Origin: Curtobacterium aurantiacum
Lineage (GTDB): Bacteria > Actinomycetota > Actinomycetes > Actinomycetales > Microbacteriaceae
Direction: 5' to 3'
DNA length: 64,000 bases
Assembly: GCF_018598555.1 (NCBI RefSeq)
Contig: NZ_JAHEWN010000010.1
Span: 1 to 64,000 of the forward strand
Positions 1-64,000 of the stretch are shown here, in pieces; positions within the stretch are counted from its first letter, which is position 1; each line of letters begins with the position of its first letter. Position numbers and translations under genes: made by a program. The notes under the pieces are model-generated. The model saw nothing but the letters and a program-made list of their open reading frames with translations. It was not told where the DNA came from and searched no databases.

Positions 1-345
1 GCCTCCAGTCGGGCACGGGGTTGCGGGTACGGCACGGTGCGGTGTTGGTCACCGGGTGCAGCGGTGACCGCCGGGTGCGCACTCGCATCGCAGCACCAGG
101 CCGCCAGGCTCGCACCGAGTGGCGCACCGCGCACGGTGCGGGATCGCACAGACCGCGCACGGTGCGGACTGGAGGCGCGGCGCGGGGCCTGCCACGGGCC
201 TCCAGTCGGGCACGGGGTTGCGGGTACGGCACGGTGCGGTGTTGGTCACCGGGTGCAGCGGTGACCGCCGGGTGAGCGCTCGCAGCGCAGCACCGGGCCG
301 CCAGGCTCGCACCGAGTGACGCACCGCGCGCGGTGCGCGGGGCCG
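1..345. repeat. Gene-free region with a tandem ~145-base repeat
   Basis: A block of about 145 bases occurs at 1-145 and again at 198-343 (offset 197). The first 77 bases (1-77 and 198-274) are identical and the rest differs by scattered substitutions. Between the copies, 167-207 has perfect arms GACTGGAGGC / GCCTCCAGTC around a 21-base loop and belongs to a palindromic family found elsewhere in the window. The palindrome CGCACGGTGCG lies at 130-140 and 156-166. Short open frames here have no recognisable protein content. A diverged copy of the same block lies near 48,483-48,570. Confidence 0.8.
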
Positions 346-351
346 CGTGGA

Positions 352-1407
352 CTACGCGGCGGGAGCTGCGCCGACCCAATCAGCCAGTTTGCGCGCACCG
401 GCGCCCGAGTCGATCGCCTCGGCGGCGACGACGAGCTGTTCGCGGAAGCGCTGCAGGATGGGCCGGTCGGACTCGTTCGGGTCCTGCGCGAGCCGGAACG
501 AGACGAGGCCGGCCGCGGCGTTCAGCAGGACGATGTCGCGGACGGGTCCGGTCTCCCCCGCGAGCACCCGGTGCACGACGGCGGCGTTGTGCTCGGGGTC
601 GCCGCCGAGCAGGTCCTCGGTCCGCGCTCGGGCGATGCCGAGGTCCCGCGGGTCGAGGTCGTGTTCGGTCACGCGCCCCCCGGTGACCTCCCAGATGTGG
701 CTGTGCCCGGTGGTGGTCAGCTCGTCCAGGCCGTCGTCCCCGCGGAACACGAGCGCCGTCGCGCCGCGCGTCTGGAACACGCCCGTGATGATCGGCACGA
801 GGTCGAGCTGGGCGACGCCGACAGCGTTGGCCTCGCACCGTGCGGGGTTGACCAGCGGCCCGAGGAAGTTGAACACCGTCGGCACCCCGATCTCCCGGCG
901 GACCGGGCCTGCGTGGGCGAAACCGGGGTGGAACGCGTTGGCGAACGCGAAGGTCAGCCCGACACGCCGGAAGGTGTCCGCGACACGCGCGGCGTCCATC
1001 GTGAGATCGAGTCCGAGGGCGGCGAGCACGTCGCTCGACCCGGACTTCGACGAGCTGGCCTTGTTGCCGTGCTTGACGACGGGGACCCCGGCTGCGGCGA
1101 TCACGATGGCCGCCATCGTGGAGACGTTCACCGTGCCGACCACGTCGCCGCCCGTCCCGACGATGTCGAGCGCCATCGGGTCGACGTCGAGCGGGACGGC
1201 GGCGTCCAGGATCGCGTCGCGGAAGCCGACGACCTCGTCGACGGTCTCGCCCTTCGCGCGGAGGGTCACGGCGAAGGCGGCGATCTGCGCCTGGGTGGCT
1301 CGCCCGTGGACGATCTCCTCCATGGCCCATGTGGATTGCCTGATCGTCAGGTCCTCGCGCGCCATGAGCGCGCTGATCACCGCTGGCCAAGAAAGTGCAT
1401 CAGGCAT
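352..1407 (-). CDS. trpD: Anthranilate phosphoribosyltransferase
   Basis: Transfers the phosphoribosyl group of PRPP to anthranilate, the second step of tryptophan synthesis, in the cytoplasm. The 351-residue protein has the usual family length. It carries the PRPP loop GTGGD at about 84-88 and the KHGNKASSSKSGSSD segment at about 112-126, both diagnostic. The start at ATG 1407 is chosen because it begins where the family begins and because a TACGAT box lies six bases upstream, suggesting a leaderless mRNA. The frame stays open to 1587, but that extension would run through the divergent ctaE promoter. It stands alone, divergent from ctaE, the arrangement also known from Mycobacterium. Confidence 0.97.
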   Translation of the reverse strand: MPDALSWPAVISALMAREDLTIRQSTWAMEEIVHGRATQAQIAAFAVTLRAKGETVDEVVGFRDAILDAAVPLDVDPMALDIVGTGGDVVGTVNVSTMAAIVIAAAGVPVVKHGNKASSSKSGSSDVLAALGLDLTMDAARVADTFRRVGLTFAFANAFHPGFAHAGPVRREIGVPTVFNFLGPLVNPARCEANAVGVAQLDLVPIITGVFQTRGATALVFRGDDGLDELTTTGHSHIWEVTGGRVTEHDLDPRDLGIARARTEDLLGGDPEHNAAVVHRVLAGETGPVRDIVLLNAAAGLVSFRLAQDPNESDRPILQRFREQLVVAAEAIDSGAGARKLADWVGAAPAA

Positions 1408-1486
1408 GGCTCGATCGTAGTGAATTCGAGAGACCCGCCAGTCTCCTGCGAAAACACTGTCGGGGGTTTCGGCCATAATGGTGGAC
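1408..1486. promoter_or_regulatory. Divergent promoter region trpD / ctaE
   Basis: Toward trpD there is TACGAT (bases 1419 to 1414, minus strand) followed by six bases and the ATG. Toward ctaE there is CATAAT at 1474-1479, seven bases, then GTG at 1487. Both geometries predict transcripts beginning at the start codon. The ATG at 1478 lies inside the -10 box, so it is unlikely to be on the mRNA. No convincing -35 box is seen on either side. Confidence 0.55.
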
Positions 1487-2116
1487 GTGACTAGCACCTC
1501 TCTCTCCAGATCAGCCAGCGGTCCGGCCCTCAACAGGCCGAACGCCGTGGCCGTGGGGACGATCGTGTGGCTGGGCAGCGAGGTCATGTTCTTCGCCGGC
1601 CTGTTCGCGATCTACTTCACGCTCCGCAGCACGTCCCCTGAGCTCTGGGCGACCGAGACCGCGAAGCTCGAGGTGCCCTTCGCCTCCGTGAACACGATCA
1701 TCCTGGTGCTGTCCAGCTTCGCCTGCCAGTTCGCGGTGTTCGCAGCGGAGCGCTTCCAGGTGCACCGGACGAGCTGGAACCCGCGCCACTGGGGCATGAC
1801 GGAGTGGTTCTTCGTCACCTACGCGATGGGCGCGATCTTCGTGTGCGGCCAGATCTTCGAGTACGCCAACCTCTGGCACGAGGGCGTGACGCTCTCCTCC
1901 AGCGCGTACGGCTCGGCGTTCTACATGACCACCGGGTTCCACGGCCTGCACGTGACCGGCGGCCTCATCGCCTTCCTGCTGACGCTCGGCCGCGGTTTCG
2001 CCGCCAAGAACTTCGGCCACAAGGAAGCGACCACCGCCATCGTCGTGTCGTACTACTGGCACTTCGTCGACGTCGTGTGGATCTTCCTCTTCGCCGTCAT
2101 CTACCTTCTCAAGTAG
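1487..2116 (+). CDS. ctaE: Cytochrome c oxidase subunit III
   Basis: Membrane subunit of the aa3 cytochrome oxidase that, in actinobacteria, forms a supercomplex with cytochrome bc1. The 209-residue protein shows five hydrophobic spans, including [18 protein letters not shown] near the N-terminus and a final span ending FAVIYLLK. The short five-helix form is usual for actinobacteria. An in-frame ATG exists at 1478, but GTG 1487 is preferred because the likely transcription start coincides with it. qcrC follows after 21 bases, so ctaE-qcrCAB is probably one operon. The catalytic subunits CtaC and CtaD are not in this window. Confidence 0.95.
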
Positions 2117-2137
2117 GAACTGGACACCCCCCAGCAC

Positions 2138-2947
2138 ATGTTCAACAGAACCAAGTCCAAGAAGGGCCGCCGTTCACCGATGGCGACCGTGTCGCTCATC
2201 GTCGTGGGTCTCATGACCACCGGTGGCGCGTACGCACTGTTCAGCTCCACGGCGAACGCCGACGACAGCACGAGCACCGTCGCCGCCTCGAGCCAGTCGC
2301 AGGTGAACGAGGGCGAGAAGCTCTTCGCATCGAACTGCGCCACCTGCCACGGTCTCTCCGCGCAGGGCACGAGCGAGGGCCCGTCCCTCATCGGTGTCGG
2401 CGCCGCGTCGGTCGACTTCCAGGTCGGCACCGGCCGCATGCCGATGGCGGCGCAGGGCCCGCAGGCCGAAGAGAAGCCCGCGCAGTTCACGGACGAGCAG
2501 GTCGACGCCCTGGCCCAGTACGTCGCCTCCCTCGGCCCCGGCCCGTCGGTCCCGTCCGCCGAGCTCACCAACGGTGAAGAAGGCGACGCCGCCGAAGGCG
2601 CCGAACTGTTCCGCATCAACTGCGCCATGTGCCACAACGTGGCCGGCGCTGGCGGTGCGCTGACGGAGGGCAAGTACGCCCCGAACCTCGAGACGGTCTC
2701 CGGCAAGCACATCTACGAGGCCATGCTCACCGGCCCGCAGAACATGCCGGTCTTCAACGACCTGAACCTGACGCCGGAGCAGAAGGCCGACATCATCACG
2801 TACCTGAAGTACGTGCAGGACAACAAGTCCCCCGGCGGCTTCGCACTCGGCTCCCTGGGGCCGGTCGCCGAGGGTCTGTTCATCTGGATCTTCGGACTCG
2901 GCGCGGTCGTCGCGATGACCGTCTGGCTGACCGCGAAGTCCAACTGA
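2138..2947 (+). CDS. qcrC: Cytochrome bc1 complex diheme cytochrome c subunit
   Basis: Electron carrier of the menaquinol-cytochrome c reductase. It replaces both cytochrome c1 and soluble cytochrome c and passes electrons directly to the oxidase. The 269 residues contain two heme-attachment motifs, CATCH (67-71) and CAMCH (162-166), each in its own cytochrome c domain. An N-terminal anchor lies at about 15-37 and a C-terminal anchor in the last 25 residues, so the hemes face outside. The diheme form is the actinobacterial type. It lies between ctaE and qcrA in the conserved order; 33 bases separate it from the qcrA start. Confidence 0.96.
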   Translation: MFNRTKSKKGRRSPMATVSLIVVGLMTTGGAYALFSSTANADDSTSTVAASSQSQVNEGEKLFASNCATCHGLSAQGTSEGPSLIGVGAASVDFQVGTGRMPMAAQGPQAEEKPAQFTDEQVDALAQYVASLGPGPSVPSAELTNGEEGDAAEGAELFRINCAMCHNVAGAGGALTEGKYAPNLETVSGKHIYEAMLTGPQNMPVFNDLNLTPEQKADIITYLKYVQDNKSPGGFALGSLGPVAEGLFIWIFGLGAVVAMTVWLTAKSN

Positions 2948-2980
2948 TCGTCCGTGTCGAACGACACTGAAGGGAACACC

Positions 2981-4045
2981 ATGGCAGAGCACGACGACGA
3001 GACGCTGAACTCGTCCTCGGCTGTCGAGAAGCACGGCACGACCACCTCCCCCGGGATCGCGGTCCTCCCCGCCGACCCGTTCGAGAACCCGGGCGAGCCG
3101 CCGCACCGCCCGCGTCGCACCGACGTCGACCCCAAGAAGCAGCGTCTGGCCGAGCGCCAGGTCGCCGCCTACTTCTACCTGTCGATCGTCGGCAGCGTCC
3201 TGTCGATCGCGGCGTACGTCGCCTTCCCGATCGACCCGAGCGACTTCGGGACGGTCCGCACCGCGAACCTCTTCCTGGGCCTGTCGATCGCCCTCGCGCT
3301 CCTCGCCCTCGGCCTCGGCGCCGTCTACTGGTCGAAGTCGCTCGTCGTCGATCGTGAGATCACCGAGCTCCGTCACGGCACCCGCGGCACCGACGAGACC
3401 CGCGCCAAGGCGGTCGAGGCGTTCCAGCTCGCCGACAAGGAGTCCGGCTTCAGCCGTCGCAAGCTGATCCGCAACTCGATGATCGGTGCCCTGGCCGCGT
3501 TCCCGCTCCCCGGCATCGTCCTGGTCCGTGACCTCGCTCCGGCCGAGGACCCCAACGAGCTGCTCCGTCACACCTTCTGGAAGCAGGGCCTGCGCCTGAC
3601 GAAGGACCCGACGGGTCTGCCGATCAAGGCCTCCGACGTCACCATCGGGTCGGTGTTCCACGTCATCCCCGAGGGCATGCTCGAGTCCGAGCACATGCTG
3701 GAAGAGAAGGCGAAGGCCTCCGTCCTCCTGATGCGCCTGGACCCGAAGGACCTCAACCCGTCCAAGGGCCACGAGAACTGGGGCTACGACGGCATCGTCG
3801 CGTACTCCAAGATCTGCACCCACGTCGGCTGCCCCGTCGCGCTCTACGAACAGCAGACGCACCACCTGCTGTGCCCGTGCCACCAGTCCACCTTCGATGT
3901 CTCGAACAACTGCGAGGTCATCTTCGGTCCGGCAGCACGCCCCCTCCCCCAACTTCCGATCGCGATCGACGACGACGGCTACCTGGTTGCCCAGAGCGAC
4001 TTCCACGAGCCGGTCGGACCGTCCTTCTGGGAGCGTGAACGCTGA
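2981..4045 (+). CDS. qcrA: Cytochrome bc1 complex Rieske iron-sulfur subunit
   Basis: Carries the Rieske 2Fe-2S cluster that takes the first electron from menaquinol. The 354-residue protein is longer than mitochondrial Rieske proteins, as expected for actinobacteria. It has three hydrophobic segments in the N-terminal half and the cluster ligands CTHVGC and CPCHQSTF in the C-terminal domain. The ATG at 2981 is chosen over an in-frame ATG at 2954 because GAAGGGA lies a few bases upstream. The stop overlaps the qcrB start by one base (TGATG), implying translational coupling. Confidence 0.96.
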   Translation: MAEHDDETLNSSSAVEKHGTTTSPGIAVLPADPFENPGEPPHRPRRTDVDPKKQRLAERQVAAYFYLSIVGSVLSIAAYVAFPIDPSDFGTVRTANLFLGLSIALALLALGLGAVYWSKSLVVDREITELRHGTRGTDETRAKAVEAFQLADKESGFSRRKLIRNSMIGALAAFPLPGIVLVRDLAPAEDPNELLRHTFWKQGLRLTKDPTGLPIKASDVTIGSVFHVIPEGMLESEHMLEEKAKASVLLMRLDPKDLNPSKGHENWGYDGIVAYSKICTHVGCPVALYEQQTHHLLCPCHQSTFDVSNNCEVIFGPAARPLPQLPIAIDDDGYLVAQSDFHEPVGPSFWERER

Positions 4046-5733
4046 TGAGCAGCACCACCACCACCGCACCGAACACGTCGACGAACAAGCCGGCGCCGGA
4101 GCGCGGATCCCGCATCATCGGCGGGGTCGCCAACTACATCGACGAGCGCACCAGCATCTCGGGTCTCGTCAAGGAAGTCGGCCGCAAGATCTTCCCGGAC
4201 CACTGGAGCTTCATGCTCGGCGAGGTGGCGCTGTACAGCTTCGTCGTCGTGCTGCTCTCCGGGACCTTCCTGACGTTCTTCTTCCAGGCGTCGATGACCG
4301 AGGTCGTCTACAACGGCTCGTACGTGCCACTCAAGGGCGTCGCGATGTCGACGGCCCTGCAGTCCACGCTCGACATCTCGTTCGACATCCGTGGCGGGCT
4401 CTTCGTCCGACAGATCCACCACTGGGCAGCCCTGCTGTTCGTGGCGTCGGTGATGCTGCACATGGCCCGCGTGTTCTTCACCGGTGCCTTCCGCAAGCCG
4501 CGTGAGCTCAACTGGGTCTTCGGATTCCTGCTCTGGGTCCTCGCCATGGCCGAGGGCTTCACCGGCTACTCGCTCCCCGACGACCTGCTCTCCGGCAACG
4601 GTCTCCGGATCATCGTCGGCATGATCGAGGGCGTCCCGGTCATCGGCGTCTGGATCGCCTACCTGCTCTTCGGTGGCGAGTTCCCCGGTACCGACATCGT
4701 CGGCCGCCTGTACACGCTGCACATCCTGCTGCTGCCGGCGATCCTCGTCGCTGTTCTGGGTGTCCACCTCGTCCTCGTCGTGATCAACAAGCACACGCAG
4801 TTCGCGGGTCCGGGCAAGACGAACGAGAACGTGGTCGGTGTCCCGATCCTCCCGGCGTTCGCCGCGAAGGCCGGTGGCTTCTTCTTCATCGTCGCGGGCA
4901 TCCTCGCCCTCATCGCGTCGCTGTTCACGATCAACCCGATCTGGAACTACGGCCCGTACGACCCGTCCCCGGTGTCCGCCGGTACCCAGCCCGACTGGTA
5001 CATCGGCTTCGCCGACGGTGCGCTCCGTCTGGTGCCGCCGCACTGGGAGGTCGTGTGGTTCGGCTACACGGTGTCGTTCAACATCCTCGTGCCGATCGCC
5101 GTCCTGGTCGCTCTCATCGTCGCCATCCTCATGTACCCGTTCCTCGAGTCGTGGGTGACCGGAGACAAGCGTGAGCACCACATCCTCGACCGCCCGCGCA
5201 ACGCTCCGACGCGCACCGCGATCGGCGCCGCCGGCATCACGCTCTACCTGAGCCTGATGTTCGCCGCCTCGTCCGACATCATCGCGACGCACTTCATGGT
5301 GTCGATCGAACACGTGATCCACGTGATCCAGGCGACGACGGTCCTCGGCCCGTTCATCGCCTTCTGGATCACGAAGCGTGTCTGCCTCGCCCTCCAGAAG
5401 AAGGACCGCGAGATCGTCCTGCACGGCTACGAGTCGGGCCGTATCGTCCGACTCCCCCACGGCGAGTACATCGAGGTGCACGAGCAGCTCGACGAGTACG
5501 AGCGGTGGAAGCTGCTGCAGTTCAACGAGTACAAGCCGCTGATGATCCGCCCGAACGCCAAGGGCAAGATCACCGGTCTGCAGAAGGTCCGCGCTGGCGT
5601 CTCCCGCTTCTTCTTCGAGGACCGCATCGAGCCGGTCTCGAAGGCCGAGCTCGAGGCAGCGCACGCCGCGCACCACGGCCCGGACCTCGAGGGTAGCCAC
5701 CAGGCACCCCAGGTCGGCCCCGGCGATCACTGA
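4045..5733 (+). CDS. qcrB: Cytochrome bc1 complex cytochrome b subunit
   Basis: Multi-helix membrane subunit with both quinol sites and two b hemes. The 562-residue protein has the extended C-terminal cytoplasmic tail of actinobacterial QcrB. Heme-ligand helices are visible, for example HHWAALLFVASVMLHMARVF, and the PDWYIGF segment lies before the later helices. It is the last gene of the ctaE-qcrCAB operon and is followed 27 bases later by a strong hairpin. In mycobacteria this subunit is the target of Q203-type inhibitors; that is family knowledge, not something visible here. Confidence 0.97.
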   Translation: MSSTTTTAPNTSTNKPAPERGSRIIGGVANYIDERTSISGLVKEVGRKIFPDHWSFMLGEVALYSFVVVLLSGTFLTFFFQASMTEVVYNGSYVPLKGVAMSTALQSTLDISFDIRGGLFVRQIHHWAALLFVASVMLHMARVFFTGAFRKPRELNWVFGFLLWVLAMAEGFTGYSLPDDLLSGNGLRIIVGMIEGVPVIGVWIAYLLFGGEFPGTDIVGRLYTLHILLLPAILVAVLGVHLVLVVINKHTQFAGPGKTNENVVGVPILPAFAAKAGGFFFIVAGILALIASLFTINPIWNYGPYDPSPVSAGTQPDWYIGFADGALRLVPPHWEVVWFGYTVSFNILVPIAVLVALIVAILMYPFLESWVTGDKREHHILDRPRNAPTRTAIGAAGITLYLSLMFAASSDIIATHFMVSIEHVIHVIQATTVLGPFIAFWITKRVCLALQKKDREIVLHGYESGRIVRLPHGEYIEVHEQLDEYERWKLLQFNEYKPLMIRPNAKGKITGLQKVRAGVSRFFFEDRIEPVSKAELEAAHAAHHGPDLEGSHQAPQVGPGDH

Positions 5734-5760
5734 CACTGCGACATTCCTCGGCAAGAAACA

Positions 5761-5800
5761 GGGAAACCCCTCGTCCACTTCGTGGGCGGGGGGTTTCCCC
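5761..5800 (+). terminator. Terminator after qcrB
   Basis: Arms GGGAAACCCC and GGGGTTTCCC flank a partly paired inner stem and a TTC loop, 27 bases past the qcrB stop. No long T-run follows, as is common in very GC-rich genomes. Confidence 0.75.
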
Positions 5801-5874
5801 GTCTCGCCTCAACACGCCGCCCCCAGTTCACGGCTGGTTCACTCCGGCGTGCTGGACTCGTCCAGGACGGTGTG

Positions 5875-5886
5875 GCAACGTGTTGC
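5875..5886. promoter_or_regulatory. Candidate operator upstream of the metallophosphoesterase
   Basis: GCAAC-GT-GTTGC is a perfect inverted repeat 31 bases before the ATG at 5918. The shape resembles LacI-family operators, but no regulator gene is adjacent. It could be chance. Confidence 0.3.
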
Positions 5887-5917
5887 ACCACGCATCCGCC
5901 AACGGAATGAGACCCCG

Positions 5918-6877
5918 ATGGACAGCCGGACGGCCGAACACCCCAGGCCGAACCACTTCCTGCTCCACCTCAGCGACACCCACCTCGTCTCCGGGGGTGG
6001 GAACCTGTACGGCGACGTCGACTCCGCCGCTCGCCTGACCGAGATCGTCGCCGACATCGAAGCTTCGGGCACGCGCCCGGAAGCGATCGTCGTCACCGGC
6101 GACGTCGCCGACAAGGGCGAGCCGGGTGCGTACGCCCGGGTGCGCGAGATCCTCGAGCCGGCCGCCGAGCGCATCGGTGCGCAGGTGATCTGGGCGATGG
6201 GGAACCACGACGAGCGCGGCGCCTTCCGCCAGGAGCTCTTCGGCCTGCAGCCCACCGATCGCCCGGTGGACTTCGTCTACGACGTCAACGGCCTGCGCGT
6301 GATCACCCTGGACACCAGCGTGCCCGGCCACCACCACGGTGAGGTCTCCCCCGAGCAGCTCGACTGGCTCGCCGAGGTCCTGTCCGAGGCGGCCCCGCAC
6401 GGCACGATCCTCGCGATGCACCACCCGCCCGTGCCGAGCGTGCAGGACCTCACCGTCCTCGTCGAACTGCGCGACCAGCAGGCCCTGGCCGAGGTCGTCG
6501 AGGGCAGCGACGTCCTCGCCATCATCGCCGGGCACCTGCACTACTCGACCAGTGCGGTGTTCGCCGGCGTCCCGGTGTCCGTCGCCAGCGCCACCTGCTA
6601 CACCCAGGACCTCACGGAGTACCAGGGCGGAACGCGTGGGCGGGACGGCGCGCAGTCGTTCAACCTCGTGCACGTCTACGGCCGCAACGTCGTCCACTCG
6701 GTGGTGCCGATCGGGCACTACGCGACCGTCGGGCAGCCGGTCTCGGCCGCCGAGACCGAGGCGAAGCTCGCGGCGCACGGTGTGACGATCCCCGCGGCGG
6801 TCGAGCCTGCTCCGGTCACCTCGAGCATCCCCGTGTTCACGCTGGACTCGGTGCCCGTCTCCCCCATCCACCGCTAG
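5918..6877 (+). CDS. Calcineurin-type metallophosphoesterase (CpdA-like)
   Basis: Predicted cytoplasmic phosphodiesterase with a two-metal centre. Annotators often call this family 3',5'-cyclic-AMP phosphodiesterase, but the substrate cannot be read from sequence. All family motifs are present in order: SDTH (19-22), GDVADKG (61-67), GNHDE (96-100), MHHPP (about 167-171) and GHLHYS (205-210). The 319-residue length fits. ATG 5918 is chosen because the homologous core begins about 15 residues later and GGAATGAG lies upstream; an in-frame ATG at 5849 adds a non-homologous stretch. It is probably a separate transcription unit between two hairpins. Confidence 0.85.
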   Translation: MDSRTAEHPRPNHFLLHLSDTHLVSGGGNLYGDVDSAARLTEIVADIEASGTRPEAIVVTGDVADKGEPGAYARVREILEPAAERIGAQVIWAMGNHDERGAFRQELFGLQPTDRPVDFVYDVNGLRVITLDTSVPGHHHGEVSPEQLDWLAEVLSEAAPHGTILAMHHPPVPSVQDLTVLVELRDQQALAEVVEGSDVLAIIAGHLHYSTSAVFAGVPVSVASATCYTQDLTEYQGGTRGRDGAQSFNLVHVYGRNVVHSVVPIGHYATVGQPVSAAETEAKLAAHGVTIPAAVEPAPVTSSIPVFTLDSVPVSPIHR

Positions 6878-6894
6878 CGCCGCGCACTTCGAGT

Positions 6895-6937
6895 GCAGAA
6901 GAGGTCGGGTCCGTCATCCGGACCCGACCTCTTCTGC
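6895..6937. terminator. Strong bidirectional-looking terminator hairpin
   Basis: A perfect 19-bp stem (6895-6913 with 6919-6937) and a five-base loop, 17 bases past the metallophosphoesterase stop. It begins GCAGAAGAGG and ends CCTCTTCTGC, so T-rich tails are present on both strands. It may also stop transcription from the minus-strand Stealth gene. Confidence 0.85.
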
Positions 6938-6994
6938 GCACCAAGCGGGACGGGTGTGTCCGGGGCGCGCACCGGGGCGGTGGACTACCCGCCG

Positions 6995-7042
6995 GACGGT
7001 CGGGAGGCCCGTGGCGGGGCCGACTCGCGCCTCCCGGCCGTC
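6995..7042. repeat. Dispersed palindromic repeat, copy B
   Basis: Arms GACGGTCGGGAGGC and GCCTCCCGGCCGTC pair over 14 positions with one G-T pair around a 20-base loop. It is the same family as 167-207, 13558-13606, 14401-14443, 48410-48452 and 56448-56501. The rest of the 6938-7304 gap shows no credible gene. Confidence 0.7.
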
Positions 7043-7243
7043 GAGGTGGTCGCGACACACCGCGGGTGCTGCGTCGCGTGGTCACGTTGTGTTGGTCGCG
7101 GGAGGCGGAGTCGGCGGTTTGCGACCGCTCGGCGTGGGGGTGGCGGTGTGTCGTGACCGGTGGAGCGGGCGGTGGAGCGTGCGGGTGCGTCTGAACCTCG
7201 TGGCTGGGTTCCGGCGCCGGGCTCGCAGGCTCGCCCGGAGCGC

Positions 7244-7306
7244 CCCAGCAGGCCGCTGGCGCGTCCTGAGCGCTGGGACGCTCCCAGCAGGCCGCTGGCG
7301 CGTCCT
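7244..7306. repeat. 24-base direct repeat ending in the Stealth stop codon
   Basis: CCCAGCAGGCCGCTGGCGCG plus TCCT occurs at 7244-7267 and 7283-7306, spaced 39 bases apart. The second copy runs into the stop codon of the minus-strand Stealth gene (7305-7307). Confidence 0.75.
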
Positions 7307-8858
7307 AGACGGTGGGGCGCTCCCACGGCGCGGGGAACGGGAAGTAGCGCTCGAGGAAGTCGGTAACGCGCTGCGTACGTTCCTCGTCGCTGACCTCCGG
7401 GAAGCTGCCGTCGTTGAGGCAGAAGAAGTCGGCGTTCCGCTTCTTCAGCAGCTCGTCGAGGGAGCGGAGCCCGGACTGCATCGTGGTGTCGATGTAGCGG
7501 ACGTCGGCGGTCTCCTGCACGATCGCCCGACCGGTGAGGAGCGAGTAGTAGTGGTACAGCGAGTTCGTCACCGAGATGTTGTCCGCAGCACGGAAGCGCG
7601 AGGCTGCCGTCGACGCGAACTCGGCGGCGAACTCGTGCTCCATCTCGGTCATGATCGAGGCACGCAGTGGGGTCGGAGCGTGCTCGAGGTGCCGCGTCGT
7701 CACCGCGCCGAAGCGCTGCTGCAGCAGGCGACGGTTGACCCGGGCGGAGTTCTCGAAACCGCTGCGCGCCGGGTTGTTCGAACCGAGCCCGATGCGGGTG
7801 GTGGCGAGGATGAACTTCGTCACCGACCCCGGGCTGAAGAACATCGACGGGTCGGTCAGGCGCCCGAAGAACATGTCGTCGTTCGAGTAGATGAAGTGCT
7901 CGCTGATGCCCGGGATGTGGTGCAGCTGCGACTCGACGGCCTGCGAGTTGTGCGTCGGCAGGACGGACGGGTCGGCGAAGAACTCTTCGCTGCGGACGAT
8001 CCGGACCTTCGGGTGCTCGGCGAGCCAGTGCGGCGCCGGGGAGTCCGTTGCGATGTAGATCTGACGGATCCACGGCGCGAAGGTGTGCACCGAACGGAGC
8101 GCGTACTTCAGTTCGTCGATCTGCCGGAACCGGGCGGGAGCGTCGTCGCCCTCACCCAGGACGGCGTTCGACTGCGCAGCCTGACGGGCCCGCTGGTACT
8201 CGACGGCGTTGCCGTCGACCCACGAGAAGACGATGTCGATCGGGAAGCGGATGTCCGAGACGTGGTCGTCGAACATGTGCTCGACGGTGCGCCAGGTTCG
8301 GCCGTACCGTTCGATGTCGACGAGCACGAACTCGTCGATCGGCAGGCTGCGGCGCATGAGGGCGTTCTCGACGGGAGCGAGGACCTCGGTGTCGGTGACC
8401 CGCCAGAACTCGAGCTGGACGCTCGTCTCAGCGCCGTAGCGCAGGCGTCCGAGGGGCTCGAGGCGGGGACGGAACACGCGCAGCACGGGTTCTTCGACGG
8501 AGCCGAGCCCGTCGTCCTGCACGAGCACGGCCGGCTTGCCCGGCGGCTTCGCGTAGAACGGCTCGTTGACGGCCGCGGACATCACGGCGCTCTCCGCACG
8601 CTGGCGGTCGCGCTCGTCGAGGGCGATCACCGGACGCTGGTCGTTGCCCCGGATGAGCAGGTGGTCGACATCAGCCGCGGTGAGCGCGTCGTCGAGGAAC
8701 AGCAGGTCCTCGATCATCGACTGCTGCGGCGTGAGGTGTCCGTTGATCAGGGTCAGCCGCCCCTTGCGGACGACGACGTCGGATCGGTCGAGACCGCCGG
8801 AGGACGGTCGAGGGTTCAGCAGAGGACTCTCGGTCACCGGCTCGGTCTCGTCGTTCAT
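7305..8858 (-). CDS. Stealth-family sugar-phosphate transferase
   Basis: Stealth proteins transfer hexose-1-phosphate onto surface polysaccharides, making phosphodiester-linked glycans. All four conserved regions are visible in the 517 residues: CR1 PIDIVFSWVDG (206-216), CR2 from about 245 (DELKYALRSVHTFAPWI, IYSNDDMFFG), CR3 around 390-435 (HAPTPLRASIM) and CR4 at the C-terminus (FCLNDGSFPE, then a terminal PWE). No signal peptide is seen. ATG 8858 has GAAGGG upstream, and a TAGGAT box lies at 8905-8910 on the minus strand. The acceptor glycan is unknown. The gene is 118 bases downstream of a membrane-protein gene on the same strand. Confidence 0.88.
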   Translation of the reverse strand: MNDETEPVTESPLLNPRPSSGGLDRSDVVVRKGRLTLINGHLTPQQSMIEDLLFLDDALTAADVDHLLIRGNDQRPVIALDERDRQRAESAVMSAAVNEPFYAKPPGKPAVLVQDDGLGSVEEPVLRVFRPRLEPLGRLRYGAETSVQLEFWRVTDTEVLAPVENALMRRSLPIDEFVLVDIERYGRTWRTVEHMFDDHVSDIRFPIDIVFSWVDGNAVEYQRARQAAQSNAVLGEGDDAPARFRQIDELKYALRSVHTFAPWIRQIYIATDSPAPHWLAEHPKVRIVRSEEFFADPSVLPTHNSQAVESQLHHIPGISEHFIYSNDDMFFGRLTDPSMFFSPGSVTKFILATTRIGLGSNNPARSGFENSARVNRRLLQQRFGAVTTRHLEHAPTPLRASIMTEMEHEFAAEFASTAASRFRAADNISVTNSLYHYYSLLTGRAIVQETADVRYIDTTMQSGLRSLDELLKKRNADFFCLNDGSFPEVSDEERTQRVTDFLERYFPFPAPWERPTV

Positions 8859-8976
8859 CCATGCCCTTCGGGTCGTGCGGCCGGGTCCTGTACCCGACCT
8901 CCCGATCCTACCGTCCGCCCGCGCCCGACGGTGCTCGCAGGCGCGACGGCCGTGCGGGAGCGCTGCAGCAGGCCGG

Positions 8977-9420
8977 TCAGGAGGCCCGGGGTGCGTCCGT
9001 CTCGCGGGGCACCTTCACGACGATGCCCACCACGATGAACAGCGCGGCGGCCACCAGCTGCAGTCCCGCCCACACCTGGCCCGGGATCGGGACGGTGACG
9101 AGGGGATTCCAGCAGACCGCCACGGCCGCCATCAGGAGTGCGGCCCACCAGGTCCGGCCGCGGATCGCGAACACGAGCACGATCAGCGCGAGCACGGTGA
9201 CACCCCAGCGCGCGAAGACGAAGCCCGACGAGTCGACGATGGCGACGCACGACAGCAGCACGATCGCCGCGATCAGCGACGGCGCCAGTGCCGGACGGGT
9301 GAACGGCGGTGTCTCGCGGGCACGGTCGGCCGGTGCGGCGGCGGCGGCCGGTCGTGGCGACCCCGCGGGCACGCCGTGCTGGGACGACCCCACCGGGGGC
9401 CGTCCCTTGCGAGCGGCCAT
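8977..9420 (-). CDS. Small integral membrane protein (DUF6804-like)
   Basis: 147 residues. A proline- and alanine-rich N-terminus of about 45 residues is followed by four close hydrophobic spans, ending with a short charged tail. The pattern WNPLVTVPIPGQVW between helices three and four recalls the DUF6804 family, which has no known function; this match is from memory and tentative. Its ATG overlaps the stop of the upstream SGNH hydrolase by one base (TGATG), so it is translated as the third gene of the 8977-11533 operon. Confidence 0.75.
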   Translation of the reverse strand: MAARKGRPPVGSSQHGVPAGSPRPAAAAAPADRARETPPFTRPALAPSLIAAIVLLSCVAIVDSSGFVFARWGVTVLALIVLVFAIRGRTWWAALLMAAVAVCWNPLVTVPIPGQVWAGLQLVAAALFIVVGIVVKVPRETDAPRAS

Positions 9421-10004
9421 CAGTTTGCGGAGCCGTCGAGGTCGATCGCCTGGATCGACCGCGACATCGGCGGCAGGTCGCGGACACGCTCGAGCGCCGG
9501 GACCAGTTCACCGACCAGTGCGCGGTAGCCCTCTTCGGTCAGGTGCAGGCCGTCCTCGGTGAAGCGGTCGTCCAGGTGGTCGCCGTCGGCCAGGGCGGGC
9601 CAGGCGTCGAGGTACTGCGCGTGGCAGGTGGCGACGAACTGGCGGAGGTGCCGGTTGGCCTGCTCGATCTTCGCGGCGTACTCGGCCTGCCGCGGCAGGA
9701 TCGAGACGAGCAGGAGGCGGACGCCCGGCAGCTCACGGCGGAGCGTGACCAGGATGGTCTCCACGTTCCGGACGACGTGCTCGGCGCTCGCCCGGTGGTT
9801 GCCGAAGTCGTTCGTGCCGATGAGCAACACGATCACCTCGGGCTGCTCGGCGACCACGGCGTCGAGGCGCGTCAGCACGCCGTCGGTCGTGTCGCCGCCG
9901 ATGCCCTGGTTCAGGGTCTGCTCGTCGGGGAGCCAGGTGTCCCAGTCGCCCTGTTCGGTGATGCTGTCCCCCAGGAAGAGGACGGGGCTGCGGTCGTCGG
10001 TCAT
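9420..10004 (-). CDS. SGNH/GDSL-family hydrolase
   Basis: Predicted esterase or lysophospholipase-like hydrolase of 194 residues with no signal peptide, so probably cytoplasmic. Block I is LFLGDSIT near residue 10, the GTNDFG block is present, and the catalytic Asp/His pair lies in EDGLHLTEEGY near the C-terminus. The frame is open further upstream, but ATG 10004 is preferred: GAGGAGG precedes it and it overlaps the stop of the upstream SDR gene as ATGA. Substrate unknown. Confidence 0.85.
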   Translation of the reverse strand: MTDDRSPVLFLGDSITEQGDWDTWLPDEQTLNQGIGGDTTDGVLTRLDAVVAEQPEVIVLLIGTNDFGNHRASAEHVVRNVETILVTLRRELPGVRLLLVSILPRQAEYAAKIEQANRHLRQFVATCHAQYLDAWPALADGDHLDDRFTEDGLHLTEEGYRALVGELVPALERVRDLPPMSRSIQAIDLDGSAN

Positions 10005-11533
10005 GCTGCCTCCTCGTGCGCCGGCTCGGGGGTCCCGGTCTGCTGCGTGCGGTTGCGCTGCGTGGACTCGGTGTGGTCGGACTCCCGCTCGGCGGCGGCG
10101 GTGATGCGCTCGACCATACCGGGGAAGATGATCCCGTGGAACGGCAGGATGCCGTACCAGTACAGCCGACCGGCGAGTCCCTGCGGGAAGTAGATCGCCC
10201 GCTGGTGGTAGTCGCTGCCGCCGTCGGGGTTCGGTGTGACCGTCATCTCGAGCCAGGCGCGACCGGGTGACTTGAACTCGGCGCGGAGCCGCAGGTAGCG
10301 ACCGCGCTCCAGGCGTTCGACGCGCCACCAGTCGAGGGCGTCGCCCTGCTCGAGCCGCTGCTGGTCACGGCGACCGCGGTTCAGGCCGACACCGCCGGCG
10401 ATCTTGTCCATCCAGCCGCGGGCGACCCAGGCGAGCGGGAACGAGTACCAGCCGTTCTCGCCGCCGATCGACTCGATGACACGCCAGACGTCCTCGGCGG
10501 AGGCGTTGGAGTGCCGCTTCCGGTCGTCGACGTACACGGTGTGGCCCGCCCAGTCCGGATCGTTCGGCATCGGGTCCGCCGAGGCGCTCGAGAGCGTCGC
10601 GCTGCGCCAGCTCGTCTGCACCTGCCCGCTCCGCATCTTGTTCAGGGCGAGCCGGACGGCCCGGCGGTACGAGGTGAGCCCGCCCTCGGGCTGCGGCACC
10701 ACGTCGTCGATGTCGTGCTCGCGCTGGACGCACTCGAACTGCAGCGACTCGATGATCGGGGTCGCGAGCTTGCGCGGGATCGGCGTGACGGCGTTGAACC
10801 AGTGCGCGGCGAGGCGCGGGGTGAGCACGGGCAGGACCGTGATCGGGCGCTGCGGGAGCTTCGCCTCGACCGCGTACCCGTTCAGCATCTGGCCGTAGCG
10901 CAGGACGTCGGGGCCGCCGATGTCGAAGGTGCGGTTGACGTCGGTGGGGACGTCGAGCGCGGCCACCAGGTAGTACAGGACGTCGCGGACCGCGATCGGC
11001 TGGATGCGGTTGCGGACCCAGCGGGGAGCGGGCATCCACGGCAGGACGTCGGTGAGGTGCCGGATCATCTCGAAGGAGGTGCTGCCCGAGCCGATGACGA
11101 CCCCGGCCTGGTACGCCACGGTCGGCACACCGGAACCGATCAGGATGTCCCCCACCTCCTTGCGGCTGCGGAGGTGCTTGGAGAGGTCGCCGTCCGGGTG
11201 CAGCCCGCCCAGGTAGACGAACCGGCCCACACCCGCCGCCTTCGCCTCGCGTGCGATGGTCTGCGCGGCCTCGCGCTCGGCCGACTCGAAGTCGCCGTCG
11301 GCGCCCATCGCGTGCGCCAGGTAGTAGACCGCCTCGACCCCGTCGACGGCGCCGCGCACCGCATCGGCGTCCTGGAGGTCGCCTTCCGCGACGTCGACGT
11401 CGCTGCTCCAGGGGACGTCCTGGAGCTTCCGGGGGTTGCGGACGAACACGCGCACTGAGTGGCCGGCTTCGAGGAGACGAGGGACGAGACGACCACCGAT
11501 GTAGCCGGTGGCGCCGGTGACGAGGACCTGCAT
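10001..11533 (-). CDS. SDR-family NAD(P)-binding protein with C-terminal DUF2867 domain
   Basis: 510 residues. The N-terminal half is an atypical extended SDR with the nucleotide loop TGATGYIG (about 6-13) and resembles NmrA-like/complex I assembly-type epimerases. The C-terminal part from about 345 (GRAWLEMTV, GRLYWYGILPFH) matches the DUF2867 family usually fused to it. No function is established for this architecture. ATG 11533 lies seven bases after a TAGCGT box, suggesting a leaderless start. It leads the operon SDR, SGNH hydrolase, membrane protein, all with overlapping stops and starts, and is divergent from deoC. Confidence 0.85.
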   Translation of the reverse strand: MQVLVTGATGYIGGRLVPRLLEAGHSVRVFVRNPRKLQDVPWSSDVDVAEGDLQDADAVRGAVDGVEAVYYLAHAMGADGDFESAEREAAQTIAREAKAAGVGRFVYLGGLHPDGDLSKHLRSRKEVGDILIGSGVPTVAYQAGVVIGSGSTSFEMIRHLTDVLPWMPAPRWVRNRIQPIAVRDVLYYLVAALDVPTDVNRTFDIGGPDVLRYGQMLNGYAVEAKLPQRPITVLPVLTPRLAAHWFNAVTPIPRKLATPIIESLQFECVQREHDIDDVVPQPEGGLTSYRRAVRLALNKMRSGQVQTSWRSATLSSASADPMPNDPDWAGHTVYVDDRKRHSNASAEDVWRVIESIGGENGWYSFPLAWVARGWMDKIAGGVGLNRGRRDQQRLEQGDALDWWRVERLERGRYLRLRAEFKSPGRAWLEMTVTPNPDGGSDYHQRAIYFPQGLAGRLYWYGILPFHGIIFPGMVERITAAAERESDHTESTQRNRTQQTGTPEPAHEEAA

Positions 11534-11576
11534 GCCCTGCACGCTACGCGGCACGCCTGACGGGTAGGCTTGCCGG
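11534..11576. promoter_or_regulatory. Compact divergent promoter, SDR operon / deoC
   Basis: Only 43 bases separate two divergent starts. Minus strand: TAGCGT (bases 11546 to 11541), seven bases, ATG. Plus strand: TAGGCT (11565-11570), six bases, GTG. Both predict transcription beginning at the start codon, so the -35 regions must overlap the opposite promoter. Confidence 0.6.
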
Positions 11577-12308
11577 GTGGACAACGCAGCCTTCCCCGTC
11601 ACCGCCGATGCCGTCCGCGGCCTCATCGACCACGCGATCCTGAAGCCCGAACTCACCCGCGCGGACGTCGACGCCCAGCTCGACGAAGCCGCCGCGTACC
11701 GCGTCTTCAGCGTCTGCGTCCGTCCGAGTGACGTCGCCCACGCCGTCGAGCGTCTCCACGGCACCGGCGTCGGCGTCGGGACCGTGATCGGCTTCCCGCA
11801 CGGCACCACCTCGACCGCGGCCAAGGTCGCCGAGTCGCTGCAGGCCCTGGCCGACGGTGCGTTCGAGCTCGACATGGTGCAGAACATCGGCGCCGCGAAG
11901 TCCGGCGACTGGGAGCGCGTCGAGCAGGACGTCCGTGCGGTCGTCGACGCCGCCGGCGACACCGTCGTCAAGGTGATCCTCGAGACCGCGTTCCTGACCG
12001 ACGACGAGATCGTCGCCGCATCGCGCGCGGCACAGACCGCCGGTGCCGCGTTCGTGAAGACCTCGACCGGGTTCGCCGGCGGCGGTGCGACGGCCGAGCA
12101 CATCGCCCTGATGCGTCGCACGGTCGGCGCCGACACCGGCGTGAAGGCCTCCGGCGGCGTCCGCGGCCTCGACACCCTGCTCGAGATGGTCGAGGCGGGC
12201 GCGGACCGCATCGGCACGAGTGCCTCGGCTCGCATCCTCGACGACGTCGCGCACCGCGCCGAGACCGGCGCCGCGTCGACGCTCGGTGACGACACCTCGT
12301 CCTACTGA
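11577..12308 (+). CDS. deoC: Deoxyribose-phosphate aldolase
   Basis: Cleaves 2-deoxy-D-ribose 5-phosphate to acetaldehyde and glyceraldehyde 3-phosphate in deoxynucleoside breakdown. The 243-residue protein has the Schiff-base lysine K161 in FVKTSTGF, the second lysine K190 in GVKASGG and the aspartate of ELDMV (99). GTG 11577 directly follows a TAGGCT box by six bases, so the mRNA is probably leaderless. No other deo gene is adjacent. A GC-rich hairpin at 12317-12338 follows the stop. Confidence 0.95.
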   Translation: MDNAAFPVTADAVRGLIDHAILKPELTRADVDAQLDEAAAYRVFSVCVRPSDVAHAVERLHGTGVGVGTVIGFPHGTTSTAAKVAESLQALADGAFELDMVQNIGAAKSGDWERVEQDVRAVVDAAGDTVVKVILETAFLTDDEIVAASRAAQTAGAAFVKTSTGFAGGGATAEHIALMRRTVGADTGVKASGGVRGLDTLLEMVEAGADRIGTSASARILDDVAHRAETGAASTLGDDTSSY

Positions 12309-12316
12309 ACCGACGC

Positions 12317-12338
12317 GACCGGGCCGACTCGGCCGGTC
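12317..12338 (+). terminator. Possible terminator after deoC
   Basis: GACCGGGCCGA and TCGGCCGGTC pair around a single base with one bulge, eight bases past the deoC stop. There is no T-run, so function is uncertain. Confidence 0.4.
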
Positions 12339-12505
12339 GAGACGACCGGACGACCGGGCCGAACCGGTCCGGCGAACCCGACCCGGCTGCACCACAGCCA
12401 CCAGCCCACCCAGCAGCACCCACCACGACCAGGCCGGCGCCCACCGGACGCGACGACGCGTCGGTGACCCGCACCGGGCCTCCAGACCGCCGCATCGGAG
12501 CGCGC

Positions 12506-13459
12506 ATGTCCAGCACCGCACCCCAGTCCCCCGCCCTCGCCCTGGCCGTCGACCTCGGCGGCACGAAGGTCGAGGCCGCACTCGTCACCGACCAGGGTGC
12601 CGTGCTCCCCGCGACCCGTTTCCGCAGTCCCACCGGACCGCAGCGCACGTCGGACGAGTTGCAGGCCGCCGTCGACGAGGTCGTCACGGCCGCGCTCGGC
12701 GCGCTGCCGGCCGACGCGACGCTCGTCGGTGTCGGGATCGGCTCGGCCGGACCGGTCGACGAGGAGCACGGCCTGGTCTCCCCGCTCAACATGCCGGTGT
12801 GGCGCGGCCACCCGCTGCGCGATCGGGTCGCGGCACTCGTGCCCGAGGGTGTCCCGGTGACGCTCCGCATGGACGGCCTGGCGATCACGCTCGCCGAGCA
12901 CTGGGTCGGCGCGGCCCAGGGGTACGACCACGTGATGGGCATGATCGTCTCGACCGGTGTCGGTGGCGGGCTCATCCTGCACGGCCGCACCGTCAGCGGA
13001 CCGACGGGCAACGCCGGGCACATCGGCCACGTCGAGTGCGGTGGCTACGACGACCCCTGCGCCTGCGGCGGCACCGGTTGCCTCGAGGCGATCGCCAGCG
13101 GCCCGAAGACCGTGGCCTGGGCGCGTCGCCAGGGCTTCGCGGGCACCACCGGCGAGGAGCTGTCCGCCGCGTACGCCGCCGGGGACGAGATCGCCGTCGC
13201 CGCTGTCCAGCGGAGCGGTCGGGCGCTCGGACAGGCGATCGCCGCCGCGACGAGCCTGGTCGACCTCGAGATCGTCGCCATCGGCGGCGGGTTCTCGCAC
13301 GTCACCCCGGACCTGTTCGAGTACGCCCGGCAGGCCGTGGCGGAGCGCGTCGAGTTCGGGTTCGTCACGAAGGTGCAGATCGTCCCGACCGGGCTGTCGC
13401 AGGACGGTCCGCTCATCGGTGCCGCGGCGCTCGTGCACCGCGCTGACGTCCTGCGCTGA
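12506..13459 (+). CDS. ROK-family sugar kinase (glucokinase / N-acetylhexosamine kinase-like)
   Basis: Phosphorylates a hexose with ATP; the sugar cannot be assigned. The 317 residues contain the phosphate loop DLGGTK (16-21), GHIGHVE (171-177) and the zinc-binding CACGGTGCLE (185-194) of the ROK signature. The usual catalytic-Asp segment (END/NDANAAA) is replaced by RMDGLAITLAEH around 121-132, keeping the Asp but not the rest. ATG 12506 is preferred over in-frame ATG 12464 because CGGAG precedes it and the homologous N-terminus starts there. It stands alone between deoC and the AbiEi-like gene. Confidence 0.88.
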   Translation: MSSTAPQSPALALAVDLGGTKVEAALVTDQGAVLPATRFRSPTGPQRTSDELQAAVDEVVTAALGALPADATLVGVGIGSAGPVDEEHGLVSPLNMPVWRGHPLRDRVAALVPEGVPVTLRMDGLAITLAEHWVGAAQGYDHVMGMIVSTGVGGGLILHGRTVSGPTGNAGHIGHVECGGYDDPCACGGTGCLEAIASGPKTVAWARRQGFAGTTGEELSAAYAAGDEIAVAAVQRSGRALGQAIAAATSLVDLEIVAIGGGFSHVTPDLFEYARQAVAERVEFGFVTKVQIVPTGLSQDGPLIGAAALVHRADVLR

Positions 13460-13557
13460 GCTTCCTGCGCTGAGCGCGCTGCGCTCCGTCTGGTCATCCG
13501 CCCCGCCCGCGGGTCCGTGCGTTGTCGACGCGGCCCATGCCGTGGTGGCGACCGGTT

Positions 13558-13606
13558 GACGGCCTGGAGGCGCGGTGCGGGCCCGCCACGAGCCTCCCGG
13601 CCCGTC
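13558..13606. repeat. Dispersed palindromic repeat, copy C
   Basis: Starts GACGGCCTGGAGGC, passes through a GCGG...CCGCCACG middle and ends GCCTCCCGGCCCGTC. It has the same layout as the other copies and lies between the ROK kinase and the AbiEi-like gene. Confidence 0.65.
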
Positions 13607-13661
13607 CGTGGCTTGTCCACAGGCCTGTCGATGGCGTCCGCAGGTCGGGCAGGATGTGCGG

Positions 13662-14261
13662 GTGCCCCGCCCGCGACTGCTGACCAGTGACGACTGGCCG
13701 GAGCCCGAGTTGCGTGCGGCGGCCCTGGCCGGCGAGCTGGTCGCGGTCGGTCCCTGCTGGGCCTCCCCTGCCGAACCGCAGACGCCGTCGTTGCGCGCCG
13801 CCGCTGCCGCGTGGGTCCTCCGGGACGCGCGCCTGATCGCCTGCACGCTGACCGCCGCGTGGATCTGGGGTGCGGTGTCCCGGCCGCCCGCGCCGCTCGA
13901 GGCGTGCATCCCGCCGCAGGTCCGGGTCCACGTCGGGCCGGACGTCCGCCTGCGGGAGGTCCGGATCGACGCCGACGACGCCGTCGAGCTCTCGCGGCTG
14001 CGGGTCACACTGCCGGCGCGGACCGCGGTCGACCTGCTGCGGACGCCGGGCCCCTCGGCCGGTGCGTTCGGGGAGGCCGAGGCGACGGCCGTACACGGGC
14101 TGCTCGCGATCGGGGCGGTCACGGCTGCCGAGCTGCAGGCGCGCCTGACGTCCCTCGGGACGATCCCCATGGTGCGGCAGGCCGAGCGGCGGTTGTGGGG
14201 GCTGTCGGGGCTGCAGGGGCTGCAGGGGCTGCAGAACGGGGCTGGGGGCGCTGCCCGCTAG
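13662..14261 (+). CDS. AbiEi antitoxin-like protein, no visible partner
   Basis: 199 residues. The layout (short N-terminal DNA-binding-like segment, then LRDARLIACTLTAAWIWG and a C-terminal LRVTLPARTAVDLL region) resembles actinobacterial proteins annotated as type IV toxin-antitoxin AbiEi-family antitoxins. This is a family-level guess. No AbiEii nucleotidyltransferase is next to it. GTG 13662 lies six bases after CAGGAT, suggesting a leaderless start; an in-frame ATG at 13575 would run through repeat DNA. The C-terminus contains a GLQ repeat from three nine-base GGGCTGCAG units and may be unstable. Confidence 0.6.
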   Translation: MPRPRLLTSDDWPEPELRAAALAGELVAVGPCWASPAEPQTPSLRAAAAAWVLRDARLIACTLTAAWIWGAVSRPPAPLEACIPPQVRVHVGPDVRLREVRIDADDAVELSRLRVTLPARTAVDLLRTPGPSAGAFGEAEATAVHGLLAIGAVTAAELQARLTSLGTIPMVRQAERRLWGLSGLQGLQGLQNGAGGAAR

Positions 14262-14293
14262 TGCGTCGAGCGGGCGTTCGCCGAGTGGTCACA

Positions 14294-14545
14294 ACACCCC
14301 GCTCACGTTCGCCGAGTGGTCGCGGACCGTCGGTTCGCAGGGCCGCAGCCGACGGTCCGTGACCGGTCGACGGTGCCCGTGCGACGTGTCGTGACCGGTC
14401 GACGGGCGGGAGGCACGGGGCGGGGCTGCCACGGGCCTCCGGTCCGGCGCGTGCGCGCGGTCAGGACACCCCGCTCGCGTCCGCCGAGTGGTCACGGACT
14501 GTCGGTTGGCAGGGCCGCGGCCGACGGTTCCTGACCGGTCGACGG
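14294..14545. repeat. 80-base imperfect direct repeat between the AbiEi-like gene and rel
   Basis: 14294-14373 and 14466-14545 are imperfect copies, offset 172. Both contain CGCCGAGTGGTC, a GGACCGTCGG-like segment and end GACCGGTCGACGG. The core CGCCGAGTGGTCAC also occurs at 14279-14292, with a variant at 37297-37310. The whole 14262-14568 gap consists of such repeats with no gene. Confidence 0.7.
14401..14443. repeat. Dispersed palindromic repeat, copy D
   Basis: GACGGGCGGGAGGC, a CGGGGCGGGGCTGCCACG middle, then GGCCTCCGGTC. It lies between the two 80-base direct repeats. Confidence 0.65.
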
Positions 14546-14568
14546 ACGGGCCGCGCGGGGCCCTGCCG

Positions 14569-16893
14569 CTAGCCGGCGCTGACGCGGTAGACGTCGTAGA
14601 CGGCGTCGATGCGTCGCACCGCGTTCAGCACGCGGTCGAGGTGGATGGTGTCGCCCATCTCGAACACGAACCGGCTGAGCGCGAGACGGTCGGACGAGGT
14701 CGACACCGTCGCGGACAGGATGTTCACGTGGTGATCGGTCAGCACCCGGGTGACGTCGCTGAGCAGGCCCGACCGATCGAGCGCCTCGATCTGGATCTGC
14801 ACCAGGAACACCGACTTCGACGACGGGGCCCACTCGACCTCGATCATCCGGTCGGGCTCGTTCATGAGCGACTTCACGTTGGTGCACGACGACTGGTGCA
14901 CCGAGACGCCCTGGCCGCGGGTGATGAAGCCCACGATCTGGTCGCCAGGCACCGGCGTGCAGCACTTCGCGAGCTTCACGAGGATGTCGGGCGCACCGCG
15001 GACCAGCACGCCGCTGTCGCTCGTGCGCAGCTGACGACTGGTGACCTGGCGCGGGAACGCGAGCTCGGGCTCGTCCGTCTCGGTCTCGGTCTGGACGTTG
15101 CCGAGGACCTTCTCGATCACGGACTGCGTCGAGACGTGACCCTCGCCGATCGCGGCGTACAGGGCGGAGACGTCCTCGTACCGCATCGAGGAGGCGACCT
15201 CGGCGATGCTGTCCTGGCTCATGATGCGCTGGAGCGGCAGGTTCTGCTTGCGCATCGCGCGGGCGATGGCGTCACGGCCCTGCTCGATCGCCTCTTCGCG
15301 GCGCTCCTTGGTGAACCACTGCTTGATCTTGTTGCGGGCGCGGGGACTGCGGACGAACTGCAGCCAGTCCTGCGAGGGGCCGGAGTCGGGGTTCTTCGAC
15401 GTGAAGATCTCGACGACGTCGCCGCTGGACAGCTGGCTCTCGAGCGGGACCAGGCGACCGTTGACCTTCGCACCCATCGTGCGGTGCCCGATCTCGGTGT
15501 GCACGGCGTAGGCGAAGTCGACCGGGGTGGCGCCGGCGGGGAGACCGATGACCTTGCCCTGCGGCGTGAAGACGTAGGTCTCCTTGGCGCCGATCTCGTA
15601 GCGCAGGGAGTCGAGGAACTCACCAGGGTCGCTGGTCTCGGCCTGCCAGTCGGTGATGTGGGCGAGCCACGCCATGTCCTGGTCGTCCGTGGTCGACGAG
15701 GTGCCGGCGTCACGACCGGCAGCGCGCTGCTTGTACTTCCAGTGCGCCGCAACACCGAACTCGGCGCGCTGGTGCATCTCGTGCGTGCGGATCTGGATCT
15801 CGACCGCACGGCCCTGCGGCCCGAGCACGGTGGTGTGCAGCGACTGGTACAGGTTGAACTTCGGGGTCGCGATGTAGTCCTTGAAGCGACCGGGCAGCGG
15901 CGTCCACCGGGCGTGCACCGAGCCGAGCATGGCGTAGCAGTCGCGCACGGTCGGCACGAGCACGCGGATGCCGACGAGGTCGTAGATCTCGTCGAACTCG
16001 CGGCCTCGCACGATCATCTTCTGGTAGATCGAGTAGTACTGCTTCGGCCGCCCCATGACGTCGCCCCGGACCTTGGCGGCCTTGAGGTCCTTCTTCAGGG
16101 TGCCGATAACGTTCTGCACGAACTGCTCGCGCTTCGGCTGCCGTTCCTTGACGAGGCTGTCGATCTCGACGTAGAGCTTCGGGTGCAGGACCGCGAAGGA
16201 CAGGTCCTCGAGCTCGAGCTTGATCATCTGGATGCCGAGCCGGTGCGCGAGGGGCGCGTAGATCTCGAGCGTCTCCTTCGCCTTGCGCGTGGCGGAGGTG
16301 GACTCCACGAAGCCCCAGGTGCGGGCGTTGTGCAGACGGTCGGCGAGCTTGATGACGAGGACGCGGATGTCCTTCGACATCGCGATGACCATCTTGCGGA
16401 CCGTCTCGGCCTGCGCGCTGTCGCCGTACTTGACCTTGTCGAGCTTGGTGACGCCGTCGACGAGCATCGCGATCTCGTCGCCGAAGTCGGCCCGCAGCTG
16501 GTCGAGCTGGTAGTCGGTGTCCTCCACCGTGTCGTGCAGCAGCGCCGCCGCGATGGTGATCGTGCCGATGCCGAGGTCGGCGAGGATCTGTGCGACCGCC
16601 ACCGGGTGCGTGATGTACGGCTCACCGGACTTGCGCTTCTGGCCGTCGTGCGCCCGCTCGGCGACCGAGTACGCGCGCTCGATGAGCGTCACGTCGGCCT
16701 TGGGGTGGTGCGAACGGACCGTGCGGATCAGCGTGTCCACCGCGCCGGCCGGCTGTGCGCGCGAGAACAGCCGCGGCAGCAGGGAGCGGAGGGAACCGAG
16801 GTTGCCGGTGGTGTTCGGACCGATCGGGCTCGAGGGCCGCGGGGCGGAGCCCGGGCGGCTCGGCGCGGACGGCTCTTCGCGGGTGTCCGTCAT
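14569..16893 (-). CDS. relA: Bifunctional (p)ppGpp synthetase/hydrolase (RSH)
   Basis: Makes and degrades the stringent-response alarmone. In this 774-residue full-length RSH, a low-complexity N-terminus of about 50 residues precedes the HD hydrolase domain (H96, HD at 120-121, and KLADRLHNARTW from about 182). Then come the synthetase domain (DLVGIRVLV, YQSLHTTV), a TGS domain (ETYVFTPQGKVIGLPAGATP) and a C-terminal ACT domain. HD and synthetase residues both look intact, so it is probably bifunctional. ATG 16893 has GGGAGG upstream, and TAGTCT on the minus strand (16951 to 16946) gives a leader of roughly 45 bases containing a GATCGAGCTC repeat. It is the last gene after yajC-secD-secF-rhodanese. 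Confidence 0.96.
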   Translation of the reverse strand: MTDTREEPSAPSRPGSAPRPSSPIGPNTTGNLGSLRSLLPRLFSRAQPAGAVDTLIRTVRSHHPKADVTLIERAYSVAERAHDGQKRKSGEPYITHPVAVAQILADLGIGTITIAAALLHDTVEDTDYQLDQLRADFGDEIAMLVDGVTKLDKVKYGDSAQAETVRKMVIAMSKDIRVLVIKLADRLHNARTWGFVESTSATRKAKETLEIYAPLAHRLGIQMIKLELEDLSFAVLHPKLYVEIDSLVKERQPKREQFVQNVIGTLKKDLKAAKVRGDVMGRPKQYYSIYQKMIVRGREFDEIYDLVGIRVLVPTVRDCYAMLGSVHARWTPLPGRFKDYIATPKFNLYQSLHTTVLGPQGRAVEIQIRTHEMHQRAEFGVAAHWKYKQRAAGRDAGTSSTTDDQDMAWLAHITDWQAETSDPGEFLDSLRYEIGAKETYVFTPQGKVIGLPAGATPVDFAYAVHTEIGHRTMGAKVNGRLVPLESQLSSGDVVEIFTSKNPDSGPSQDWLQFVRSPRARNKIKQWFTKERREEAIEQGRDAIARAMRKQNLPLQRIMSQDSIAEVASSMRYEDVSALYAAIGEGHVSTQSVIEKVLGNVQTETETDEPELAFPRQVTSRQLRTSDSGVLVRGAPDILVKLAKCCTPVPGDQIVGFITRGQGVSVHQSSCTNVKSLMNEPDRMIEVEWAPSSKSVFLVQIQIEALDRSGLLSDVTRVLTDHHVNILSATVSTSSDRLALSRFVFEMGDTIHLDRVLNAVRRIDAVYDVYRVSAG

Positions 16894-16962
16894 CGTGCGC
16901 CTCCCAGGACTCGGTCCGAGAGCTCGATCCGAGCTCGATCCGACAAGACTACGCGTCCGCGG

Positions 16963-17310
16963 TCAGTGCCCGTGACGCGGTTCGCCCTGGGCGTCGCGCT
17001 CCACCGGTGCCCCCGCCTGCTCCCAGGCGAGCATCCCGCCGGAGAGGTTGACGGCCGGGACACCCGACTGCTCGAGGGCTGCGACGATGCGCGAGGACCG
17101 GCCGCCGGAGTGGCAGACGATGATGGCCGGCTGGTCGCCGCCGTCGATCTCCTGCCAGCGGTCGACGAACTCGGACATCGGCACGAGCGTGGCCTGCGGA
17201 GCGTGGACCTCGTCCCACTCCCCCTGCTCGCGGACGTCGAACAGGCGGGCTCCGGCGTCGATGCGGCGCCGGGCCTCGGCGACGTCGATCTCCTGGATGT
17301 CGATGGGCAT
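16963..17310 (-). CDS. Single-domain rhodanese-like protein
   Basis: 115 residues forming one rhodanese domain with the active-site loop CHSGGRSS, so a cysteine able to carry sulfane sulfur is present. N-terminal DVAEARRRIDAGARLFDVRE is typical. The donor and acceptor are unknown. Its start overlaps the secF stop by one base (TGATG), so it is translated with secDF. In Mycobacterium the equivalent position between secF and relA holds apt, so this gene seems to occupy the apt slot. Confidence 0.88.
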   Translation of the reverse strand: MPIDIQEIDVAEARRRIDAGARLFDVREQGEWDEVHAPQATLVPMSEFVDRWQEIDGGDQPAIIVCHSGGRSSRIVAALEQSGVPAVNLSGGMLAWEQAGAPVERDAQGEPRHGH

Positions 17311-18314
17311 CAGACGCTCGCCTCTGCTGCGTCGACCTCACGCCGGCGCTTCTCGGCCGCCTGGGTCTTCTTGGCGTCCGACTCCTTGATCTTCGGCTCG
17401 CTCTCGCGCAGGTGTGCGTACATCGGCGATGCGATGAAGATCGTCGAGTAGGTGCCGACGATGATGCCGATGAACAGGGCGAGGGAGATGTCGCGCAGCG
17501 TGCCGGCACCGAGCACGTACGACCCGATGAAGAGGATCGCCGCGACCGGCAGCAGGGCCACGACCGAGGTGTTGATCGAACGGACGAGCGTCTGGTTGAC
17601 CGCGAGGTTGACCGACTGCTTGAACGTGCGGATCGATTCCTGCGCGGTGTTCTCACGCACCTTGTCGAAGACCACCACGGTGTCGTAGAGCGAGTACCCG
17701 AGGATCGTCAGGAAGCCGATGACCGCCGCCGGCGTGACCTCGAGCCCGACGATGCCGTACACACCGGCGGTGATGAGCAGGTCGTGCAGCAGCGCGGCCA
17801 TCGCGGACAGCGACATCTTCCAGGTGCGGAAGTACAGCGTCATGAAGACCGCGGCGAGGGCGAGGAAGATCACCAGACCGCGGATGGCCTGCGCGAGGAC
17901 GTCGGCGCCCCACGTGGCCCCGATGAAGGTGCCGGCGACCTGGCTCTCGGGGACGTCGTAGGCCTTCGCCAGGGCGTCCTGCACCTCGCTCGTCTGCCGG
18001 TCGGTCAGCTGGCCGGTCTGCACCCGGATGCCGTGCGTGCCGAGCTGCGAGACGCGCGGGAACGACTCCGGGACGACGCCCTCGACGGTCTCGGTCGCGA
18101 TGTTCTGGTCGAGCGTCTTGACGTCGGAGATCGTGAACTCCGAGCCGCCGGTGAACTCGATGCCGAGCTGGTACCCGCCGCGGAGCCACGGCGTGACGAG
18201 TGAGATCACGATCATCACGAGCGCGATGAGGTACCAGGTCTTCCGGCGCCCGATGATGTCGTACGACCGCTTCCCCGTGTAGAGGTCGCTGCCGAACTGG
18301 CTGAAGCTGGCCAT
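17310..18314 (-). CDS. secF: Protein translocase subunit SecF
   Basis: Membrane partner of SecD that uses the proton gradient to pull exported proteins through SecYEG. The 334 residues have six predicted helices and the conserved TILGYSLYDTVVVFDKVREN segment. A first helix near the N-terminus precedes a large outer loop. The start overlaps the secD stop as TGATG. The C-terminal tail is lysine- and glutamate-rich. Confidence 0.96.
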   Translation of the reverse strand: MASFSQFGSDLYTGKRSYDIIGRRKTWYLIALVMIVISLVTPWLRGGYQLGIEFTGGSEFTISDVKTLDQNIATETVEGVVPESFPRVSQLGTHGIRVQTGQLTDRQTSEVQDALAKAYDVPESQVAGTFIGATWGADVLAQAIRGLVIFLALAAVFMTLYFRTWKMSLSAMAALLHDLLITAGVYGIVGLEVTPAAVIGFLTILGYSLYDTVVVFDKVRENTAQESIRTFKQSVNLAVNQTLVRSINTSVVALLPVAAILFIGSYVLGAGTLRDISLALFIGIIVGTYSTIFIASPMYAHLRESEPKIKESDAKKTQAAEKRRREVDAAEASV

Positions 18315-20065
18315 CAGTCGTCCTTCCCGTCCGGCGTCGAGCCGTTGTCGCCGGAGGCCTGCTGGGCCTTCCGCTCCGCGATCGTCTGTCGGCGCTGCGC
18401 CTCACCGGCACTGCGCTGGCGCTTGCCGTCCACCACGGGTGCGCGGAACTGCGCACGCCCCCGGTAGACGGCGCCGAGTGCTGCCGGGTCGAGACCGCTG
18501 AATCGGTGCCCCTCGCCGAAGAACCGGCTGCGGGCGATGAGCTGCATCATCGGGTGGGTGAAGAGCGCGACCACCACGATGTCGATGAGGGTCGTGAGGA
18601 GCAGCGTGAACGCGAAGCCCTTCACGTCGGCGACCGCGAGCACGTACAGCGTGACGGCGGCGAGGAAGTTCACCGCGTCGGACGCCAGGATCGTGCGGAG
18701 GGCACGCTTCCAGCCGGACTCGACCGCGCTCTCGAGGGCACGGCCGTCACGGAGTTCGTCACGGATGCGCTCGAAGTAGACGATGAACGAGTCCGCCGTG
18801 ATGCCGATGGCGACGATCAGACCCGCCACACCGGCCAACGAGAGACGGTAGTCGACGCGCCACGACATGATCGCGATCACCAGGTAGGTCAGGATCGCGG
18901 CGATCCCGAGCGACAGCACCGTGACGAACGCCAGGGCCCGGTACTGGATGACCGAGTAGATGATCACCAGGATCAGGCCGATCAGACCAGCGACGAGACC
19001 GCCGATGAGCTGCGCGGTGCCGAGCGTCGCCGAGATGTTCTCGTTCGACTGCACCTGGAAGTTGATCGGCAGCGCACCGTACTTGAGCTGGTCGGCGAGG
19101 GTCTTCGACGACTCGGCGGTGAAGTTGCCGGTGATCTGCGCCTTGCCGTTCGTGATCGCCGAGTTCGTGGTCGGCGCGGTGATGACCGATCCGTCGAGCA
19201 CGATGGCGAACTGGTTCTGCGGCTGCTGGAGCGAGACGAGACGGTTCGTGACGGAGCGGAAGTCCTTCGAGCCCTCGCCGTTGAACGTCAGGTTGACGGC
19301 CCACTGACCGGTCGAGGTGCCCTGCGAGTCGGTGGCGAGACCCGAGGTGGCGTTGCTGATGTCGGCACCGGAGACCTCCACGGGGCCGAGGATGTACTTC
19401 CCCGCGCCGTCCTGGTCACAGGTGACCAGGGGCTCGTCGTCCGGCGCCGTCGTGACGTCGTCCGGAGCCGCGCAGTTGTAGTTCGTGTACAGGTCCTGCA
19501 GCTTCGGCGTGACCCAGTTCAGGTCGCTCGCGTTCGAGGGCTTCGCGCTGGGCGTCGCCTCGAGCGAGGCCGGCGGCGAGTACGGCGTGGCCGATGCGGT
19601 TCCCTTGCCGTCGTCACCGACGGCGGAGTTCGTCGCGGCCTCGGTGAAGAGCACCGGCCGGAAGGTCAGCTTGGCCGCGGCCTCGATGCGGTCGATCGTG
19701 GCCTTGTCGGGGCGGCCCGGGATCGAGACGACGATGTTGTTCGCGCCCTGCGTGTTGATCTCCGACTCGGAGACACCGGTGGCGTCGATGCGCTGGCGGA
19801 TGATGTTCACCGCCTGCTGCAGCTGCTGCGAGGTGACCGAGTCACCCTCGGTGTTCTGCGCCGCGAGGGTCAGCTGCGTGCCGCCCTGCAGGTCCAGAGC
19901 CAGCTCCGGCACCCAGCTCGCGCCCTGGTACCACTTGTCGGTGTCGTCCTTCGAAGAGCCGGCGAGGATCGACGCGGCGGTGTTCAGGCCGGCGAGGATC
20001 GCCATCAGGATCACCAACCAGGTGAGCGAGCGCAGCGCCTTCTTGACGGGTGTCGATCGTGCCAC
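18314..20065 (-). CDS. secD: Protein translocase subunit SecD
   Basis: RND-type membrane subunit aiding late steps of Sec export. It has about 583 residues, a first helix at about 15-40 and a long outer domain with the ELALDLQGGTQLTL segment. That domain carries an extended Ser/Thr/Pro-rich insert (residues ~170-240) typical of actinobacteria. The C-terminal helices follow with GITADSFIVYFERIRDE. GTG 20065 is preferred because homologues begin M-A-R-S-x-P; GTG 20101 in frame would add 12 residues. It is part of yajC-secD-secF-rhodanese-rel. Confidence 0.93.
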   Translation of the reverse strand: MARSTPVKKALRSLTWLVILMAILAGLNTAASILAGSSKDDTDKWYQGASWVPELALDLQGGTQLTLAAQNTEGDSVTSQQLQQAVNIIRQRIDATGVSESEINTQGANNIVVSIPGRPDKATIDRIEAAAKLTFRPVLFTEAATNSAVGDDGKGTASATPYSPPASLEATPSAKPSNASDLNWVTPKLQDLYTNYNCAAPDDVTTAPDDEPLVTCDQDGAGKYILGPVEVSGADISNATSGLATDSQGTSTGQWAVNLTFNGEGSKDFRSVTNRLVSLQQPQNQFAIVLDGSVITAPTTNSAITNGKAQITGNFTAESSKTLADQLKYGALPINFQVQSNENISATLGTAQLIGGLVAGLIGLILVIIYSVIQYRALAFVTVLSLGIAAILTYLVIAIMSWRVDYRLSLAGVAGLIVAIGITADSFIVYFERIRDELRDGRALESAVESGWKRALRTILASDAVNFLAAVTLYVLAVADVKGFAFTLLLTTLIDIVVVALFTHPMMQLIARSRFFGEGHRFSGLDPAALGAVYRGRAQFRAPVVDGKRQRSAGEAQRRQTIAERKAQQASGDNGSTPDGKDD

Positions 20066-20156
20066 CGGTCGTCTCGTCTTTCTGTTCAGGACCGTCGGCA
20101 CACCGTGCGACGGCAGAGGGAAGCCGCCGGGTCAGACGACCCGGCGGCCGAGGGCG

Positions 20157-20558
20157 TCAGTCGTCGGACTTGCGCTTCATGGCGTCGGTCTCGTCGACGC
20201 GGTCGGTGTCGACCCGCTCGCCGTAGACCGGCTCGCCGTTGAGCTCGGCCACCGGCTTCGGCTCGTCCTCGGTGGTCGTGGTGGTCTCGACGTCGGACGC
20301 GTTGTCGTCGACGACTCGCGAGAGGGTCTGACGGTGCACGGTGACGATGGTCCCCGGTGCGATCTCGACGTCAGCGGTGACCTTCTCCTCGTTCACGGAG
20401 AGGAGCGTGCCGTAGAGGCCGAAGGACAGCATGACCTTGGCGCCCGGGACCATCTTGTCCACGAGTTCGGCCTGCTGCTTCTTGCGCTTGCGGCTGTTGT
20501 AGAACATGAAGGCCGCGAACGCCACGACGATGACGATGAGGATGACTTCTTGACCCAT
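20157..20558 (-). CDS. yajC: Preprotein translocase subunit YajC
   Basis: 133-residue protein with a single N-terminal helix (VILIVIVVAFAAFMFY), a basic KRKKQQ stretch and the conserved GAKVMLSFGLYGTL core, followed by an acidic, threonine-rich tail longer than in E. coli. It associates with SecDF. ATG 20558 has AGAAGG upstream. A TAGACT box on the minus strand (20605 to 20600) is a likely promoter for the yajC-secDF unit. Confidence 0.93.
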   Translation of the reverse strand: MGQEVILIVIVVAFAAFMFYNSRKRKKQQAELVDKMVPGAKVMLSFGLYGTLLSVNEEKVTADVEIAPGTIVTVHRQTLSRVVDDNASDVETTTTTEDEPKPVAELNGEPVYGERVDTDRVDETDAMKRKSDD

Positions 20559-20647
20559 GATGCGTTGCCTTCTCTGGTTGCTCGGTTTCGGGCCGTAGCA
20601 GTCTAGGGCACGCCGGTGTCCGTGGCATGTCACCCGACTGATCGGCT

Positions 20648-21691
20648 TCAGTCTGTGGTCTCGGTGTCGTCGAAGAGCCCGGGCTGCCCGCCGTCGCCCT
20701 GCCCCGGGGTGAGGCCGAGGTGCCGCCAGGCCCGAGGTGTCGCGATGCGCCCGCGCGGGGTGCGGGTGACGAGCCCGACGCGGACGAGGAAGGGTTCGAC
20801 GACGGACTCGATCGTCTCGGACTCTTCGCCGACGGACACCGCGAGGGTGTTCAGGCCCACCGGTCCGCCGTCGAAGCGGGTCAGCATGGTCTCGACGACG
20901 GCGCGGTCGAGTCGGTCGAGCCCGAGTTCGTCGACGTCGTACAGGTCGAGCGCACCCTGGACGGCGGCCATGCCGTCGGTGGTGCGGTGCACGAGCGCGT
21001 AGTCGCGCACCCGGCGCAGCAGGCGGTTCGCGATGCGCGGGGTGCCCCGCGAGCGGCCGGCGATCTCGCGCAGCGCGGTCCGGTCGATGTCGAGTTCGAG
21101 CAGGTGCGCCGCACGGATCAGGACCTGCTCGAGCTCGTCCTTCTCGTAGAACTCGAGGTGGGCGGTGAACCCGAAGCGGTCGCGCAGCGGGTTCGGCAGC
21201 AGCCCGGCCCGGGTGGTGGCACCGACGAGCGTGAACGGCGCGAGGTCGAGCGGGATGCTCGTGGCACCGGCGCCCTTGCCCACCATCACGTCGATGCGGA
21301 AGTCCTCCATCGCCAGGTAGAGCATCTCTTCCGCCGAGCGGGCCATCCGGTGGATCTCGTCGATGAACAGGACTTCACCGGGGACCAGGGACGAGAGCAC
21401 GGCGGCGAGGTCGCCGGCGTGCTGGATCGCCGGACCGCTCGACATGCGCAGCGGTCGACCGGTCTCGTGCGCGACGATCATCGCCAGCGTGGTCTTGCCG
21501 AGGCCGGGAGGACCCGCCATCAGGATGTGGTCGGGCGTCCGGTCCTGCATGCCGGCGGCCTTGAGGAGCAGGTCCAGCTGCCCGCGCACCTTGCGCTGGC
21601 CGACGAACTCGTCGAGCGAGCGGGGACGGAGCGCGCCTTCGAACGCGAGTTCCTCCGGCGACTCGGCGCCGGCGGACGTGATACCGCTCAC
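20648..21691 (-). CDS. ruvB: Holliday junction branch-migration helicase RuvB
   Basis: Hexameric AAA+ motor that drives branch migration with RuvA. 347 residues, Walker [10 protein letters not shown], Walker [10 protein letters not shown], sensor GATTRAG, and the C-terminal winged helix ending near [16 protein letters not shown]. It starts at GTG 21691, overlapping the ruvA stop by four bases (GTGA). It is the third gene of ruvC-ruvA-ruvB. Confidence 0.97.
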
Positions 21692-22308
21692 CGGCCGGCA
21701 GCCGCGGGTCGGAGCGCGCCGAGGGCAGCGCGCAGCAGGGCCTGGGTGCCCATCGCCGCAGCGCCCGGCTCGTTCGCGACGGCGTCGTCGACGGCGGTCT
21801 GTGCCGCGTCCTCACGCCAACCGAGACCGATGAGCGCCGAGACGACGTCGACCGCTGCGGGGTGCGCTGCGGTCCCCCGTGCGGCGGCGACCACGGCGGC
21901 CTGTTCGAACGCGACGAGCTTGCCGGAGAGCGCGACGATGATGAGCTTGGCGGTCTTCGGGCCGATGCCGGAGACCTTGCGGAACGCGCCGTCGTCCTCG
22001 TGCGCGACGGCGTTCGCGATCTGGGCCGGGTCCATGTGGGCGAGCACGCCCATCGCGGACTTCGGGCCGACGCCGGAGACCCCGCGGAGCAGGTCGAACA
22101 CCTGCAGCGCGTCGGTCGACTCGAAGCCGAAGAGCAGGTGCTCGTCCTCGCGCACGATCATCGCGGTCCGCACGAACACCTCGGACCCGTGACGCATCGT
22201 CAGCGCGTGCGCGGGTGTGACGGTGACGGCGTAGCCGACTCCCCCGACCTCGATCACCACGGCCGAGCCGGCGATGTCGATGCAGGTGCCCCGGAGACTC
22301 GCGATCAT
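21688..22308 (-). CDS. ruvA: Holliday junction binding protein RuvA
   Basis: Tetrameric junction-binding protein that recruits RuvB. 206 residues with an N-terminal OB domain, the helix-hairpin-helix segments [12 protein letters not shown] and [12 protein letters not shown], and a C-terminal RuvB-contact domain. Its ATG overlaps the ruvC stop as ATGA. A TAGGCT box (22320 to 22315, minus strand) lies six bases before the ATG inside ruvC, so a second, leaderless promoter is possible but may be coincidence. Confidence 0.97.
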
Positions 22309-22952
22309 GCTCCGAGCCTAGGGCCGGCCACCGACGGCGCCGACCTGCCACGCTGCGGGCGGGCCGCCGCGGCGGCCGCGCGCGCCAGCGGCGAGTCGAC
22401 GGTGCCGCCCTGGGCGTCCCGCCATGCGCGCTGTGCCGGGGTGAGGTTCGTGGCACGTGAGCCGGCGGCGTCGGGTGATCCGAGCCTCCAGGCATGGCAC
22501 ACGGCCAACGCGAGCGCGTCGGCGGCGTCGGCCGGTTTCGGGGCCTCGTCGAGACCGAGCACGCGCGCGATCATCGTCTGCACCTGGCGCTTGTCGGCGT
22601 TGCCGTAGCCGGTGACGGCGGCCTTGACCTCGGACGGGGTGTGCAGCCCGACGGGCAGGCCGCGCGCCGCCGCCGCGTGCAACGCGAGGCCGGCCGCCTG
22701 GGCCGTGCCCATCACGGTGCGGACGTTCGCCTGCGCGAACACGCGCTCGACGGCGACCGCGTCCGGGTGGTGCTCGTCGATCTCGGCGGCGATGCCGTCG
22801 GCGATGCGGAGCAGCCGCTGTTCGAGCGGCATGTCCGGCGGGGTGCGCACGACCGTCACGTGGACGAGCCGTGCGCGCCGGTTCGGTGCGACCTCGACGA
22901 CGCCGACGCCGCACCGGGTGAGCCCGGGGTCCACCCCGAGCACACGGAGCAC
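22305..22952 (-). CDS. ruvC: Crossover junction endodeoxyribonuclease RuvC
   Basis: Resolves Holliday junctions by paired nicks. 215 residues; the first catalytic Asp is in [11 protein letters not shown], the Glu in [14 protein letters not shown], and the last acidic pair in [15 protein letters not shown]. The C-terminal 30 residues are Ala/Arg-rich. GTG 22952 lies two bases after the yebC stop, with GAGGGCGAG upstream. yebC-ruvC-ruvA-ruvB is the conserved order. Confidence 0.96.
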
Positions 22953-22954
22953 GG

Positions 22955-23722
22955 CTACTCGCCCTCGTCCTCGTCGAGCTCGGCCTGGACGTCCGCGGGG
23001 ACCTCGAAGTTCGAGTAGACGTTCTGCACGTCGTCCGAGTCCTCGAGCGCGTCGATCAGGCGGAACACCTTGCGGGCGGTCTCGGCGTCGACCGGGACCT
23101 TGAGGCCGGGGACGAACTCGGCGTCGGCCGAGTCGTAGTCGATGCCGGCCTCCTGCAGGGCCGTGCGGGCGGCGACCAGGTCGCTCGCCTCGGTGATGAT
23201 CTCGAAGCCGCCGCCCTGGTCGATGACGTCCTCGACGCCGGCGTCCAGCACCGCGGTCATCACGGTGTCCTCGTCGAGGCCGTCGGTCTTCGTGACCGAG
23301 ATGACGCCCTTGCGCGAGAAGTTGTAGGCGACGCTGCCCGGGTCGGCCATGGTGCCGCCGTTGCGCGACATCGCGGTCCGGACCTCGGCCGCCGCACGGT
23401 TCTTGTTGTCCGTGAGGCACTCGATGAGCATCGCGACGCCGTTGGGGCCGTAGCCCTCGTACATGATCGTCGTGTACTCGATGGTCTCGCCCGTGAGACC
23501 CGCACCGCGCTTGACGGCGCGGTCGATGTTGTCGTTGGGGACCGAGGTCTTCTTCGCCTTCTGCACGGCGTCGACCAGGGTCGGGTTGCCGGACATGTCG
23601 GCACCGCCCATCTTCGCGGCGACCTCGATGTTCTTGATCAGCTTGGCGAACGACTTGGCACGGCGCTGGTCGATGACCGCCTTCTTGTGCTTGGTCGTTG
23701 CCCACTTGGAATGCCCGGACAC
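22955..23722 (-). CDS. yebC: YebC/TACO1-family protein
   Basis: 255 residues, begins [13 protein letters not shown] as in nearly all family members and has an acidic C-terminus. The family was long annotated as transcriptional regulators; more recent work links it to translation through difficult sequences such as polyproline. It starts at GTG 23722 with AAGGAG upstream; a TAAACT box on the minus strand (23761 to 23756) may be its promoter. Confidence 0.94.
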
Positions 23723-23841
23723 GGTTCTCCTTGCGTATTGCGGAAAGTCCCGCTCAGTTTAGCGGCCCCGTGGGCCGAACACCGGCCTGGAGGCGCGGCG
23801 CGGCTTCCGTCCCGCCGGTGCGGCGGGTGGGCGGTCACGCC

Positions 23842-24453
23842 TCAGGCGTTGCGCACCAGGTCGAGGAACCGGCGGTGGAAGCGGTCCTCCCCCGCGACCT
23901 CGGGGTGGAACGCGCTGGCGATGACGTTGCCCTGCTGCACCGCCACGACCTGGCCGTCGGGCAGGGCGCCGAGGACGTGGACGTCGTCGCCTCGCTGCTC
24001 CACGACGGGGGCGCGGATGAACACCGCGTGCACCGGGGCCTCGCCGAGGTCGGGCATCGGGATGTCGATCTCGAACGAGTCGTTCTGCGCGCCGAACGCG
24101 TTGCGGCGCACGGTGGTGTCGAGCACGTCGAGGGTCTGCTGGCCGCTGATGCCGTCGGTGATGCGCGACGACAGCATGATCATCCCGGCGCACGTGCCGT
24201 AGGTGGGCAGGCCACCGCGGATCGCGTCGGCGAGGGGCTCGGCGACGCCGAACGCGCGGGACAGCTTGTCCATCACGCTCGACTCGCCGCCCGGGATCAC
24301 GACACCGTCGAGGGTCTCGATCTCCTCCGGGCGACGGAGCGGCACCACGTCCGCGCCGAGCTCGGTCAGCGAGGCGATGTGCTCGCGGAAGTCTCCCTGC
24401 AGCGCCAGGACCCCGATGCGGGGCCGGGCGCCGCTCGTCGGACTACCAGCCAC
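23842..24453 (-). CDS. pdxT: Pyridoxal 5'-phosphate synthase glutaminase subunit
   Basis: Hydrolyses glutamine and passes ammonia to PdxS for de novo vitamin B6 synthesis. 203 residues; nucleophile Cys in [13 protein letters not shown] loop, and catalytic His/Glu in [14 protein letters not shown] 24453 is the only plausible start before the conserved [14 protein letters not shown], giving an 11-base overlap with the pdxS stop. Confidence 0.94.
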
Positions 24454-25363
24454 GCTCGGCGAGGCGGTGCGGTGCGGGGACGTCGGCGACGTTGATGCCG
24501 ACCATCGCCTCGCCCAGACCACGCGAGACCTCGGCGATGACCTTGGGGTCGTCGTGGAAGGTCGTCGCCTTGACGATCGCGGCGGCGCGCTTGGCCGGGT
24601 CGCCGGACTTGAAGATGCCGGAACCGACGAAGACACCGTCGGCGCCGAGCTGCATCATCATCGCGGCGTCGGCCGGGGTGGCGACACCGCCCGCGGTGAA
24701 GAGGACGACCGGGAGCTTGCCGGTGCGGGCGACTTCCTGCACGACGTCGATCGGGGCCTGGAGCTCCTTGGCGGCGACGTAGAGCTCGTCGTCGCGCAGG
24801 TTCCGGAGTGCCGCGATCTCCTGGCTGATGGTGCGGATGTGCTTGGTGGCCTCGGACACGTCACCCGTACCGGCTTCACCCTTGGAACGGATCATCGCCG
24901 CGCCCTCGGTGATGCGACGGAGCGCCTCGCCCAGGTTCGTGGCACCGCAGACGAATGGGGTGGTGAACTTCCACTTGTCGATGTGGTTGACGTAGTCGGC
25001 GGGCGACAGCACTTCGGACTCGTCGATGTAGTCGACGCCGAGCTCCTGCAGCACCTGCGCCTCGACGAAGTGGCCGATGCGGGCCTTCGCCATGACCGGG
25101 ATCGACACCGCGGCGATGATCTCCTCGATCATCGAGGGGTCGGACATGCGGGCGACGCCGCCCTGGGCACGGATGTCGGCGGGGACGCGCTCGAGGGCCA
25201 TGACGGCGGTCGCGCCGGCTTCTTCCGCGATGCGGGCCTGCTCGGCGTCGACGACGTCCATGATCACGCCGCCCTTGAGCATCTCGGCGAGGCCGCGCTT
25301 GACGCGGTCGGAGCCGGTGATCGAGGTGCCAGGGGTGCCGGAGGTGCTGGTGCTGTCGCTCAT
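24443..25363 (-). CDS. pdxS: Pyridoxal 5'-phosphate synthase synthase subunit
   Basis: Condenses ribose 5-phosphate, glyceraldehyde 3-phosphate and ammonia to PLP; forms a dodecamer decorated by PdxT. 306 residues, almost invariant core: [33 protein letters not shown], and the flexible C-terminus. ATG 25363 is separated by 13 bases from the HIT-gene stop; TAGACT overlaps that stop (25379 to 25374, minus strand), so an internal promoter is possible. Confidence 0.97.
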
Positions 25364-25376
25364 GATGCCGACCAGT

Positions 25377-26089
25377 CTAGTCCGCCTGGGGCCACCCGTC
25401 GGCGACGAGTCGACGCGTCTCGCCGAGCAGCTGCGACATGGACTTGGTCCGGGCGATGATCGGGAAGAAGTTCGCGTCGGACTGCCACCGCGGCACGATG
25501 TGCTGGTGCAGGTGCGCTGCCACCCCGGCGCCGGCGACCTCGCCCTGGTTCATGCCGATGTTGAATCCGTCGCAGTGCGAGACCTCGCGGAGCACCCGCA
25601 TCGCCGTCTGGGTCAGCTCACCGATCTCACGCAGTTCGTCCGCTGTGGCCTCGTCGTAGAGCGGGACGTGCCGGTACGGGCAGACGAGCAGGTGCCCGTT
25701 GTTGTACGGGAACAGGTTGAGCAGCACGTAGGCGTGCTCACCCCGGGCCACGATCAGACCGTCCTCGTCGGACATCCCGGGTGCCGCGCAGAACGGGCAG
25801 TCGTCGTCGTGCCCGCGACCCCGGCCTTCGCGGCCGGCGTCGATGTAGGCCATCCGGTGCGGGTTCCAGAGTCGCTGGAACGCGTCCGGGACGGCTGCGC
25901 CCGTGGCCGCGTCGCGGATCACCAGCGGGTCGGTGTCCGCGCCTTCGGAGACCGCGGCGGCGGTGGGACCGGCCACGTCGTCGACGTCACCGGTCCCCGG
26001 GGCCTGCTCCGGGCCTCTCCCCACCGGCACGGCCGTCCCGCCGCTGGCGCGTCGGCCCGGAACCGGCGGCATGGGCCCCGACTGTGCCA

Positions 26090-26090
<1 letters not shown>
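25377..26090 (-). CDS. HIT-domain protein, AP4A phosphorylase-like
   Basis: 237 residues. A disordered Pro/Gly/Ala-rich N-terminus of about 70 residues precedes the HIT fold with [24 protein letters not shown] and the histidine triad HLHQHIVP. The family and position after thrS match Mycobacterium Rv2613c, reported as a diadenosine-tetraphosphate phosphorylase; activity here is inferred from that. The start overlaps the thrS stop by one base (TGATG). The N-terminal stretch could mean that the true start is further in. Confidence 0.88.
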
Positions 26091-28111
<2,021 letters not shown>

Positions 28112-28235
28112 GATGATGGGACTCCTCGATCGAAATGGTGCGTCAAGACTAGTGCGAGACGTGCTCGCGCGCGGACGCCGGGAAGGTGCCTGTGGAGAGG
28201 ACGGATGCGCGGCGCGACAGCGCGGTTGCCCGTGC

Positions 28236-28778
28236 TCAGGCCGGGACGGCGCCGAGCGTCGCGACGGGCAGCCGCGGCTCGAGTCGCTCGCGCCCGTTCA
28301 GCCCGTCGAGCTCGAGCAGCGCGGCGAACCCGATCGCCTGGTAGCCGGCTCGTTCGAGCAGCGTGATCGTGGCGGCGCCGGTGCCCCCGGTGGCGAGGAC
28401 GTCGTCGACGACGAGGACACGGGTCCCGGCGGGCAGCTGGCCCGGGCGGAGCTCGAGCTCGGCCTCGCCGTACTCGAGCGCGTACTGCTCGCTGAGCACC
28501 TCGCCGGGGAGCTTGCCGGCCTTGCGGACGGTGAGCACGCCGACCTGGTGCTGCGCGGCGATGCCACCGGCCAGCGCGAAGCCCCGGGCTTCGATGCCGG
28601 CGACGGCGTCGAACCCGGCCCCGACCGCGAACGGCGCGGCGAGTGCTTCGCACACGCGGCCGAACGCGACGGCGTCGGAGAACACCGGCGTCACGTCACG
28701 GAACAGCACCCCCGGCTTCGGGAAGTCCGGCACGAGGGCGGTGAGGCGTTCGACGAGTGCAGCTGCGGTTTCGGTCAC
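28236..28778 (-). CDS. apt: Adenine phosphoribosyltransferase
   Basis: Salvages adenine to AMP using PRPP. 180 residues, with [14 protein letters not shown] near the N-terminus and the PRPP motif [17 protein letters not shown] 28778 lies six bases after TACCGT (28790 to 28785, minus strand), consistent with a leaderless mRNA; a longer in-frame start at 28871 lies in repeat DNA. In Mycobacterium apt lies between secF and relA; here it lies upstream of thrS. Confidence 0.95.
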
Positions 28779-28904
28779 CCGCCAACGGTACGGGAGGCCC
28801 GGGGTGCGTCCGACACGTCGGCGCACGGTGCGAGGGTGGTCGCCTCGTGCGGGGTCGGCCGTTCGCTGCACGGTGCGGGTTACGTCGGCCGGTCTGCCGA
28901 AGGT

Positions 28905-28938
28905 GGCTCGGTGCGAGGTTGTTTCCTCGCACCGAGCC
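28905..28938. terminator. Hairpin downstream of the 77-residue gene
   Basis: GGCTCGGTGCGAGG and CCTCGCACCGAGCC pair perfectly over 14 positions around a six-base T-rich loop. It lies about 95 bases past the minus-strand stop at 29032. The surrounding 28779-29031 gap also holds CGCACGGTGCG-type palindromes and no gene. Confidence 0.65.
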
Positions 28939-29031
28939 GTTCAGGGCGCACGGGCTTCTGAACGACGCACCGTGCGTGCGCCGCCGACGCGCAGTGCCGA
29001 CGCGCAGTGCCGGAGCGCCGGAGCGTGCGGA

Positions 29032-29265
29032 TCAGCGCCACATCCGCATGGCGGCCCCCTGGGAGATCCAGTCGAGCTCGCGCTGCTGGCGCTCCCGCTC
29101 GAGGCGGGCCACCGTGGCGAGGTCGATCTCGGGCCGCTCCTTGCGGGTGCGTCGGCTCCAGATGATGAGCGACATCCCGACACGGAGTGCGATGCGGTCG
29201 GCGAGGGAGACCCGGCGGCGCACCGCGCGGGTATCGGGTGGACGGGTGGTGGTCTTCGTGGACAC
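29032..29265 (-). CDS. Small basic protein of unknown function
   Basis: 77 residues, chosen from GTG 29265 because GAAGGGGA lies a few bases upstream. A Thr/Arg-rich N-terminus is followed by SLADRIALRVGMSLIIWSRR, which could form an amphipathic or weak membrane helix, then a charged helix-prone stretch (ARLERERQQRELDWI). Short proteins with LADRxALRxGxxLIxWSRR seem familiar to me from Microbacteriaceae, but I know no function. The frame upstream of the GTG has no protein-like content. Just before the gene, CTGCCCG-ACACC-CGGGCAG may form a hairpin in the leader. Confidence 0.65.
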   Translation of the reverse strand: MSTKTTTRPPDTRAVRRRVSLADRIALRVGMSLIIWSRRTRKERPEIDLATVARLERERQQRELDWISQGAAMRMWR

Positions 29266-29593
29266 GGTGTTCCCCTTCAGGGCACGGCAGAGCTGCCCGG
29301 GTGTCGGGCAGGGCGAATCCGCCCGGGTTGCGGGCAGCGGGAATTGAATGCGTGAGAATGCACTCCGGGACGGTCCGGAAATGTTCGGACAACGATCGCG
29401 GAATGCTCGTCGACACCGAGAACGTCGCACTGTCCACCGACATTCTTCCGGCGTCGTCCGCGCAGATCGGACGGCACGCATCAACGAGCCGTCGAGCCGT
29501 TCAGCAGACGAACGAACCGGTGCTGCGCGAGCCTGGTCGGCTCAGCGCACGGTGCCCGGAGGCACAGGTGTCAGGAGAGTGGGACGCCCCGGG

Positions 29594-29665
29594 TCAGCGG
29601 ACGCGGAACGGGGTACCGACGAGTCCACGGATTCCACGGAACGGAGTGGTTGCGGAGATGATCAT
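29594..29665 (-). CDS. 23-residue small ORF
   Basis: ATG 29665 to TGA at 29594 encodes MIISATTPFRGIRGLVGTPF plus RVR. GAAAGGGGG lies about six bases upstream, an excellent ribosome site, and a good promoter lies about 75 bases further up. The peptide is basic and could be a secreted or leader peptide. Too short for homology calls; the ribosome site and promoter are the only support. Confidence 0.45.
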   Translation of the reverse strand: MIISATTPFRGIRGLVGTPFRVR

Positions 29666-29738
29666 GGTCGGCCCCCTTTCGGTCTCGAGCTGGCGGAGTC
29701 GTCCGGGCCGATTGTTCGACCGTTCGCGACGAGTGAAC

Positions 29739-29766
29739 ACTATCGGCACCGCAATTCGGAGCGCAA
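29739..29766 (-). promoter_or_regulatory. Promoter for the 23-residue ORF
   Basis: TTGCGC (29766 to 29761) and GATAGT (29744 to 29739) are spaced 16 bases apart on the minus strand, a good sigma-70-type match. Upstream, an imperfect dyad GTTCGGGAAT-GCA-ATTCCGAAC covers about 29783-29804 and could bind a regulator. A separate dyad GTCCG-N8-CGGAC lies at 29373-29390. This stretch is visibly richer in A/T than its surroundings. Confidence 0.5.
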
Positions 29767-29977
29767 CCCCTTTCTCGCAAAAGGTTCGGAATTGCATTCC
29801 CGAACAGGGTGATCACGGTGCGACGTTCGTGGTCTCGCGTCGACGTGCCGGCTGCGTGCCGAGTTCCCGTCGTGCACCGGCGTCGGGCTTCCCGGCTGCA
29901 CCGTGCGCCGTTCGCGAACCGGTGGCAGCTTGCGCGCTCGGTGCGGGGCGGCAGGCGTACACGGTGCGGGCAACCTC

Positions 29978-30015
29978 GCACCGGGTGACGGAACACGCAC
30001 CGGGTGACGGAGCAC
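29978..30015. repeat. 19-base tandem repeat
   Basis: GCACCGGGTGACGGAACAC (29978-29996) and GCACCGGGTGACGGAGCAC (29997-30015) are adjacent and a third partial unit follows. The motif CTCGCACCGnGTGACG also appears near 306-320. No gene is seen in 29805-30035. Confidence 0.65.
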
Positions 30016-30035
30016 GCACCCTGCGCCGCGCACGG

Positions 30036-30070
30036 CGAAGGCCCGGTACCGAATCGGTACCGGGCCTTCG
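30036..30070. terminator. Terminator of the ClpC-like gene
   Basis: CGAAGGCCCGGTACCG and CGGTACCGGGCCTTCG form a perfect 16-bp stem around AAT, 19 bases past the stop of the minus-strand clp gene. Confidence 0.85.
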
Positions 30071-30088
30071 TGTGTGCGTGCGACCGGA

Positions 30089-32698
30089 CTAGACCGCCGC
30101 GTGCTCCGCGACGGTCGCCGTCAGGGAGTCACCCTCGACGTCGATCCGCACGGTGTCCCCCGCGCCGACCCCGCCCTCGACCACCAGGGTCGCGATGCGG
30201 TCGTCGACCTCGCTCTGGATGAGCCGACGGAGCGGGCGTGCGCCGTACTCCGGCTCGTACCCGTGCTCGGCGAGCCAGTCGACCGCCGCGTCGGACACCG
30301 ACAGGAGCATGTCCTGCGCGACGAGCCGGAGCGCCGTGTCCTGCAGCAGCAGCGAGACGATCGCGTGCAGCTGCGCGGGCTCGAGCTTGCGGAACAGCAC
30401 GATCTCGTCGATGCGGTTGATGAACTCGGGCCGCATCGCCTCGCGCAGCTTGCCCATCACGCGGGCCCGCAGGTCGTCCTCGGCGTACCCACCGGCGGCA
30501 CCGACGGGCGCGAACCCGAGCGCTCCCGAGCGGGAGGCCAGGAACTCCGAGCCGATGTTCGACGTCATGATGACGACCGTGTTCCGGAAGTCGACCGTGC
30601 GTCCCTGCCCATCGGTGAGCCGGCCGTCGTCGAGCACCTGCAGCAGCAGGTTGAAGACGTCCGGGTGGGCCTTCTCGACCTCGTCGAGCAGGATCACCGA
30701 GTACGGGTTGCGACGGACACGCTCGGTGAGCTGGCCGGCCTCGTCGTAGCCGACGTACCCGGGAGGGGCACCGACCAGGCGGGACACGGTGTGGCGTTCG
30801 CCGAACTCGCTCATGTCGAAGCGGAGCATGGCGGACTCGTCACCGAACAGTGACGACGCCAGGGCCTTCGCGAGCTCGGTCTTGCCGACGCCCGTCGGGC
30901 CGAGGAACAGGAAGCTGCCCACCGGACGACGCGGGTCGCCCATGCCGGTCCGGCTGCGTCGCACCGCCTTCGCGATCGCCCGCACGGCGTCGTCCTGGCC
31001 GACGACTCGGTCGTGCAGCTCGGACTCGAGCGCGGCGAGCCGCGTCTTGTCGGCCGAGCCGAGGCGGGTCACCGGGATCCCGGTGGCACGCGACACGACG
31101 GCGGCGATGTCGGCTTCCGTGATCGACGTGTCCGCGGACTCCGGACGGGAGGTGCGGGTCGCGTCCGCCGACGAGGCGGCGGTGATCCGGGCCTCCAGTC
31201 CGACGATCTCGTCGCGCAGGTCGGACGCTTCCTCGTAGTGCTCCTCGGCGACCGCGCGGTCCTTGCGGGCCGTCAGGTCGGTGACCTGGGCACGCAGTGC
31301 CTCGACGTCGACGTCGCCCGACAGGGCGAGACGACGGCGTGCGCCGGCCTGGTCGATGAGGTCGATGGCCTTGTCCGGCAGGTGCCGGTCGGTCACGTAG
31401 CGGTGCGAGAGCTCGACGGCGGCGCGGAGCGCCTCGGACGTGTACTCGACGCCGTGGTGCTCGGCGTAGCGCGGGGCGAGGCCGGTCAGGATCGCGACGG
31501 CGTCCTCGACGTTGGGCTCCCCCACCGTGACGGGCTGGAAACGGCGCTCGAGCGCGGCGTCCTTCTCGATCCGGCGGTACTCGTTGAGCGTCGTCGCGCC
31601 GACCAGGTGCAGGTCGCCGCGGGCCAGTCGGGGCTTGAGGATGTTGCCGGCGTCCATCGAGCCGCCCTCGCCGCCGCCACCGGCGCCGACGACGGTGTGG
31701 AGCTCGTCGACGAAGACGATGAGCTCGTCGGCGTGCGCCGCGATCTCGTCCATCGCCTTGGTGAGGCGCTCCTCGAAGTCACCGCGGTAGCGGGTGCCGG
31801 AGAGCATGCCGGGCAGGTCGAGCGCGACGACCCGCTTGCCCTGCAGCAGGGCGGGGACGTCACCGTCGACGATGCGCTGGGCGAGGCCCTCGACGATCGC
31901 GGTCTTGCCGACGCCGGGCTCACCGATCAGCACCGGGTTGTTCTTGGTGCGGCGGAGCAGGATCTCGACGGTCTGCTCGATCTCGTCGGCGCGGCCGATC
32001 ACCGGGTCGACGTGCCCGTCACGGGCGCGCTCGGTCAGGTCGGTGCCGAACTGGTCGAGCGTCGGGGTGTCGCTGTCGGAACCGGACTCGGCCGTTCCGG
32101 TCGTCGCACCGGTTCCTGGCATGGGGCGCCCCTCTCGTGCTGCTGCCGCGGCCTGCTGGGCGTAGTCCTGCATGACCTGCGGGGTGATGCCGGCGCTGGC
32201 GAGCAGCTGGCCGGTCACGGTCTCCTGGTCCATCACGAGCGCGAAGAAGACGTGCTCGGGGTCGGTGTAGGTGCTGCCGAAGCCCCGCGCGGCCTGCGTC
32301 GCCTCGACGAGGATGCGCTGAGCGGTGCCCGTCAGTGCGGGACGGCCGGTCGGCTCGCTCTGCGGCTCGTGCGCCATCGGCAGGCGCTGCTCGATCTCCT
32401 CGGCGAGGCGCTCGGGGTCGACCCCCGCGGATCGCACGACGGCGTCGAACGGTTCGGTGCGGACGAGCACGTGCAGGATGTGCAGTGCGTCGATCTCGCG
32501 CTGCCCCTGCGCGACCGCGTACTCGGCGGTGTGCTGGAGCAGCTCGTGGGTCCGGCGGCTGAGCAGCCGGGTGATGTCGACCGGTCGACCGAACGCGCGG
32601 ACGCGCTGCTGGTCACCGGTGCGCTGTGCCGCGAGCAGGCGGGCGAGGAACTCGTCGAACGAGTCGTTGCTGCCGGTCGGGCCGAACGTCTCTGGCAA
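30089..32698 (-). CDS. ClpC/ClpB-type AAA+ chaperone ATPase
   Basis: Two-ring AAA+ unfoldase. 869 residues: two Clp N-repeats (about 45-105 and 118-180), a linker, first ATPase with GEPGVGKT (259-266), a short UVR-type middle domain (about 460-500), second ATPase with GPTGVGKT, and C-terminal D2-small domain. The short middle domain is ClpC-like, while the operator upstream is of the kind that controls clpB and dnaK, so I do not give a symbol. The start is TTG 32698: AGGAGG lies five bases upstream and no ATG or GTG fits. Probably heat-shock induced through the HAIR element. Confidence 0.9.
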
Positions 32699-32715
32699 AG
32701 GGACCTCCTGGGGAA

Positions 32716-32736
32716 CTTGAGTGCCTTCGACTCAAT
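32716..32736 (-). promoter_or_regulatory. HAIR element (HspR operator)
   Basis: CTTGAGT-N7-ACTCAAT matches the HspR-associated inverted repeat CTTGAGT-N7-ACTCAAG at 13 of 14 defined bases. It sits 17 bases before the clp TTG start, close to the AGGAGG ribosome site. HspR itself is not in the window; in other actinobacteria it lies in the dnaK operon. Confidence 0.85.
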
Positions 32737-32794
32737 GCAACGCAGGAGGGCCCGGGTCATTCCCGGGTGCCGAAAAAACTTGCGGCGACTCGAC

Positions 32795-33280
32795 TCAGGT
32801 CCGCGCGATCGGCGCCGCGACCGCCTCGGTGATCCGGGCCAGGTCCGTCGGTGCCACCTCGACGTCGAAGCCGCGACGCCCGCCGGACACGAAGATGCTC
32901 GCGTACGACAGTGCCGACTCGTCGAGCACGGTGCGGAGCCGGGTCTTCTGACCGACCGGGCTGATGCCGCCGACGACGTACCCGGTCCGCTTCTCGGCGA
33001 GGGTCGGGTCCGCCAGGGTCGCCTTCTTGCCCCCGACCGCGGCGGCGATGGCCTTGAGGTCGAGCCGGTTCGCCACCGGCACGATGGCCACGGCGAGGGC
33101 ACCGTCCACGGACACGACGAGGGTCTTGAAGACCTGCTCCTCGCGCAGCCCGAGGGCGGCGGCGGCCTCTTCTCCGAAGTTGGTGGCGCTCTCGTGGTGC
33201 TCGTACACGTGCGGCGTGTACGCAACCCCGGCCGCCTCGAGCGCGACGGTCGCTGGGGTGCTCGGCGAACCTGCGGTCAT
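32795..33280 (-). CDS. ybaK: YbaK/ProX-type aminoacyl-tRNA deacylase
   Basis: 161 residues of the YbaK fold: VYEHHESATNFGEEAAAALG near the N-terminus, FKTLVVSVDG, and the GYVVGGISPVGQK segment diagnostic for Cys-tRNA(Pro) deacylases. It clears Cys mischarged onto tRNA-Pro. ATG 33280 has GGAGG upstream. Only about 60 bases separate its stop from the HAIR element of clp, so both may share a transcript. Confidence 0.92.
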   Translation of the reverse strand: MTAGSPSTPATVALEAAGVAYTPHVYEHHESATNFGEEAAAALGLREEQVFKTLVVSVDGALAVAIVPVANRLDLKAIAAAVGGKKATLADPTLAEKRTGYVVGGISPVGQKTRLRTVLDESALSYASIFVSGGRRGFDVEVAPTDLARITEAVAAPIART

Positions 33281-33346
33281 GCGGCGATCCTCCCCCGTCG
33301 CACCTTCCGGTCCTCGACGGCACGCGGGCGTTACGCTGAACGGACC

Positions 33347-33640
33347 ATGACCGCCGTCCTGCTCGTGCTCCGCGCCACCGCCGCGCTGGTGCTCGGCGAC
33401 CCCGGCGCCGGCGTGCTGCCCCTGCTGGCCATGGCGGCGCTCGGGCTGACCGCGGTCGCCGTGACCGTCGTCGTCGCCCGGCTGCTCGTCGCCGTGCTGG
33501 CGGCCGTCCTCGGGGTCGGCTCGGCATCCGTGTCGGAGCGGTCGGCGGTGCCCGACCTGGTCACCCGGATCGGGTGGAGCCACCCCGACGCCGACGGACA
33601 CGTCCGCTCACGGGCACCGGGGGTCGCGACCCCGGCCTGA
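33347..33640 (+). CDS. Small two-helix membrane protein (DUF6412-like)
   Basis: 97 residues: two hydrophobic segments (AVLLVLRATAALVLG and GLTAVAVTVVVARLLVAVLA) and a polar tail ending RSRAPGVATPA. The tail and its position just before a short YidC recall the DUF6412 family of Microbacteriaceae; tentative. TACGCT at 33332-33337 is nine bases before ATG 33347, so the 5' leader would be only a few bases. Confidence 0.65.
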   Translation: MTAVLLVLRATAALVLGDPGAGVLPLLAMAALGLTAVAVTVVVARLLVAVLAAVLGVGSASVSERSAVPDLVTRIGWSHPDADGHVRSRAPGVATPA

Positions 33641-33701
33641 CCACCGACCGGTGGCCGGGCCGCTCGCGCACCCCGCTGGCCCACCACCGATCGGAACCGT
33701 C

Positions 33702-34439
33702 ATGGACCTGTCCACCCTGCCCCTCGTCGGCCCGCTGCTGCACGGCGGCGCGGACCTCGTCGCCGCCCTCACCGCGGCGCTCTCCCCCGTCGCCGGCTCG
33801 TTCGCCGCGGCGATCGCCGTCGTGCTCCTCACCCTGGCTGTCCGCCTGGTGCTCGTCCCGCTGTCCGTGCTGCAGGTGCGGGCCGAGCGCGACCGTCGGC
33901 GCCTCGCACCACAGCTCGCGGCGCTGCGGAAGCGGTACGGCCGCGACACCCAGCGCCTGCAGCGGGCGATGCAGCAGCTCTACACCGACGAGAAGGTCTC
34001 GCCGCTGGCCGGCTGCCTGCCCGTCCTCGCGCAGGCACCCGTCGTGTCGCTCGTCTACGCCCTGTTCACGCAGGCCTCGATCGGCGGCACCGCGAACGCG
34101 CTGCTCGAGGCGACGCTCGTCGGCGTGCCGCTCGGCCACTCGCTGTTCGTCACGCTCACGTCGCCGCTGTGGGCCCACGCCTGGGTGGTGCTGCTCCTGC
34201 TGGCGGTGCTCGCCGTCGTCGTCGAGCTCAGCCGCCGGTCGAACGCGCGCTGGAACCCGGTGCCGTCCCCGGAGCCGGGCGTTCCCGGGGCCGCCGCGAC
34301 CGCGGCGATCGGTCGGTACGTGCCGTTCGTCACGGTCGTGTTCGCGGCGATCGCGCCGCTCGCCGCCGCACTGTACGTCGTGACGAGTGCGGCCTGGACG
34401 TACGGCGAACGCGCCGTGCTGCGCCGCGTGGTCCGCTAG
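33702..34439 (+). CDS. YidC/Oxa1-family membrane insertase (short, probably second copy)
   Basis: 245 residues with five hydrophobic spans and the conserved loop EKVSPLAGCLPVLAQAPVVSLVYALF; an Arg in TLAVRLVLVPL lies in the groove helix. No periplasmic domain, as usual in Gram-positives. The main actinobacterial yidC lies near rpmH-rnpA, which is absent here, so this is probably a paralogue. ATG 33702 is chosen at the start of homology. Its stop overlaps the stop of the convergent small gene as CTAG. Confidence 0.85.
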   Translation: MDLSTLPLVGPLLHGGADLVAALTAALSPVAGSFAAAIAVVLLTLAVRLVLVPLSVLQVRAERDRRRLAPQLAALRKRYGRDTQRLQRAMQQLYTDEKVSPLAGCLPVLAQAPVVSLVYALFTQASIGGTANALLEATLVGVPLGHSLFVTLTSPLWAHAWVVLLLLAVLAVVVELSRRSNARWNPVPSPEPGVPGAAATAAIGRYVPFVTVVFAAIAPLAAALYVVTSAAWTYGERAVLRRVVR

Positions 34440-34651
34440 CCGCCCTGGCCCTCCTGCTGCGGGCCCTGGTCGACCGGGTCGTACTCGGTGCCGCGACCCT
34501 GCTCTTCGTCGGCGGTCGGCACGTGGCGTTCGGTCCCGGCGCCGCCGGGGCTCGTCGCGACGTAGTCGGCCTCGCCGGACTGGGTGTCGTGGCTCAGCGG
34601 CTCGAGGGTGTCGGCGTCGGGGTCGTGCTGCGGCATGGGGTCGGTGCTCAT
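34436..34651 (-). CDS. Small acidic protein of unknown function
   Basis: 71 residues, no hydrophobic segment, rich in Asp, Glu, Gly and Gln, likely disordered. GGAGTAGG lies upstream of ATG 34651. The stop shares CTAG with the convergent insertase gene. No family recognised; supported by start context and a sensible acidic composition only. Confidence 0.55.
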   Translation of the reverse strand: MSTDPMPQHDPDADTLEPLSHDTQSGEADYVATSPGGAGTERHVPTADEEQGRGTEYDPVDQGPQQEGQGG

Positions 34652-34744
34652 GCACCACGCCTACTCCCCCGTTCTGGGTGCGCGCGCACGGGTGCGCCGG
34701 TGCACGATGGACGGGTCCACGCGACCGGCAGAGCGGGAGTGCGC

Positions 34745-35668
34745 ATGGCCCACGACGACGTGGCAGCGGAACGGGACCGGCTCGAGGCCGTCGCCTGGGG
34801 AGCAGGATCGAGCCCGGCGGACGCGGCGCGCGCCCGGATCGCGCTGCAGGACCTGGAACGCGGGCGGCGGTCGCGCGTGCGTGCGGTCGTGACGGCGCGG
34901 GATCCACTGCCGGGAGGCCCGGGTCCGGTCCGCACGTCCGTCCCGTCCGCGACGCGATCGGGTCCAGAGCCGGTGCCGGTGTCGGTGCCCGTGTCCTCGC
35001 CGGCTGACGCGGCGGTCCTGTCCTTGCCCGCCAGCGCGGCGGCGGTGCCTGCCGAAGCCGACGTGCCGGAGGGGACCGACGGCGGTGGGGGCGACCACGT
35101 GGACGACGCGCGCGGCGACGGCGGGGATGCGCCGGGCCTCCAGGCCGTGCCGACCGGACGGTCCCGGTGGCGACAGTGGCTGTGGACGGAGCGGCCACGC
35201 GCCTGGATCGCCGGCGGTGCCGCCGCAGCGGTGGGTGTGGCGTTCGCGGCCGGGACGCTCGTCGGCACCGCGCAGCCCGACGTCGCCGCAGCGCCGAGTG
35301 TCACGCCGACGGCGGGGACCGTGACGCTCGAGCAGCTGCTCGACGTCCCGCAGACGTACGCCGACCAGCTGCCGGGGCCGGTCGCGGCACCGGTGAGCCT
35401 GCACACGACGCGACTGGTCTTCACGAACCGGGCACTCGACGGTGGGACCGCCGAGACGCCGTGGAACGTCTGGGCCGGCGTCGGGACGGACCGGTCGACG
35501 ATCTGCCTGGTGGCGACGGCGGACCGGATCGAGTCGTCGACGGCGTGCTTCCCGCGGCAGGACGCGCTGCACGGATCGGTGTCGATGTCGGCGCAGTCCA
35601 GGAGCGGCACGCTCACGATCGAGCTGCGAGGCGGCGGGGTACAGGGCCGGGTGACGAACGAGTACTGA
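34745..35668 (+). CDS. Single-span membrane protein with extracytoplasmic domain
   Basis: 307 residues. A charged N-terminal segment, a Pro/Val/Ala-rich linker, one hydrophobic span around 150-175 (WIAGGAAAAVGVAFAAGTLVG) and a C-terminal domain with two Cys (TICLVATADR, STACFPRQ) that may form a disulfide outside the cell. No domain recognised. ATG 34745 has GGGAG upstream; the frame is open much further back but only overlaps yidC. Confidence 0.7.
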   Translation: MAHDDVAAERDRLEAVAWGAGSSPADAARARIALQDLERGRRSRVRAVVTARDPLPGGPGPVRTSVPSATRSGPEPVPVSVPVSSPADAAVLSLPASAAAVPAEADVPEGTDGGGGDHVDDARGDGGDAPGLQAVPTGRSRWRQWLWTERPRAWIAGGAAAAVGVAFAAGTLVGTAQPDVAAAPSVTPTAGTVTLEQLLDVPQTYADQLPGPVAAPVSLHTTRLVFTNRALDGGTAETPWNVWAGVGTDRSTICLVATADRIESSTACFPRQDALHGSVSMSAQSRSGTLTIELRGGGVQGRVTNEY

Positions 35669-35695
35669 GTGGCGGTCCGGCACCTGAGTGTTTCG

Positions 35696-35709
35696 TTGGA
35701 GCGCTCCGA
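35696..35709. promoter_or_regulatory. Candidate operator upstream of the MFS pump
   Basis: GGAGCGCTCC (35698-35707) is a perfect palindrome resembling LacI-type operators, about 190 bases before the MFS start. The 35669-35897 gap otherwise shows no gene. Confidence 0.35.
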
Positions 35710-35897
35710 TGTATCTGCCGGATGCCCTCGCGAGAGTCGTTCCATCGTGCAACACTGGATGAGCGCACTCGTCGTGGAGTCGTACCCACATCATCCACAT
35801 CCGCCAGCGAGCGCGCCCCGCAGACCCTCCCGGTCACCGCCGTCAGAACGAACGGCATCGTCGCGCGCTCCACCGTGCCTCGGAGGAGGTCAGCAGC

Positions 35898-37259
35898 GTG
35901 TCCACCAACACCACCACCTCGGCCGTGTCGACCCACACGCGGCCGATCACCGTCACCAGTCAGTCCATCGTCGGCATCGCCGTGCTCGGGCTGGCCACGT
36001 TCTTCGCCATCACCACCGAGCTCATGCCCGTCGGGCTGCTCGGCACGATGAGCGCCGACCTCGGCGTGACCGAGGCCACCATGGGCATCGTCATCACCGT
36101 GTACGCCGCGGCCGTCGCGCTCCTCGCGCTGCCGCTCACCGCGTTCACCGCGAAGCTGCCCCGCAAGACCGTGCTCGTCGCCACGCTCGTCGGCTACACC
36201 GTGTCGAACCTGATGGTCGCGCTCGCGCCGTCGTTCGCCGTGGTCTGCGCCGGACGCGTCGTCGGCGGCATCGCGCACGCACTGTTCTTCTCGGTCGCCT
36301 CGGCGTACGCCACCCGGATCGTGCCACCGCGGCTGGCGGGACGGGCGATCGCGTTCGTGTACTCGGGCAGCTCGCTCGGGTTCGTGCTCGGCGTGCCCGT
36401 CGCGACCTGGGTGGCGCAGCACATCGGCTGGCGCCAGGCGGTCTTCTCCGTCGGGATCGCCGCAGCAGCACTCGCGGTCGTCGCCCTGCTGTTCCTGCCC
36501 GCCGTCCGCGGAGCCTCGTCGCCGCACATCGGGTCGCCGAAGGCCTGGGCGCGCACCGGACTGCTGTCCGTCGTGATCGCCGACATGCTCCTGTTCGGCG
36601 GCCACTACGTCGTCTACACCTACATCGGGCCGTACTCCATCGACGCCGGGCTCGACGCCGGCATGGTGAGCGGGGCGCTGCTCGTGCTCGGCGGCACCGG
36701 CGTCGTCGGGCTCTGGCTCGCCGGCATGTTCGTCGACCGAGCACCCCGGCAGACCCTGATCGCCTCGGTCGCGGTGATGGCCGTGGCCTTCGCGACGATG
36801 CCGTTCGTGCACGGCTCGCTGATGGGCACGATGGTCGTCGCAGGCGTCTGGATGGCGGCGAACGGCACCACCGGCACGCTCTTCATGGCCGCGGCGATCC
36901 GGGCCGGGGGCGTCTCCCCCGACATCGCCGGTGCGCTCGTCAACGGGGCGTCGAACATCGGCATCGCCGGTGGTGCGGCGTTCGGCGGGCAGGCGCTCGG
37001 GATCGTCGGGCTGCAGTACCTGCCGTTCGCCGGGGCCGCGGTGCTCGTCGGGGCGCTCGGGGTCGTCGTGATGGCGCGTCGTGGGTTCCCGGTGCACTCG
37101 CACACGCAGGAGCACCTGTCGACCTCGTCGATCGAGGCGATCACGTCGTCGCTCGCCGTCGTCACCACGTCGGTGCCGGTGGTCGGGCGGGCGATCCAGA
37201 CGATGACCGGGTCGATCGGCGTCGTGACCGGTTCGGTGCGGCGGCCGCGGACGCGGTAG
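35898..37259 (+). CDS. MFS transporter, DHA1-type drug efflux family
   Basis: 453 residues with twelve predicted helices, the motif A-like loop after helix two (TAFTAKLPRKTVLV) and GRVVGGIAHALFFSVASAYA in helices four and five, as in AraJ/NepI-like proton antiporters. Substrate unknown. The C-terminal 60 residues are a polar tail beyond the last helix. GTG 35898 has GGAGGAGG upstream. No regulator gene is adjacent. Confidence 0.9.
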   Translation: MSTNTTTSAVSTHTRPITVTSQSIVGIAVLGLATFFAITTELMPVGLLGTMSADLGVTEATMGIVITVYAAAVALLALPLTAFTAKLPRKTVLVATLVGYTVSNLMVALAPSFAVVCAGRVVGGIAHALFFSVASAYATRIVPPRLAGRAIAFVYSGSSLGFVLGVPVATWVAQHIGWRQAVFSVGIAAAALAVVALLFLPAVRGASSPHIGSPKAWARTGLLSVVIADMLLFGGHYVVYTYIGPYSIDAGLDAGMVSGALLVLGGTGVVGLWLAGMFVDRAPRQTLIASVAVMAVAFATMPFVHGSLMGTMVVAGVWMAANGTTGTLFMAAAIRAGGVSPDIAGALVNGASNIGIAGGAAFGGQALGIVGLQYLPFAGAAVLVGALGVVVMARRGFPVHSHTQEHLSTSSIEAITSSLAVVTTSVPVVGRAIQTMTGSIGVVTGSVRRPRTR

Positions 37260-37406
37260 GGGCGGGCGCGGGCGCGCGCTTCGGCCCGGGCTCGGTCGCC
37301 GAGCGGTCACGACATGCCGTTGGCGTGGTGTCGGGGTCGCACGAAGTGTCGGCTGGAGGCCCGTCGGACGACAGTTCGTGCCCCCTCGACGAACACGAGC
37401 GGCGCG

Positions 37407-37886
37407 TCAGGACCCGCCAGCACCGCAGCCGAGCGCGACGAGGGCGTCGATCGCCGCGACCTGCCCGGCCACCACGAGCTCCCGCGCCTCGTCGAGGCCG
37501 AACCACCGTGCGTCGTCCACCTCGGGCACCTCGACGAACCGCGCCGACCCACGCGGCAGCTCGAGGCGAACGGTGTTGCTCCGCACCGTGTCGACCGAGA
37601 ACCCTGACGCCTCGGCCGCGAAGACCCGCACGCGCTTGCCTGACGCCTGACGGAATTCCCCCAGGTCGGTCAGGTCCGCGGCGGTCACCGGGGCGGGCAC
37701 GCCGATCTCCTCGGCGAACTCGCGCAGCGCGGTGCCGAGCGGCTCCTCGCCCGCCTCGACCAGCCCCTTCGGGATCGACCAGGCACGCGGTCTGTTCCGC
37801 CAGAACGGTCCGCCCATGTGCGCGAGGAAGACCTCCGGCCCGGACGGACCGGCCCGGTGCAGCAACAGTCCGGCGCTCACGACCAC
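37407..37886 (-). CDS. Nudix hydrolase
   Basis: 159 residues with the Nudix box GLVEAGEEPLGTAL-RE-FAEEIG, complete in its glutamates. FLAHMGGPFWRN and AWSIPKG before the box resemble MutT-like house-cleaning enzymes. Substrate unknown. GTG 37886 lies six bases after TAGTCT (37898 to 37893, minus strand), a leaderless arrangement. Convergent with the MFS gene. Confidence 0.9.
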   Translation of the reverse strand: MVVSAGLLLHRAGPSGPEVFLAHMGGPFWRNRPRAWSIPKGLVEAGEEPLGTALREFAEEIGVPAPVTAADLTDLGEFRQASGKRVRVFAAEASGFSVDTVRSNTVRLELPRGSARFVEVPEVDDARWFGLDEARELVVAGQVAAIDALVALGCGAGGS

Positions 37887-37892
37887 GTCCCG

Positions 37893-37898
37893 AGACTA
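37893..37898 (-). promoter_or_regulatory. -10 box of the Nudix gene
   Basis: TAGTCT on the minus strand, six bases before GTG 37886, predicting a transcript that starts at the codon. Confidence 0.5.
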
Positions 37899-38062
37899 CG
37901 CAGGACCGGCCGGGAGGCCCGGATCACCACAGACGCACCGCGCACCACCCGACGGGCCCGGTTCCACCGCCGGTTCCCCACACCCACCCCGGGAGTACCG
38001 TGTGGCGCACGGAGCGCCGTGTGACGCCCCCGGAGGACCTGCGATGGAGGAGGCCGATCGGG

Positions 38063-38932
38063 ATGGACGAACGATGGACGACGGTGACGCTTGCCGCGGA
38101 CGCCGCGATGCCGCACGACGAGGCGCTGCGGTGGATCGCTGCCCGCGCGGGCAGCGGGATCGAGCGGATCCGGATCATCGGTGCCGACCCGGCGATCGAG
38201 GGTCCCGGGCCGGTGGCCGACCGCCTGGCCGAAGCCGCTCGCGCCGCCCTGCCCGCAGCCACCGTCGAGGTGCACCGGCATGCCGGGCCGTTCGCCAGCG
38301 CCCTGGTCGAGGAGTCGGACGGCGGTGACGTCCTGGTCATCGGGACCTTCCGCAGCCGACGGGGCTCCACCGCCGGTGGGGATCCCGCACGGGTGGCGGT
38401 CCGCGCCGCCGTGCCGACCGTGATCGTGCCGGAGGGACCGCACCCGATCGACGGCGACGTCGTGCTGGCCGTCGAGGAGCCGGTCGACGAACGGGCCGTG
38501 TCGATCGCCGTCGCCGAGGCTGTCCGGATGCGCCGACGTCTCACGCTCCTCCGGGCCTGGGAGATGCCGGTGCTGACCCGGACCGGGCTCACCGACTTCG
38601 CCGAGGACCCCCTGCGGTGGCGTACCCGGAACGCCGAGCTGCTCCAGCGCGTCACCGACGACTTGACGGCGCGGTACCCGACGCTGCGGATCCGGCCGCT
38701 GCTCGTCGAGGGGCACCCCGGGCACGCCATCGCGTCGCGCACCCGTCGGGCCTCGCTCGTCGTGCTCGGGCGCGGGCACGTGCGGGTGCTGTCCGGCGCA
38801 CTGCTGCACGACGTCGTGCGGGAGACCGCGGCGCCGGTCTGCGTCGTCCCGCCGGCGGCCCACACGGACAGCGCGGGGTCCGAACGGGTCAGCCGGCGAG
38901 TTCCCGGATCGCGTCGGCCATCTGGTCGGTGA
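38063..38932 (+). CDS. Universal-stress-protein-like tandem protein
   Basis: 289 residues forming two Usp-like alpha/beta halves. The second half ends with LVVLGRGHVRVLSGALLHDV and APVCVVP, the usual nucleotide-binding G-x2-G-x9-G(S/T) region in degenerate form. The first half lacks it. Cytoplasmic. ATG 38063 has GGAGGAGG upstream. Its last 44 bases overlap the end of the convergent lipase gene. Confidence 0.82.
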   Translation: MDERWTTVTLAADAAMPHDEALRWIAARAGSGIERIRIIGADPAIEGPGPVADRLAEAARAALPAATVEVHRHAGPFASALVEESDGGDVLVIGTFRSRRGSTAGGDPARVAVRAAVPTVIVPEGPHPIDGDVVLAVEEPVDERAVSIAVAEAVRMRRRLTLLRAWEMPVLTRTGLTDFAEDPLRWRTRNAELLQRVTDDLTARYPTLRIRPLLVEGHPGHAIASRTRRASLVVLGRGHVRVLSGALLHDVVRETAAPVCVVPPAAHTDSAGSERVSRRVPGSRRPSGR

Positions 38933-39962
38933 GGTACGCGACGCCGCGGCCGTTCGGGTGCAGGGCGCCGGCCTCCAGGTCGATGCGTCGCAGGTCTCTC
39001 GAGCCGGAGAGACTCACCCCGGCGACGTAGCGCTCGTCGGCATCGGCGCAGGCGGAGTGGGCCTCGGTGCGTTCGAGCACGTCGACGAACCGCACCCCGG
39101 CGGCGTCCGCGGCGGAGGCGGACACGGCGTCGAGCTCCTCCTGCACACCGTGCAGGTACTCGACGTCGTCGTCGGTGAAGGGGAAGGTGTCCTCCGGGAA
39201 CGAGCCGGCGAGCGTGCCGAGGTCGAGCGCCGAGCGGAAGCAGCCCTCCGCCGGCGTGTGGTCGGCGTCCGGGAAGATCGCCGGGTACCCGAGGAACACC
39301 ACGACGGCGTTCGGTGCGGCGCGCTGCACGGCTGCGAGGGTGTCGGCGATCCCGAGCGCGACCCGCGACTGGATCTTCGCGCTGAGCTGATCTTCACCGT
39401 CCTGCACGAGTGTGCTCTCGCACGACGGCGCGTCACGGCCCGAGAACACCGGACCGTCCGCCGAGATCGCGAGGCACGAGGCGGCCGTGCCGAACAGGTC
39501 CGCGTCGTTGCCACCGATCGTCAGGGTCACGAGCCGGGTGCGCGAGGACAGCGACTGGATCTGCGGTGGGACGCCCGTGAACTGGTGTCCGGTCGTGACG
39601 TCCGCGCTGGTGGCGCCCGCGCACGTGACGTCGGTCAGGTCGAGGCCGAACCGGGCGGCGAGGCGGTGCGGGTAGTCGCGGGCCGACTGCACGCACGCGC
39701 TCGTGGGCAGCCGGGTCCGGTCGCCGAGGCCGTAGCCGGCGGAGTAGGAGTCGCCGAGGGCGACGTACTCGCTGCCCGGCGGGACGTCGGCGAGTGACTC
39801 GATCGGTTCGTCCGGCACCGGGTAGGGCTGCGGGACGGGCCACATCGGAGCAGCCGAAGCGGACGGCACCGGACCGGGGACCGCGACACCCGCCACCACC
39901 AGCCCGGCGACGGCGACCGCTGCCAGGGCGGCGAGCAGCGTCGTACGTGCGGTGCGGAGCAG
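38889..39962 (-). CDS. Secreted SGNH/GDSL lipase, probable CTG start
   Basis: Mature part has YVALGDSYSAGYG, TIGGNDADLF and a C-terminal DLEAGALHPNGRG, the Ser, Asn and Asp/His blocks of actinobacterial secreted lipases; six Cys may form three disulfides. The first usable ATG/GTG (GTG 39899) would cut the signal peptide in half. In the same frame, CTG 39962 is preceded by GGAGG with six-base spacing and yields LLRTARTTLLAALAAVAVAG, a proper signal peptide (357 residues). I therefore propose CTG initiation; a sequencing error is the alternative. Confidence 0.8.
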   Translation of the reverse strand: MLRTARTTLLAALAAVAVAGLVVAGVAVPGPVPSASAAPMWPVPQPYPVPDEPIESLADVPPGSEYVALGDSYSAGYGLGDRTRLPTSACVQSARDYPHRLAARFGLDLTDVTCAGATSADVTTGHQFTGVPPQIQSLSSRTRLVTLTIGGNDADLFGTAASCLAISADGPVFSGRDAPSCESTLVQDGEDQLSAKIQSRVALGIADTLAAVQRAAPNAVVVFLGYPAIFPDADHTPAEGCFRSALDLGTLAGSFPEDTFPFTDDDVEYLHGVQEELDAVSASAADAAGVRFVDVLERTEAHSACADADERYVAGVSLSGSRDLRRIDLEAGALHPNGRGVAYLTDQMADAIRELAG

Positions 39963-40020
39963 TTGCGGCCTCCGGGCTGGTGTGGCGGGTCTGTCGGGTC
40001 GTTCGATGTGTCGGACGGGC

Positions 40021-40377
40021 TCAGCGGCGCCCGAGTCGGCGTTCGCCGCCGCTGCCGGTGCGGTACTCCAGGCCGTAGTGCTGGAACAGCACCGGCTCGG
40101 TGGCGGCGTCGAGCTCGCCGTCGGTGGAGATCGAGGGGGCGTCCTTCACGAGCTTCTTCGGGAACGCCACACGGAGGTGCTTCGGGGCCACGGTCGCGCC
40201 GAACAGCGGCACGAAGACGAGCTTCTGGAACCCGACCATCCCGGTCGTGAGGGCACCGAAGGCGGGCTCGGACGTGGCGGTGTCGTAGTAGATGCTCTCG
40301 AGCGTGCCGACCTTGTCGTCGGCCTCGTCGACGACCGGCAGACCGATCCAGTCACGGATGTTCGCGGCTTCGAACAC
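40021..40377 (-). CDS. PRC-barrel domain protein
   Basis: 118 residues. The N-terminal PRC-barrel part is visible in WIGLPVVDEADDKVGTLESI followed by a short beta-rich region (FVPLFGATVAPKHLRVAFPK). Such proteins bind RNA or proteins (RimM-like barrel) or act in stress; role unknown here. GTG 40377 has GGAGGGAG upstream. Confidence 0.8.
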   Translation of the reverse strand: MFEAANIRDWIGLPVVDEADDKVGTLESIYYDTATSEPAFGALTTGMVGFQKLVFVPLFGATVAPKHLRVAFPKKLVKDAPSISTDGELDAATEPVLFQHYGLEYRTGSGGERRLGRR

Positions 40378-40427
40378 GAAGGACTCCCTCCGAGCGTCCG
40401 GCAGGTCCGGGTGGCTCTCGGTCGACG

Positions 40428-41411
40428 CTACCGCCCGGCCGCCTGAGCGGTCACCCGGAGCTGGTCCACCGCGCCGAGCACGTCGTCCGCGGTCACGGCC
40501 AGGATCGCCGGGTCCGGGTCCTCGGCGAACACGTCGCCGCGACGGACCGAGGCGTCGGTGAGCACGATGTGCGGGCCGGTCGCCGGCGGGCCCCACGCCT
40601 CGGGCGGTGCCGGGCCGAACAGCACGACCGAGGGCACCCCGTAGGCGGTCGCCAGGTGCGCAGCGCCGGTGTCGACGGTGACGACGAGCCGCGCGGCGGC
40701 GATCACCGCGGCGAACGCCTGCAGGTCCAGGGTGCCGGCCAGCACCGCCTCCGGCGCCAGGCCGGCCGCGTCGGCGACGGCACGGGCGCGCACGACGTCG
40801 TCCGCGCCTCCCGTCAGGACCACGTGGGCACCGCGCGCTCGGAGTCCGCGCACCACGTCGGCGAAGCGGTCCGTCGGCCAGTGCCGCGCCCCGTGGAAGG
40901 CCCCCACGTGCACGACGGCCGCGTCGGCGACGACGGGCGGTGCCGCGGGTCGGTCGATGTGCACCTCGGTCGCGTCCGCCTCGATCCCGTGCCAGGTGAG
41001 CAGGTCGGCCCAGCGGTCCCGTTCGTGCACGTCGTCCGGCCACTCCGGACCCGCGTAGTCGTGCGTCGGGTCGGCGTGGCCGATCACCCGGCGGGGTGCG
41101 AGCGCGGCGACGAGGTCGGAGGACTCCGGACCGGCGCCGTGCAGGTTGACGGCGACGTCGACCGCTCCGTGCGGTGCCGCGATCGGGTGGTCGAGGCCGT
41201 GCTGGGCCAGGTGCACGTCCACCGACGGCACGAGCTCCACGACCGGCGCCAGCCACGCCGTGGTGGCGAGCGTGATCCGGTGGTCGGGGAACGCGCGGCG
41301 CAGCGCGTGCAGTGCGGGGACGGCGACGAGCAGGTCGCCGAGCTTGATGGCTCGGAGGACGAGCAGTTCCGGGCGTCCGTCGGCGTCGGGCAGGTTCTCG
41401 AGGGCGGTCAC
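40428..41411 (-). CDS. Glycosyltransferase family 9 (heptosyltransferase-like)
   Basis: 327 residues, GT-B fold of the ADP-heptose:LPS heptosyltransferase family: LLVLRAIKLGDLLVAVPALH at the N-terminus, VVHVGAFHGARHWP at the start of the second domain and the sugar-nucleotide site VVTVDTGAAHLATAYGVPSV. Divergent from the gmhB-like gene 100 bases away, so it borders the heptose locus. GTG 41411 lies seven bases after TACCGT (41424 to 41419, minus strand), suggesting a leaderless start. Acceptor unknown. Confidence 0.88.
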   Translation of the reverse strand: MTALENLPDADGRPELLVLRAIKLGDLLVAVPALHALRRAFPDHRITLATTAWLAPVVELVPSVDVHLAQHGLDHPIAAPHGAVDVAVNLHGAGPESSDLVAALAPRRVIGHADPTHDYAGPEWPDDVHERDRWADLLTWHGIEADATEVHIDRPAAPPVVADAAVVHVGAFHGARHWPTDRFADVVRGLRARGAHVVLTGGADDVVRARAVADAAGLAPEAVLAGTLDLQAFAAVIAAARLVVTVDTGAAHLATAYGVPSVVLFGPAPPEAWGPPATGPHIVLTDASVRRGDVFAEDPDPAILAVTADDVLGAVDQLRVTAQAAGR

Positions 41412-41511
41412 CGCCGCGACGGTAGACCCGACACGCTGGTGGCCCTGTCGGGACCGCGCTCCGCGGCTCTTCCTGGGGCGGTGCCCGGCGGCCGACCGGT
41501 AGTCACGGAGC
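41412..41511. promoter_or_regulatory. Divergent promoter region of the heptose locus
   Basis: Minus strand TACCGT (41424 to 41419) serves the GT9 gene. On the plus strand TAGTCA (41500-41505) lies six bases before ATG 41512; its last base departs from the consensus, so this side is weaker. Confidence 0.45.
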
Positions 41512-42069
41512 ATGGCCCTCGCTCCGGACCGCGTCATCCGCGGCCTGCTCCTCGACCGCGACGACACCCTCGTGGTGGACGTCCCCTACAACGCCGACCC
41601 GCACCTGGTCGTCCCCGTCCCCGGCGCCCGCCGCGCCGTGGAGCGTGCGCGGGCCGCCGGGCTCCGGCTCGGCGTCGTGACGAACCAGTCGGTGATCGCG
41701 AAGGGCATGGCCACACGGGAGCAGGTCGACGCCACGAACGCCCGGGTCGACGAGCTCGTCGGCCCGTTCGACGTCTGGTGCGTCTGCCCGCACGACGCGG
41801 GCGACGCCTGCGCCTGCCGGAAGCCGCGGCCCGGGATGGTGCTCGACGCCGCCGAGCGGCTCGGCATCCCGCCGGAGTCGATCGTCGTCGTCGGCGACAT
41901 CGGGGCCGACGTGCAGGCCGCACGGAACGCCGGCGCCCAGGGCATCCTGGTGCCCACACCCCGCACGCGCACCGAGGAGGTCGACGCCGCGGAGACCGTC
42001 GCCGCCGACCTCGACGAGGCCGTCGCCCTCGTGCTCGAGCACGTCGGCAGCGCGGCGGACCGGGCGTGA
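41512..42069 (+). CDS. HAD-family heptose-bisphosphate phosphatase (GmhB-like)
   Basis: In the heptose pathway GmhB removes the 7-phosphate from heptose 1,7-bisphosphate. 185 residues: catalytic DRDDT (15-19), motif II TNQS (57-60), the GmhB zinc loop C-x-C-P-H...C-x-C-R-K-P (Cys/His at 92, 94, 100, 102) and VVGDIGAD (127-134). The zinc loop separates it from other HAD-IIIA enzymes such as HisB, although HisB-N is related. Its stop overlaps the next GT9 start as GTGA. Confidence 0.85.
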   Translation: MALAPDRVIRGLLLDRDDTLVVDVPYNADPHLVVPVPGARRAVERARAAGLRLGVVTNQSVIAKGMATREQVDATNARVDELVGPFDVWCVCPHDAGDACACRKPRPGMVLDAAERLGIPPESIVVVGDIGADVQAARNAGAQGILVPTPRTRTEEVDAAETVAADLDEAVALVLEHVGSAADRA

Positions 42070-43145
42070 GCGCCGGACGCCGCGTCCTCGTCGCCCGGCT
42101 CGACTCGTTCGGCGACGTCCTGGTCGCCGGACCCGCCGTGCGCGCGGTCGCCGCCGGCGCCGCGCACGTCACGATGCTGTGCGGGCCGCAGGGCGCGCCG
42201 GCTGCCGACCTGCTGCCCGGCATCGACCGGGTCCGGGTGTGGGCGGCGCCCTGGGTCACCGAGACCGCTCGCCCGATCGACGACGCCCTGCTCGCCGAGT
42301 TCCGTGCCCTGGTCGCCGAGGAGCGCCCCGACGAGGCCGTCGTCCTGACCTCCTTCCACCAGTCCCCCCTCCCCCTCGCGCTGCTCCTGCGCCTGGCCGG
42401 CGTCGCCCGCGTCTCCGGTGCCTCCGTCGACCACCCCGGGTCCCTGCTCGACGTGCGCCTGCGCCCCGGCGAGGACCTGCCGGAGGACCTCCCCGAGCCC
42501 GAGCGGGCGCTGCGGATCGCCGAGGCGGCCGGGTTCCGGCTGCCGCCGGACGACGACGGGAGGCTCGTGGTGCGCCACGACGCCGCCCTGCCCCCGTCCG
42601 TGGCCGCGCTCGACCGCTACGTGGTCGTGCACCCCGGAGCCAGCGTCCCGGCACGCTCGTGGCCGGAGTCGCACCACCGCGCGCTCGTCGCCGCCTACGC
42701 CGGACGCGGCGTCCCCGTCGTCGTCACGGGCTCCCCTGGCGAACGCACGCTCACCGCCGCCGTCGCCGGCGACACCGGCATCGACCTCGGCGGCCGGACC
42801 AGCCCCGCCGAGCTCGCCGCGGTGCTCGCCGGGGCCGAGGTCGTCGTGGTCGGCAACACCGGCCCGGCACACCTCGCCGCCGCCGTCGGGGCACCCGTCG
42901 TCAGCCTGTTCTCGCCCGTCGTCCCCGCCGTCAAGTGGGCGCCGTACGCCCCGCTCGTCGAACTGCTCGGCGACCAGTCCGCCCCGTGCCGTCTGAGCCG
43001 CGCCAGGGAGTGCCCCGTGCCCGGCCACCCGTGCCTGTCCGGAGTGCGCATCGAGGACGTCCTGGCCGCCCACGAACGGCTCCTCGACCGCGTTTCGCGG
43101 ATGGACCAGAGAAGTCTGCGGGGAGGCCCAGAAGGCGCTGCGTAG
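42066..43145 (+). CDS. Glycosyltransferase family 9 (heptosyltransferase-like)
   Basis: 359 residues, GT9 pattern: VLVARLDSFGDVLVAGPAVR at the start, VVVHPGASVPARSWP in the linker and EVVVVGNTGPAHLAAAVGAP for the sugar nucleotide. Cys-rich C-terminal segment (APCRLSRARECPVPGHPCLSG), as in many GT9 members. GTG 42066 is coupled to the gmhB-like stop. Only distantly similar to the GT9 at 40428, so probably a different linkage. Confidence 0.87.
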   Translation: MSAGRRVLVARLDSFGDVLVAGPAVRAVAAGAAHVTMLCGPQGAPAADLLPGIDRVRVWAAPWVTETARPIDDALLAEFRALVAEERPDEAVVLTSFHQSPLPLALLLRLAGVARVSGASVDHPGSLLDVRLRPGEDLPEDLPEPERALRIAEAAGFRLPPDDDGRLVVRHDAALPPSVAALDRYVVVHPGASVPARSWPESHHRALVAAYAGRGVPVVVTGSPGERTLTAAVAGDTGIDLGGRTSPAELAAVLAGAEVVVVGNTGPAHLAAAVGAPVVSLFSPVVPAVKWAPYAPLVELLGDQSAPCRLSRARECPVPGHPCLSGVRIEDVLAAHERLLDRVSRMDQRSLRGGPEGAA

Positions 43146-43232
43146 CGTGCGCCACTGCTTCTCCTGCTCCTTCTCCTGCTGCTCCGGCAGCGGCGGGGAG
43201 CGACCCCATCGACACCGACCGGAAGGCCCTGC

Positions 43233-44234
43233 ATGCGGATCCTCGTGTGGCACGTGCACGGCGGCTGGATGGACGCCTTCGTCCGCGGCCCGCACGAGTA
43301 CCTCATCCCGACCACCCCGGCGCGCGACGCCTGGGGACTCGGCCGCGGCGGGCGCGACTGGCCCGACCGAGCGATCGAGATCGACCCGGCGGACGTCGCC
43401 GAGGCCGAGGTCGACGTGGTCGTCCTGCAGCGCACCGAGGAGCTCGAGGAAGCCCGCAGACTGCTCGGCGGCCGAGACGTCCCGATCGTCTTCGTCGAGC
43501 ACAACGCACCCCGGGTCGACGTGCCGAACAGCCTGCACCCGATGCGCGACCGCGACGACCTGACGATCGCGCACGTGACGCACTGGAACGCCCTCATGTG
43601 GGACTGCGGCACCACCCGCACCACCGTCGTCGAACACGGCGTCGTCGACCCCGGCCCGCTGTACACGGGTGCGCTCGAGCGCCTCGGCGTCGTCATCAAC
43701 GAACCCGTCCGACGGAACCGCGTCGTCGGCACCGACCTGCTCCCCCGCTTCGCCGAGGTCGCCCCGGTCGACGTCTGGGGCATCGGCACCGAACGCCTGC
43801 CGGAGCTCGGGTTCGGCGACCGCGTCGTCGCCCAGGGTGACGTCAAGGCCGACCCGATGCACGCGGCGCTCGCCGAACGGCGGGCCTACGTGCACCCGAA
43901 CCGCTGGACCTCGCTCGGGCTGTCGCTCATCGAGTCGATGCACATGGCCATGCCGGTGCTCGTGCTCGCGACGACGGACGCGGCCCGCACGGTGCCCGGT
44001 GAGGCCGGCGCCATCGCGACCGACGTCGAGGACCTGGTCCGGGCCTCCAGGACCCTGATCGAGGACCCGGAGGAGGCGCGCCGACGGGGCCTCGTGGCAC
44101 GCGAAGCCGTGCTCGCACGGCACGCGCTCGGCCGGTTCCTCGCCGACTGGGACGACCTGCTCGACGACGCCGTCGCGCGCGGTGCGCGACGGAACCGTGC
44201 GGCGGGAGCCGCGCTCGAAGGGAGCCTGCGATGA
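43233..44234 (+). CDS. Glycosyltransferase, GT-B fold (family 4-like)
   Basis: 333 residues. The N-terminal half is unusual ([21 protein letters not shown]), the C-terminal half has [20 protein letters not shown], the E-x7-E-like region of GT4 retaining enzymes. ATG 43233 with GGAAGG upstream. Its stop overlaps the following GT4 start as ATGA. Confidence 0.8.
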
Positions 44235-45559
44235 AGATCGCCATGGTGTCCGAACACGCGAGCCCGCTCGCGGTGCTCGGCGGGGTCGACGCCGGTGGAC
44301 AGAACGTCCACGTCGCCGAACTGTCCGGTGCGTTGGCCGACCGCGGCCACCACGTGACCGTCTACACGCGGCGCGACGACGCGTCGCAGCCGGTGCGGGT
44401 GCCCCTGCGACCCGGTGTGGACGTCGTGCACGTCGACGCCGGTCCCGCACGCTCCGTGCCGAAGGACGAACTGTTCCCGTTCATGGGGACGTTCGCCTCG
44501 GTGCTCGCCGCCGAGTGGTTCCTCGACCGCCCCGACGTGGTGCACGCGCACTTCTGGATGTCCGGCCACGCCGCGCTCGACGCCGTGAGCCAGGTGCAGG
44601 CCCGGACCGGTGGCGTCCGGATCCCGGTCGTGCAGACCTTCCACGCCCTCGGCGTCGTGAAGCGCCGGCACCAGGGGGCCGCGGACACCAGCCCGGCCGA
44701 GCGCGAGTGGGTCGAACCCGCCGCCGGTCGGAGCGTCGACCAGGTCGTCGCCACGTGCTCCGACGAGGCGTTCGAGCTCAAGGCGCTGGGCGTCCCGCTG
44801 CACCGCATCTCCGTGGTGCCGTGCGGTGTCGACGTCTCGCTCTTCCGACCGGACGGCCCCGTCGAACAGCGCGACCGCCCGCTCCGGGTGCTCACCGCGT
44901 CGCGCCTCGTGCAGCGGAAGGGCGTCGGGACGACGATCGCGGCGCTCGCGGCCCTGGTCGGACAGGGCCGCGACGTCGAGCTCGTCGTGGTGGGCGGTGC
45001 TGGTGTCGCCGGTGCCGACCTGGTGGACGACCCCGAGTACCAGCGGCTCGACGCCCTGGCGCGGTCCCTCGGGGTGCGCGACCACGTGACCTTCCGCGGG
45101 CAGCTCGGCCAGCACGACATGCCGGCGGTCTACCGCAGCGCCGACGTCGTCGTCTGCGCCCCCTGGTACGAGCCGTTCGGCATCGTGCCGCTCGAGGCGA
45201 TGGCGTGCGGTCGACCGGTGGTCGCGTCGAGTGTCGGCGGGCTCATCGACACCGTCGTCGAGGACGCCACCGGCCTGCACGTGCCGCCGCGCGACGAGAC
45301 CGCGGTCGCCGATGCCGTCGGCGCCCTGCTCGACGACCCGGAGCGCCGCGAGGCGTACGGCCGGGCCGGGCGGAAGCGCGCCGAGTCCCGCTACACGTGG
45401 CAGAAGGTCGCCGCCGACAGCGAGCGCGTCTACGAGCGGCTGCTCGCCGGCGCGACGTCGTCCGCCAGCACGACCGGGCCCGCCGCCGGCCGCTCGCGCA
45501 CCACCCACGCCGGCCGGGTCGCCCGCGCCGCACAGTCGACGGAGAGGACCGCACGATGA
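44231..45559 (+). CDS. Glycosyltransferase family 4
   Basis: 442 residues, classic retaining GT4: [20 protein letters not shown] near the N-terminus (as in sucrose-phosphate synthase/MshA-type enzymes), [12 protein letters not shown], and [19 protein letters not shown] with the E-x7-E pair. A Ser/Thr/Ala/Arg-rich C-terminal tail of about 35 residues is extra. Stop overlaps the gmhA-like start as ATGA. Confidence 0.9.
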
Positions 45560-46179
45560 CCATCGACCAGCAGACCGGACTCGAGGAACGCGCCGTCACC
45601 GACAGTGCCCGCATCGTCGTCGACCACGTCGCGGCGTCGGTCCCCGTGATCGCATCCCTCGTCGACCACCGGGACCACATCGCCGCGTGGGCGGACGACA
45701 TCGCGGCGCGGCTCGTCGCGGGGCGCCGTCTGCTCGCCGCGGGCAACGGCGGATCGGCTGCTGAGGCCCAGCACCTGACGTCGGAGCTCACCGGGCGCTT
45801 CGAGGGCGACCGCCCCGCGTACTCGGCGATCGCGCTGCACGCGGAGACCTCGGCCGTGACCGCGATCGGGAACGACTACGGCTACGACCAGGTGTTCGCG
45901 CGCCAGGTCTCGGCACACGCCCGCGCCGGGGACGTCGTCGTGCTGCTGTCGACGAGCGGCAAGAGCCCGAACCTGCTCCGTGCAGCCGAGGCCGCGCGGG
46001 CCGTCGGTGCCCGTTCGCTCGCCTTGACCGGATCCGGCCCGAACCCGCTCGCCGACCTGGTCGACGACGCGATCTGCATCGAGGGGCCGTCCGCCAACGT
46101 GCAGGAGGCGCAGCTCGTCCTGGTGCACGCCCTGTGCAAGGCGATGGAGCCGACGCTGCGTCGCGGAGGGCGTCGATGA
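45556..46179 (+). CDS. SIS-domain sedoheptulose-7-phosphate isomerase (GmhA-like)
   Basis: Predicted first step of heptose synthesis: sedoheptulose 7-phosphate to glycero-manno-heptose 7-phosphate. 207 residues, with the GmhA signature [11 protein letters not shown] (63-73), the phosphate loop STSGKSPN (132-139), and the catalytic Glu70 and His191 positions (in [12 protein letters not shown]). It is closer to GmhA than to the related DiaA. Coupled on both sides (ATGA). Confidence 0.87.
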
Positions 46180-47630
46180 GCGGGGCCGCCGCGGGTCCGC
46201 GTCCCGGCGCCGCTACCGCTCCGCGTTCCGGTGCTGCCGCCGGCCGCGTCACTGCTCCGCGCTTCCGCATCGCCGTCGTCGGGGACACCCTGCTCGACGT
46301 CGACGTCTCCGGCACGAGCGAGCGCCTGAGCCCGGACGCACCCGTGCCCGTGGTCGACGTGGCCACCGACGACCGCCGTGCCGGCGGTGCTGGTCTCGTC
46401 GCGACGATGCTCTCCCGTGACGGTCACGACGTCACCCTGGTCACCGTCCTGAGCGACGACGGCCGTGCGCAGGAGATCCGCGACCTGCTCCCCGGCGTCA
46501 CGGTCGTCGCCGGGCCCTCGGGCGTGCCCACCCCCGTGAAGACCCGGGTGCGCGTCGTCGACCACGCCCTCGTCCGCATCGACGAGGGCTGCGCGACCCC
46601 ACCCGTGCCCGATGCCACCGAGGCGATGACCGCTGCTCTCGACGAGGTCGACGCGATCGTCGTCGCCGACTACGGCCGCGGGGTCGCCGCAGCCCCCGCC
46701 CTCCGCGACGCGATCGCGCGCGCTGCCGAGCGCCTGCCGGTCGTGTGGGACCCGCACCCCAAGGGCGCCGCCCCGGTGCCGGGCATCACCGTCGCCACCC
46801 CGAACGCGGCCGAGGCCCGGCGCTTCACCGACGTCGAGGGCCACGGTGTGCCCTTCGCCACCGTCGCCGCAGCGCAGCTCGTCGAGCAGTGGCAGGCCGG
46901 CGCGGTCGCCGTGACCATGGGTGACCGCGGAGCGCTCCTCGCCGACGCGCAGGGCGACAGCCGCTTCGTGCCGGCACCGTCCGTCAGCGCCGGGGACCCC
47001 TGCGGAGCCGGCGACCGGCTCGCAGCCGGAGTCGCCGTGGCGCTGGCCTCGGGGGCGGACGTCCCGGACGCCGTCTCCGCCGGGGTGGTCGCCGCGTCCG
47101 AGTACCTGGCCGCCGGTGGCGTCACCGCGCTCTTCGCCGACGACGGTCCCGCGCCGCTCGCCGTGCCCGGGGCCGACCGCGACGCCATGCGCCTGGTGCA
47201 CGACGTCCGGAGCGCCGGCGGCACCGTCGTCGCGACCGGAGGCTGCTTCGACCTGCTGCACGCCGGGCACGCCCGCACCCTGTCGGCCGCCCGTGCCCTC
47301 GGCGACTGCCTGGTCGTTTGCCTCAACTCGGACTCGTCCGTCCGCGGGCTCAAGGGCCCCGACCGGCCGATCATGACCCAGGACGACCGGGTCGAGCTGC
47401 TGCTCGCCCTGGACTGCGTCGACGCCGTCGTGGTGTTCGACGAGTCCACCCCCGACGAGGCCCTGCGCCGCTTCCGCCCGGACGTCTGGGCCAAGGGCGG
47501 CGACTACACCGCGAGCGAGCTGCCCGAGACGGCGACGCTCGCCGAGTGGGGTGGCCGCGTCGTCACCGTGCCGTTCCACCCGGGTCGGTCCACCACCCGG
47601 CTCGCCGCCGCGATCGCACGCGTCGGCTGA
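46176..47630 (+). CDS. HldE-like bifunctional heptose kinase/nucleotidyltransferase, copy 1
   Basis: 484 residues. A PfkB kinase (about 30-335: VVGDTLLDVDVSGTSERLSP, GAGD catalytic motif at 277-280) is fused to a nucleotidyltransferase (about 350-484: GGCFDLLHAGH with HAGH at 362-365, WAKGGDY near 438-444), the HldE layout. It would phosphorylate heptose 7-phosphate and later activate heptose 1-phosphate. ATG 46176 overlaps the gmhA-like stop (ATGA). The kinase half diverges more from HldE than copy 2 does (SGTSERLSPDAP instead of the EAxRVSxEAP form), so it may have another substrate or anomer. Confidence 0.83.
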   Translation: MSGAAAGPRPGAATAPRSGAAAGRVTAPRFRIAVVGDTLLDVDVSGTSERLSPDAPVPVVDVATDDRRAGGAGLVATMLSRDGHDVTLVTVLSDDGRAQEIRDLLPGVTVVAGPSGVPTPVKTRVRVVDHALVRIDEGCATPPVPDATEAMTAALDEVDAIVVADYGRGVAAAPALRDAIARAAERLPVVWDPHPKGAAPVPGITVATPNAAEARRFTDVEGHGVPFATVAAAQLVEQWQAGAVAVTMGDRGALLADAQGDSRFVPAPSVSAGDPCGAGDRLAAGVAVALASGADVPDAVSAGVVAASEYLAAGGVTALFADDGPAPLAVPGADRDAMRLVHDVRSAGGTVVATGGCFDLLHAGHARTLSAARALGDCLVVCLNSDSSVRGLKGPDRPIMTQDDRVELLLALDCVDAVVVFDESTPDEALRRFRPDVWAKGGDYTASELPETATLAEWGGRVVTVPFHPGRSTTRLAAAIARVG

Positions 47631-47692
47631 GCGTCCGCTCGCCTGCCCACACCTGCTCGACCACTTCCCGCACCACTACGCAAAGGACATCC

Positions 47693-48397
47693 ATGCCCGT
47701 CCCCACCACCCCCATCGGCCGCGTCCTCGTCACCGGCGGCGCCTCCGGACTCGGCGCAGCCGTCGTCGCTGCCGTCACCGAGGCCGGCGGTACCCCGATC
47801 GTCCTCGACCTGCGGATCGACGCCGTCCCCGAGGGCGTCGACGCCGTCGCCGTGGACGTCTCGGACACCGACGCCGTCGAGCAGGCTGTCCGTGACGCCG
47901 CCGAGCGTCACGGTGGCCTCGACGCCGTCGTCACCGCCGCGGGCATCGACACCCCCGCCCCCATCGACGCGATCTCCTCCGGCAAGTGGGAGCAGATCGT
48001 CGGCGTCAACCTGATCGGCACCGCCTCGACCGTGCGCGCCGCCCTGCCCGCCCTCGAGGCCACGCACGGCCGCGTCGTCACCATCTCCTCGTCGCTCGCC
48101 CTGCGCGGCGTCGGCGACGGCACCGCGTACTCCGCGTCGAAGTTCGGGGTCCGCGGGTTCTCGCAGGCGCTGGCCGCCGAGACCGCCGGTCGCATCGGGG
48201 TCACGAACATCATCCCCGCCGGCATGCGCACCAACTTCTTCGCGGACCGCACCGAGCAGTACAAGCCGGGCCCGGACGCCCAGCTGATCGAGCCGGAGTA
48301 CGTCGCGAACTCGATCATCTTCGCGCTCTCGCAGCCGTCCGGCTGCGAGATCCGCGAGCTGTCGATCATGCCGGCGACGGAGCCGAGCTGGCCGTAG
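47693..48397 (+). CDS. Classical SDR oxidoreductase
   Basis: 234 residues, TGGASGLG cofactor loop, catalytic Ser in ISSSLA and YSASK. It is a short classical SDR and not the extended HldD epimerase of the heptose pathway. The locus position suggests it modifies a sugar, but this is inference only. ATG 47693 has AAAGGA upstream; 62-base gap after copy 1 of hldE. Ends the first plus-strand arm of the locus. Confidence 0.85.
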   Translation: MPVPTTPIGRVLVTGGASGLGAAVVAAVTEAGGTPIVLDLRIDAVPEGVDAVAVDVSDTDAVEQAVRDAAERHGGLDAVVTAAGIDTPAPIDAISSGKWEQIVGVNLIGTASTVRAALPALEATHGRVVTISSSLALRGVGDGTAYSASKFGVRGFSQALAAETAGRIGVTNIIPAGMRTNFFADRTEQYKPGPDAQLIEPEYVANSIIFALSQPSGCEIRELSIMPATEPSWP

Positions 48398-48409
48398 CCG
48401 CTCGCCGCT

Positions 48410-48452
48410 GACGGACGGGAGGCGCGGTGCCGGCTGGCACCGCGCCTCCCGT
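48410..48452. terminator. Palindromic repeat copy E, bidirectional terminator
   Basis: A 17-bp stem (48415-48431 with 48436-48452, arms ACGGGAGGCGCGGTGCC and its complement) with a GGCT loop, between the convergent SDR and GT9 genes. It shares the GACGGACGGGAGGC start with 56448-56501. Confidence 0.75.
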
Positions 48453-48482
48453 GTGTGCGTGTGCCGTGCACGGTGCGCGGTG

Positions 48483-48597
48483 CGTCGCCTGGTGCAGCGT
48501 TGACGGCTGGGTGCGCGCTTCCAGCGCCGCACGCAGCGGGCAACCGCGCACGGGGTGACGGCGTGCGCACGAGACCGAAGCTCGCACGGTGCGAGGC
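48483..48597. repeat. Diverged copy of the block at 1-343
   Basis: GGTGCAGCGTTGACGGCTGG (48491-48510) and the following Ala/Arg-free DNA align with 251-330, then CGCACGGTGCG at 48583-48593. No gene in 48453-48600. Confidence 0.5.
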
Positions 48598-48600
48598 TCG

Positions 48601-49689
48601 TCAGGTCGTGCGGAGCAGGTCCTCGACGTCGGCGAGGACGGCCTCGGGCTCGACCTGGTCCACGTAGGAGGGGTCGTGCTCGCAGCGCTGGGCGGTCCAG
48701 CCGACCTGGGTGACGTCCGCACCGCAGACCGGGCACCGCGTCACGAAGGACAGGTGCACCCGGTGCCGGCCGCGGTCGAAGGGGCCGGCGTTGATGACGT
48801 TGCCGAACCAGAACACGCCCACGGTCGGGGTGCCGACGGCCACGGCGAGGTGCCGCGGGCCGGAGTCGTCGCCGACCATGACGTCGGCCGCGGCGAGGAC
48901 CTCGGGGAGTTCGCGGAGCGGCAGCGCCGCGGTCAGGTCGTGGACCCGGTCGCGCAGCGCCGTCGGCAGCGCCGCGACGATGGCGGATGATGCCGGGACG
49001 TCCGTCGCGTCCCCCACGAGCACGACGTCGTCGCCGGCCTCGAGCCGGGCACGGGCGACCTCGGCGAAGCGCGAGGGGCTCCAGCGTCGACGGGGGTCGG
49101 TGGCGCCGGGGTGGATCGCGACGAGTCGACCCTCGACACCGAGGCGCTGTCGGACCCCGGCCCGAGCGGCCTCGGACACGTGCAGTCGGGGGTCGAGGGT
49201 GACCGGTTCGGCGCCGGCGAGCGAGGCCACCTCGAGCGCCCGGACGACCTCGTGCTGGTAGTAGACGTAGCGGACCCAGCGCTCCAGGACCTCGGCGTCC
49301 TCGGTCGCGGTCCCGACGGTGTGGCGGGCGCCGAGCCGGAGCAGGAAGGGGTTGGAGTTCCGGCCGCCGCCGTGCACCTGCACCGCGAGGTCGAAGCGGC
49401 CGTGCAGCCGCTCGAAGAAGTCGTGTTCGCTCGGTGCACCGTCGCCCGACTCCCGAACGCCGGGCACGACGGGGAGCTCCTCGAAGGCGTGGACGGCATC
49501 GGTCCGGCCCTCGAGCACCGGGCGTGCCGACGGTGGGCCGAGCAGCGTGATCCGGGCGTCGGGGTACGCGGCGGCGAGGGCCTCGAACGCCGGGAGGGCG
49601 AACATCAGGTCGCCCAGTCCTCCGCCGCGGAGCACCGCGATCTCTCGGACATCGTCGAACCGTTCTCCGCCCACACCGATCTGTTGCAC
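48601..49689 (-). CDS. Glycosyltransferase family 9 (heptosyltransferase-like)
   Basis: Third GT9 of the locus, about 362 residues: IAVLRGGGLGDLMFALPAFE, LVAIHPGATDPRRRW and VMVGDDSGPRHLAVAVGTPT. A four-Cys-type C-terminal segment (CPVCGADVTQVGW...RCEHD) could bind a metal. GTG 49689 is chosen from a TAGACG box seven bases upstream; GTG 49674 is an alternative. Opposite strand to the rest, flanked by a terminator and the ALDH operon. Confidence 0.85.
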   Translation of the reverse strand: MQQIGVGGERFDDVREIAVLRGGGLGDLMFALPAFEALAAAYPDARITLLGPPSARPVLEGRTDAVHAFEELPVVPGVRESGDGAPSEHDFFERLHGRFDLAVQVHGGGRNSNPFLLRLGARHTVGTATEDAEVLERWVRYVYYQHEVVRALEVASLAGAEPVTLDPRLHVSEAARAGVRQRLGVEGRLVAIHPGATDPRRRWSPSRFAEVARARLEAGDDVVLVGDATDVPASSAIVAALPTALRDRVHDLTAALPLRELPEVLAAADVMVGDDSGPRHLAVAVGTPTVGVFWFGNVINAGPFDRGRHRVHLSFVTRCPVCGADVTQVGWTAQRCEHDPSYVDQVEPEAVLADVEDLLRTT

Positions 49690-49823
49690 AGCTCCACGTC
49701 TACCGGTCGTACCCGGTCGGACGCCCAGCAGCGGCCCCGGATGGACGAGAAGCGCGATGCCGTGATCGCACACAGCGAAGGTCGAGCACCGTGTGAGGCC
49801 CCGCCCGCCTCCGGAAGGACCCC

Positions 49824-51353
49824 ATGACGATCGCACCCCCCGCCGCCGACGACCTCGTGGTGACCGACCCGGTCAACGGATCGATCGCGTCGACCGTGCA
49901 GCGCTCGACCGAGGACGACGTGCGCAACGCCGTCGCCCGTGCTCGTGCCGCTGCCGGAGCCTGGGCCCGGACGGCACCCGCCGAGCGCGGCGCCCTGCTG
50001 CACGCCGCGGCCGAGCACCTCCGTGCACACGCGCAGGAGCTGGCGGACCTGAACACCCGCGAGACCGGCAAGGTGCCCGGCGACGCGCTCGGTGGGGTCG
50101 AAGCCGGCATCGGGACGCTCGTGCAATACGCCGAGCTCGGCCCGGTGCACCGCGGTGAGGCGCTCCGTGGGCAGTTCGGTGCCGCCGACTGGTCGGTGCC
50201 GCACCCCCGCGGCGTGGTGCTCGCCCTGACGCCGTGGAACGACCCGGTCGCCGTGGCCTGCGGGATCCTCGGTGCCGCGATCGTCACCGGCAACACCGTC
50301 GTGCACAAGGGCAGCGAGCGGTGCCCCGCGACGTTCGCCCGACTGAACGCCCTGCTCGCCGAGGTCCTGCCCGACGGCGTCCTGATCGGCGTCGACGGCG
50401 ACGCGACCACGGGCGAGCAGCTCCTGGCCCAGGAGGGCATCGACGTCTACGCCCACGTCGGCTCCACCGCGACCGGTGACCGGCTGAGCGAGGTGGCCGC
50501 GACCACCCGTGCCCACGTCATCCGCGAGAACGGCGGCAACGACCCCGTCATCGTCGACGCCGACGTCGACCCCGAGTGGGCCGCCGCACAGGTCGCCCTC
50601 GGTGCCTTCGCCAACACCGGCCAGATCTGCACCAGCGTGGAGCGGGTCTACGTGCACCAGGACGTCGCCGAGTCCTTCGTCGCCGCGCTCGTCGCCGAGG
50701 CGGAGCGCCGCACCGCAGCACCCGCCGCCGAGTTCGGCCCGCTGGTCGACGACCGTCTGCGCGACCTCGTGCAGGCCCACGTCGACGACGCGATCGCCCG
50801 CGGTGCCTCCGCCCGGACCGGCGGCGTCACGCCGGGCGGTCTCGGGTCGTTCTACCCCGCCACCGTCCTGACCGGCTGCACCGACGACATGCTCGTGCTG
50901 ACCGAGGAGACCTTCGGCCCCGTCGCCCCGGTCCGCGTCGTGTCGGACTTCGAGGAGGGCCTCCGGCTCGCCGCTGCCGACCGCTACGGCCTCGCCGCCA
51001 CCGTGTTGACGAACGACACCGCACACGCCCTGCGTGCGGCGGCCGAGCTGCCCGTCGGCACCGTCAAGGTGAACGCGGTGTTCGGCGGTGCCCCGGGTGG
51101 CAGCGCCCAGCCCCGCGGTGCCTCGGGCGCCGGCTTCGGGTACGGCCCGCACCTGCTCGACGAGATGACGACGACGACCGTGGTGCACCTCGAGGCAGCC
51201 CCGCCGCGCCGCACCGCCGAGCCGTCGACCGCAGCAGCCAGCAGCACCGCAGCAGCCAGCAGCACCGCGGCAGCCAGCAGCCCCGCCACCAGCCCCGCTG
51301 CCGCTGCCGGTGCCGCCGCTGGCAGCGCCGACACCGTGGGAGGCACCCGATGA
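49824..51353 (+). CDS. Aldehyde dehydrogenase
   Basis: NAD(P)-dependent oxidation of an aldehyde; substrate unknown. 509 residues: PWNDPVAVACGILGAA, catalytic E235 in RENGGND and nucleophile C269 in NTGQICTS, so active. Related to benzaldehyde/succinate-semialdehyde types. Residues 455-509 are an Ala/Ser tail with three AAASST-type repeats. GGAAGGA precedes ATG 49824. Its stop overlaps the second hldE-like start (ATGA); it is the first gene of the second arm of the heptose locus. Confidence 0.9.
   Translation: MTIAPPAADDLVVTDPVNGSIASTVQRSTEDDVRNAVARARAAAGAWARTAPAERGALLHAAAEHLRAHAQELADLNTRETGKVPGDALGGVEAGIGTLVQYAELGPVHRGEALRGQFGAADWSVPHPRGVVLALTPWNDPVAVACGILGAAIVTGNTVVHKGSERCPATFARLNALLAEVLPDGVLIGVDGDATTGEQLLAQEGIDVYAHVGSTATGDRLSEVAATTRAHVIRENGGNDPVIVDADVDPEWAAAQVALGAFANTGQICTSVERVYVHQDVAESFVAALVAEAERRTAAPAAEFGPLVDDRLRDLVQAHVDDAIARGASARTGGVTPGGLGSFYPATVLTGCTDDMLVLTEETFGPVAPVRVVSDFEEGLRLAAADRYGLAATVLTNDTAHALRAAAELPVGTVKVNAVFGGAPGGSAQPRGASGAGFGYGPHLLDEMTTTTVVHLEAAPPRRTAEPSTAAASSTAAASSTAAASSPATSPAAAAGAAAGSADTVGGTR
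51231..51284. repeat. 18-base triple tandem repeat in the ALDH tail
   Basis: Units at 51231-51248, 51249-51266 and 51267-51284 (GCAGCAGCCAGCAGCACC, the third diverged) encode Ala-Ala-Ala-Ser-Ser-Thr. In-frame, so copy number could vary without shifting the frame. Confidence 0.8.
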
Positions 51354-52843
51354 CCGCCGACGTCCGACTGGTCCGCGACCTCGTCGCGACCGTCGACGAC
51401 CGCGAGCCGCTCGTCGTCGTCATCGGCGACTGCATCCTCGACCGCTGGACGGTCGGCGAGGCCGAGCGGGTCTCCCGCGAGGCCCCGGCCCCCGTCGTCC
51501 GCGTCACCGAGACGATCGCGGTGCCCGGCGGCGCCGCCAACACCGCCGTGAACGCCCGTGCTCTCGGCGCCCGGGTCCGCATGGTCGGGCTCATCGGCGA
51601 CGACGAGGCCGGCGACGTGCTGCGCCAGCGACTCGAGGCAGCCGGCGTCGACACGTCGTTCCTGGTCGAGATCCCCGGCGCCCGCACCACCACGAAGTCC
51701 CGTGTGGTCGGCGGTGACCGCGTCGTCGTCCGGGTCGACGAGCTCGCCGCGACCCCGACCGCCGAGCACGGCGAACGCCTCGCCCGCTCGGTCGCCCGCG
51801 CCGTCCGGTGCGCCGACGCCGCCGTCGTGTGCGACTACGGCCTGGGTGTCCGCGCCGAGGACGTCGTGCCCATGCTCGACCGTGACCGCCCCGGCGCCGT
51901 CGTGGTCGACGCCCACGACCTGACCCGCTGGGCAGCACTGCACCCCGACCTCGTCACGCCGAACGCCGGTGAGACCGCCGCGCTGCTCGGCACGGAACTC
52001 GGCACCGGTTCGGACCGTGTCACCACCGTCGTCGCTGCCCGTGCCGAGGTGCTCGCCCGCAGCGGTGCCCGCGCCGCGGTGGTCACGCTCGACCGCGACG
52101 GCACGGTGCTGCTCGAGCCCGGTTCCGACCAGGGCTACCGCACACGTGCGACGCCCGCCTCGGAGCAGCAGGCCTCCGGTGCCGGTGACACCTTCTGCGC
52201 CGCGGCGACCGTCGCCCTCGCCGTGCAGGCGCCCCTGCGCGACGCCGTCTCGGTCGCCCAGGCGGCCGCCGACGTCGTCGTCCGCGAGGCCGGCACCTCG
52301 GTCTGCACCGCCGCTGCCCTGCTCGGCTCGGTCACCGCACCGGCCGCCACCGTGGTCGACCACGACGAACTCGCCACCGCGGTCGAGGCGGCACGGCAGG
52401 CCGGTCGTCGCGTGGTCTTCACGAACGGCTGCTTCGACGTCGTGCACCGCGGCCACACCACGTACCTGCGGCAGGCCCGCGACCTCGGTGACCTGCTCGT
52501 CGTCGCCCTGAACGACGACGACTCGGTGCGCCGGTTGAAGGGTCCGGAACGGCCGATCAACCCCGCCGAGGACCGCGCCGGCGTGCTCGCGGCGCTCGCC
52601 TGTGTCGACCTGGTCACGGTGTTCGCCACGGACACCCCGATCCCGCTCATCGAACGGCTGCGGCCCGAGGTCTACGTCAAGGGCGGCGACTACTCCCCCG
52701 AGATGCTGACCGAGACCGAGGTCGTCCGCGGCTACGGCGGCGAGGTCGTCATGGTCGACTACGTGCCCGAGCACTCCACGAGCGCCGTCGTCCGCCGCAT
52801 CCGCGAGGCCGCCGCCCGCACCGAACCGGACCCGGCACCGTGA
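51350..52843 (+). CDS. hldE: HldE-like bifunctional heptose kinase/nucleotidyltransferase, copy 2
   Basis: 497 residues, the closer match to HldE: VIGDCILDRWTVGEAERVS and EAPAPVVRVTETIAVPGGAA in the kinase domain, GAGD at 277-280, then the nucleotidyltransferase with TNGCFDVVHRGH (HRGH 366-369), RRLKGPERPINP and EVYVKGGDYSPE. It probably makes heptose 1,7-bisphosphate and NDP-heptose. ATGA overlap with ALDH upstream, GTGA with the GT2 downstream. Symbol by homology only. Confidence 0.85.
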   Translation: MTADVRLVRDLVATVDDREPLVVVIGDCILDRWTVGEAERVSREAPAPVVRVTETIAVPGGAANTAVNARALGARVRMVGLIGDDEAGDVLRQRLEAAGVDTSFLVEIPGARTTTKSRVVGGDRVVVRVDELAATPTAEHGERLARSVARAVRCADAAVVCDYGLGVRAEDVVPMLDRDRPGAVVVDAHDLTRWAALHPDLVTPNAGETAALLGTELGTGSDRVTTVVAARAEVLARSGARAAVVTLDRDGTVLLEPGSDQGYRTRATPASEQQASGAGDTFCAAATVALAVQAPLRDAVSVAQAAADVVVREAGTSVCTAAALLGSVTAPAATVVDHDELATAVEAARQAGRRVVFTNGCFDVVHRGHTTYLRQARDLGDLLVVALNDDDSVRRLKGPERPINPAEDRAGVLAALACVDLVTVFATDTPIPLIERLRPEVYVKGGDYSPEMLTETEVVRGYGGEVVMVDYVPEHSTSAVVRRIREAAARTEPDPAP

Positions 52844-53724
52844 CCGCCCGCTGGTCCGGGTCCTGGGCGAAGGCCCCCGATCCAGCGGACACGAGCACGG
52901 TCGACGTCGACGTGCTCATCCCCACCGTCGGCAGGCCGGCCGAGCTCGCCACGACGCTCGCCGGCCTCGCCGCCCAGACCGACGTCGACCTGCGCGTCGT
53001 GCTGAGCGACCAGTCGGCGGACGGAGACGCCGCCAGCGCGCCGGCGGTCGCCGCCATGCTCCGCGTCCTGGAGGCCCAGGGCCGGCCCGTCGTGCTCCTC
53101 ACGCACCGGGAACGGCGTGGCCTGGCAGAGCACCGGCAGTTCCTGCTCGACCACGCCGAGGCAGCCGCGGTGCTGTTCCTCGACGACGACGTCTGGCTCG
53201 AGCCGGGGTCGATCGCGCGGATGCTCGACGCGCTGCGCACCCTGGGCTGCGGGTTCGTCGGCAGCGCGGTGCAGGGGTTGTCGTACCTGCAGGACCGCCG
53301 CCCCCACGAGACCTCGGTGTTCGAGCGGTGGGACGGCCCCGTCGTGCCCGAGGTGGTGCGCCGCGGCACCCCCGGCTTCGACCGCTGGTCGCTGCACAAC
53401 GCCGCGAACCCGACGCACGTCGCCGCCGACCTCGACCTGCGCCCCGGCGAGTGGGTGCCCTACCGCGTCGCGTGGGTCGGTGCCTGCGCGCTGTACGACC
53501 GTCGTGCGCTCGAGGAGGTCGGGGGCTTCCGGTTCTGGGACACCCTGCCGCCCGAGCACGCCGGTGAGGACGTCGTCGCGCAGTGGCGGGTGATGGAACG
53601 ATTCGGCGGTGCGGGCATCATGCCCTCGGGTGCCGTGCACCTGGAGGCCCCGACCACCGTCGTCGACCGCCGTGTGGACGCACCCGACGTGGTGTTCGCG
53701 GACGGGAACGTCATACCGCGGTAG
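52840..53724 (+). CDS. Glycosyltransferase family 2
   Basis: 294 residues, GT-A fold: VDVLIPTVGRPAELATTLAG at the N-terminus, VLFLDDDVWLEPG with the DDD metal motif, and a late PPEHAGEDVVAQWRV with the catalytic ED. No membrane helix, so it acts at the inner face of the membrane. Last gene of the ALDH-hldE-GT2 unit. Confidence 0.88.
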   Translation: MTARWSGSWAKAPDPADTSTVDVDVLIPTVGRPAELATTLAGLAAQTDVDLRVVLSDQSADGDAASAPAVAAMLRVLEAQGRPVVLLTHRERRGLAEHRQFLLDHAEAAAVLFLDDDVWLEPGSIARMLDALRTLGCGFVGSAVQGLSYLQDRRPHETSVFERWDGPVVPEVVRRGTPGFDRWSLHNAANPTHVAADLDLRPGEWVPYRVAWVGACALYDRRALEEVGGFRFWDTLPPEHAGEDVVAQWRVMERFGGAGIMPSGAVHLEAPTTVVDRRVDAPDVVFADGNVIPR

Positions 53725-53817
53725 GGGGTGGTCGAGACCACCGCGGGATGGCCAGCGCGCGCCGGCTCCGTAGCGTCGTCCTCGTCGACGAGTTCCGTCG
53801 GCGGGAGGGAGCACCCC

Positions 53818-54522
53818 GTGTTCGACCAGATCACCCCGCTCGTCGTCGAGCTGGCCGCGAGTCCGCTCGTCTACGTCGTCCTCTTCGCCCTGTGCCTGGT
53901 GGACGGCTTCTTCCCGCCGGTGCCGAGCGAGTCCGCCCTCGTCGCGATCGCCGCCATCGCCGCGACGTCCGGACAACCCGTCCTCGCCGTGGTGCTCGTC
54001 GCCGCCGCCCTCGGAGCGATCGCCGGCGACTCGATCGCGTACTGGATCGGGCGCCGGATCGGGTTCGCCCGGCTGGCCCGGTCGAAGCGACCACGGATCG
54101 CGGCGGCCTTCGCGTTCGCGGAGCGGCAGATGCAGCGCCGCTCCGCCAGCCTCATCCTGACCGGGCGCTTCATCCCGGTCGGCCGGGTCGCGGTCAACAT
54201 GACCGCCGGCGCGACCGGCCTGCCCTACCGCCGGTTCCTCGCGATCAGTGCGATCGCGGGGCTGGCGTGGTCGGCGGTGTCGATCGGCATCGCCCTGGCC
54301 GCGTCGAGCGTGCTGCACGAACCGATCGTCGCGGCCCTGGTGTCGATGGTGGTCGCCGCCGGGCTCGGGATCGCGGTCGACCGGGTGCTCGGTACCATCA
54401 GCCGCAGGCGCGAAGCCCGCGAGGCCCGCGCTGCTGCCGCTGCCGCTGCCGCTGCCACACCCGCCCCCGCCACCGCCCCCGAACCCTGCCTCGTCCGAAC
54501 CGGAGAGACCGCCCGCCCGTGA
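53818..54522 (+). CDS. DedA-family membrane protein
   Basis: 234 residues with four to five hydrophobic spans, FFPPVPSESALVAIAAIAA and GRFIPVGRVAVNMTAGATG, the DedA/VTT signatures. DedA proteins recycle undecaprenyl phosphate or maintain membrane homeostasis. The C-terminus is an Ala-rich run. GTG 53818 has GGGAGGGAG upstream; TAGCGT at 53771-53776 is a possible -10 box. Its stop overlaps the histidine-kinase start (GTGA), so all three genes form an operon. Confidence 0.88.
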   Translation: MFDQITPLVVELAASPLVYVVLFALCLVDGFFPPVPSESALVAIAAIAATSGQPVLAVVLVAAALGAIAGDSIAYWIGRRIGFARLARSKRPRIAAAFAFAERQMQRRSASLILTGRFIPVGRVAVNMTAGATGLPYRRFLAISAIAGLAWSAVSIGIALAASSVLHEPIVAALVSMVVAAGLGIAVDRVLGTISRRREAREARAAAAAAAAATPAPATAPEPCLVRTGETARP

Positions 54523-55766
54523 CCGTCGTCCCGAAGCCCCGACCCACCTGGGTCCGGCCTGCCGTGCAGATCGGCTTCGTCGTCGTCGTGGTGTCCCTGT
54601 TCGCCGTCGCCGCACCCGTCACCGCCGTGTTCTACGGTGTCCCCGTGCCGCTCGCGATGCTCGCGACCGCCGTGCTGTCGGCGAGCATCGGGCTCGCACC
54701 GCTCGTCCCCCGCACGGCGTCGGTCGCGCACCTCGTCGCCCTCGCCGGCCTCGGGGTCCTGACGGCACCCGGCACCGTCGGGCCCTGGCCGGTCTCGGTC
54801 ACGAGCATCATCGGCCTGAGCGTGCTGCTCGTCGTGCTGGGCGTCCGCACCACCTGGCGGCTCACCGCGGTGGTCTGGGTCGCGGCGACGCTGCTCACCC
54901 TGCTGCTCATCGGCGTGACCCCCGACCGGTGGGGGCAGGTCGACGTCTGGGCGACGAGCTTCGTGGTGAGCGCCGGCGACACCCTCGTCGTGGCCACCGC
55001 GGCGGTCGTGATCGGGCAGCGCCGGAGCGTGCGCGAGGAGCTCGCCGCCGCCCGCCGCGACACCGAGCTCGAGCAGGCCCGACGCCGGACGGTCGAGGAG
55101 CGCTCCCGGATCGCCCGTGAGCTCCACGACGTCGTCGCCCACAGCATGTCCGTCGTGCACATGCAGGCCGAGTCCGCCCCGTACCGCGTCTCGGACCTGC
55201 CGCCGGAGGCCCGCACCGAGTTCGCCGCGATCGCCGAGACCTCGCGCACGGCCCTGCGGGAGATGCGGCAGCTGCTCGGCACCCTGCGTGGTGACGCCGA
55301 CGCCGAGCGCGCACCGCAGCCGCGGCTCGCCGACCTGCACGCGCTCGTGCAGGCCACCCGCGCGGCCGGGATCCCCGTCGAGCTCCGGCTCGACGAGGGG
55401 CTCGACCCAGACCTCGACGACGTCGACCGGCTGGCACAGCTCACCGTGTACCGGGTCGTGCAGGAAGCGCTCGGCAACGTGGCCCGGCACGCGCCCGGTG
55501 CGACCACCGTCGTGACGGTCGGGAGGCACGGCTCGGCCCTCACAGTCGAGGTCGCGAACACAGCGCCACCGGTCGGCAGCGTGCCCGGTGCGCCGCCGGA
55601 CGACGGCGGCTTCGGCCTGGCGGGGATGCGCGAGCGCGTCGCCGCGCTCCGCGGCACGATCGACCACGGGCCGGACCCGGACGGCGGCTTCCGCGTCGCC
55701 GTGCGCCTGCCCACCCGGCCCGCCGCGACCACGTCGCAGCCGACGGCCGACGGGGCAAGCCGATGA
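54519..55766 (+). CDS. Sensor histidine kinase (NarL/DesK type)
   Basis: 415 residues: four to six membrane helices in the first 165, HisKA_3 dimerization with H203 in ARELHDVVAHSM, and a HATPase domain with VQEALGNVARHA and GGFGLAGMRERV. No extracytoplasmic sensor domain, so it senses in or at the membrane, as expected beside DedA. GTGA and ATGA overlaps on both sides. Confidence 0.93.
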   Translation: MTVVPKPRPTWVRPAVQIGFVVVVVSLFAVAAPVTAVFYGVPVPLAMLATAVLSASIGLAPLVPRTASVAHLVALAGLGVLTAPGTVGPWPVSVTSIIGLSVLLVVLGVRTTWRLTAVVWVAATLLTLLLIGVTPDRWGQVDVWATSFVVSAGDTLVVATAAVVIGQRRSVREELAAARRDTELEQARRRTVEERSRIARELHDVVAHSMSVVHMQAESAPYRVSDLPPEARTEFAAIAETSRTALREMRQLLGTLRGDADAERAPQPRLADLHALVQATRAAGIPVELRLDEGLDPDLDDVDRLAQLTVYRVVQEALGNVARHAPGATTVVTVGRHGSALTVEVANTAPPVGSVPGAPPDDGGFGLAGMRERVAALRGTIDHGPDPDGGFRVAVRLPTRPAATTSQPTADGASR

Positions 55767-56425
55767 CGCGGGTGATGGTGGTCGACGACCAGCAGATGTT
55801 CCGTGTCGGACTGCGGGCGATCCTCCAGGCCCAGGACGACGTCGAGGTCGTCGGCGAGGCCGCGAACGGGGCCGAGGCGGTCGTGATGGCGATCCGGCTC
55901 CGGCCGGACGTGATCCTGATGGACGTCCGGATGCCGGAGCTCGACGGGATCGAGGCGACCCGGCGGATCACCGCGGCGCCCGCGGAGTCGCCCGTCCGCG
56001 TGGTGATGCTCACGACGTTCGACATCGACGACTACGTGTTCGACGCGCTCCGTGCCGGGGCGAGCGGGTTCCTGCTCAAGGACGCGAGCGCCGAGGAGCT
56101 CGTGCAGGCCGTGCGGACCGTCGCAGCCGGCGACTCCCTGCTCGCACCGAGGGTGACCCGGCACCTCGTCGAGGCCTTCGTCGCCGGTCCGCAGCCGACG
56201 GCCCCGCGGACCGAGGTGCTCGACGTGCTGACCGACCGGGAGCGTGACGTGTTCCTGCTGATGGCGCGGGGCCGGTCGAACGGCGAGATCGCGGCGGAGC
56301 TGTTCATCGCCGAGCAGACCGTGAAGACCCACGTCGGCCGGGTCCTGGCGAAGCTGCAGCTGCGGGACCGGGTGCACGCCGTCGTGCTGGCCTACGAGAG
56401 CGGGCTGGTCACGCCGTCCGCGTGA
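55763..56425 (+). CDS. LuxR/NarL-type response regulator
   Basis: 220 residues: receiver with phospho-acceptor D54 (LMDVRMP) and LLKDAS lysine, then a C-terminal LuxR HTH (RERDVFLLMARGRSNGEIA, TVKTHVGRVLAKL). Pairs with the adjacent kinase. Targets unknown; the DedA promoter is an obvious candidate. Confidence 0.95.
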   Translation: MTRVMVVDDQQMFRVGLRAILQAQDDVEVVGEAANGAEAVVMAIRLRPDVILMDVRMPELDGIEATRRITAAPAESPVRVVMLTTFDIDDYVFDALRAGASGFLLKDASAEELVQAVRTVAAGDSLLAPRVTRHLVEAFVAGPQPTAPRTEVLDVLTDRERDVFLLMARGRSNGEIAAELFIAEQTVKTHVGRVLAKLQLRDRVHAVVLAYESGLVTPSA

Positions 56426-56447
56426 GGTGCGGGCCCGAGACGTGACC

Positions 56448-56501
56448 GCAGACGGACGGGAGGCCCGGTGCCAGCTGGCACCGGGCCTCCCGTCCGTCTG
56501 C
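56448..56501. terminator. Palindromic repeat copy F, bidirectional terminator
   Basis: A perfect 54-base palindrome: 25-bp arms (56448-56472 and 56477-56501) around AGCT, between the convergent response-regulator and dps genes. Closest relative is 48410-48452. Confidence 0.85.
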
Positions 56502-56515
56502 GGGGTGGTCGCGAC

Positions 56516-57016
56516 TCAGGCGGCGAGGTGCGCCTGCAGGAACCAGCGGTCCTTCGTCAGCGCGCGCTCGATCTCGATCGCGACGTCCTGGCTGTTGAGG
56601 TCGACCTCGTCGAGGCCGTCGACCGCGCGGCGGACCTGCAGCAGGACGGCGTCGATCTGGGCGATCACCTCGGTGATGGTGACGTCGGAGTTCTGGAAGC
56701 CCTGCGACAGCGGCGGCAGCGTGGTGTTCGCGGCGACCGTTGCGATGCGGGAGTCGACGGGCAGCCCGAGGGCGACGATGCGCTCCGCGGCGTTGTCCGC
56801 GTAGTCCTGCGCGTGCTCGACGATCTCGTCGAGGAGCTCGTGCACGCCGACGAAGTTGCGGCCACGGACGTGCCAGTGCGCCTGCTTGCCGTTGACGACG
56901 AGCGCCTCGAGGTCGATGACGACGGGGGCGAGGAACTGGGCGACCCCGGCTGCGAGCTCCGGCGTGGTCGAGAACGGGGACGTGGTGCTGGTGGTGGTGG
57001 TGCTCTGCGTGGTCAT
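56516..57016 (-). CDS. dps: Dps-family DNA-binding ferritin
   Basis: Dodecamer that oxidises and stores iron and shields DNA. 166 residues with a Thr/Ser-rich N-terminal tail, then HWHVRGRNFVGVHELLDEIV and the AQDYADNAAERI helix, which supply the inter-subunit ferroxidase residues (H47, H59, D63/D71 region). ATG 57016 has GGAGGA upstream. It lies downstream of the iron-box SIP gene on the same strand, 121 bases away. Confidence 0.93.
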   Translation of the reverse strand: MTTQSTTTTSTTSPFSTTPELAAGVAQFLAPVVIDLEALVVNGKQAHWHVRGRNFVGVHELLDEIVEHAQDYADNAAERIVALGLPVDSRIATVAANTTLPPLSQGFQNSDVTITEVIAQIDAVLLQVRRAVDGLDEVDLNSQDVAIEIERALTKDRWFLQAHLAA

Positions 57017-57137
57017 GGCGTTTCCTCCTCCTTCGTGGCTCCTCCGCGTCCTGGCCCGGTCCGGACCGGCGCGGTGCTGCCGTTGGTCACAACCATGCCC
57101 GCTGCTCGTGTGTGCCACAAGGAAGAGCAGGCTCCCC

Positions 57138-57560
57138 TTACCCGCCGTACTCGACCTGGACCTGCTGGCCGGCGTCGGTGAGTTCGAGCTGCACCATCGA
57201 CCGCGCGCGCTCGATCCAGGGGCTGTCGGCACACCCGATCCAGACCGAGGTGCGGGGTTCGCAGTCCGTCACACACCACTCGGCGGCCCACCCGGTCAGG
57301 GCGTGCGCCAGGGCCTCACCGTGGTCGGCGAAGACGAGCGGTGCGACGGCCGAGCTGCGGGCGCTCCGGACCAGCCAGGTCACGGTGACGCGTGGCGGTG
57401 CCGGGAGGACGCGGATCTGCTCGTCGAGGGCGATCTCGACGAAGACCTGCCCGTAGGCGTTCTCCGGGAGGTCCTCGAGCTGGCGGTGGATCTCGACGAG
57501 GTCCTCGGCACCGCCCGCGATGAGGATGCGTTCGCTGGGCTGTCGCCGGGTCCGTGCCAT
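57138..57560 (-). CDS. SIP-domain protein (siderophore-interacting type)
   Basis: 140 residues forming only the C-terminal NAD(P)H-binding half of siderophore-interacting proteins: LIAGGAEDLVEIHRQLEDLP and YGQVFVEIA, with VTWLVRSARS. The FAD-binding half is absent, so alone it is unlikely to be a complete ferric-siderophore reductase. ATG 57560 lies six bases after TACCGT and within an iron-box promoter, supporting a role in iron use. Confidence 0.82.
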   Translation of the reverse strand: MARTRRQPSERILIAGGAEDLVEIHRQLEDLPENAYGQVFVEIALDEQIRVLPAPPRVTVTWLVRSARSSAVAPLVFADHGEALAHALTGWAAEWCVTDCEPRTSVWIGCADSPWIERARSMVQLELTDAGQQVQVEYGG

Positions 57561-57566
57561 GTGCCC

Positions 57567-57595
57567 ACGGTAAGGGAAGCCTTACCTCATCACAA
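57567..57595 (-). promoter_or_regulatory. Iron-box (DtxR/IdeR-type) promoter of the SIP gene
   Basis: TTGTGA (57595 to 57590) and TACCGT (57572 to 57567) spaced by 17 bases, with transcription start predicted at the ATG. Between and over the -10 lies GGTAAGG-N4-CCTTACC (57569-57586), an inverted repeat resembling the DtxR/IdeR consensus TTAGGTTAGGCTAACCTAA (about 13 of 19 by my alignment). The -35 overlaps the stop of the TetR gene. Confidence 0.7.
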
Positions 57596-58237
57596 GGGGG
57601 AACGACCGGTTCCGGCGATGTCCACAGCGGGCACGCCGAGTTCGTGCGACAGGAAGCGCCACATCCACGACAGGGCGACCGTGTTCGTCAGACCCGGGAC
57701 GCCCTGGGCGATCTGGGTGGCCACGCCGTCGCTGTACGCGGCGAGCTGCAGCGCGACGGTGTCGGGCTCGACCGCGTGGCGGAACACCCCGCTGTGCACC
57801 CCGCGCCGGATGACCCGCACCAGGCAGGCCTCCCACACGCGGATCCGTTCCGCGTACTCGGCCGCGACCTCCGGCCGCCGCACCACGGCCGTCCAGTAGT
57901 CCGACCAGATCCGCCAGTGCTGCCGGACCTGCTCGGTGTCGCCGAACAGCGGGGCCACGAGCATCCGGAGCCCCGCCAGCACGTCCGGCTCGGCATCGAC
58001 GGCAGCCACGATCGCGCCGTAGAACCGCTCCGTCTCGAGCACCACGACCTCGTTGAGGATCTCCGCGACGCTGCCGAAGTGGTAGGTGACGGTGCCGACG
58101 GAGACGCCGGCCTCGGCCGCGATGTCCCGCAGTCCGGTGGCGCCGACGCCGTTCCGGACGATCACCGCGCGGGCCGCCTCGACGATCATCGCGCGCCGCA
58201 CCTCCGGACGCTGCCGGACCCGAGCCGCCGCGGTCAC
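57590..58237 (-). CDS. TetR-family regulator
   Basis: 215 residues: N-terminal HTH (GLRDIAAEAGVSVGTVTYHF), ligand domain with Trp-rich helices. GTG 58237 overlaps the hydrolase stop as GTGA, so it is coexpressed with the hydrolase and transporter and may autoregulate them. Confidence 0.9.
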   Translation of the reverse strand: MTAAARVRQRPEVRRAMIVEAARAVIVRNGVGATGLRDIAAEAGVSVGTVTYHFGSVAEILNEVVVLETERFYGAIVAAVDAEPDVLAGLRMLVAPLFGDTEQVRQHWRIWSDYWTAVVRRPEVAAEYAERIRVWEACLVRVIRRGVHSGVFRHAVEPDTVALQLAAYSDGVATQIAQGVPGLTNTVALSWMWRFLSHELGVPAVDIAGTGRSPL

Positions 58238-60330
58238 GCCGAGGTCCTCGGCACGTCGTCGACGAAGGTCCGCTCGGTGACGAGCACCTCGGGTTCGTCG
58301 GGTCCGCCGTCGCGGGCCCAGGCACGCACGGTGTTGACGACGTGGAAGGCCTCGGCGTCGGCGGTGATGTCGGACGCGGTCTCCAGACGAGCGGCCCACT
58401 CCGGCTTGGTCAGACCGATCGACCATCGGGACGTCGCCCGCGCGCTCGTCGGGTCGTCGGAACGGATCCGGTACGTCTCGCGGGCGTCCTCGGTGAACAC
58501 CAGGCCGTCCGGGTAGACCCGCCCGCCGCCGTACCCGGGGTCGACGTCGAGCGTCCACTCCCCCGTCTCGACGTCGTGCGTCACGGTGCGCTGCGGCAGG
58601 GGCTCGGCCGGGGCGACGCGCTCGATCACGAGGGGCTCGGACCGCTCGGGCTCGCCGAAGGCCACCCCGTCGTCGGTCGACCGGGTCCAGGTGGGCAGGG
58701 TCACGCTCGACCCCGCGGGGTCGATCGTCACCGTGGCCTCGGTGCCGTGCGGCCACACCCACGGCCAGTACGACGACGAGACCGCGATGCGCAGGCGGTG
58801 TCCGGCCTCGAACCGGTGGCCCGTCGACACCAGACGCACGGGCAGCTCGGCCGGTGTGCCCGGGACCAGCGGCTCGTCGCGGTCCATGCCGTCGCGCTTC
58901 GCCGCGTTGAGCACCCCGCGGGTCACGAGCGTCGACGCCCCGTCCGGCGCGACGTCGCACAGGCGGACGGTCAGCGTGGCGCGGGGCTGGTCGCTCGTGA
59001 CCGACAACCGGACGAGCACGTTGCCGAGCAGGTCGAACGCCTTGCCGACGGGCAGGTCGAACGTGACCGACCGGCCGTCCTCGGCGCGCTGGTCCGGCGG
59101 CAGGTCGGTCGCGTTGCCGAACGGGAAGAACCTGCCGGCGTCCACGCCGGTGTGCTGCGGCGACCGCACGACGACCGGCCCGAGGTCGCCGCCGCGCAGT
59201 GCGGCGAGTGGCAGCACGCGCTCGTGGGTCGCGGCGGACGGCCACGCCTCGGCACCGACCCAGCGGCCACGGCGGCCGGCGTAGTACGGCGCGGGGGCTT
59301 CGCCCTCGTTGATCCAGGCGCGCAGTGCGGGGTCGTCCTCGACGCCCGTGTCGACCCCGCGCAGCCAGCGGTCCCACCACCGCAGGGTCTCCTGCAGGAA
59401 CCCGATCGACGGTCCCGGCGCGAGCCCCCGGTCCGGGTACTGGTGCGACCACGGCCCGACGATGCCCTTCACCGGGGCGTCGACGTTGGCCACGAGGCGG
59501 AGCACGGCGTCACGGTAGGGGTCCGCCCAGCCGCCGACCGCGAGCACCGCCGCGCGGATGCCGTCGTAGTCCTCGGCGGCGCTGCCGTGCCGCCAGTAGT
59601 CGTCGCGCTCCTGGTGTGCCAACCAGACCGGCGTCATCGGGCGGTTCGCCTCGAGGCGCTCCCGCCACCGGTCGACCCAGTCCGCGCCGACGACCTCGGG
59701 CCGGGGCGGGCGGGAGTTGAAGGCGAACATCGTCGCGCCCCACGCGGCCATGTCGATGCCGAGCACCGCGCCGCCGACGTAGTGCACGTCGTTGTCGTAC
59801 CGGTCGTCCGTCGAGCAGACCGTCACGATCGCCTTGAGCGCAGCGGGTGCCCGGGCCGCGAGCTGCAGTGCGTTGAAGCCGCCCCAGGAGATGCCGAACA
59901 TGCCGACGGCGCCCGTCGACCAGGGCTGCTCGGCGAGCCAGGCGATCACGGCCTCACCGTCGCGGAGCTCCTGCTCGCTGTACTCGTCGTCGAAGAACCC
60001 GTCCGACGACCCGGTGCCCCGGATGTCCACCCGCACCGAGGTGTACCCGTGCTGGGCGTACCAGGGGTGCCGCTCGGAGTCACGCGGCGCCGTCCAGTCG
60101 TCGAGCCGGTACGGCAGGTACTCGAGCAGCACCGGCGTCGGACCGATCGGCTCACCCGGCTGCGTCGGCGACTGCGACGGCGCCCAGATCCGGGCGTGCA
60201 GCCGGACGCCGTCGGGCATCGGGATCCACTCGTCGCGGACGGTCACGCCCGCCGGCACCGAGCCGGGGTCTCCGATGGCGGTGAAGGTGGCGGCGGCGGT
60301 GCCGTGGTCGGTGCCGTCGTCGGTCGTCAT
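58234..60330 (-). CDS. CocE/NonD-family (S15-type) hydrolase
   Basis: 698 residues: alpha/beta hydrolase with Ser148 in GISWGG, Asp270 in GGWADPY and His296 in PWSHQYPD, then the jelly-roll C-terminal domain. Family members are Xaa-Pro dipeptidyl-peptidases, cocaine esterase or glutaryl-acylases. Beside a dipeptide-type ABC transporter a peptidase role is plausible. No signal peptide. ATG 60330 has GGGAGGA upstream; ATGA overlap with the ABC ATPase. Confidence 0.88.
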   Translation of the reverse strand: MTTDDGTDHGTAAATFTAIGDPGSVPAGVTVRDEWIPMPDGVRLHARIWAPSQSPTQPGEPIGPTPVLLEYLPYRLDDWTAPRDSERHPWYAQHGYTSVRVDIRGTGSSDGFFDDEYSEQELRDGEAVIAWLAEQPWSTGAVGMFGISWGGFNALQLAARAPAALKAIVTVCSTDDRYDNDVHYVGGAVLGIDMAAWGATMFAFNSRPPRPEVVGADWVDRWRERLEANRPMTPVWLAHQERDDYWRHGSAAEDYDGIRAAVLAVGGWADPYRDAVLRLVANVDAPVKGIVGPWSHQYPDRGLAPGPSIGFLQETLRWWDRWLRGVDTGVEDDPALRAWINEGEAPAPYYAGRRGRWVGAEAWPSAATHERVLPLAALRGGDLGPVVVRSPQHTGVDAGRFFPFGNATDLPPDQRAEDGRSVTFDLPVGKAFDLLGNVLVRLSVTSDQPRATLTVRLCDVAPDGASTLVTRGVLNAAKRDGMDRDEPLVPGTPAELPVRLVSTGHRFEAGHRLRIAVSSSYWPWVWPHGTEATVTIDPAGSSVTLPTWTRSTDDGVAFGEPERSEPLVIERVAPAEPLPQRTVTHDVETGEWTLDVDPGYGGGRVYPDGLVFTEDARETYRIRSDDPTSARATSRWSIGLTKPEWAARLETASDITADAEAFHVVNTVRAWARDGGPDEPEVLVTERTFVDDVPRTSA

Positions 60331-62114
60331 GCGTCCTCCCAGTTGCGGGTGCGGTGTCCGTCGCCGTGGTCCGTCCAGCCGTCGGTGTGCCGCCAGCGCG
60401 GCACCCCGTCGCCGACGTCGGGCAGGGTCGTGCTGCCGGGTTCGAGCGTCGCGGCGAGCAGCGTCGAGGTGTACGGGTGGTTCGGGCCGGTGAACACGCG
60501 CTCGGTCGGCCCGATCTCGACGATCCGGCCGCCGGTCATCACCGCCACCCGGTCGGCCACGCCCCGCACCACGGCGAGGTCGTGGCTGATGAAGAGGCAG
60601 GCGAGCCCCCGCTCGCGCTGCAGGTCGGCCAGCAGCGCGAGGATCCCGGCCTGCACCTGCACGTCGAGCGCGGTGGTGATCTCGTCCGCGATGACGAGCG
60701 ATGGTTCGGCCGCCAGCGCCCGTGCGATCCCGACGCGCTGCCGCTGCCCGCCGGACAGCTGCGCGGGCAGTCGGTCGGCGAACTCCGGGCCGAGCCCGAC
60801 CTGCGTCAGGAGGGCCGCGACGCGTTCTCGGGAGGACGAGCCGCTGAACAGCCGGAGCGGCCGTGCGATCGCGGCTCCGACGGTGCGCCGCGGGTTGAGC
60901 GAGGTGTCCGCGTTCTGGAACACGAGCTGCACGGCGCGGCGCAGGTCCGCCGACCGCGCGGCGATCGGCTCGCGCAGGTCGCCACGGGTCGCGCCGTCGT
61001 CGTAGGTGAACGTCCCCGACTCGGCCGGCACCAGGCCGGCCAGCGCCGTGGCGAGCGTCGACTTGCCGCTGCCGGACTCGCCGACGACGGCGAGCGTCTC
61101 GTGCGCGGCGATCGTGAACGAGACGCCGTCGACGGCGGCCGGCAGGCCGCGGCCGTAGCGGATCACGAGGTCGTCCGCGGTCACCACGGGGCGGGCTGCG
61201 CGCTCGGGAGGCGCGGTGCGGGTGGCCGTGGAGCTGACCGTCCCGGGGACGGTCACGTCGTCGGGCGCGGCTCGCGTTCCTCCCGGCCGTCGCCCGTCCG
61301 GCACCGCGGCCAGCAGGGCGCGCGTGTACTCGTGCTGCGGAGCGGCGAAGAGCGCCGCCGTGGCGGCGTGCTCGACGACCTCGCCGTCGCGCATCACGGC
61401 GATCTCGTCCGCCATGGCGGACACCACCCCGAGGTCGTGGCTGACGAGCAGGACGGCCATGCCGAGCTGCCGACCGAGGGCGGCGACCAGGTCGAGGACC
61501 GCGGCCTGGGTGACCACGTCGAGGGCGGTGGTCGGTTCGTCGAGGACGAGCACGCGCGGCCGGGCGGCGACGGCCATCGCGATGGCGATGCGCTGCTGCT
61601 GTCCGCCGGACAGCTGGTGCGGGTACCGGCGGACGATCGCGTCGGGGTCCGGCAGCCGGACCAACCGGACCAGCTCGGCGACGCGTTCGGGGCCGTCGGG
61701 CTCGCCGTGGGCGCGGAGGGCCTCGCGGATCTGCTCGCCCACACGCATCGACGGGGTCAGGGCCTGCCCGGCGTTCTGGGCGACGACCGAGGCGGTACCG
61801 CCACGGAGTTCCCGACGGCCGGCCGGTGACAGCGCGAAGACGTCGGCGCCGTCGACCCGGACCGTGCCGTTGTCGATCGACGATCCGGCGCGGAGGTGCG
61901 CGAGCAGGGTCCGCGCGACGGTGGACTTGCCGCTGCCGGACTCGCCGACCAGGCCGAGCGTGCGACCGGCCTCGATCGCGAACGAGACACCCCGGACGAC
62001 GGGGACGCGCCGCTTGCCGGCGGCGTACGAGATGGACAGGTCGTCGACGCGCACGATCGCGTCGGGCGTGGTCGTCGTCGCTGCGGACGTGGTGGCGGTG
62101 TCGGTGCGGGTCAT
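60327..62114 (-). CDS. Fused dual ABC transporter ATPase (DppD-DppF type)
   Basis: 595 residues with two nucleotide-binding domains in one chain: each has GESGSGKST (near residues 45 and 345), LSGGQQQR or LSGGQRQR and a D-E Walker B. Separate dppD and dppF genes are more usual. Each half carries the C-terminal oligopeptide-type extension (HEYTRALLAAVPDG; NHPYTSTLLAATLEPG). Powers dipeptide/nickel/oligopeptide uptake. ATGA overlap with the upstream permease. Confidence 0.92.
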   Translation of the reverse strand: MTRTDTATTSAATTTTPDAIVRVDDLSISYAAGKRRVPVVRGVSFAIEAGRTLGLVGESGSGKSTVARTLLAHLRAGSSIDNGTVRVDGADVFALSPAGRRELRGGTASVVAQNAGQALTPSMRVGEQIREALRAHGEPDGPERVAELVRLVRLPDPDAIVRRYPHQLSGGQQQRIAIAMAVAARPRVLVLDEPTTALDVVTQAAVLDLVAALGRQLGMAVLLVSHDLGVVSAMADEIAVMRDGEVVEHAATAALFAAPQHEYTRALLAAVPDGRRPGGTRAAPDDVTVPGTVSSTATRTAPPERAARPVVTADDLVIRYGRGLPAAVDGVSFTIAAHETLAVVGESGSGKSTLATALAGLVPAESGTFTYDDGATRGDLREPIAARSADLRRAVQLVFQNADTSLNPRRTVGAAIARPLRLFSGSSSRERVAALLTQVGLGPEFADRLPAQLSGGQRQRVGIARALAAEPSLVIADEITTALDVQVQAGILALLADLQRERGLACLFISHDLAVVRGVADRVAVMTGGRIVEIGPTERVFTGPNHPYTSTLLAATLEPGSTTLPDVGDGVPRWRHTDGWTDHGDGHRTRNWEDA

Positions 62115-62995
62115 GCGCTGACTCCCTGCTTGGCACGGTCGACGCCGAGCGACTTGCTCAGGCCGTCGGCCGCGAGGTTCAGTCCGATCACCAGCGTGGC
62201 GAGCGCCACGATCGGGGCGAGCGTGCCGAGCGGCACCACGGTGAGCGCGGTGCGGTTCTCCTGCACCATGAGGCCCCAGTCCGGCGTCGGCGGGTTCGCG
62301 CCGAAGCCCAGGAAGGACAGCGACGCGACGAGCAGGACGATCCACGAGGCCCGCATCGCGTACTCGACGAGCACGACGTCGAGCACGTTCGGCAGGATCT
62401 CGCGGAACACGATCGACAGCGGCCGCTCGCCCTGGGCGCGGGCGGCGGTGACGTAGTCCTGGGTGATCACGGTGCGGGCGGCACCCCGGACGACCCGGGT
62501 CACCGCGGGCGCGTAGACGACCGTGACGGCGAGGACGATGACCCAGAGGCCGGCGTCGAAGACCGTCACGACGACCAGGAGCGCCAGGATCGAGGGCACG
62601 CTGAGCAGGGCGTCGACGACGCGCATGACGACCTCGTCGAACCAGTTGTCGGCGTAGGCCGTGACGCAGCCGAGCACGGTGCCGACCGCGACCGCGATCG
62701 TGGTCGCGAGGAACGTCACGGACAGGGCGTACCGGCCGCCGTTCAGGGTGCGGGACAGCACGTCACGCCCGTACTGGTCGGTGCCGAGCCAGTGCGTCCA
62801 CGTCGGACCGGCGAGCACGTCACCGGCGTTCGTGGCCACCGGGTCGTGCCCGGCGATGACGGGCGCGAGCAGGGCGAGGACGACGTGCACGGCGATGAGG
62901 CCGAGGCCGATGCTCAGTGCCGTCGATCCGCGGAGCGGTGCGACGGCTCCGGCGAGCACGGCGCGTCCCCGGCGGCTGGGTGCGGTGGCAGTCAT
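62111..62995 (-). CDS. Dipeptide/oligopeptide ABC permease (DppC type)
   Basis: 294 residues, GTDQYGRDVLSRTLNGGRYA after the first helix and the EAA loop EILPNVLDVVLVEYAM, six predicted helices. ATGA overlaps with both neighbours. Confidence 0.93.
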   Translation of the reverse strand: MTATAPSRRGRAVLAGAVAPLRGSTALSIGLGLIAVHVVLALLAPVIAGHDPVATNAGDVLAGPTWTHWLGTDQYGRDVLSRTLNGGRYALSVTFLATTIAVAVGTVLGCVTAYADNWFDEVVMRVVDALLSVPSILALLVVVTVFDAGLWVIVLAVTVVYAPAVTRVVRGAARTVITQDYVTAARAQGERPLSIVFREILPNVLDVVLVEYAMRASWIVLLVASLSFLGFGANPPTPDWGLMVQENRTALTVVPLGTLAPIVALATLVIGLNLAADGLSKSLGVDRAKQGVSA

Positions 62996-64000
62996 GCTGC
63001 GGCCTTCCTGGTGCTGCGCGTGCTGCGGATGCGCGTGCGGGGTCGTCGCTGACGGGTCCGGAGCTTCGGGTCGAGTGCGAGCGCGACGAGGTCGGCGGCG
63101 AGGTTGCAGACGACGTAGATCAGTGCGCTCAGCAGTGCGATCGCCTCGATCGTGGGCAGGTCGCGGTTGAACACCGACTCGAGCATGAGCTTGCCCATGC
63201 CCGGGTAGTTGAAGACGTTCTCGACCACCACGACGCCGCCGAGCAGCCACGCGACGTTGAGCGCGACGACGTTGAGCGTCGGCAGCAGGGCGCTCGGCAC
63301 CGCGTGCTTCCAGACCACCCGGCGCATCGTCAGGCCCTTGAGCTCGGCCGTCGTGACGAACTCCGACGCCATCACGTCGATCGTCGAGGAGCGAGCCGTC
63401 CGCACGATGTAGGCGGCCATCGCGAGGGTCAGCACGATGATCGGCAGCCAGATGGTGGGCAGCAGCTCGGCGACGGTGGCGTCGCTCCCCCGCAGCACGA
63501 CGGCGGGGAAGACCGGCAGGCCGATGGCGAACAGCAGGACCAGGACGGTGGCGACCATGAACTCCGGCACGCTCATCACGACGAGGCTGACGATCGAGAT
63601 GACCTTGTCGGTCGGGCGGCCGCGGCGGACACCGGCGACCACGCCGAGCGTCAGGGACACGGTGACGCCGACGAGCATCGCGGGCACGGCGATGAGCATG
63701 CTGTTCCGGAAGGCCGTGAACAGCGTCGGGGCGACCGGTTCGCCGCTGACGAGCGAGGTGCCGAAGTCGCCGTGCACCGCGCCGCCGAGCCACTGCAGGT
63801 AGCGGAGCCAGACGTTCTGGTCGAGACCGAGGGTCTCGCGCAGCTGCTTGACGGCGTCGGGGGTGGCGTTCTGCCCGAGCAGCTGCTGGGCGACGTCACC
63901 GGGGAGCGCCTGCACCGCGAGGAACACGAAGAGCGAGGCGAGCACCACCGTGAGCACGGCGATGCCGACCCGGCGGAGGACGGGGACGAGGACGTCCGAC
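62992..64000 (-). CDS. Dipeptide/oligopeptide ABC permease (DppB type), 5' end outside window
   Basis: Six helices, PGMGKLMLESVFNRD and the EAA-like loop (ELKGLTMRRVVWKHAVPSAL). The frame is still open at the window edge, and the N-terminal RRVGIAVLTVVLASLFVFLAVQ helix is nearly complete. The start lies just beyond 64000, where a substrate-binding protein would be expected. Confidence 0.9.
   Translation of the reverse strand, partial: SDVLVPVLRRVGIAVLTVVLASLFVFLAVQALPGDVAQQLLGQNATPDAVKQLRETLGLDQNVWLRYLQWLGGAVHGDFGTSLVSGEPVAPTLFTAFRNSMLIAVPAMLVGVTVSLTLGVVAGVRRGRPTDKVISIVSLVVMSVPEFMVATVLVLLFAIGLPVFPAVVLRGSDATVAELLPTIWLPIIVLTLAMAAYIVRTARSSTIDVMASEFVTTAELKGLTMRRVVWKHAVPSALLPTLNVVALNVAWLLGGVVVVENVFNYPGMGKLMLESVFNRDLPTIEAIALLSALIYVVCNLAADLVALALDPKLRTRQRRPRTRIRSTRSTRKAAA

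What the first reader, a model, noticed from the sequence alone, without database searches (positions are those of the whole stretch)
40428..53724. Complete nucleotide-heptose pathway and GT9 enzymes in a Gram-positive
GmhA-, GmhB- and HldE-like proteins sit with three GT9 transferases, two GT4-like and one GT2. This is the enzyme set that makes ADP-heptose for LPS cores, but a Microbacteriaceae cell has no LPS. The product is probably a heptose-containing wall glycan, glycolipid or glycoprotein. ADP-heptose is also a known trigger of ALPK1 in animals, and plant recognition is an open question. Motifs seen: GmhA signature at 45744-45776, GmhB zinc loop near 41780-41820, HldE kinase and transferase motifs twice.
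Basis: partly seen in the sequence, partly recalled or inferred. Interest (0 to 1): 0.85.

Follow-up and report, generated by a model that had tools for sequence, protein, structure and literature searches.

The report
Heptose-glycan gene cluster in Curtobacterium
A plant-associated Gram-positive bacterium carries a gene cluster that very probably makes an unusual seven-carbon sugar, best known from Gram-negative cell surfaces, and builds it into an unidentified surface glycan; related clusters occur in other actinobacteria, so the chemistry can be tested directly.

Summary
Window 40428-53724 encodes a GmhA, a GmhB-like phosphatase, two HldE-like enzymes, three GT9, two GT4 and one GT2 transferases, plus an SDR and an aldehyde dehydrogenase. 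Catalytic motifs are kept except one change in the HldE1 kinase domain. The genus is Curtobacterium. In 398 sampled genomes of its family, HldE and GT9 occur in exactly the same 68, GmhA in all 68 and 20 more; none of the 68 has HldD over its cut-off. No LpxC was found in the genome. [quoted passage not shown] The cluster is not peculiar to this strain: 73 of 75 named loci of at least 12 kb (picked by similarity) share a seven-gene core, whose order matches the published Streptomyces coelicolor cwg operon ('cell wall glycan', product unresolved). The window holds an expanded variant with a second, distinct HldE, a third GT9, and probably a DedA protein and a two-component system in the same operon. 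Best reading: a cwg-related envelope glycan containing D,D-heptose. Sugar, acceptor and location are inferred. NDP-heptose enzymes in actinobacteria were already known; the two-HldE variant and its distribution are what this analysis adds.

The parts
40428..41411 (-). GT9a, heptosyltransferase-like; start uncertain (41411 or 41567)
   Evidence: PF01075 87.3 bits over cut-off; catalytic Asp, R-H-W-P and DTGxxH motifs; divergent upstream of GmhB in 53 of 73 core loci, co-directional after the SDR in 12 of 73
41512..42069 (+). GmhB-like HAD phosphatase
   Evidence: NF006506 109.7 bits, below cut-off; DxD, Lys and Cys/His zinc ligands aligned with E. coli GmhB
42066..43145 (+). GT9b, heptosyltransferase-like (NTG where WaaC has DTG)
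   Evidence: PF01075 81.7 bits; matches WaaC/WaaF chains
43233..44234 (+). GT4a, glycosyltransferase; marker used for the genome-contig scan
44231..45559 (+). GT4b, MshA / sucrose-phosphate-synthase-like glycosyltransferase
   Evidence: a stronger MshA-model match lies elsewhere in the genome (307 v 231.8 bits, neither over the cut-off of 462.5)
45556..46179 (+). GmhA, sedoheptulose 7-phosphate isomerase
   Evidence: TIGR00441 147.7 bits, below cut-off; S55, H61, E65, R69, D94, S119-T120-S121, S124, Q172, E173, H180 (E. coli numbers) kept
46176..47630 (+). HldE1, heptose-7-P kinase / heptose-1-P nucleotidyltransferase; GGAGLVA at 46383-46403; FHPGRSTT (STTR5-type) at 47574-47597
   Evidence: AlphaFold2 model pLDDT 85.7, best PDB matches HldA
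47693..48397 (+). classical SDR oxidoreductase, core member
   Evidence: PF00106 133.7 bits; in SDRs from named loci YxA[AS]K in 74 of 74, TGG[AS]SGLG in 47 of 74
48601..49725 (-). GT9c, heptosyltransferase-like with a C-terminal Cys/His cluster (48676-48735); 5' end approximate (frame opens with GTG at 49836)
   Evidence: PF01075 90.2 bits; model pLDDT 89.7; WaaF Z 33.5, rmsd 2.5 over 312 residues; C331, C334, C348, H350 invariant in 18 aligned, pattern in 50 of 50
49824..51353 (+). aldehyde dehydrogenase, substrate unknown
   Evidence: PF00171 362.8 bits; directly before HldE2 in 40 of 73 core loci
51350..52843 (+). HldE2, second kinase / nucleotidyltransferase; GGAANTA at 51527-51547; YVPEHSTS at 52760-52783
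   Evidence: group separate from HldE1, 100/100
52840..53724 (+). GT2 glycosyltransferase
   Evidence: weak MftF/EpsD-like matches; found next after HldE2 in 19 of 73 core loci
53728..54522 (+). DedA / UptA-like membrane protein, probable operon member
   Evidence: NF052604 41.9 bits, below cut-off of 250; 3-bp gap after GT2; also in L083, L085, L087, L090
54519..55766 (+). sensor histidine kinase, probable operon member
   Evidence: frame overlaps the DedA stop
55763..56425 (+). NarL-type response regulator, probable operon member
   Evidence: start overlaps the kinase stop (coordinates)

Best explanation
This is an expanded, cwg-related heptose-glycan cluster. GmhA isomerises sedoheptulose 7-phosphate to D-glycero-D-manno-heptose 7-phosphate; an HldE kinase domain makes the 1,7-bisphosphate; the GmhB-like HAD removes the 7-phosphate; [quoted passage not shown] HldE1 perhaps also CDP/UDP). 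No HldD follows, so the D,D form is kept. GT9a, GT9b and GT9c transfer heptose, and the two GT4 and the GT2 enzymes add other sugars, on the cytosolic face onto an unidentified, probably lipid-linked acceptor that becomes part of the cell envelope. Shown: genes, motifs, folds of HldE1 and GT9c as models, synteny, co-occurrence, lack of HldD and LpxC matches. Inferred: activities, anomer, nucleotide, acceptor, export and envelope location.
For: Families and motifs. HldE and GT9 in the same 68 of 398 family genomes, none with only one; GmhA in all 68 plus 20 others. HldD over cut-off in 0 of 68; no LpxC match. Seven-gene core in one order in 73 of 75 named loci of at least 12 kb. Overlapping stop/start codons at GmhB-GT9b, GT4a-GT4b-GmhA-HldE1 and ALDH-HldE2-GT2. 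HldE1 model matches HldA best; GT9c model matches WaaF best.
Against: No heptose has been measured. No conserved flippase, polymerase or ligase was seen next to the core in a rough ORF survey, so lipid linkage and export are guesses. HldE1 kinase domains have GGA[AG][LM] where the canonical motif has Asn, in 76 of 76 named copies, which may alter the substrate. GmhA is over its NCBIfam cut-off in 0 of 398 genomes, and several window proteins are below theirs. GT9 motifs vary between loci (for example DTGxxH in 58 of 66 GT9a, [RK]xWP in 54 of 79 GT9b). S. coelicolor's own sequence was not compared; the cwg match rests on published gene order and names. The window lacks cwgA-C-type genes beside GmhB. 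The 80 named loci are the best by similarity to the window, so breadth and order counts are biased.
Confidence: 0.7

Rival explanations
1. Protein heptosylation: a GT9, most likely GT9c, modifies proteins in the cytosol, as TibC/Aah do, and the surface product is a glycoprotein.
For: GT9c matches TibC-family model TIGR04414 weakly (19.5 bits, E 4e-4) and the TibC fold at Z 21.3, rmsd 3.6 over 280 residues; it has an invariant Cys/His cluster, and TibC is called iron-containing in its PDB title.
Against: WaaF (Z 33.5), 3tov (33.0) and WaaC (27.9), and even plant NDH subunits of this fold (24.7), score above TibC; a GT9c profile did not reach TibC by sequence at E up to 10; five further transferases point to a longer glycan.
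Confidence: 0.12
2. A heptose-containing small molecule, such as a septacidin-like natural product, exported by the neighbouring MFS protein.
For: The same route feeds septacidins (PMC10948575, passage); an MFS gene lies at 35898-37259.
Against: No nucleoside, PKS or NRPS family showed among the window proteins scanned; the window's MFS gene matched 10 of 80 named loci, nine Curtobacterium and L090, while the core is kept in one order far more widely.
Confidence: 0.08
3. The enzymes make another phosphosugar or nucleotide sugar, not D,D-manno-heptose; HldE1's changed kinase site, the SDR and the ALDH would set or modify substrate or product.
For: GGA[AG][LM] in 76 of 76 HldE1 against GGA[AG]N in 52 of 53 HldE2; SDR in the core; scores below curated cut-offs.
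Against: GmhA and GmhB sites intact; HldE1 fold matches HldA best; HldE2 keeps the canonical motif; GT9 and HldE co-occur exactly.
Confidence: 0.1

Closest known systems
cwg operon of Streptomyces coelicolor (SCO6179-SCO6190, 'cell wall glycan', sigma-E target)
   Same: Gene order GmhB-like, GT9, GT4, GT4, GmhA, HldE, by published names and two related loci
   Different: The window has an SDR in the core, a second HldE, a third GT9, an ALDH, a GT2 after HldE2, GT9a inverted on the other side, and no cwgA-C-type epimerase/carbamoyltransferase beside GmhB; sigma-E control not tested
ADP-heptose (NDP-heptose) biosynthetic enzymes GmhA/HldE/GmhB
   Same: All three enzyme types, catalytic residues kept
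   Different: No HldD over cut-off; two HldE; HldE1 has STTR5-type Arg and a changed kinase motif
LPS-core heptosyltransferases WaaC/WaaF (GT9)
   Same: Fold (GT9c model) and catalytic Asp
   Different: No LpxC match in the genome; 22, 24 and 18% identity to WaaC in A6; below NCBIfam heptosyltransferase cut-offs
Septacidin biosynthesis (Streptomyces fimbriatus)
   Same: Uses ADP-heptose (cited in PMC10948575 and PMC11461863)
   Different: No natural-product scaffold families among the window proteins scanned
Rhodococcus ruber gmhD (GDP-heptose)
   Same: Heptose enzyme needed for an actinobacterial capsule (PMC12298843, passage)
   Different: GDP route with another nucleotidyltransferase; gene set not compared

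Membership tests
NDP-heptose biosynthetic pathway (GmhA, HldE, GmhB) | GmhA active-site residues | tested here: met
   Ser55, His61, Glu65, Arg69, Asp94, Ser/Thr119-121, Ser124, Gln172, Glu173, His180 of E. coli invariant; roles recalled
NDP-heptose biosynthetic pathway (GmhA, HldE, GmhB) | HAD nucleophile/acid and zinc loop in GmhB | tested here: met
   D11, D13, C92, H94, C107, C109, K111, D136 of E. coli aligned; roles recalled
NDP-heptose biosynthetic pathway (GmhA, HldE, GmhB) | HldE kinase and nucleotidyltransferase catalytic motifs | tested here: met
   GAGD and GxFDxxHxGH in both; HldE1 GGAAN motif changed
NDP-heptose biosynthetic pathway (GmhA, HldE, GmhB) | NCBIfam curated cut-offs | tested here: inconclusive
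   HldE2 transferase domain passes; GmhA, GmhB, HldE1 transferase domain and both kinase domains do not
NDP-heptose biosynthetic pathway (GmhA, HldE, GmhB) | Enzyme activity | not testable with these tools
   needs biochemistry
LPS core (L,D-heptose) pathway | HldD epimerase | tested here: not met
   0 of 68 genomes over cut-off, two positive controls
LPS core (L,D-heptose) pathway | Lipid A synthesis (LpxC) | tested here: not met
   no match in the genome; control positive in 4 of 14
GT9 | PF01075 over gathering score | tested here: met
   three of three
cwg operon | Core order GmhB-GT9-GT4-GT4-GmhA-HldE | tested here: met
   compared with L045, L141 and published names, not with S. coelicolor DNA
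cwg operon | cwgA-C-type genes before GmhB | tested here: not met
   no such genes beside GmhB in the window; hence 'cwg-related core', not a cwg operon
cwg operon | sigma-E / vancomycin induction | not tested
   needs expression data
TibC/Aah protein heptosyltransferases | TIGR04414 over cut-off | tested here: not met
   GT9c 19.5 v 200 bits

The most novel reading that the evidence does not exclude
A class of Gram-positive envelope glycans containing D-glycero-D-manno-heptose exists across Actinomycetota, and cwg is its Streptomyces version. Curtobacterium, Arthrobacter and their relatives run two dedicated, long-separate heptose-activating enzymes (HldE1, predicted to use several NTPs, and HldE2), feeding separate GT9 enzymes, so that one envelope polymer is built from two activated-heptose pools.
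Probability: 0.3. Interest if true: 0.75.

Novelty: new variant of a known kind. Interest (0 to 1): 0.5.

Why it matters
A 2008 survey of known bacterial glycans says that L-glycero-D-manno-heptose is confined to Gram-negative bacteria (PMC2543016, passages); the form predicted here is D-glycero. If these clusters make what they appear to, a heptose glycan is an unread part of many actinobacterial envelopes, the product of the vancomycin-induced cwg operon gets a chemical identity to test, and a possible source of NDP-heptose, a trigger of ALPK1 in vertebrates (PMC11461863), exists in Gram-positive plant and soil bacteria.

Tried and rejected
Rejected: recent duplication of hldE (HldE1 and HldE2 form separate 100/100 groups; the E. 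coli branch is long, so the root is unsure). Disfavoured: GT4b as the genome's MshA (a better match lies on C4, though neither passes the cut-off). No sign of an anti-phage system (no PADLOC match at 1e-10 for six proteins). Not resolved: a conserved promoter between GT9a and GmhB (the alignment was cut unevenly and shows nothing usable). Not resolved: export genes (rough ORF calling, 416 leftover ORFs; only ten cluster representatives scanned). TibC was not reached by a GT9c profile.

Pattern counts to read with care: the first GmhA pattern for QE...H was badly written (0 of 77); a looser one gave 76 of 77; the long GmhA pattern ending in GR fits 63 of 77, the shorter one 77 of 77. The GT9c pattern [DT][DN]SG..H (11 of 50) was also badly written; DSGPRH columns are invariant in 18 aligned. 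One of the 76 HldE1 also contains a GGA[AG]N string. GAGD is in 75 of 76 HldE1 and 53 of 53 HldE2, GxFDxxHxGH in 71 of 76 and 51 of 53. My notebook calls the core in L050 full; on rechecking, L050 has no SDR between HldE1 and GT9a. Fisher values ignore relatedness.

Literature: Curtobacterium + heptose gave 0 papers; heptose + cell wall + Arthrobacter gave 6, none on its glycans by title; gmhA/hldE/Streptomyces/cell wall/glycosyltransferase (4 of 5 terms) gave 10, none on actinobacterial heptose glycans by title. As a separate word, 'heptose' occurs 0 times in the cwg papers PMC6767563, PMC5839063, PMC5882110 and PMC13011467, though 'phosphoheptose isomerase' and 'putative heptosyl transferase' do occur, so the link to heptose was already implied by annotation. 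Hong 2002 and Tang 2018, 2022 and 2024 were seen only as citations or through commentaries.
Full report
What is there. The region holds two runs of tightly packed genes. Run 1 (+): GmhB 41512-42069, GT9b 42066-43145, GT4a 43233-44234, GT4b 44231-45559, GmhA 45556-46179, HldE1 46176-47630, SDR 47693-48397. Run 2 (+): ALDH 49824-51353, HldE2 51350-52843, GT2 52840-53724, and then DedA 53728-54522, a histidine kinase 54519-55766 and a response regulator 55763-56425. GT9a (40428-41411) and GT9c (48601-49725, 5' end approximate) lie on the minus strand. Neighbouring frames overlap by 4 bases at 8 of the 11 joints within these runs, as in translationally coupled operons (coordinates).

Are the enzymes intact? 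GmhA and GmhB keep the active-site and zinc residues of the E. coli enzymes (residue roles recalled). Both HldE proteins keep GAGD and GxFDxxHxGH. HldE1 differs at one place in the kinase domain: GGA[AG][LM] in 76 of 76 named HldE1, against GGA[AG]N in 52 of 53 named HldE2. The HldE1 AlphaFold2 model (pLDDT 85.7, pTM 0.64) finds Burkholderia HldA as its seven best PDB chains. The GT9c model (pLDDT 89.7) fits WaaF with Z 33.5, rmsd 2.5 over 312 residues, and WaaC with Z 27.9. GT9c also has an invariant C-terminal Cys-Cys-Cys-His group (18 of 18 aligned; pattern in 50 of 50). All three GT9 keep the catalytic Asp; the Lys of WaaC's KHWP reads Arg in all three, and GT9b has NTG for DTG (roles recalled).

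Nucleotide. Commentaries on Tang et al. 2024 (PMC11461863, part 1 of 2 of the text; PMC11573728, passages) say that Arg at position 5 of (F/L)xxGxSTT lets these enzymes use CTP and UTP too. HldE1 has Arg there (FHPGRSTT), as do 72 of 76 named HldE1 (one His, three without the motif). HldE2 has His (YVPEHSTS); the 53 named HldE2 have His 24, Arg 15, Gln 4, Leu 2, and 8 without the motif. So ADP-heptose is likely but not the only possibility.

Whose is it? All 10 same-genus genomes listed, the window's own included, have two HldE.

Distribution. HldE (TIGR02199, E 1e-25) is in 52 of 396 genomes of the phylum and 68 of 398 of the family, 26 of 85 genera. GT9 (PF01075, E 1e-8) is in exactly the same 68 of 398. 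GmhA (TIGR00441, E 1e-25) is in 88: all 68 plus 20 without HldE; none of the 88 passes NCBIfam's own cut-off. HldD is over its cut-off in 0 of 68, with 2 positive controls; in the window's genome its best match has 94.8 bits against a cut-off of 274.6. LpxC has no match.

Synteny. Of the 80 named loci, 75 are at least 12 kb; 73 of these hold the core GmhB-GT9b-GT4a-GT4b-GmhA-HldE1-SDR in this order on one strand. The two others are L133 (Amycolatopsis, only GT4a-GT4b found) and L141 (Streptomyces, no SDR found; GmhB would lie beyond the contig end). GT9a is divergent upstream in 53 of 73, co-directional after the SDR in 12 of 73 (Micromonospora 9; Plantactinospora, Rugosimonospora, Phytohabitans 1 each), neither in 8. 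HldE2 is in 53 of 73, and all 12 genes in the window's order in 15 of 73: Curtobacterium 6, Arthrobacter 5, Amnibacterium, Goodfellowiella, Brevibacterium and an unnamed Microbacteriaceae 1 each. These loci were chosen by similarity to the window, so the counts favour conservation.

Of the 11 places fetched from ten genomes, five hold the full core: G008 (L039/L040, with the window's whole arrangement of GT9a, GT9c, ALDH and HldE2, GT2 not found), L042, L043, L044 and L049. L045 ends before the SDR; L046 has GT4a-GT4b some kilobases away from the rest; L048 lacks GT4a; L050 has no SDR between HldE1 and GT9a. L041 and L047 hold HldE2 with GT2 (L041 also GT9c). The tree puts HldE1 and HldE2 on two sides of a 100/100 branch.

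Closest known system. The S. coelicolor cwg operon, SCO6179-6190, is described as putative cell-wall-glycan genes, induced by vancomycin and partly dependent on sigma-E (PMC6767563, passages). Its published names (PMC5839063 and PMC5882110, passages) run: cwgD dehydratase, cwgE putative heptosyl transferase, cwgG transferase, cwgH phosphoheptose isomerase, cwgI bifunctional enzyme, cwgJ transferase. L141 and L045 show the same order with the window's homologues; L045 has, before GmhB, an epimerase, a carbamoyltransferase and a GT2, where cwgA-C would be. I did not compare S. coelicolor DNA itself.

Function. Exact co-occurrence of GT9 with HldE, without HldD or LpxC, makes heptose transfer outside LPS the simplest reading. 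Several transferases of three families suggest an oligosaccharide or polymer. An envelope role is inferred from cwg, from the DedA/UptA-like gene and two-component system coupled to run 2 (DedA also found in L083, L085, L087 and L090; the fetched flank is short in other loci), and from a sigma factor gene near the core: a cluster of similar ORFs in 17 of 80 named loci, of which one representative was scanned and has sigma-70 regions 2, 3 and 4. No conserved flippase, polymerase or ligase was seen, so acceptor and export stay open. An actinobacterial precedent for a heptose enzyme in a surface polysaccharide is gmhD of Rhodococcus ruber (PMC12298843, passage), by the GDP route.

Verdict. The interest lies in a direct test of what cwg-type clusters make.

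Noticed in passing
window 53728-56425: A DedA/UptA-like gene, a histidine kinase and a NarL-type regulator follow GT2 with overlaps or a 3-bp gap, so the HldE2 operon may include its own regulator.
   Followed up: partly
L121 4807-5862 (scanned), L098 6447-7202 and 15 other named loci: Similar ORFs near the core in 17 of 80 named loci; the one scanned is a sigma factor with regions 2, 3 and 4.
   Followed up: partly
   Followed up: no
window 48676-48735: GT9c ends in an invariant CxxC...CxH group, perhaps a metal site.
   Followed up: partly
L126 and L135 (Brevibacterium): HldE2 is strongly diverged here (39 and 38% to the window, long branch).
   Followed up: no
20 genomes, such as G558 and G728: GmhA-like isomerases at E 1e-25 occur without HldE or GT9 matches; another role is likely.
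   Followed up: no
L144 (Pseudonocardia MAG): The core is rearranged: GT4a-GT4b-GmhA-GmhB-GT9b-SDR, with no HldE found in the 11.6-kb locus.
   Followed up: no
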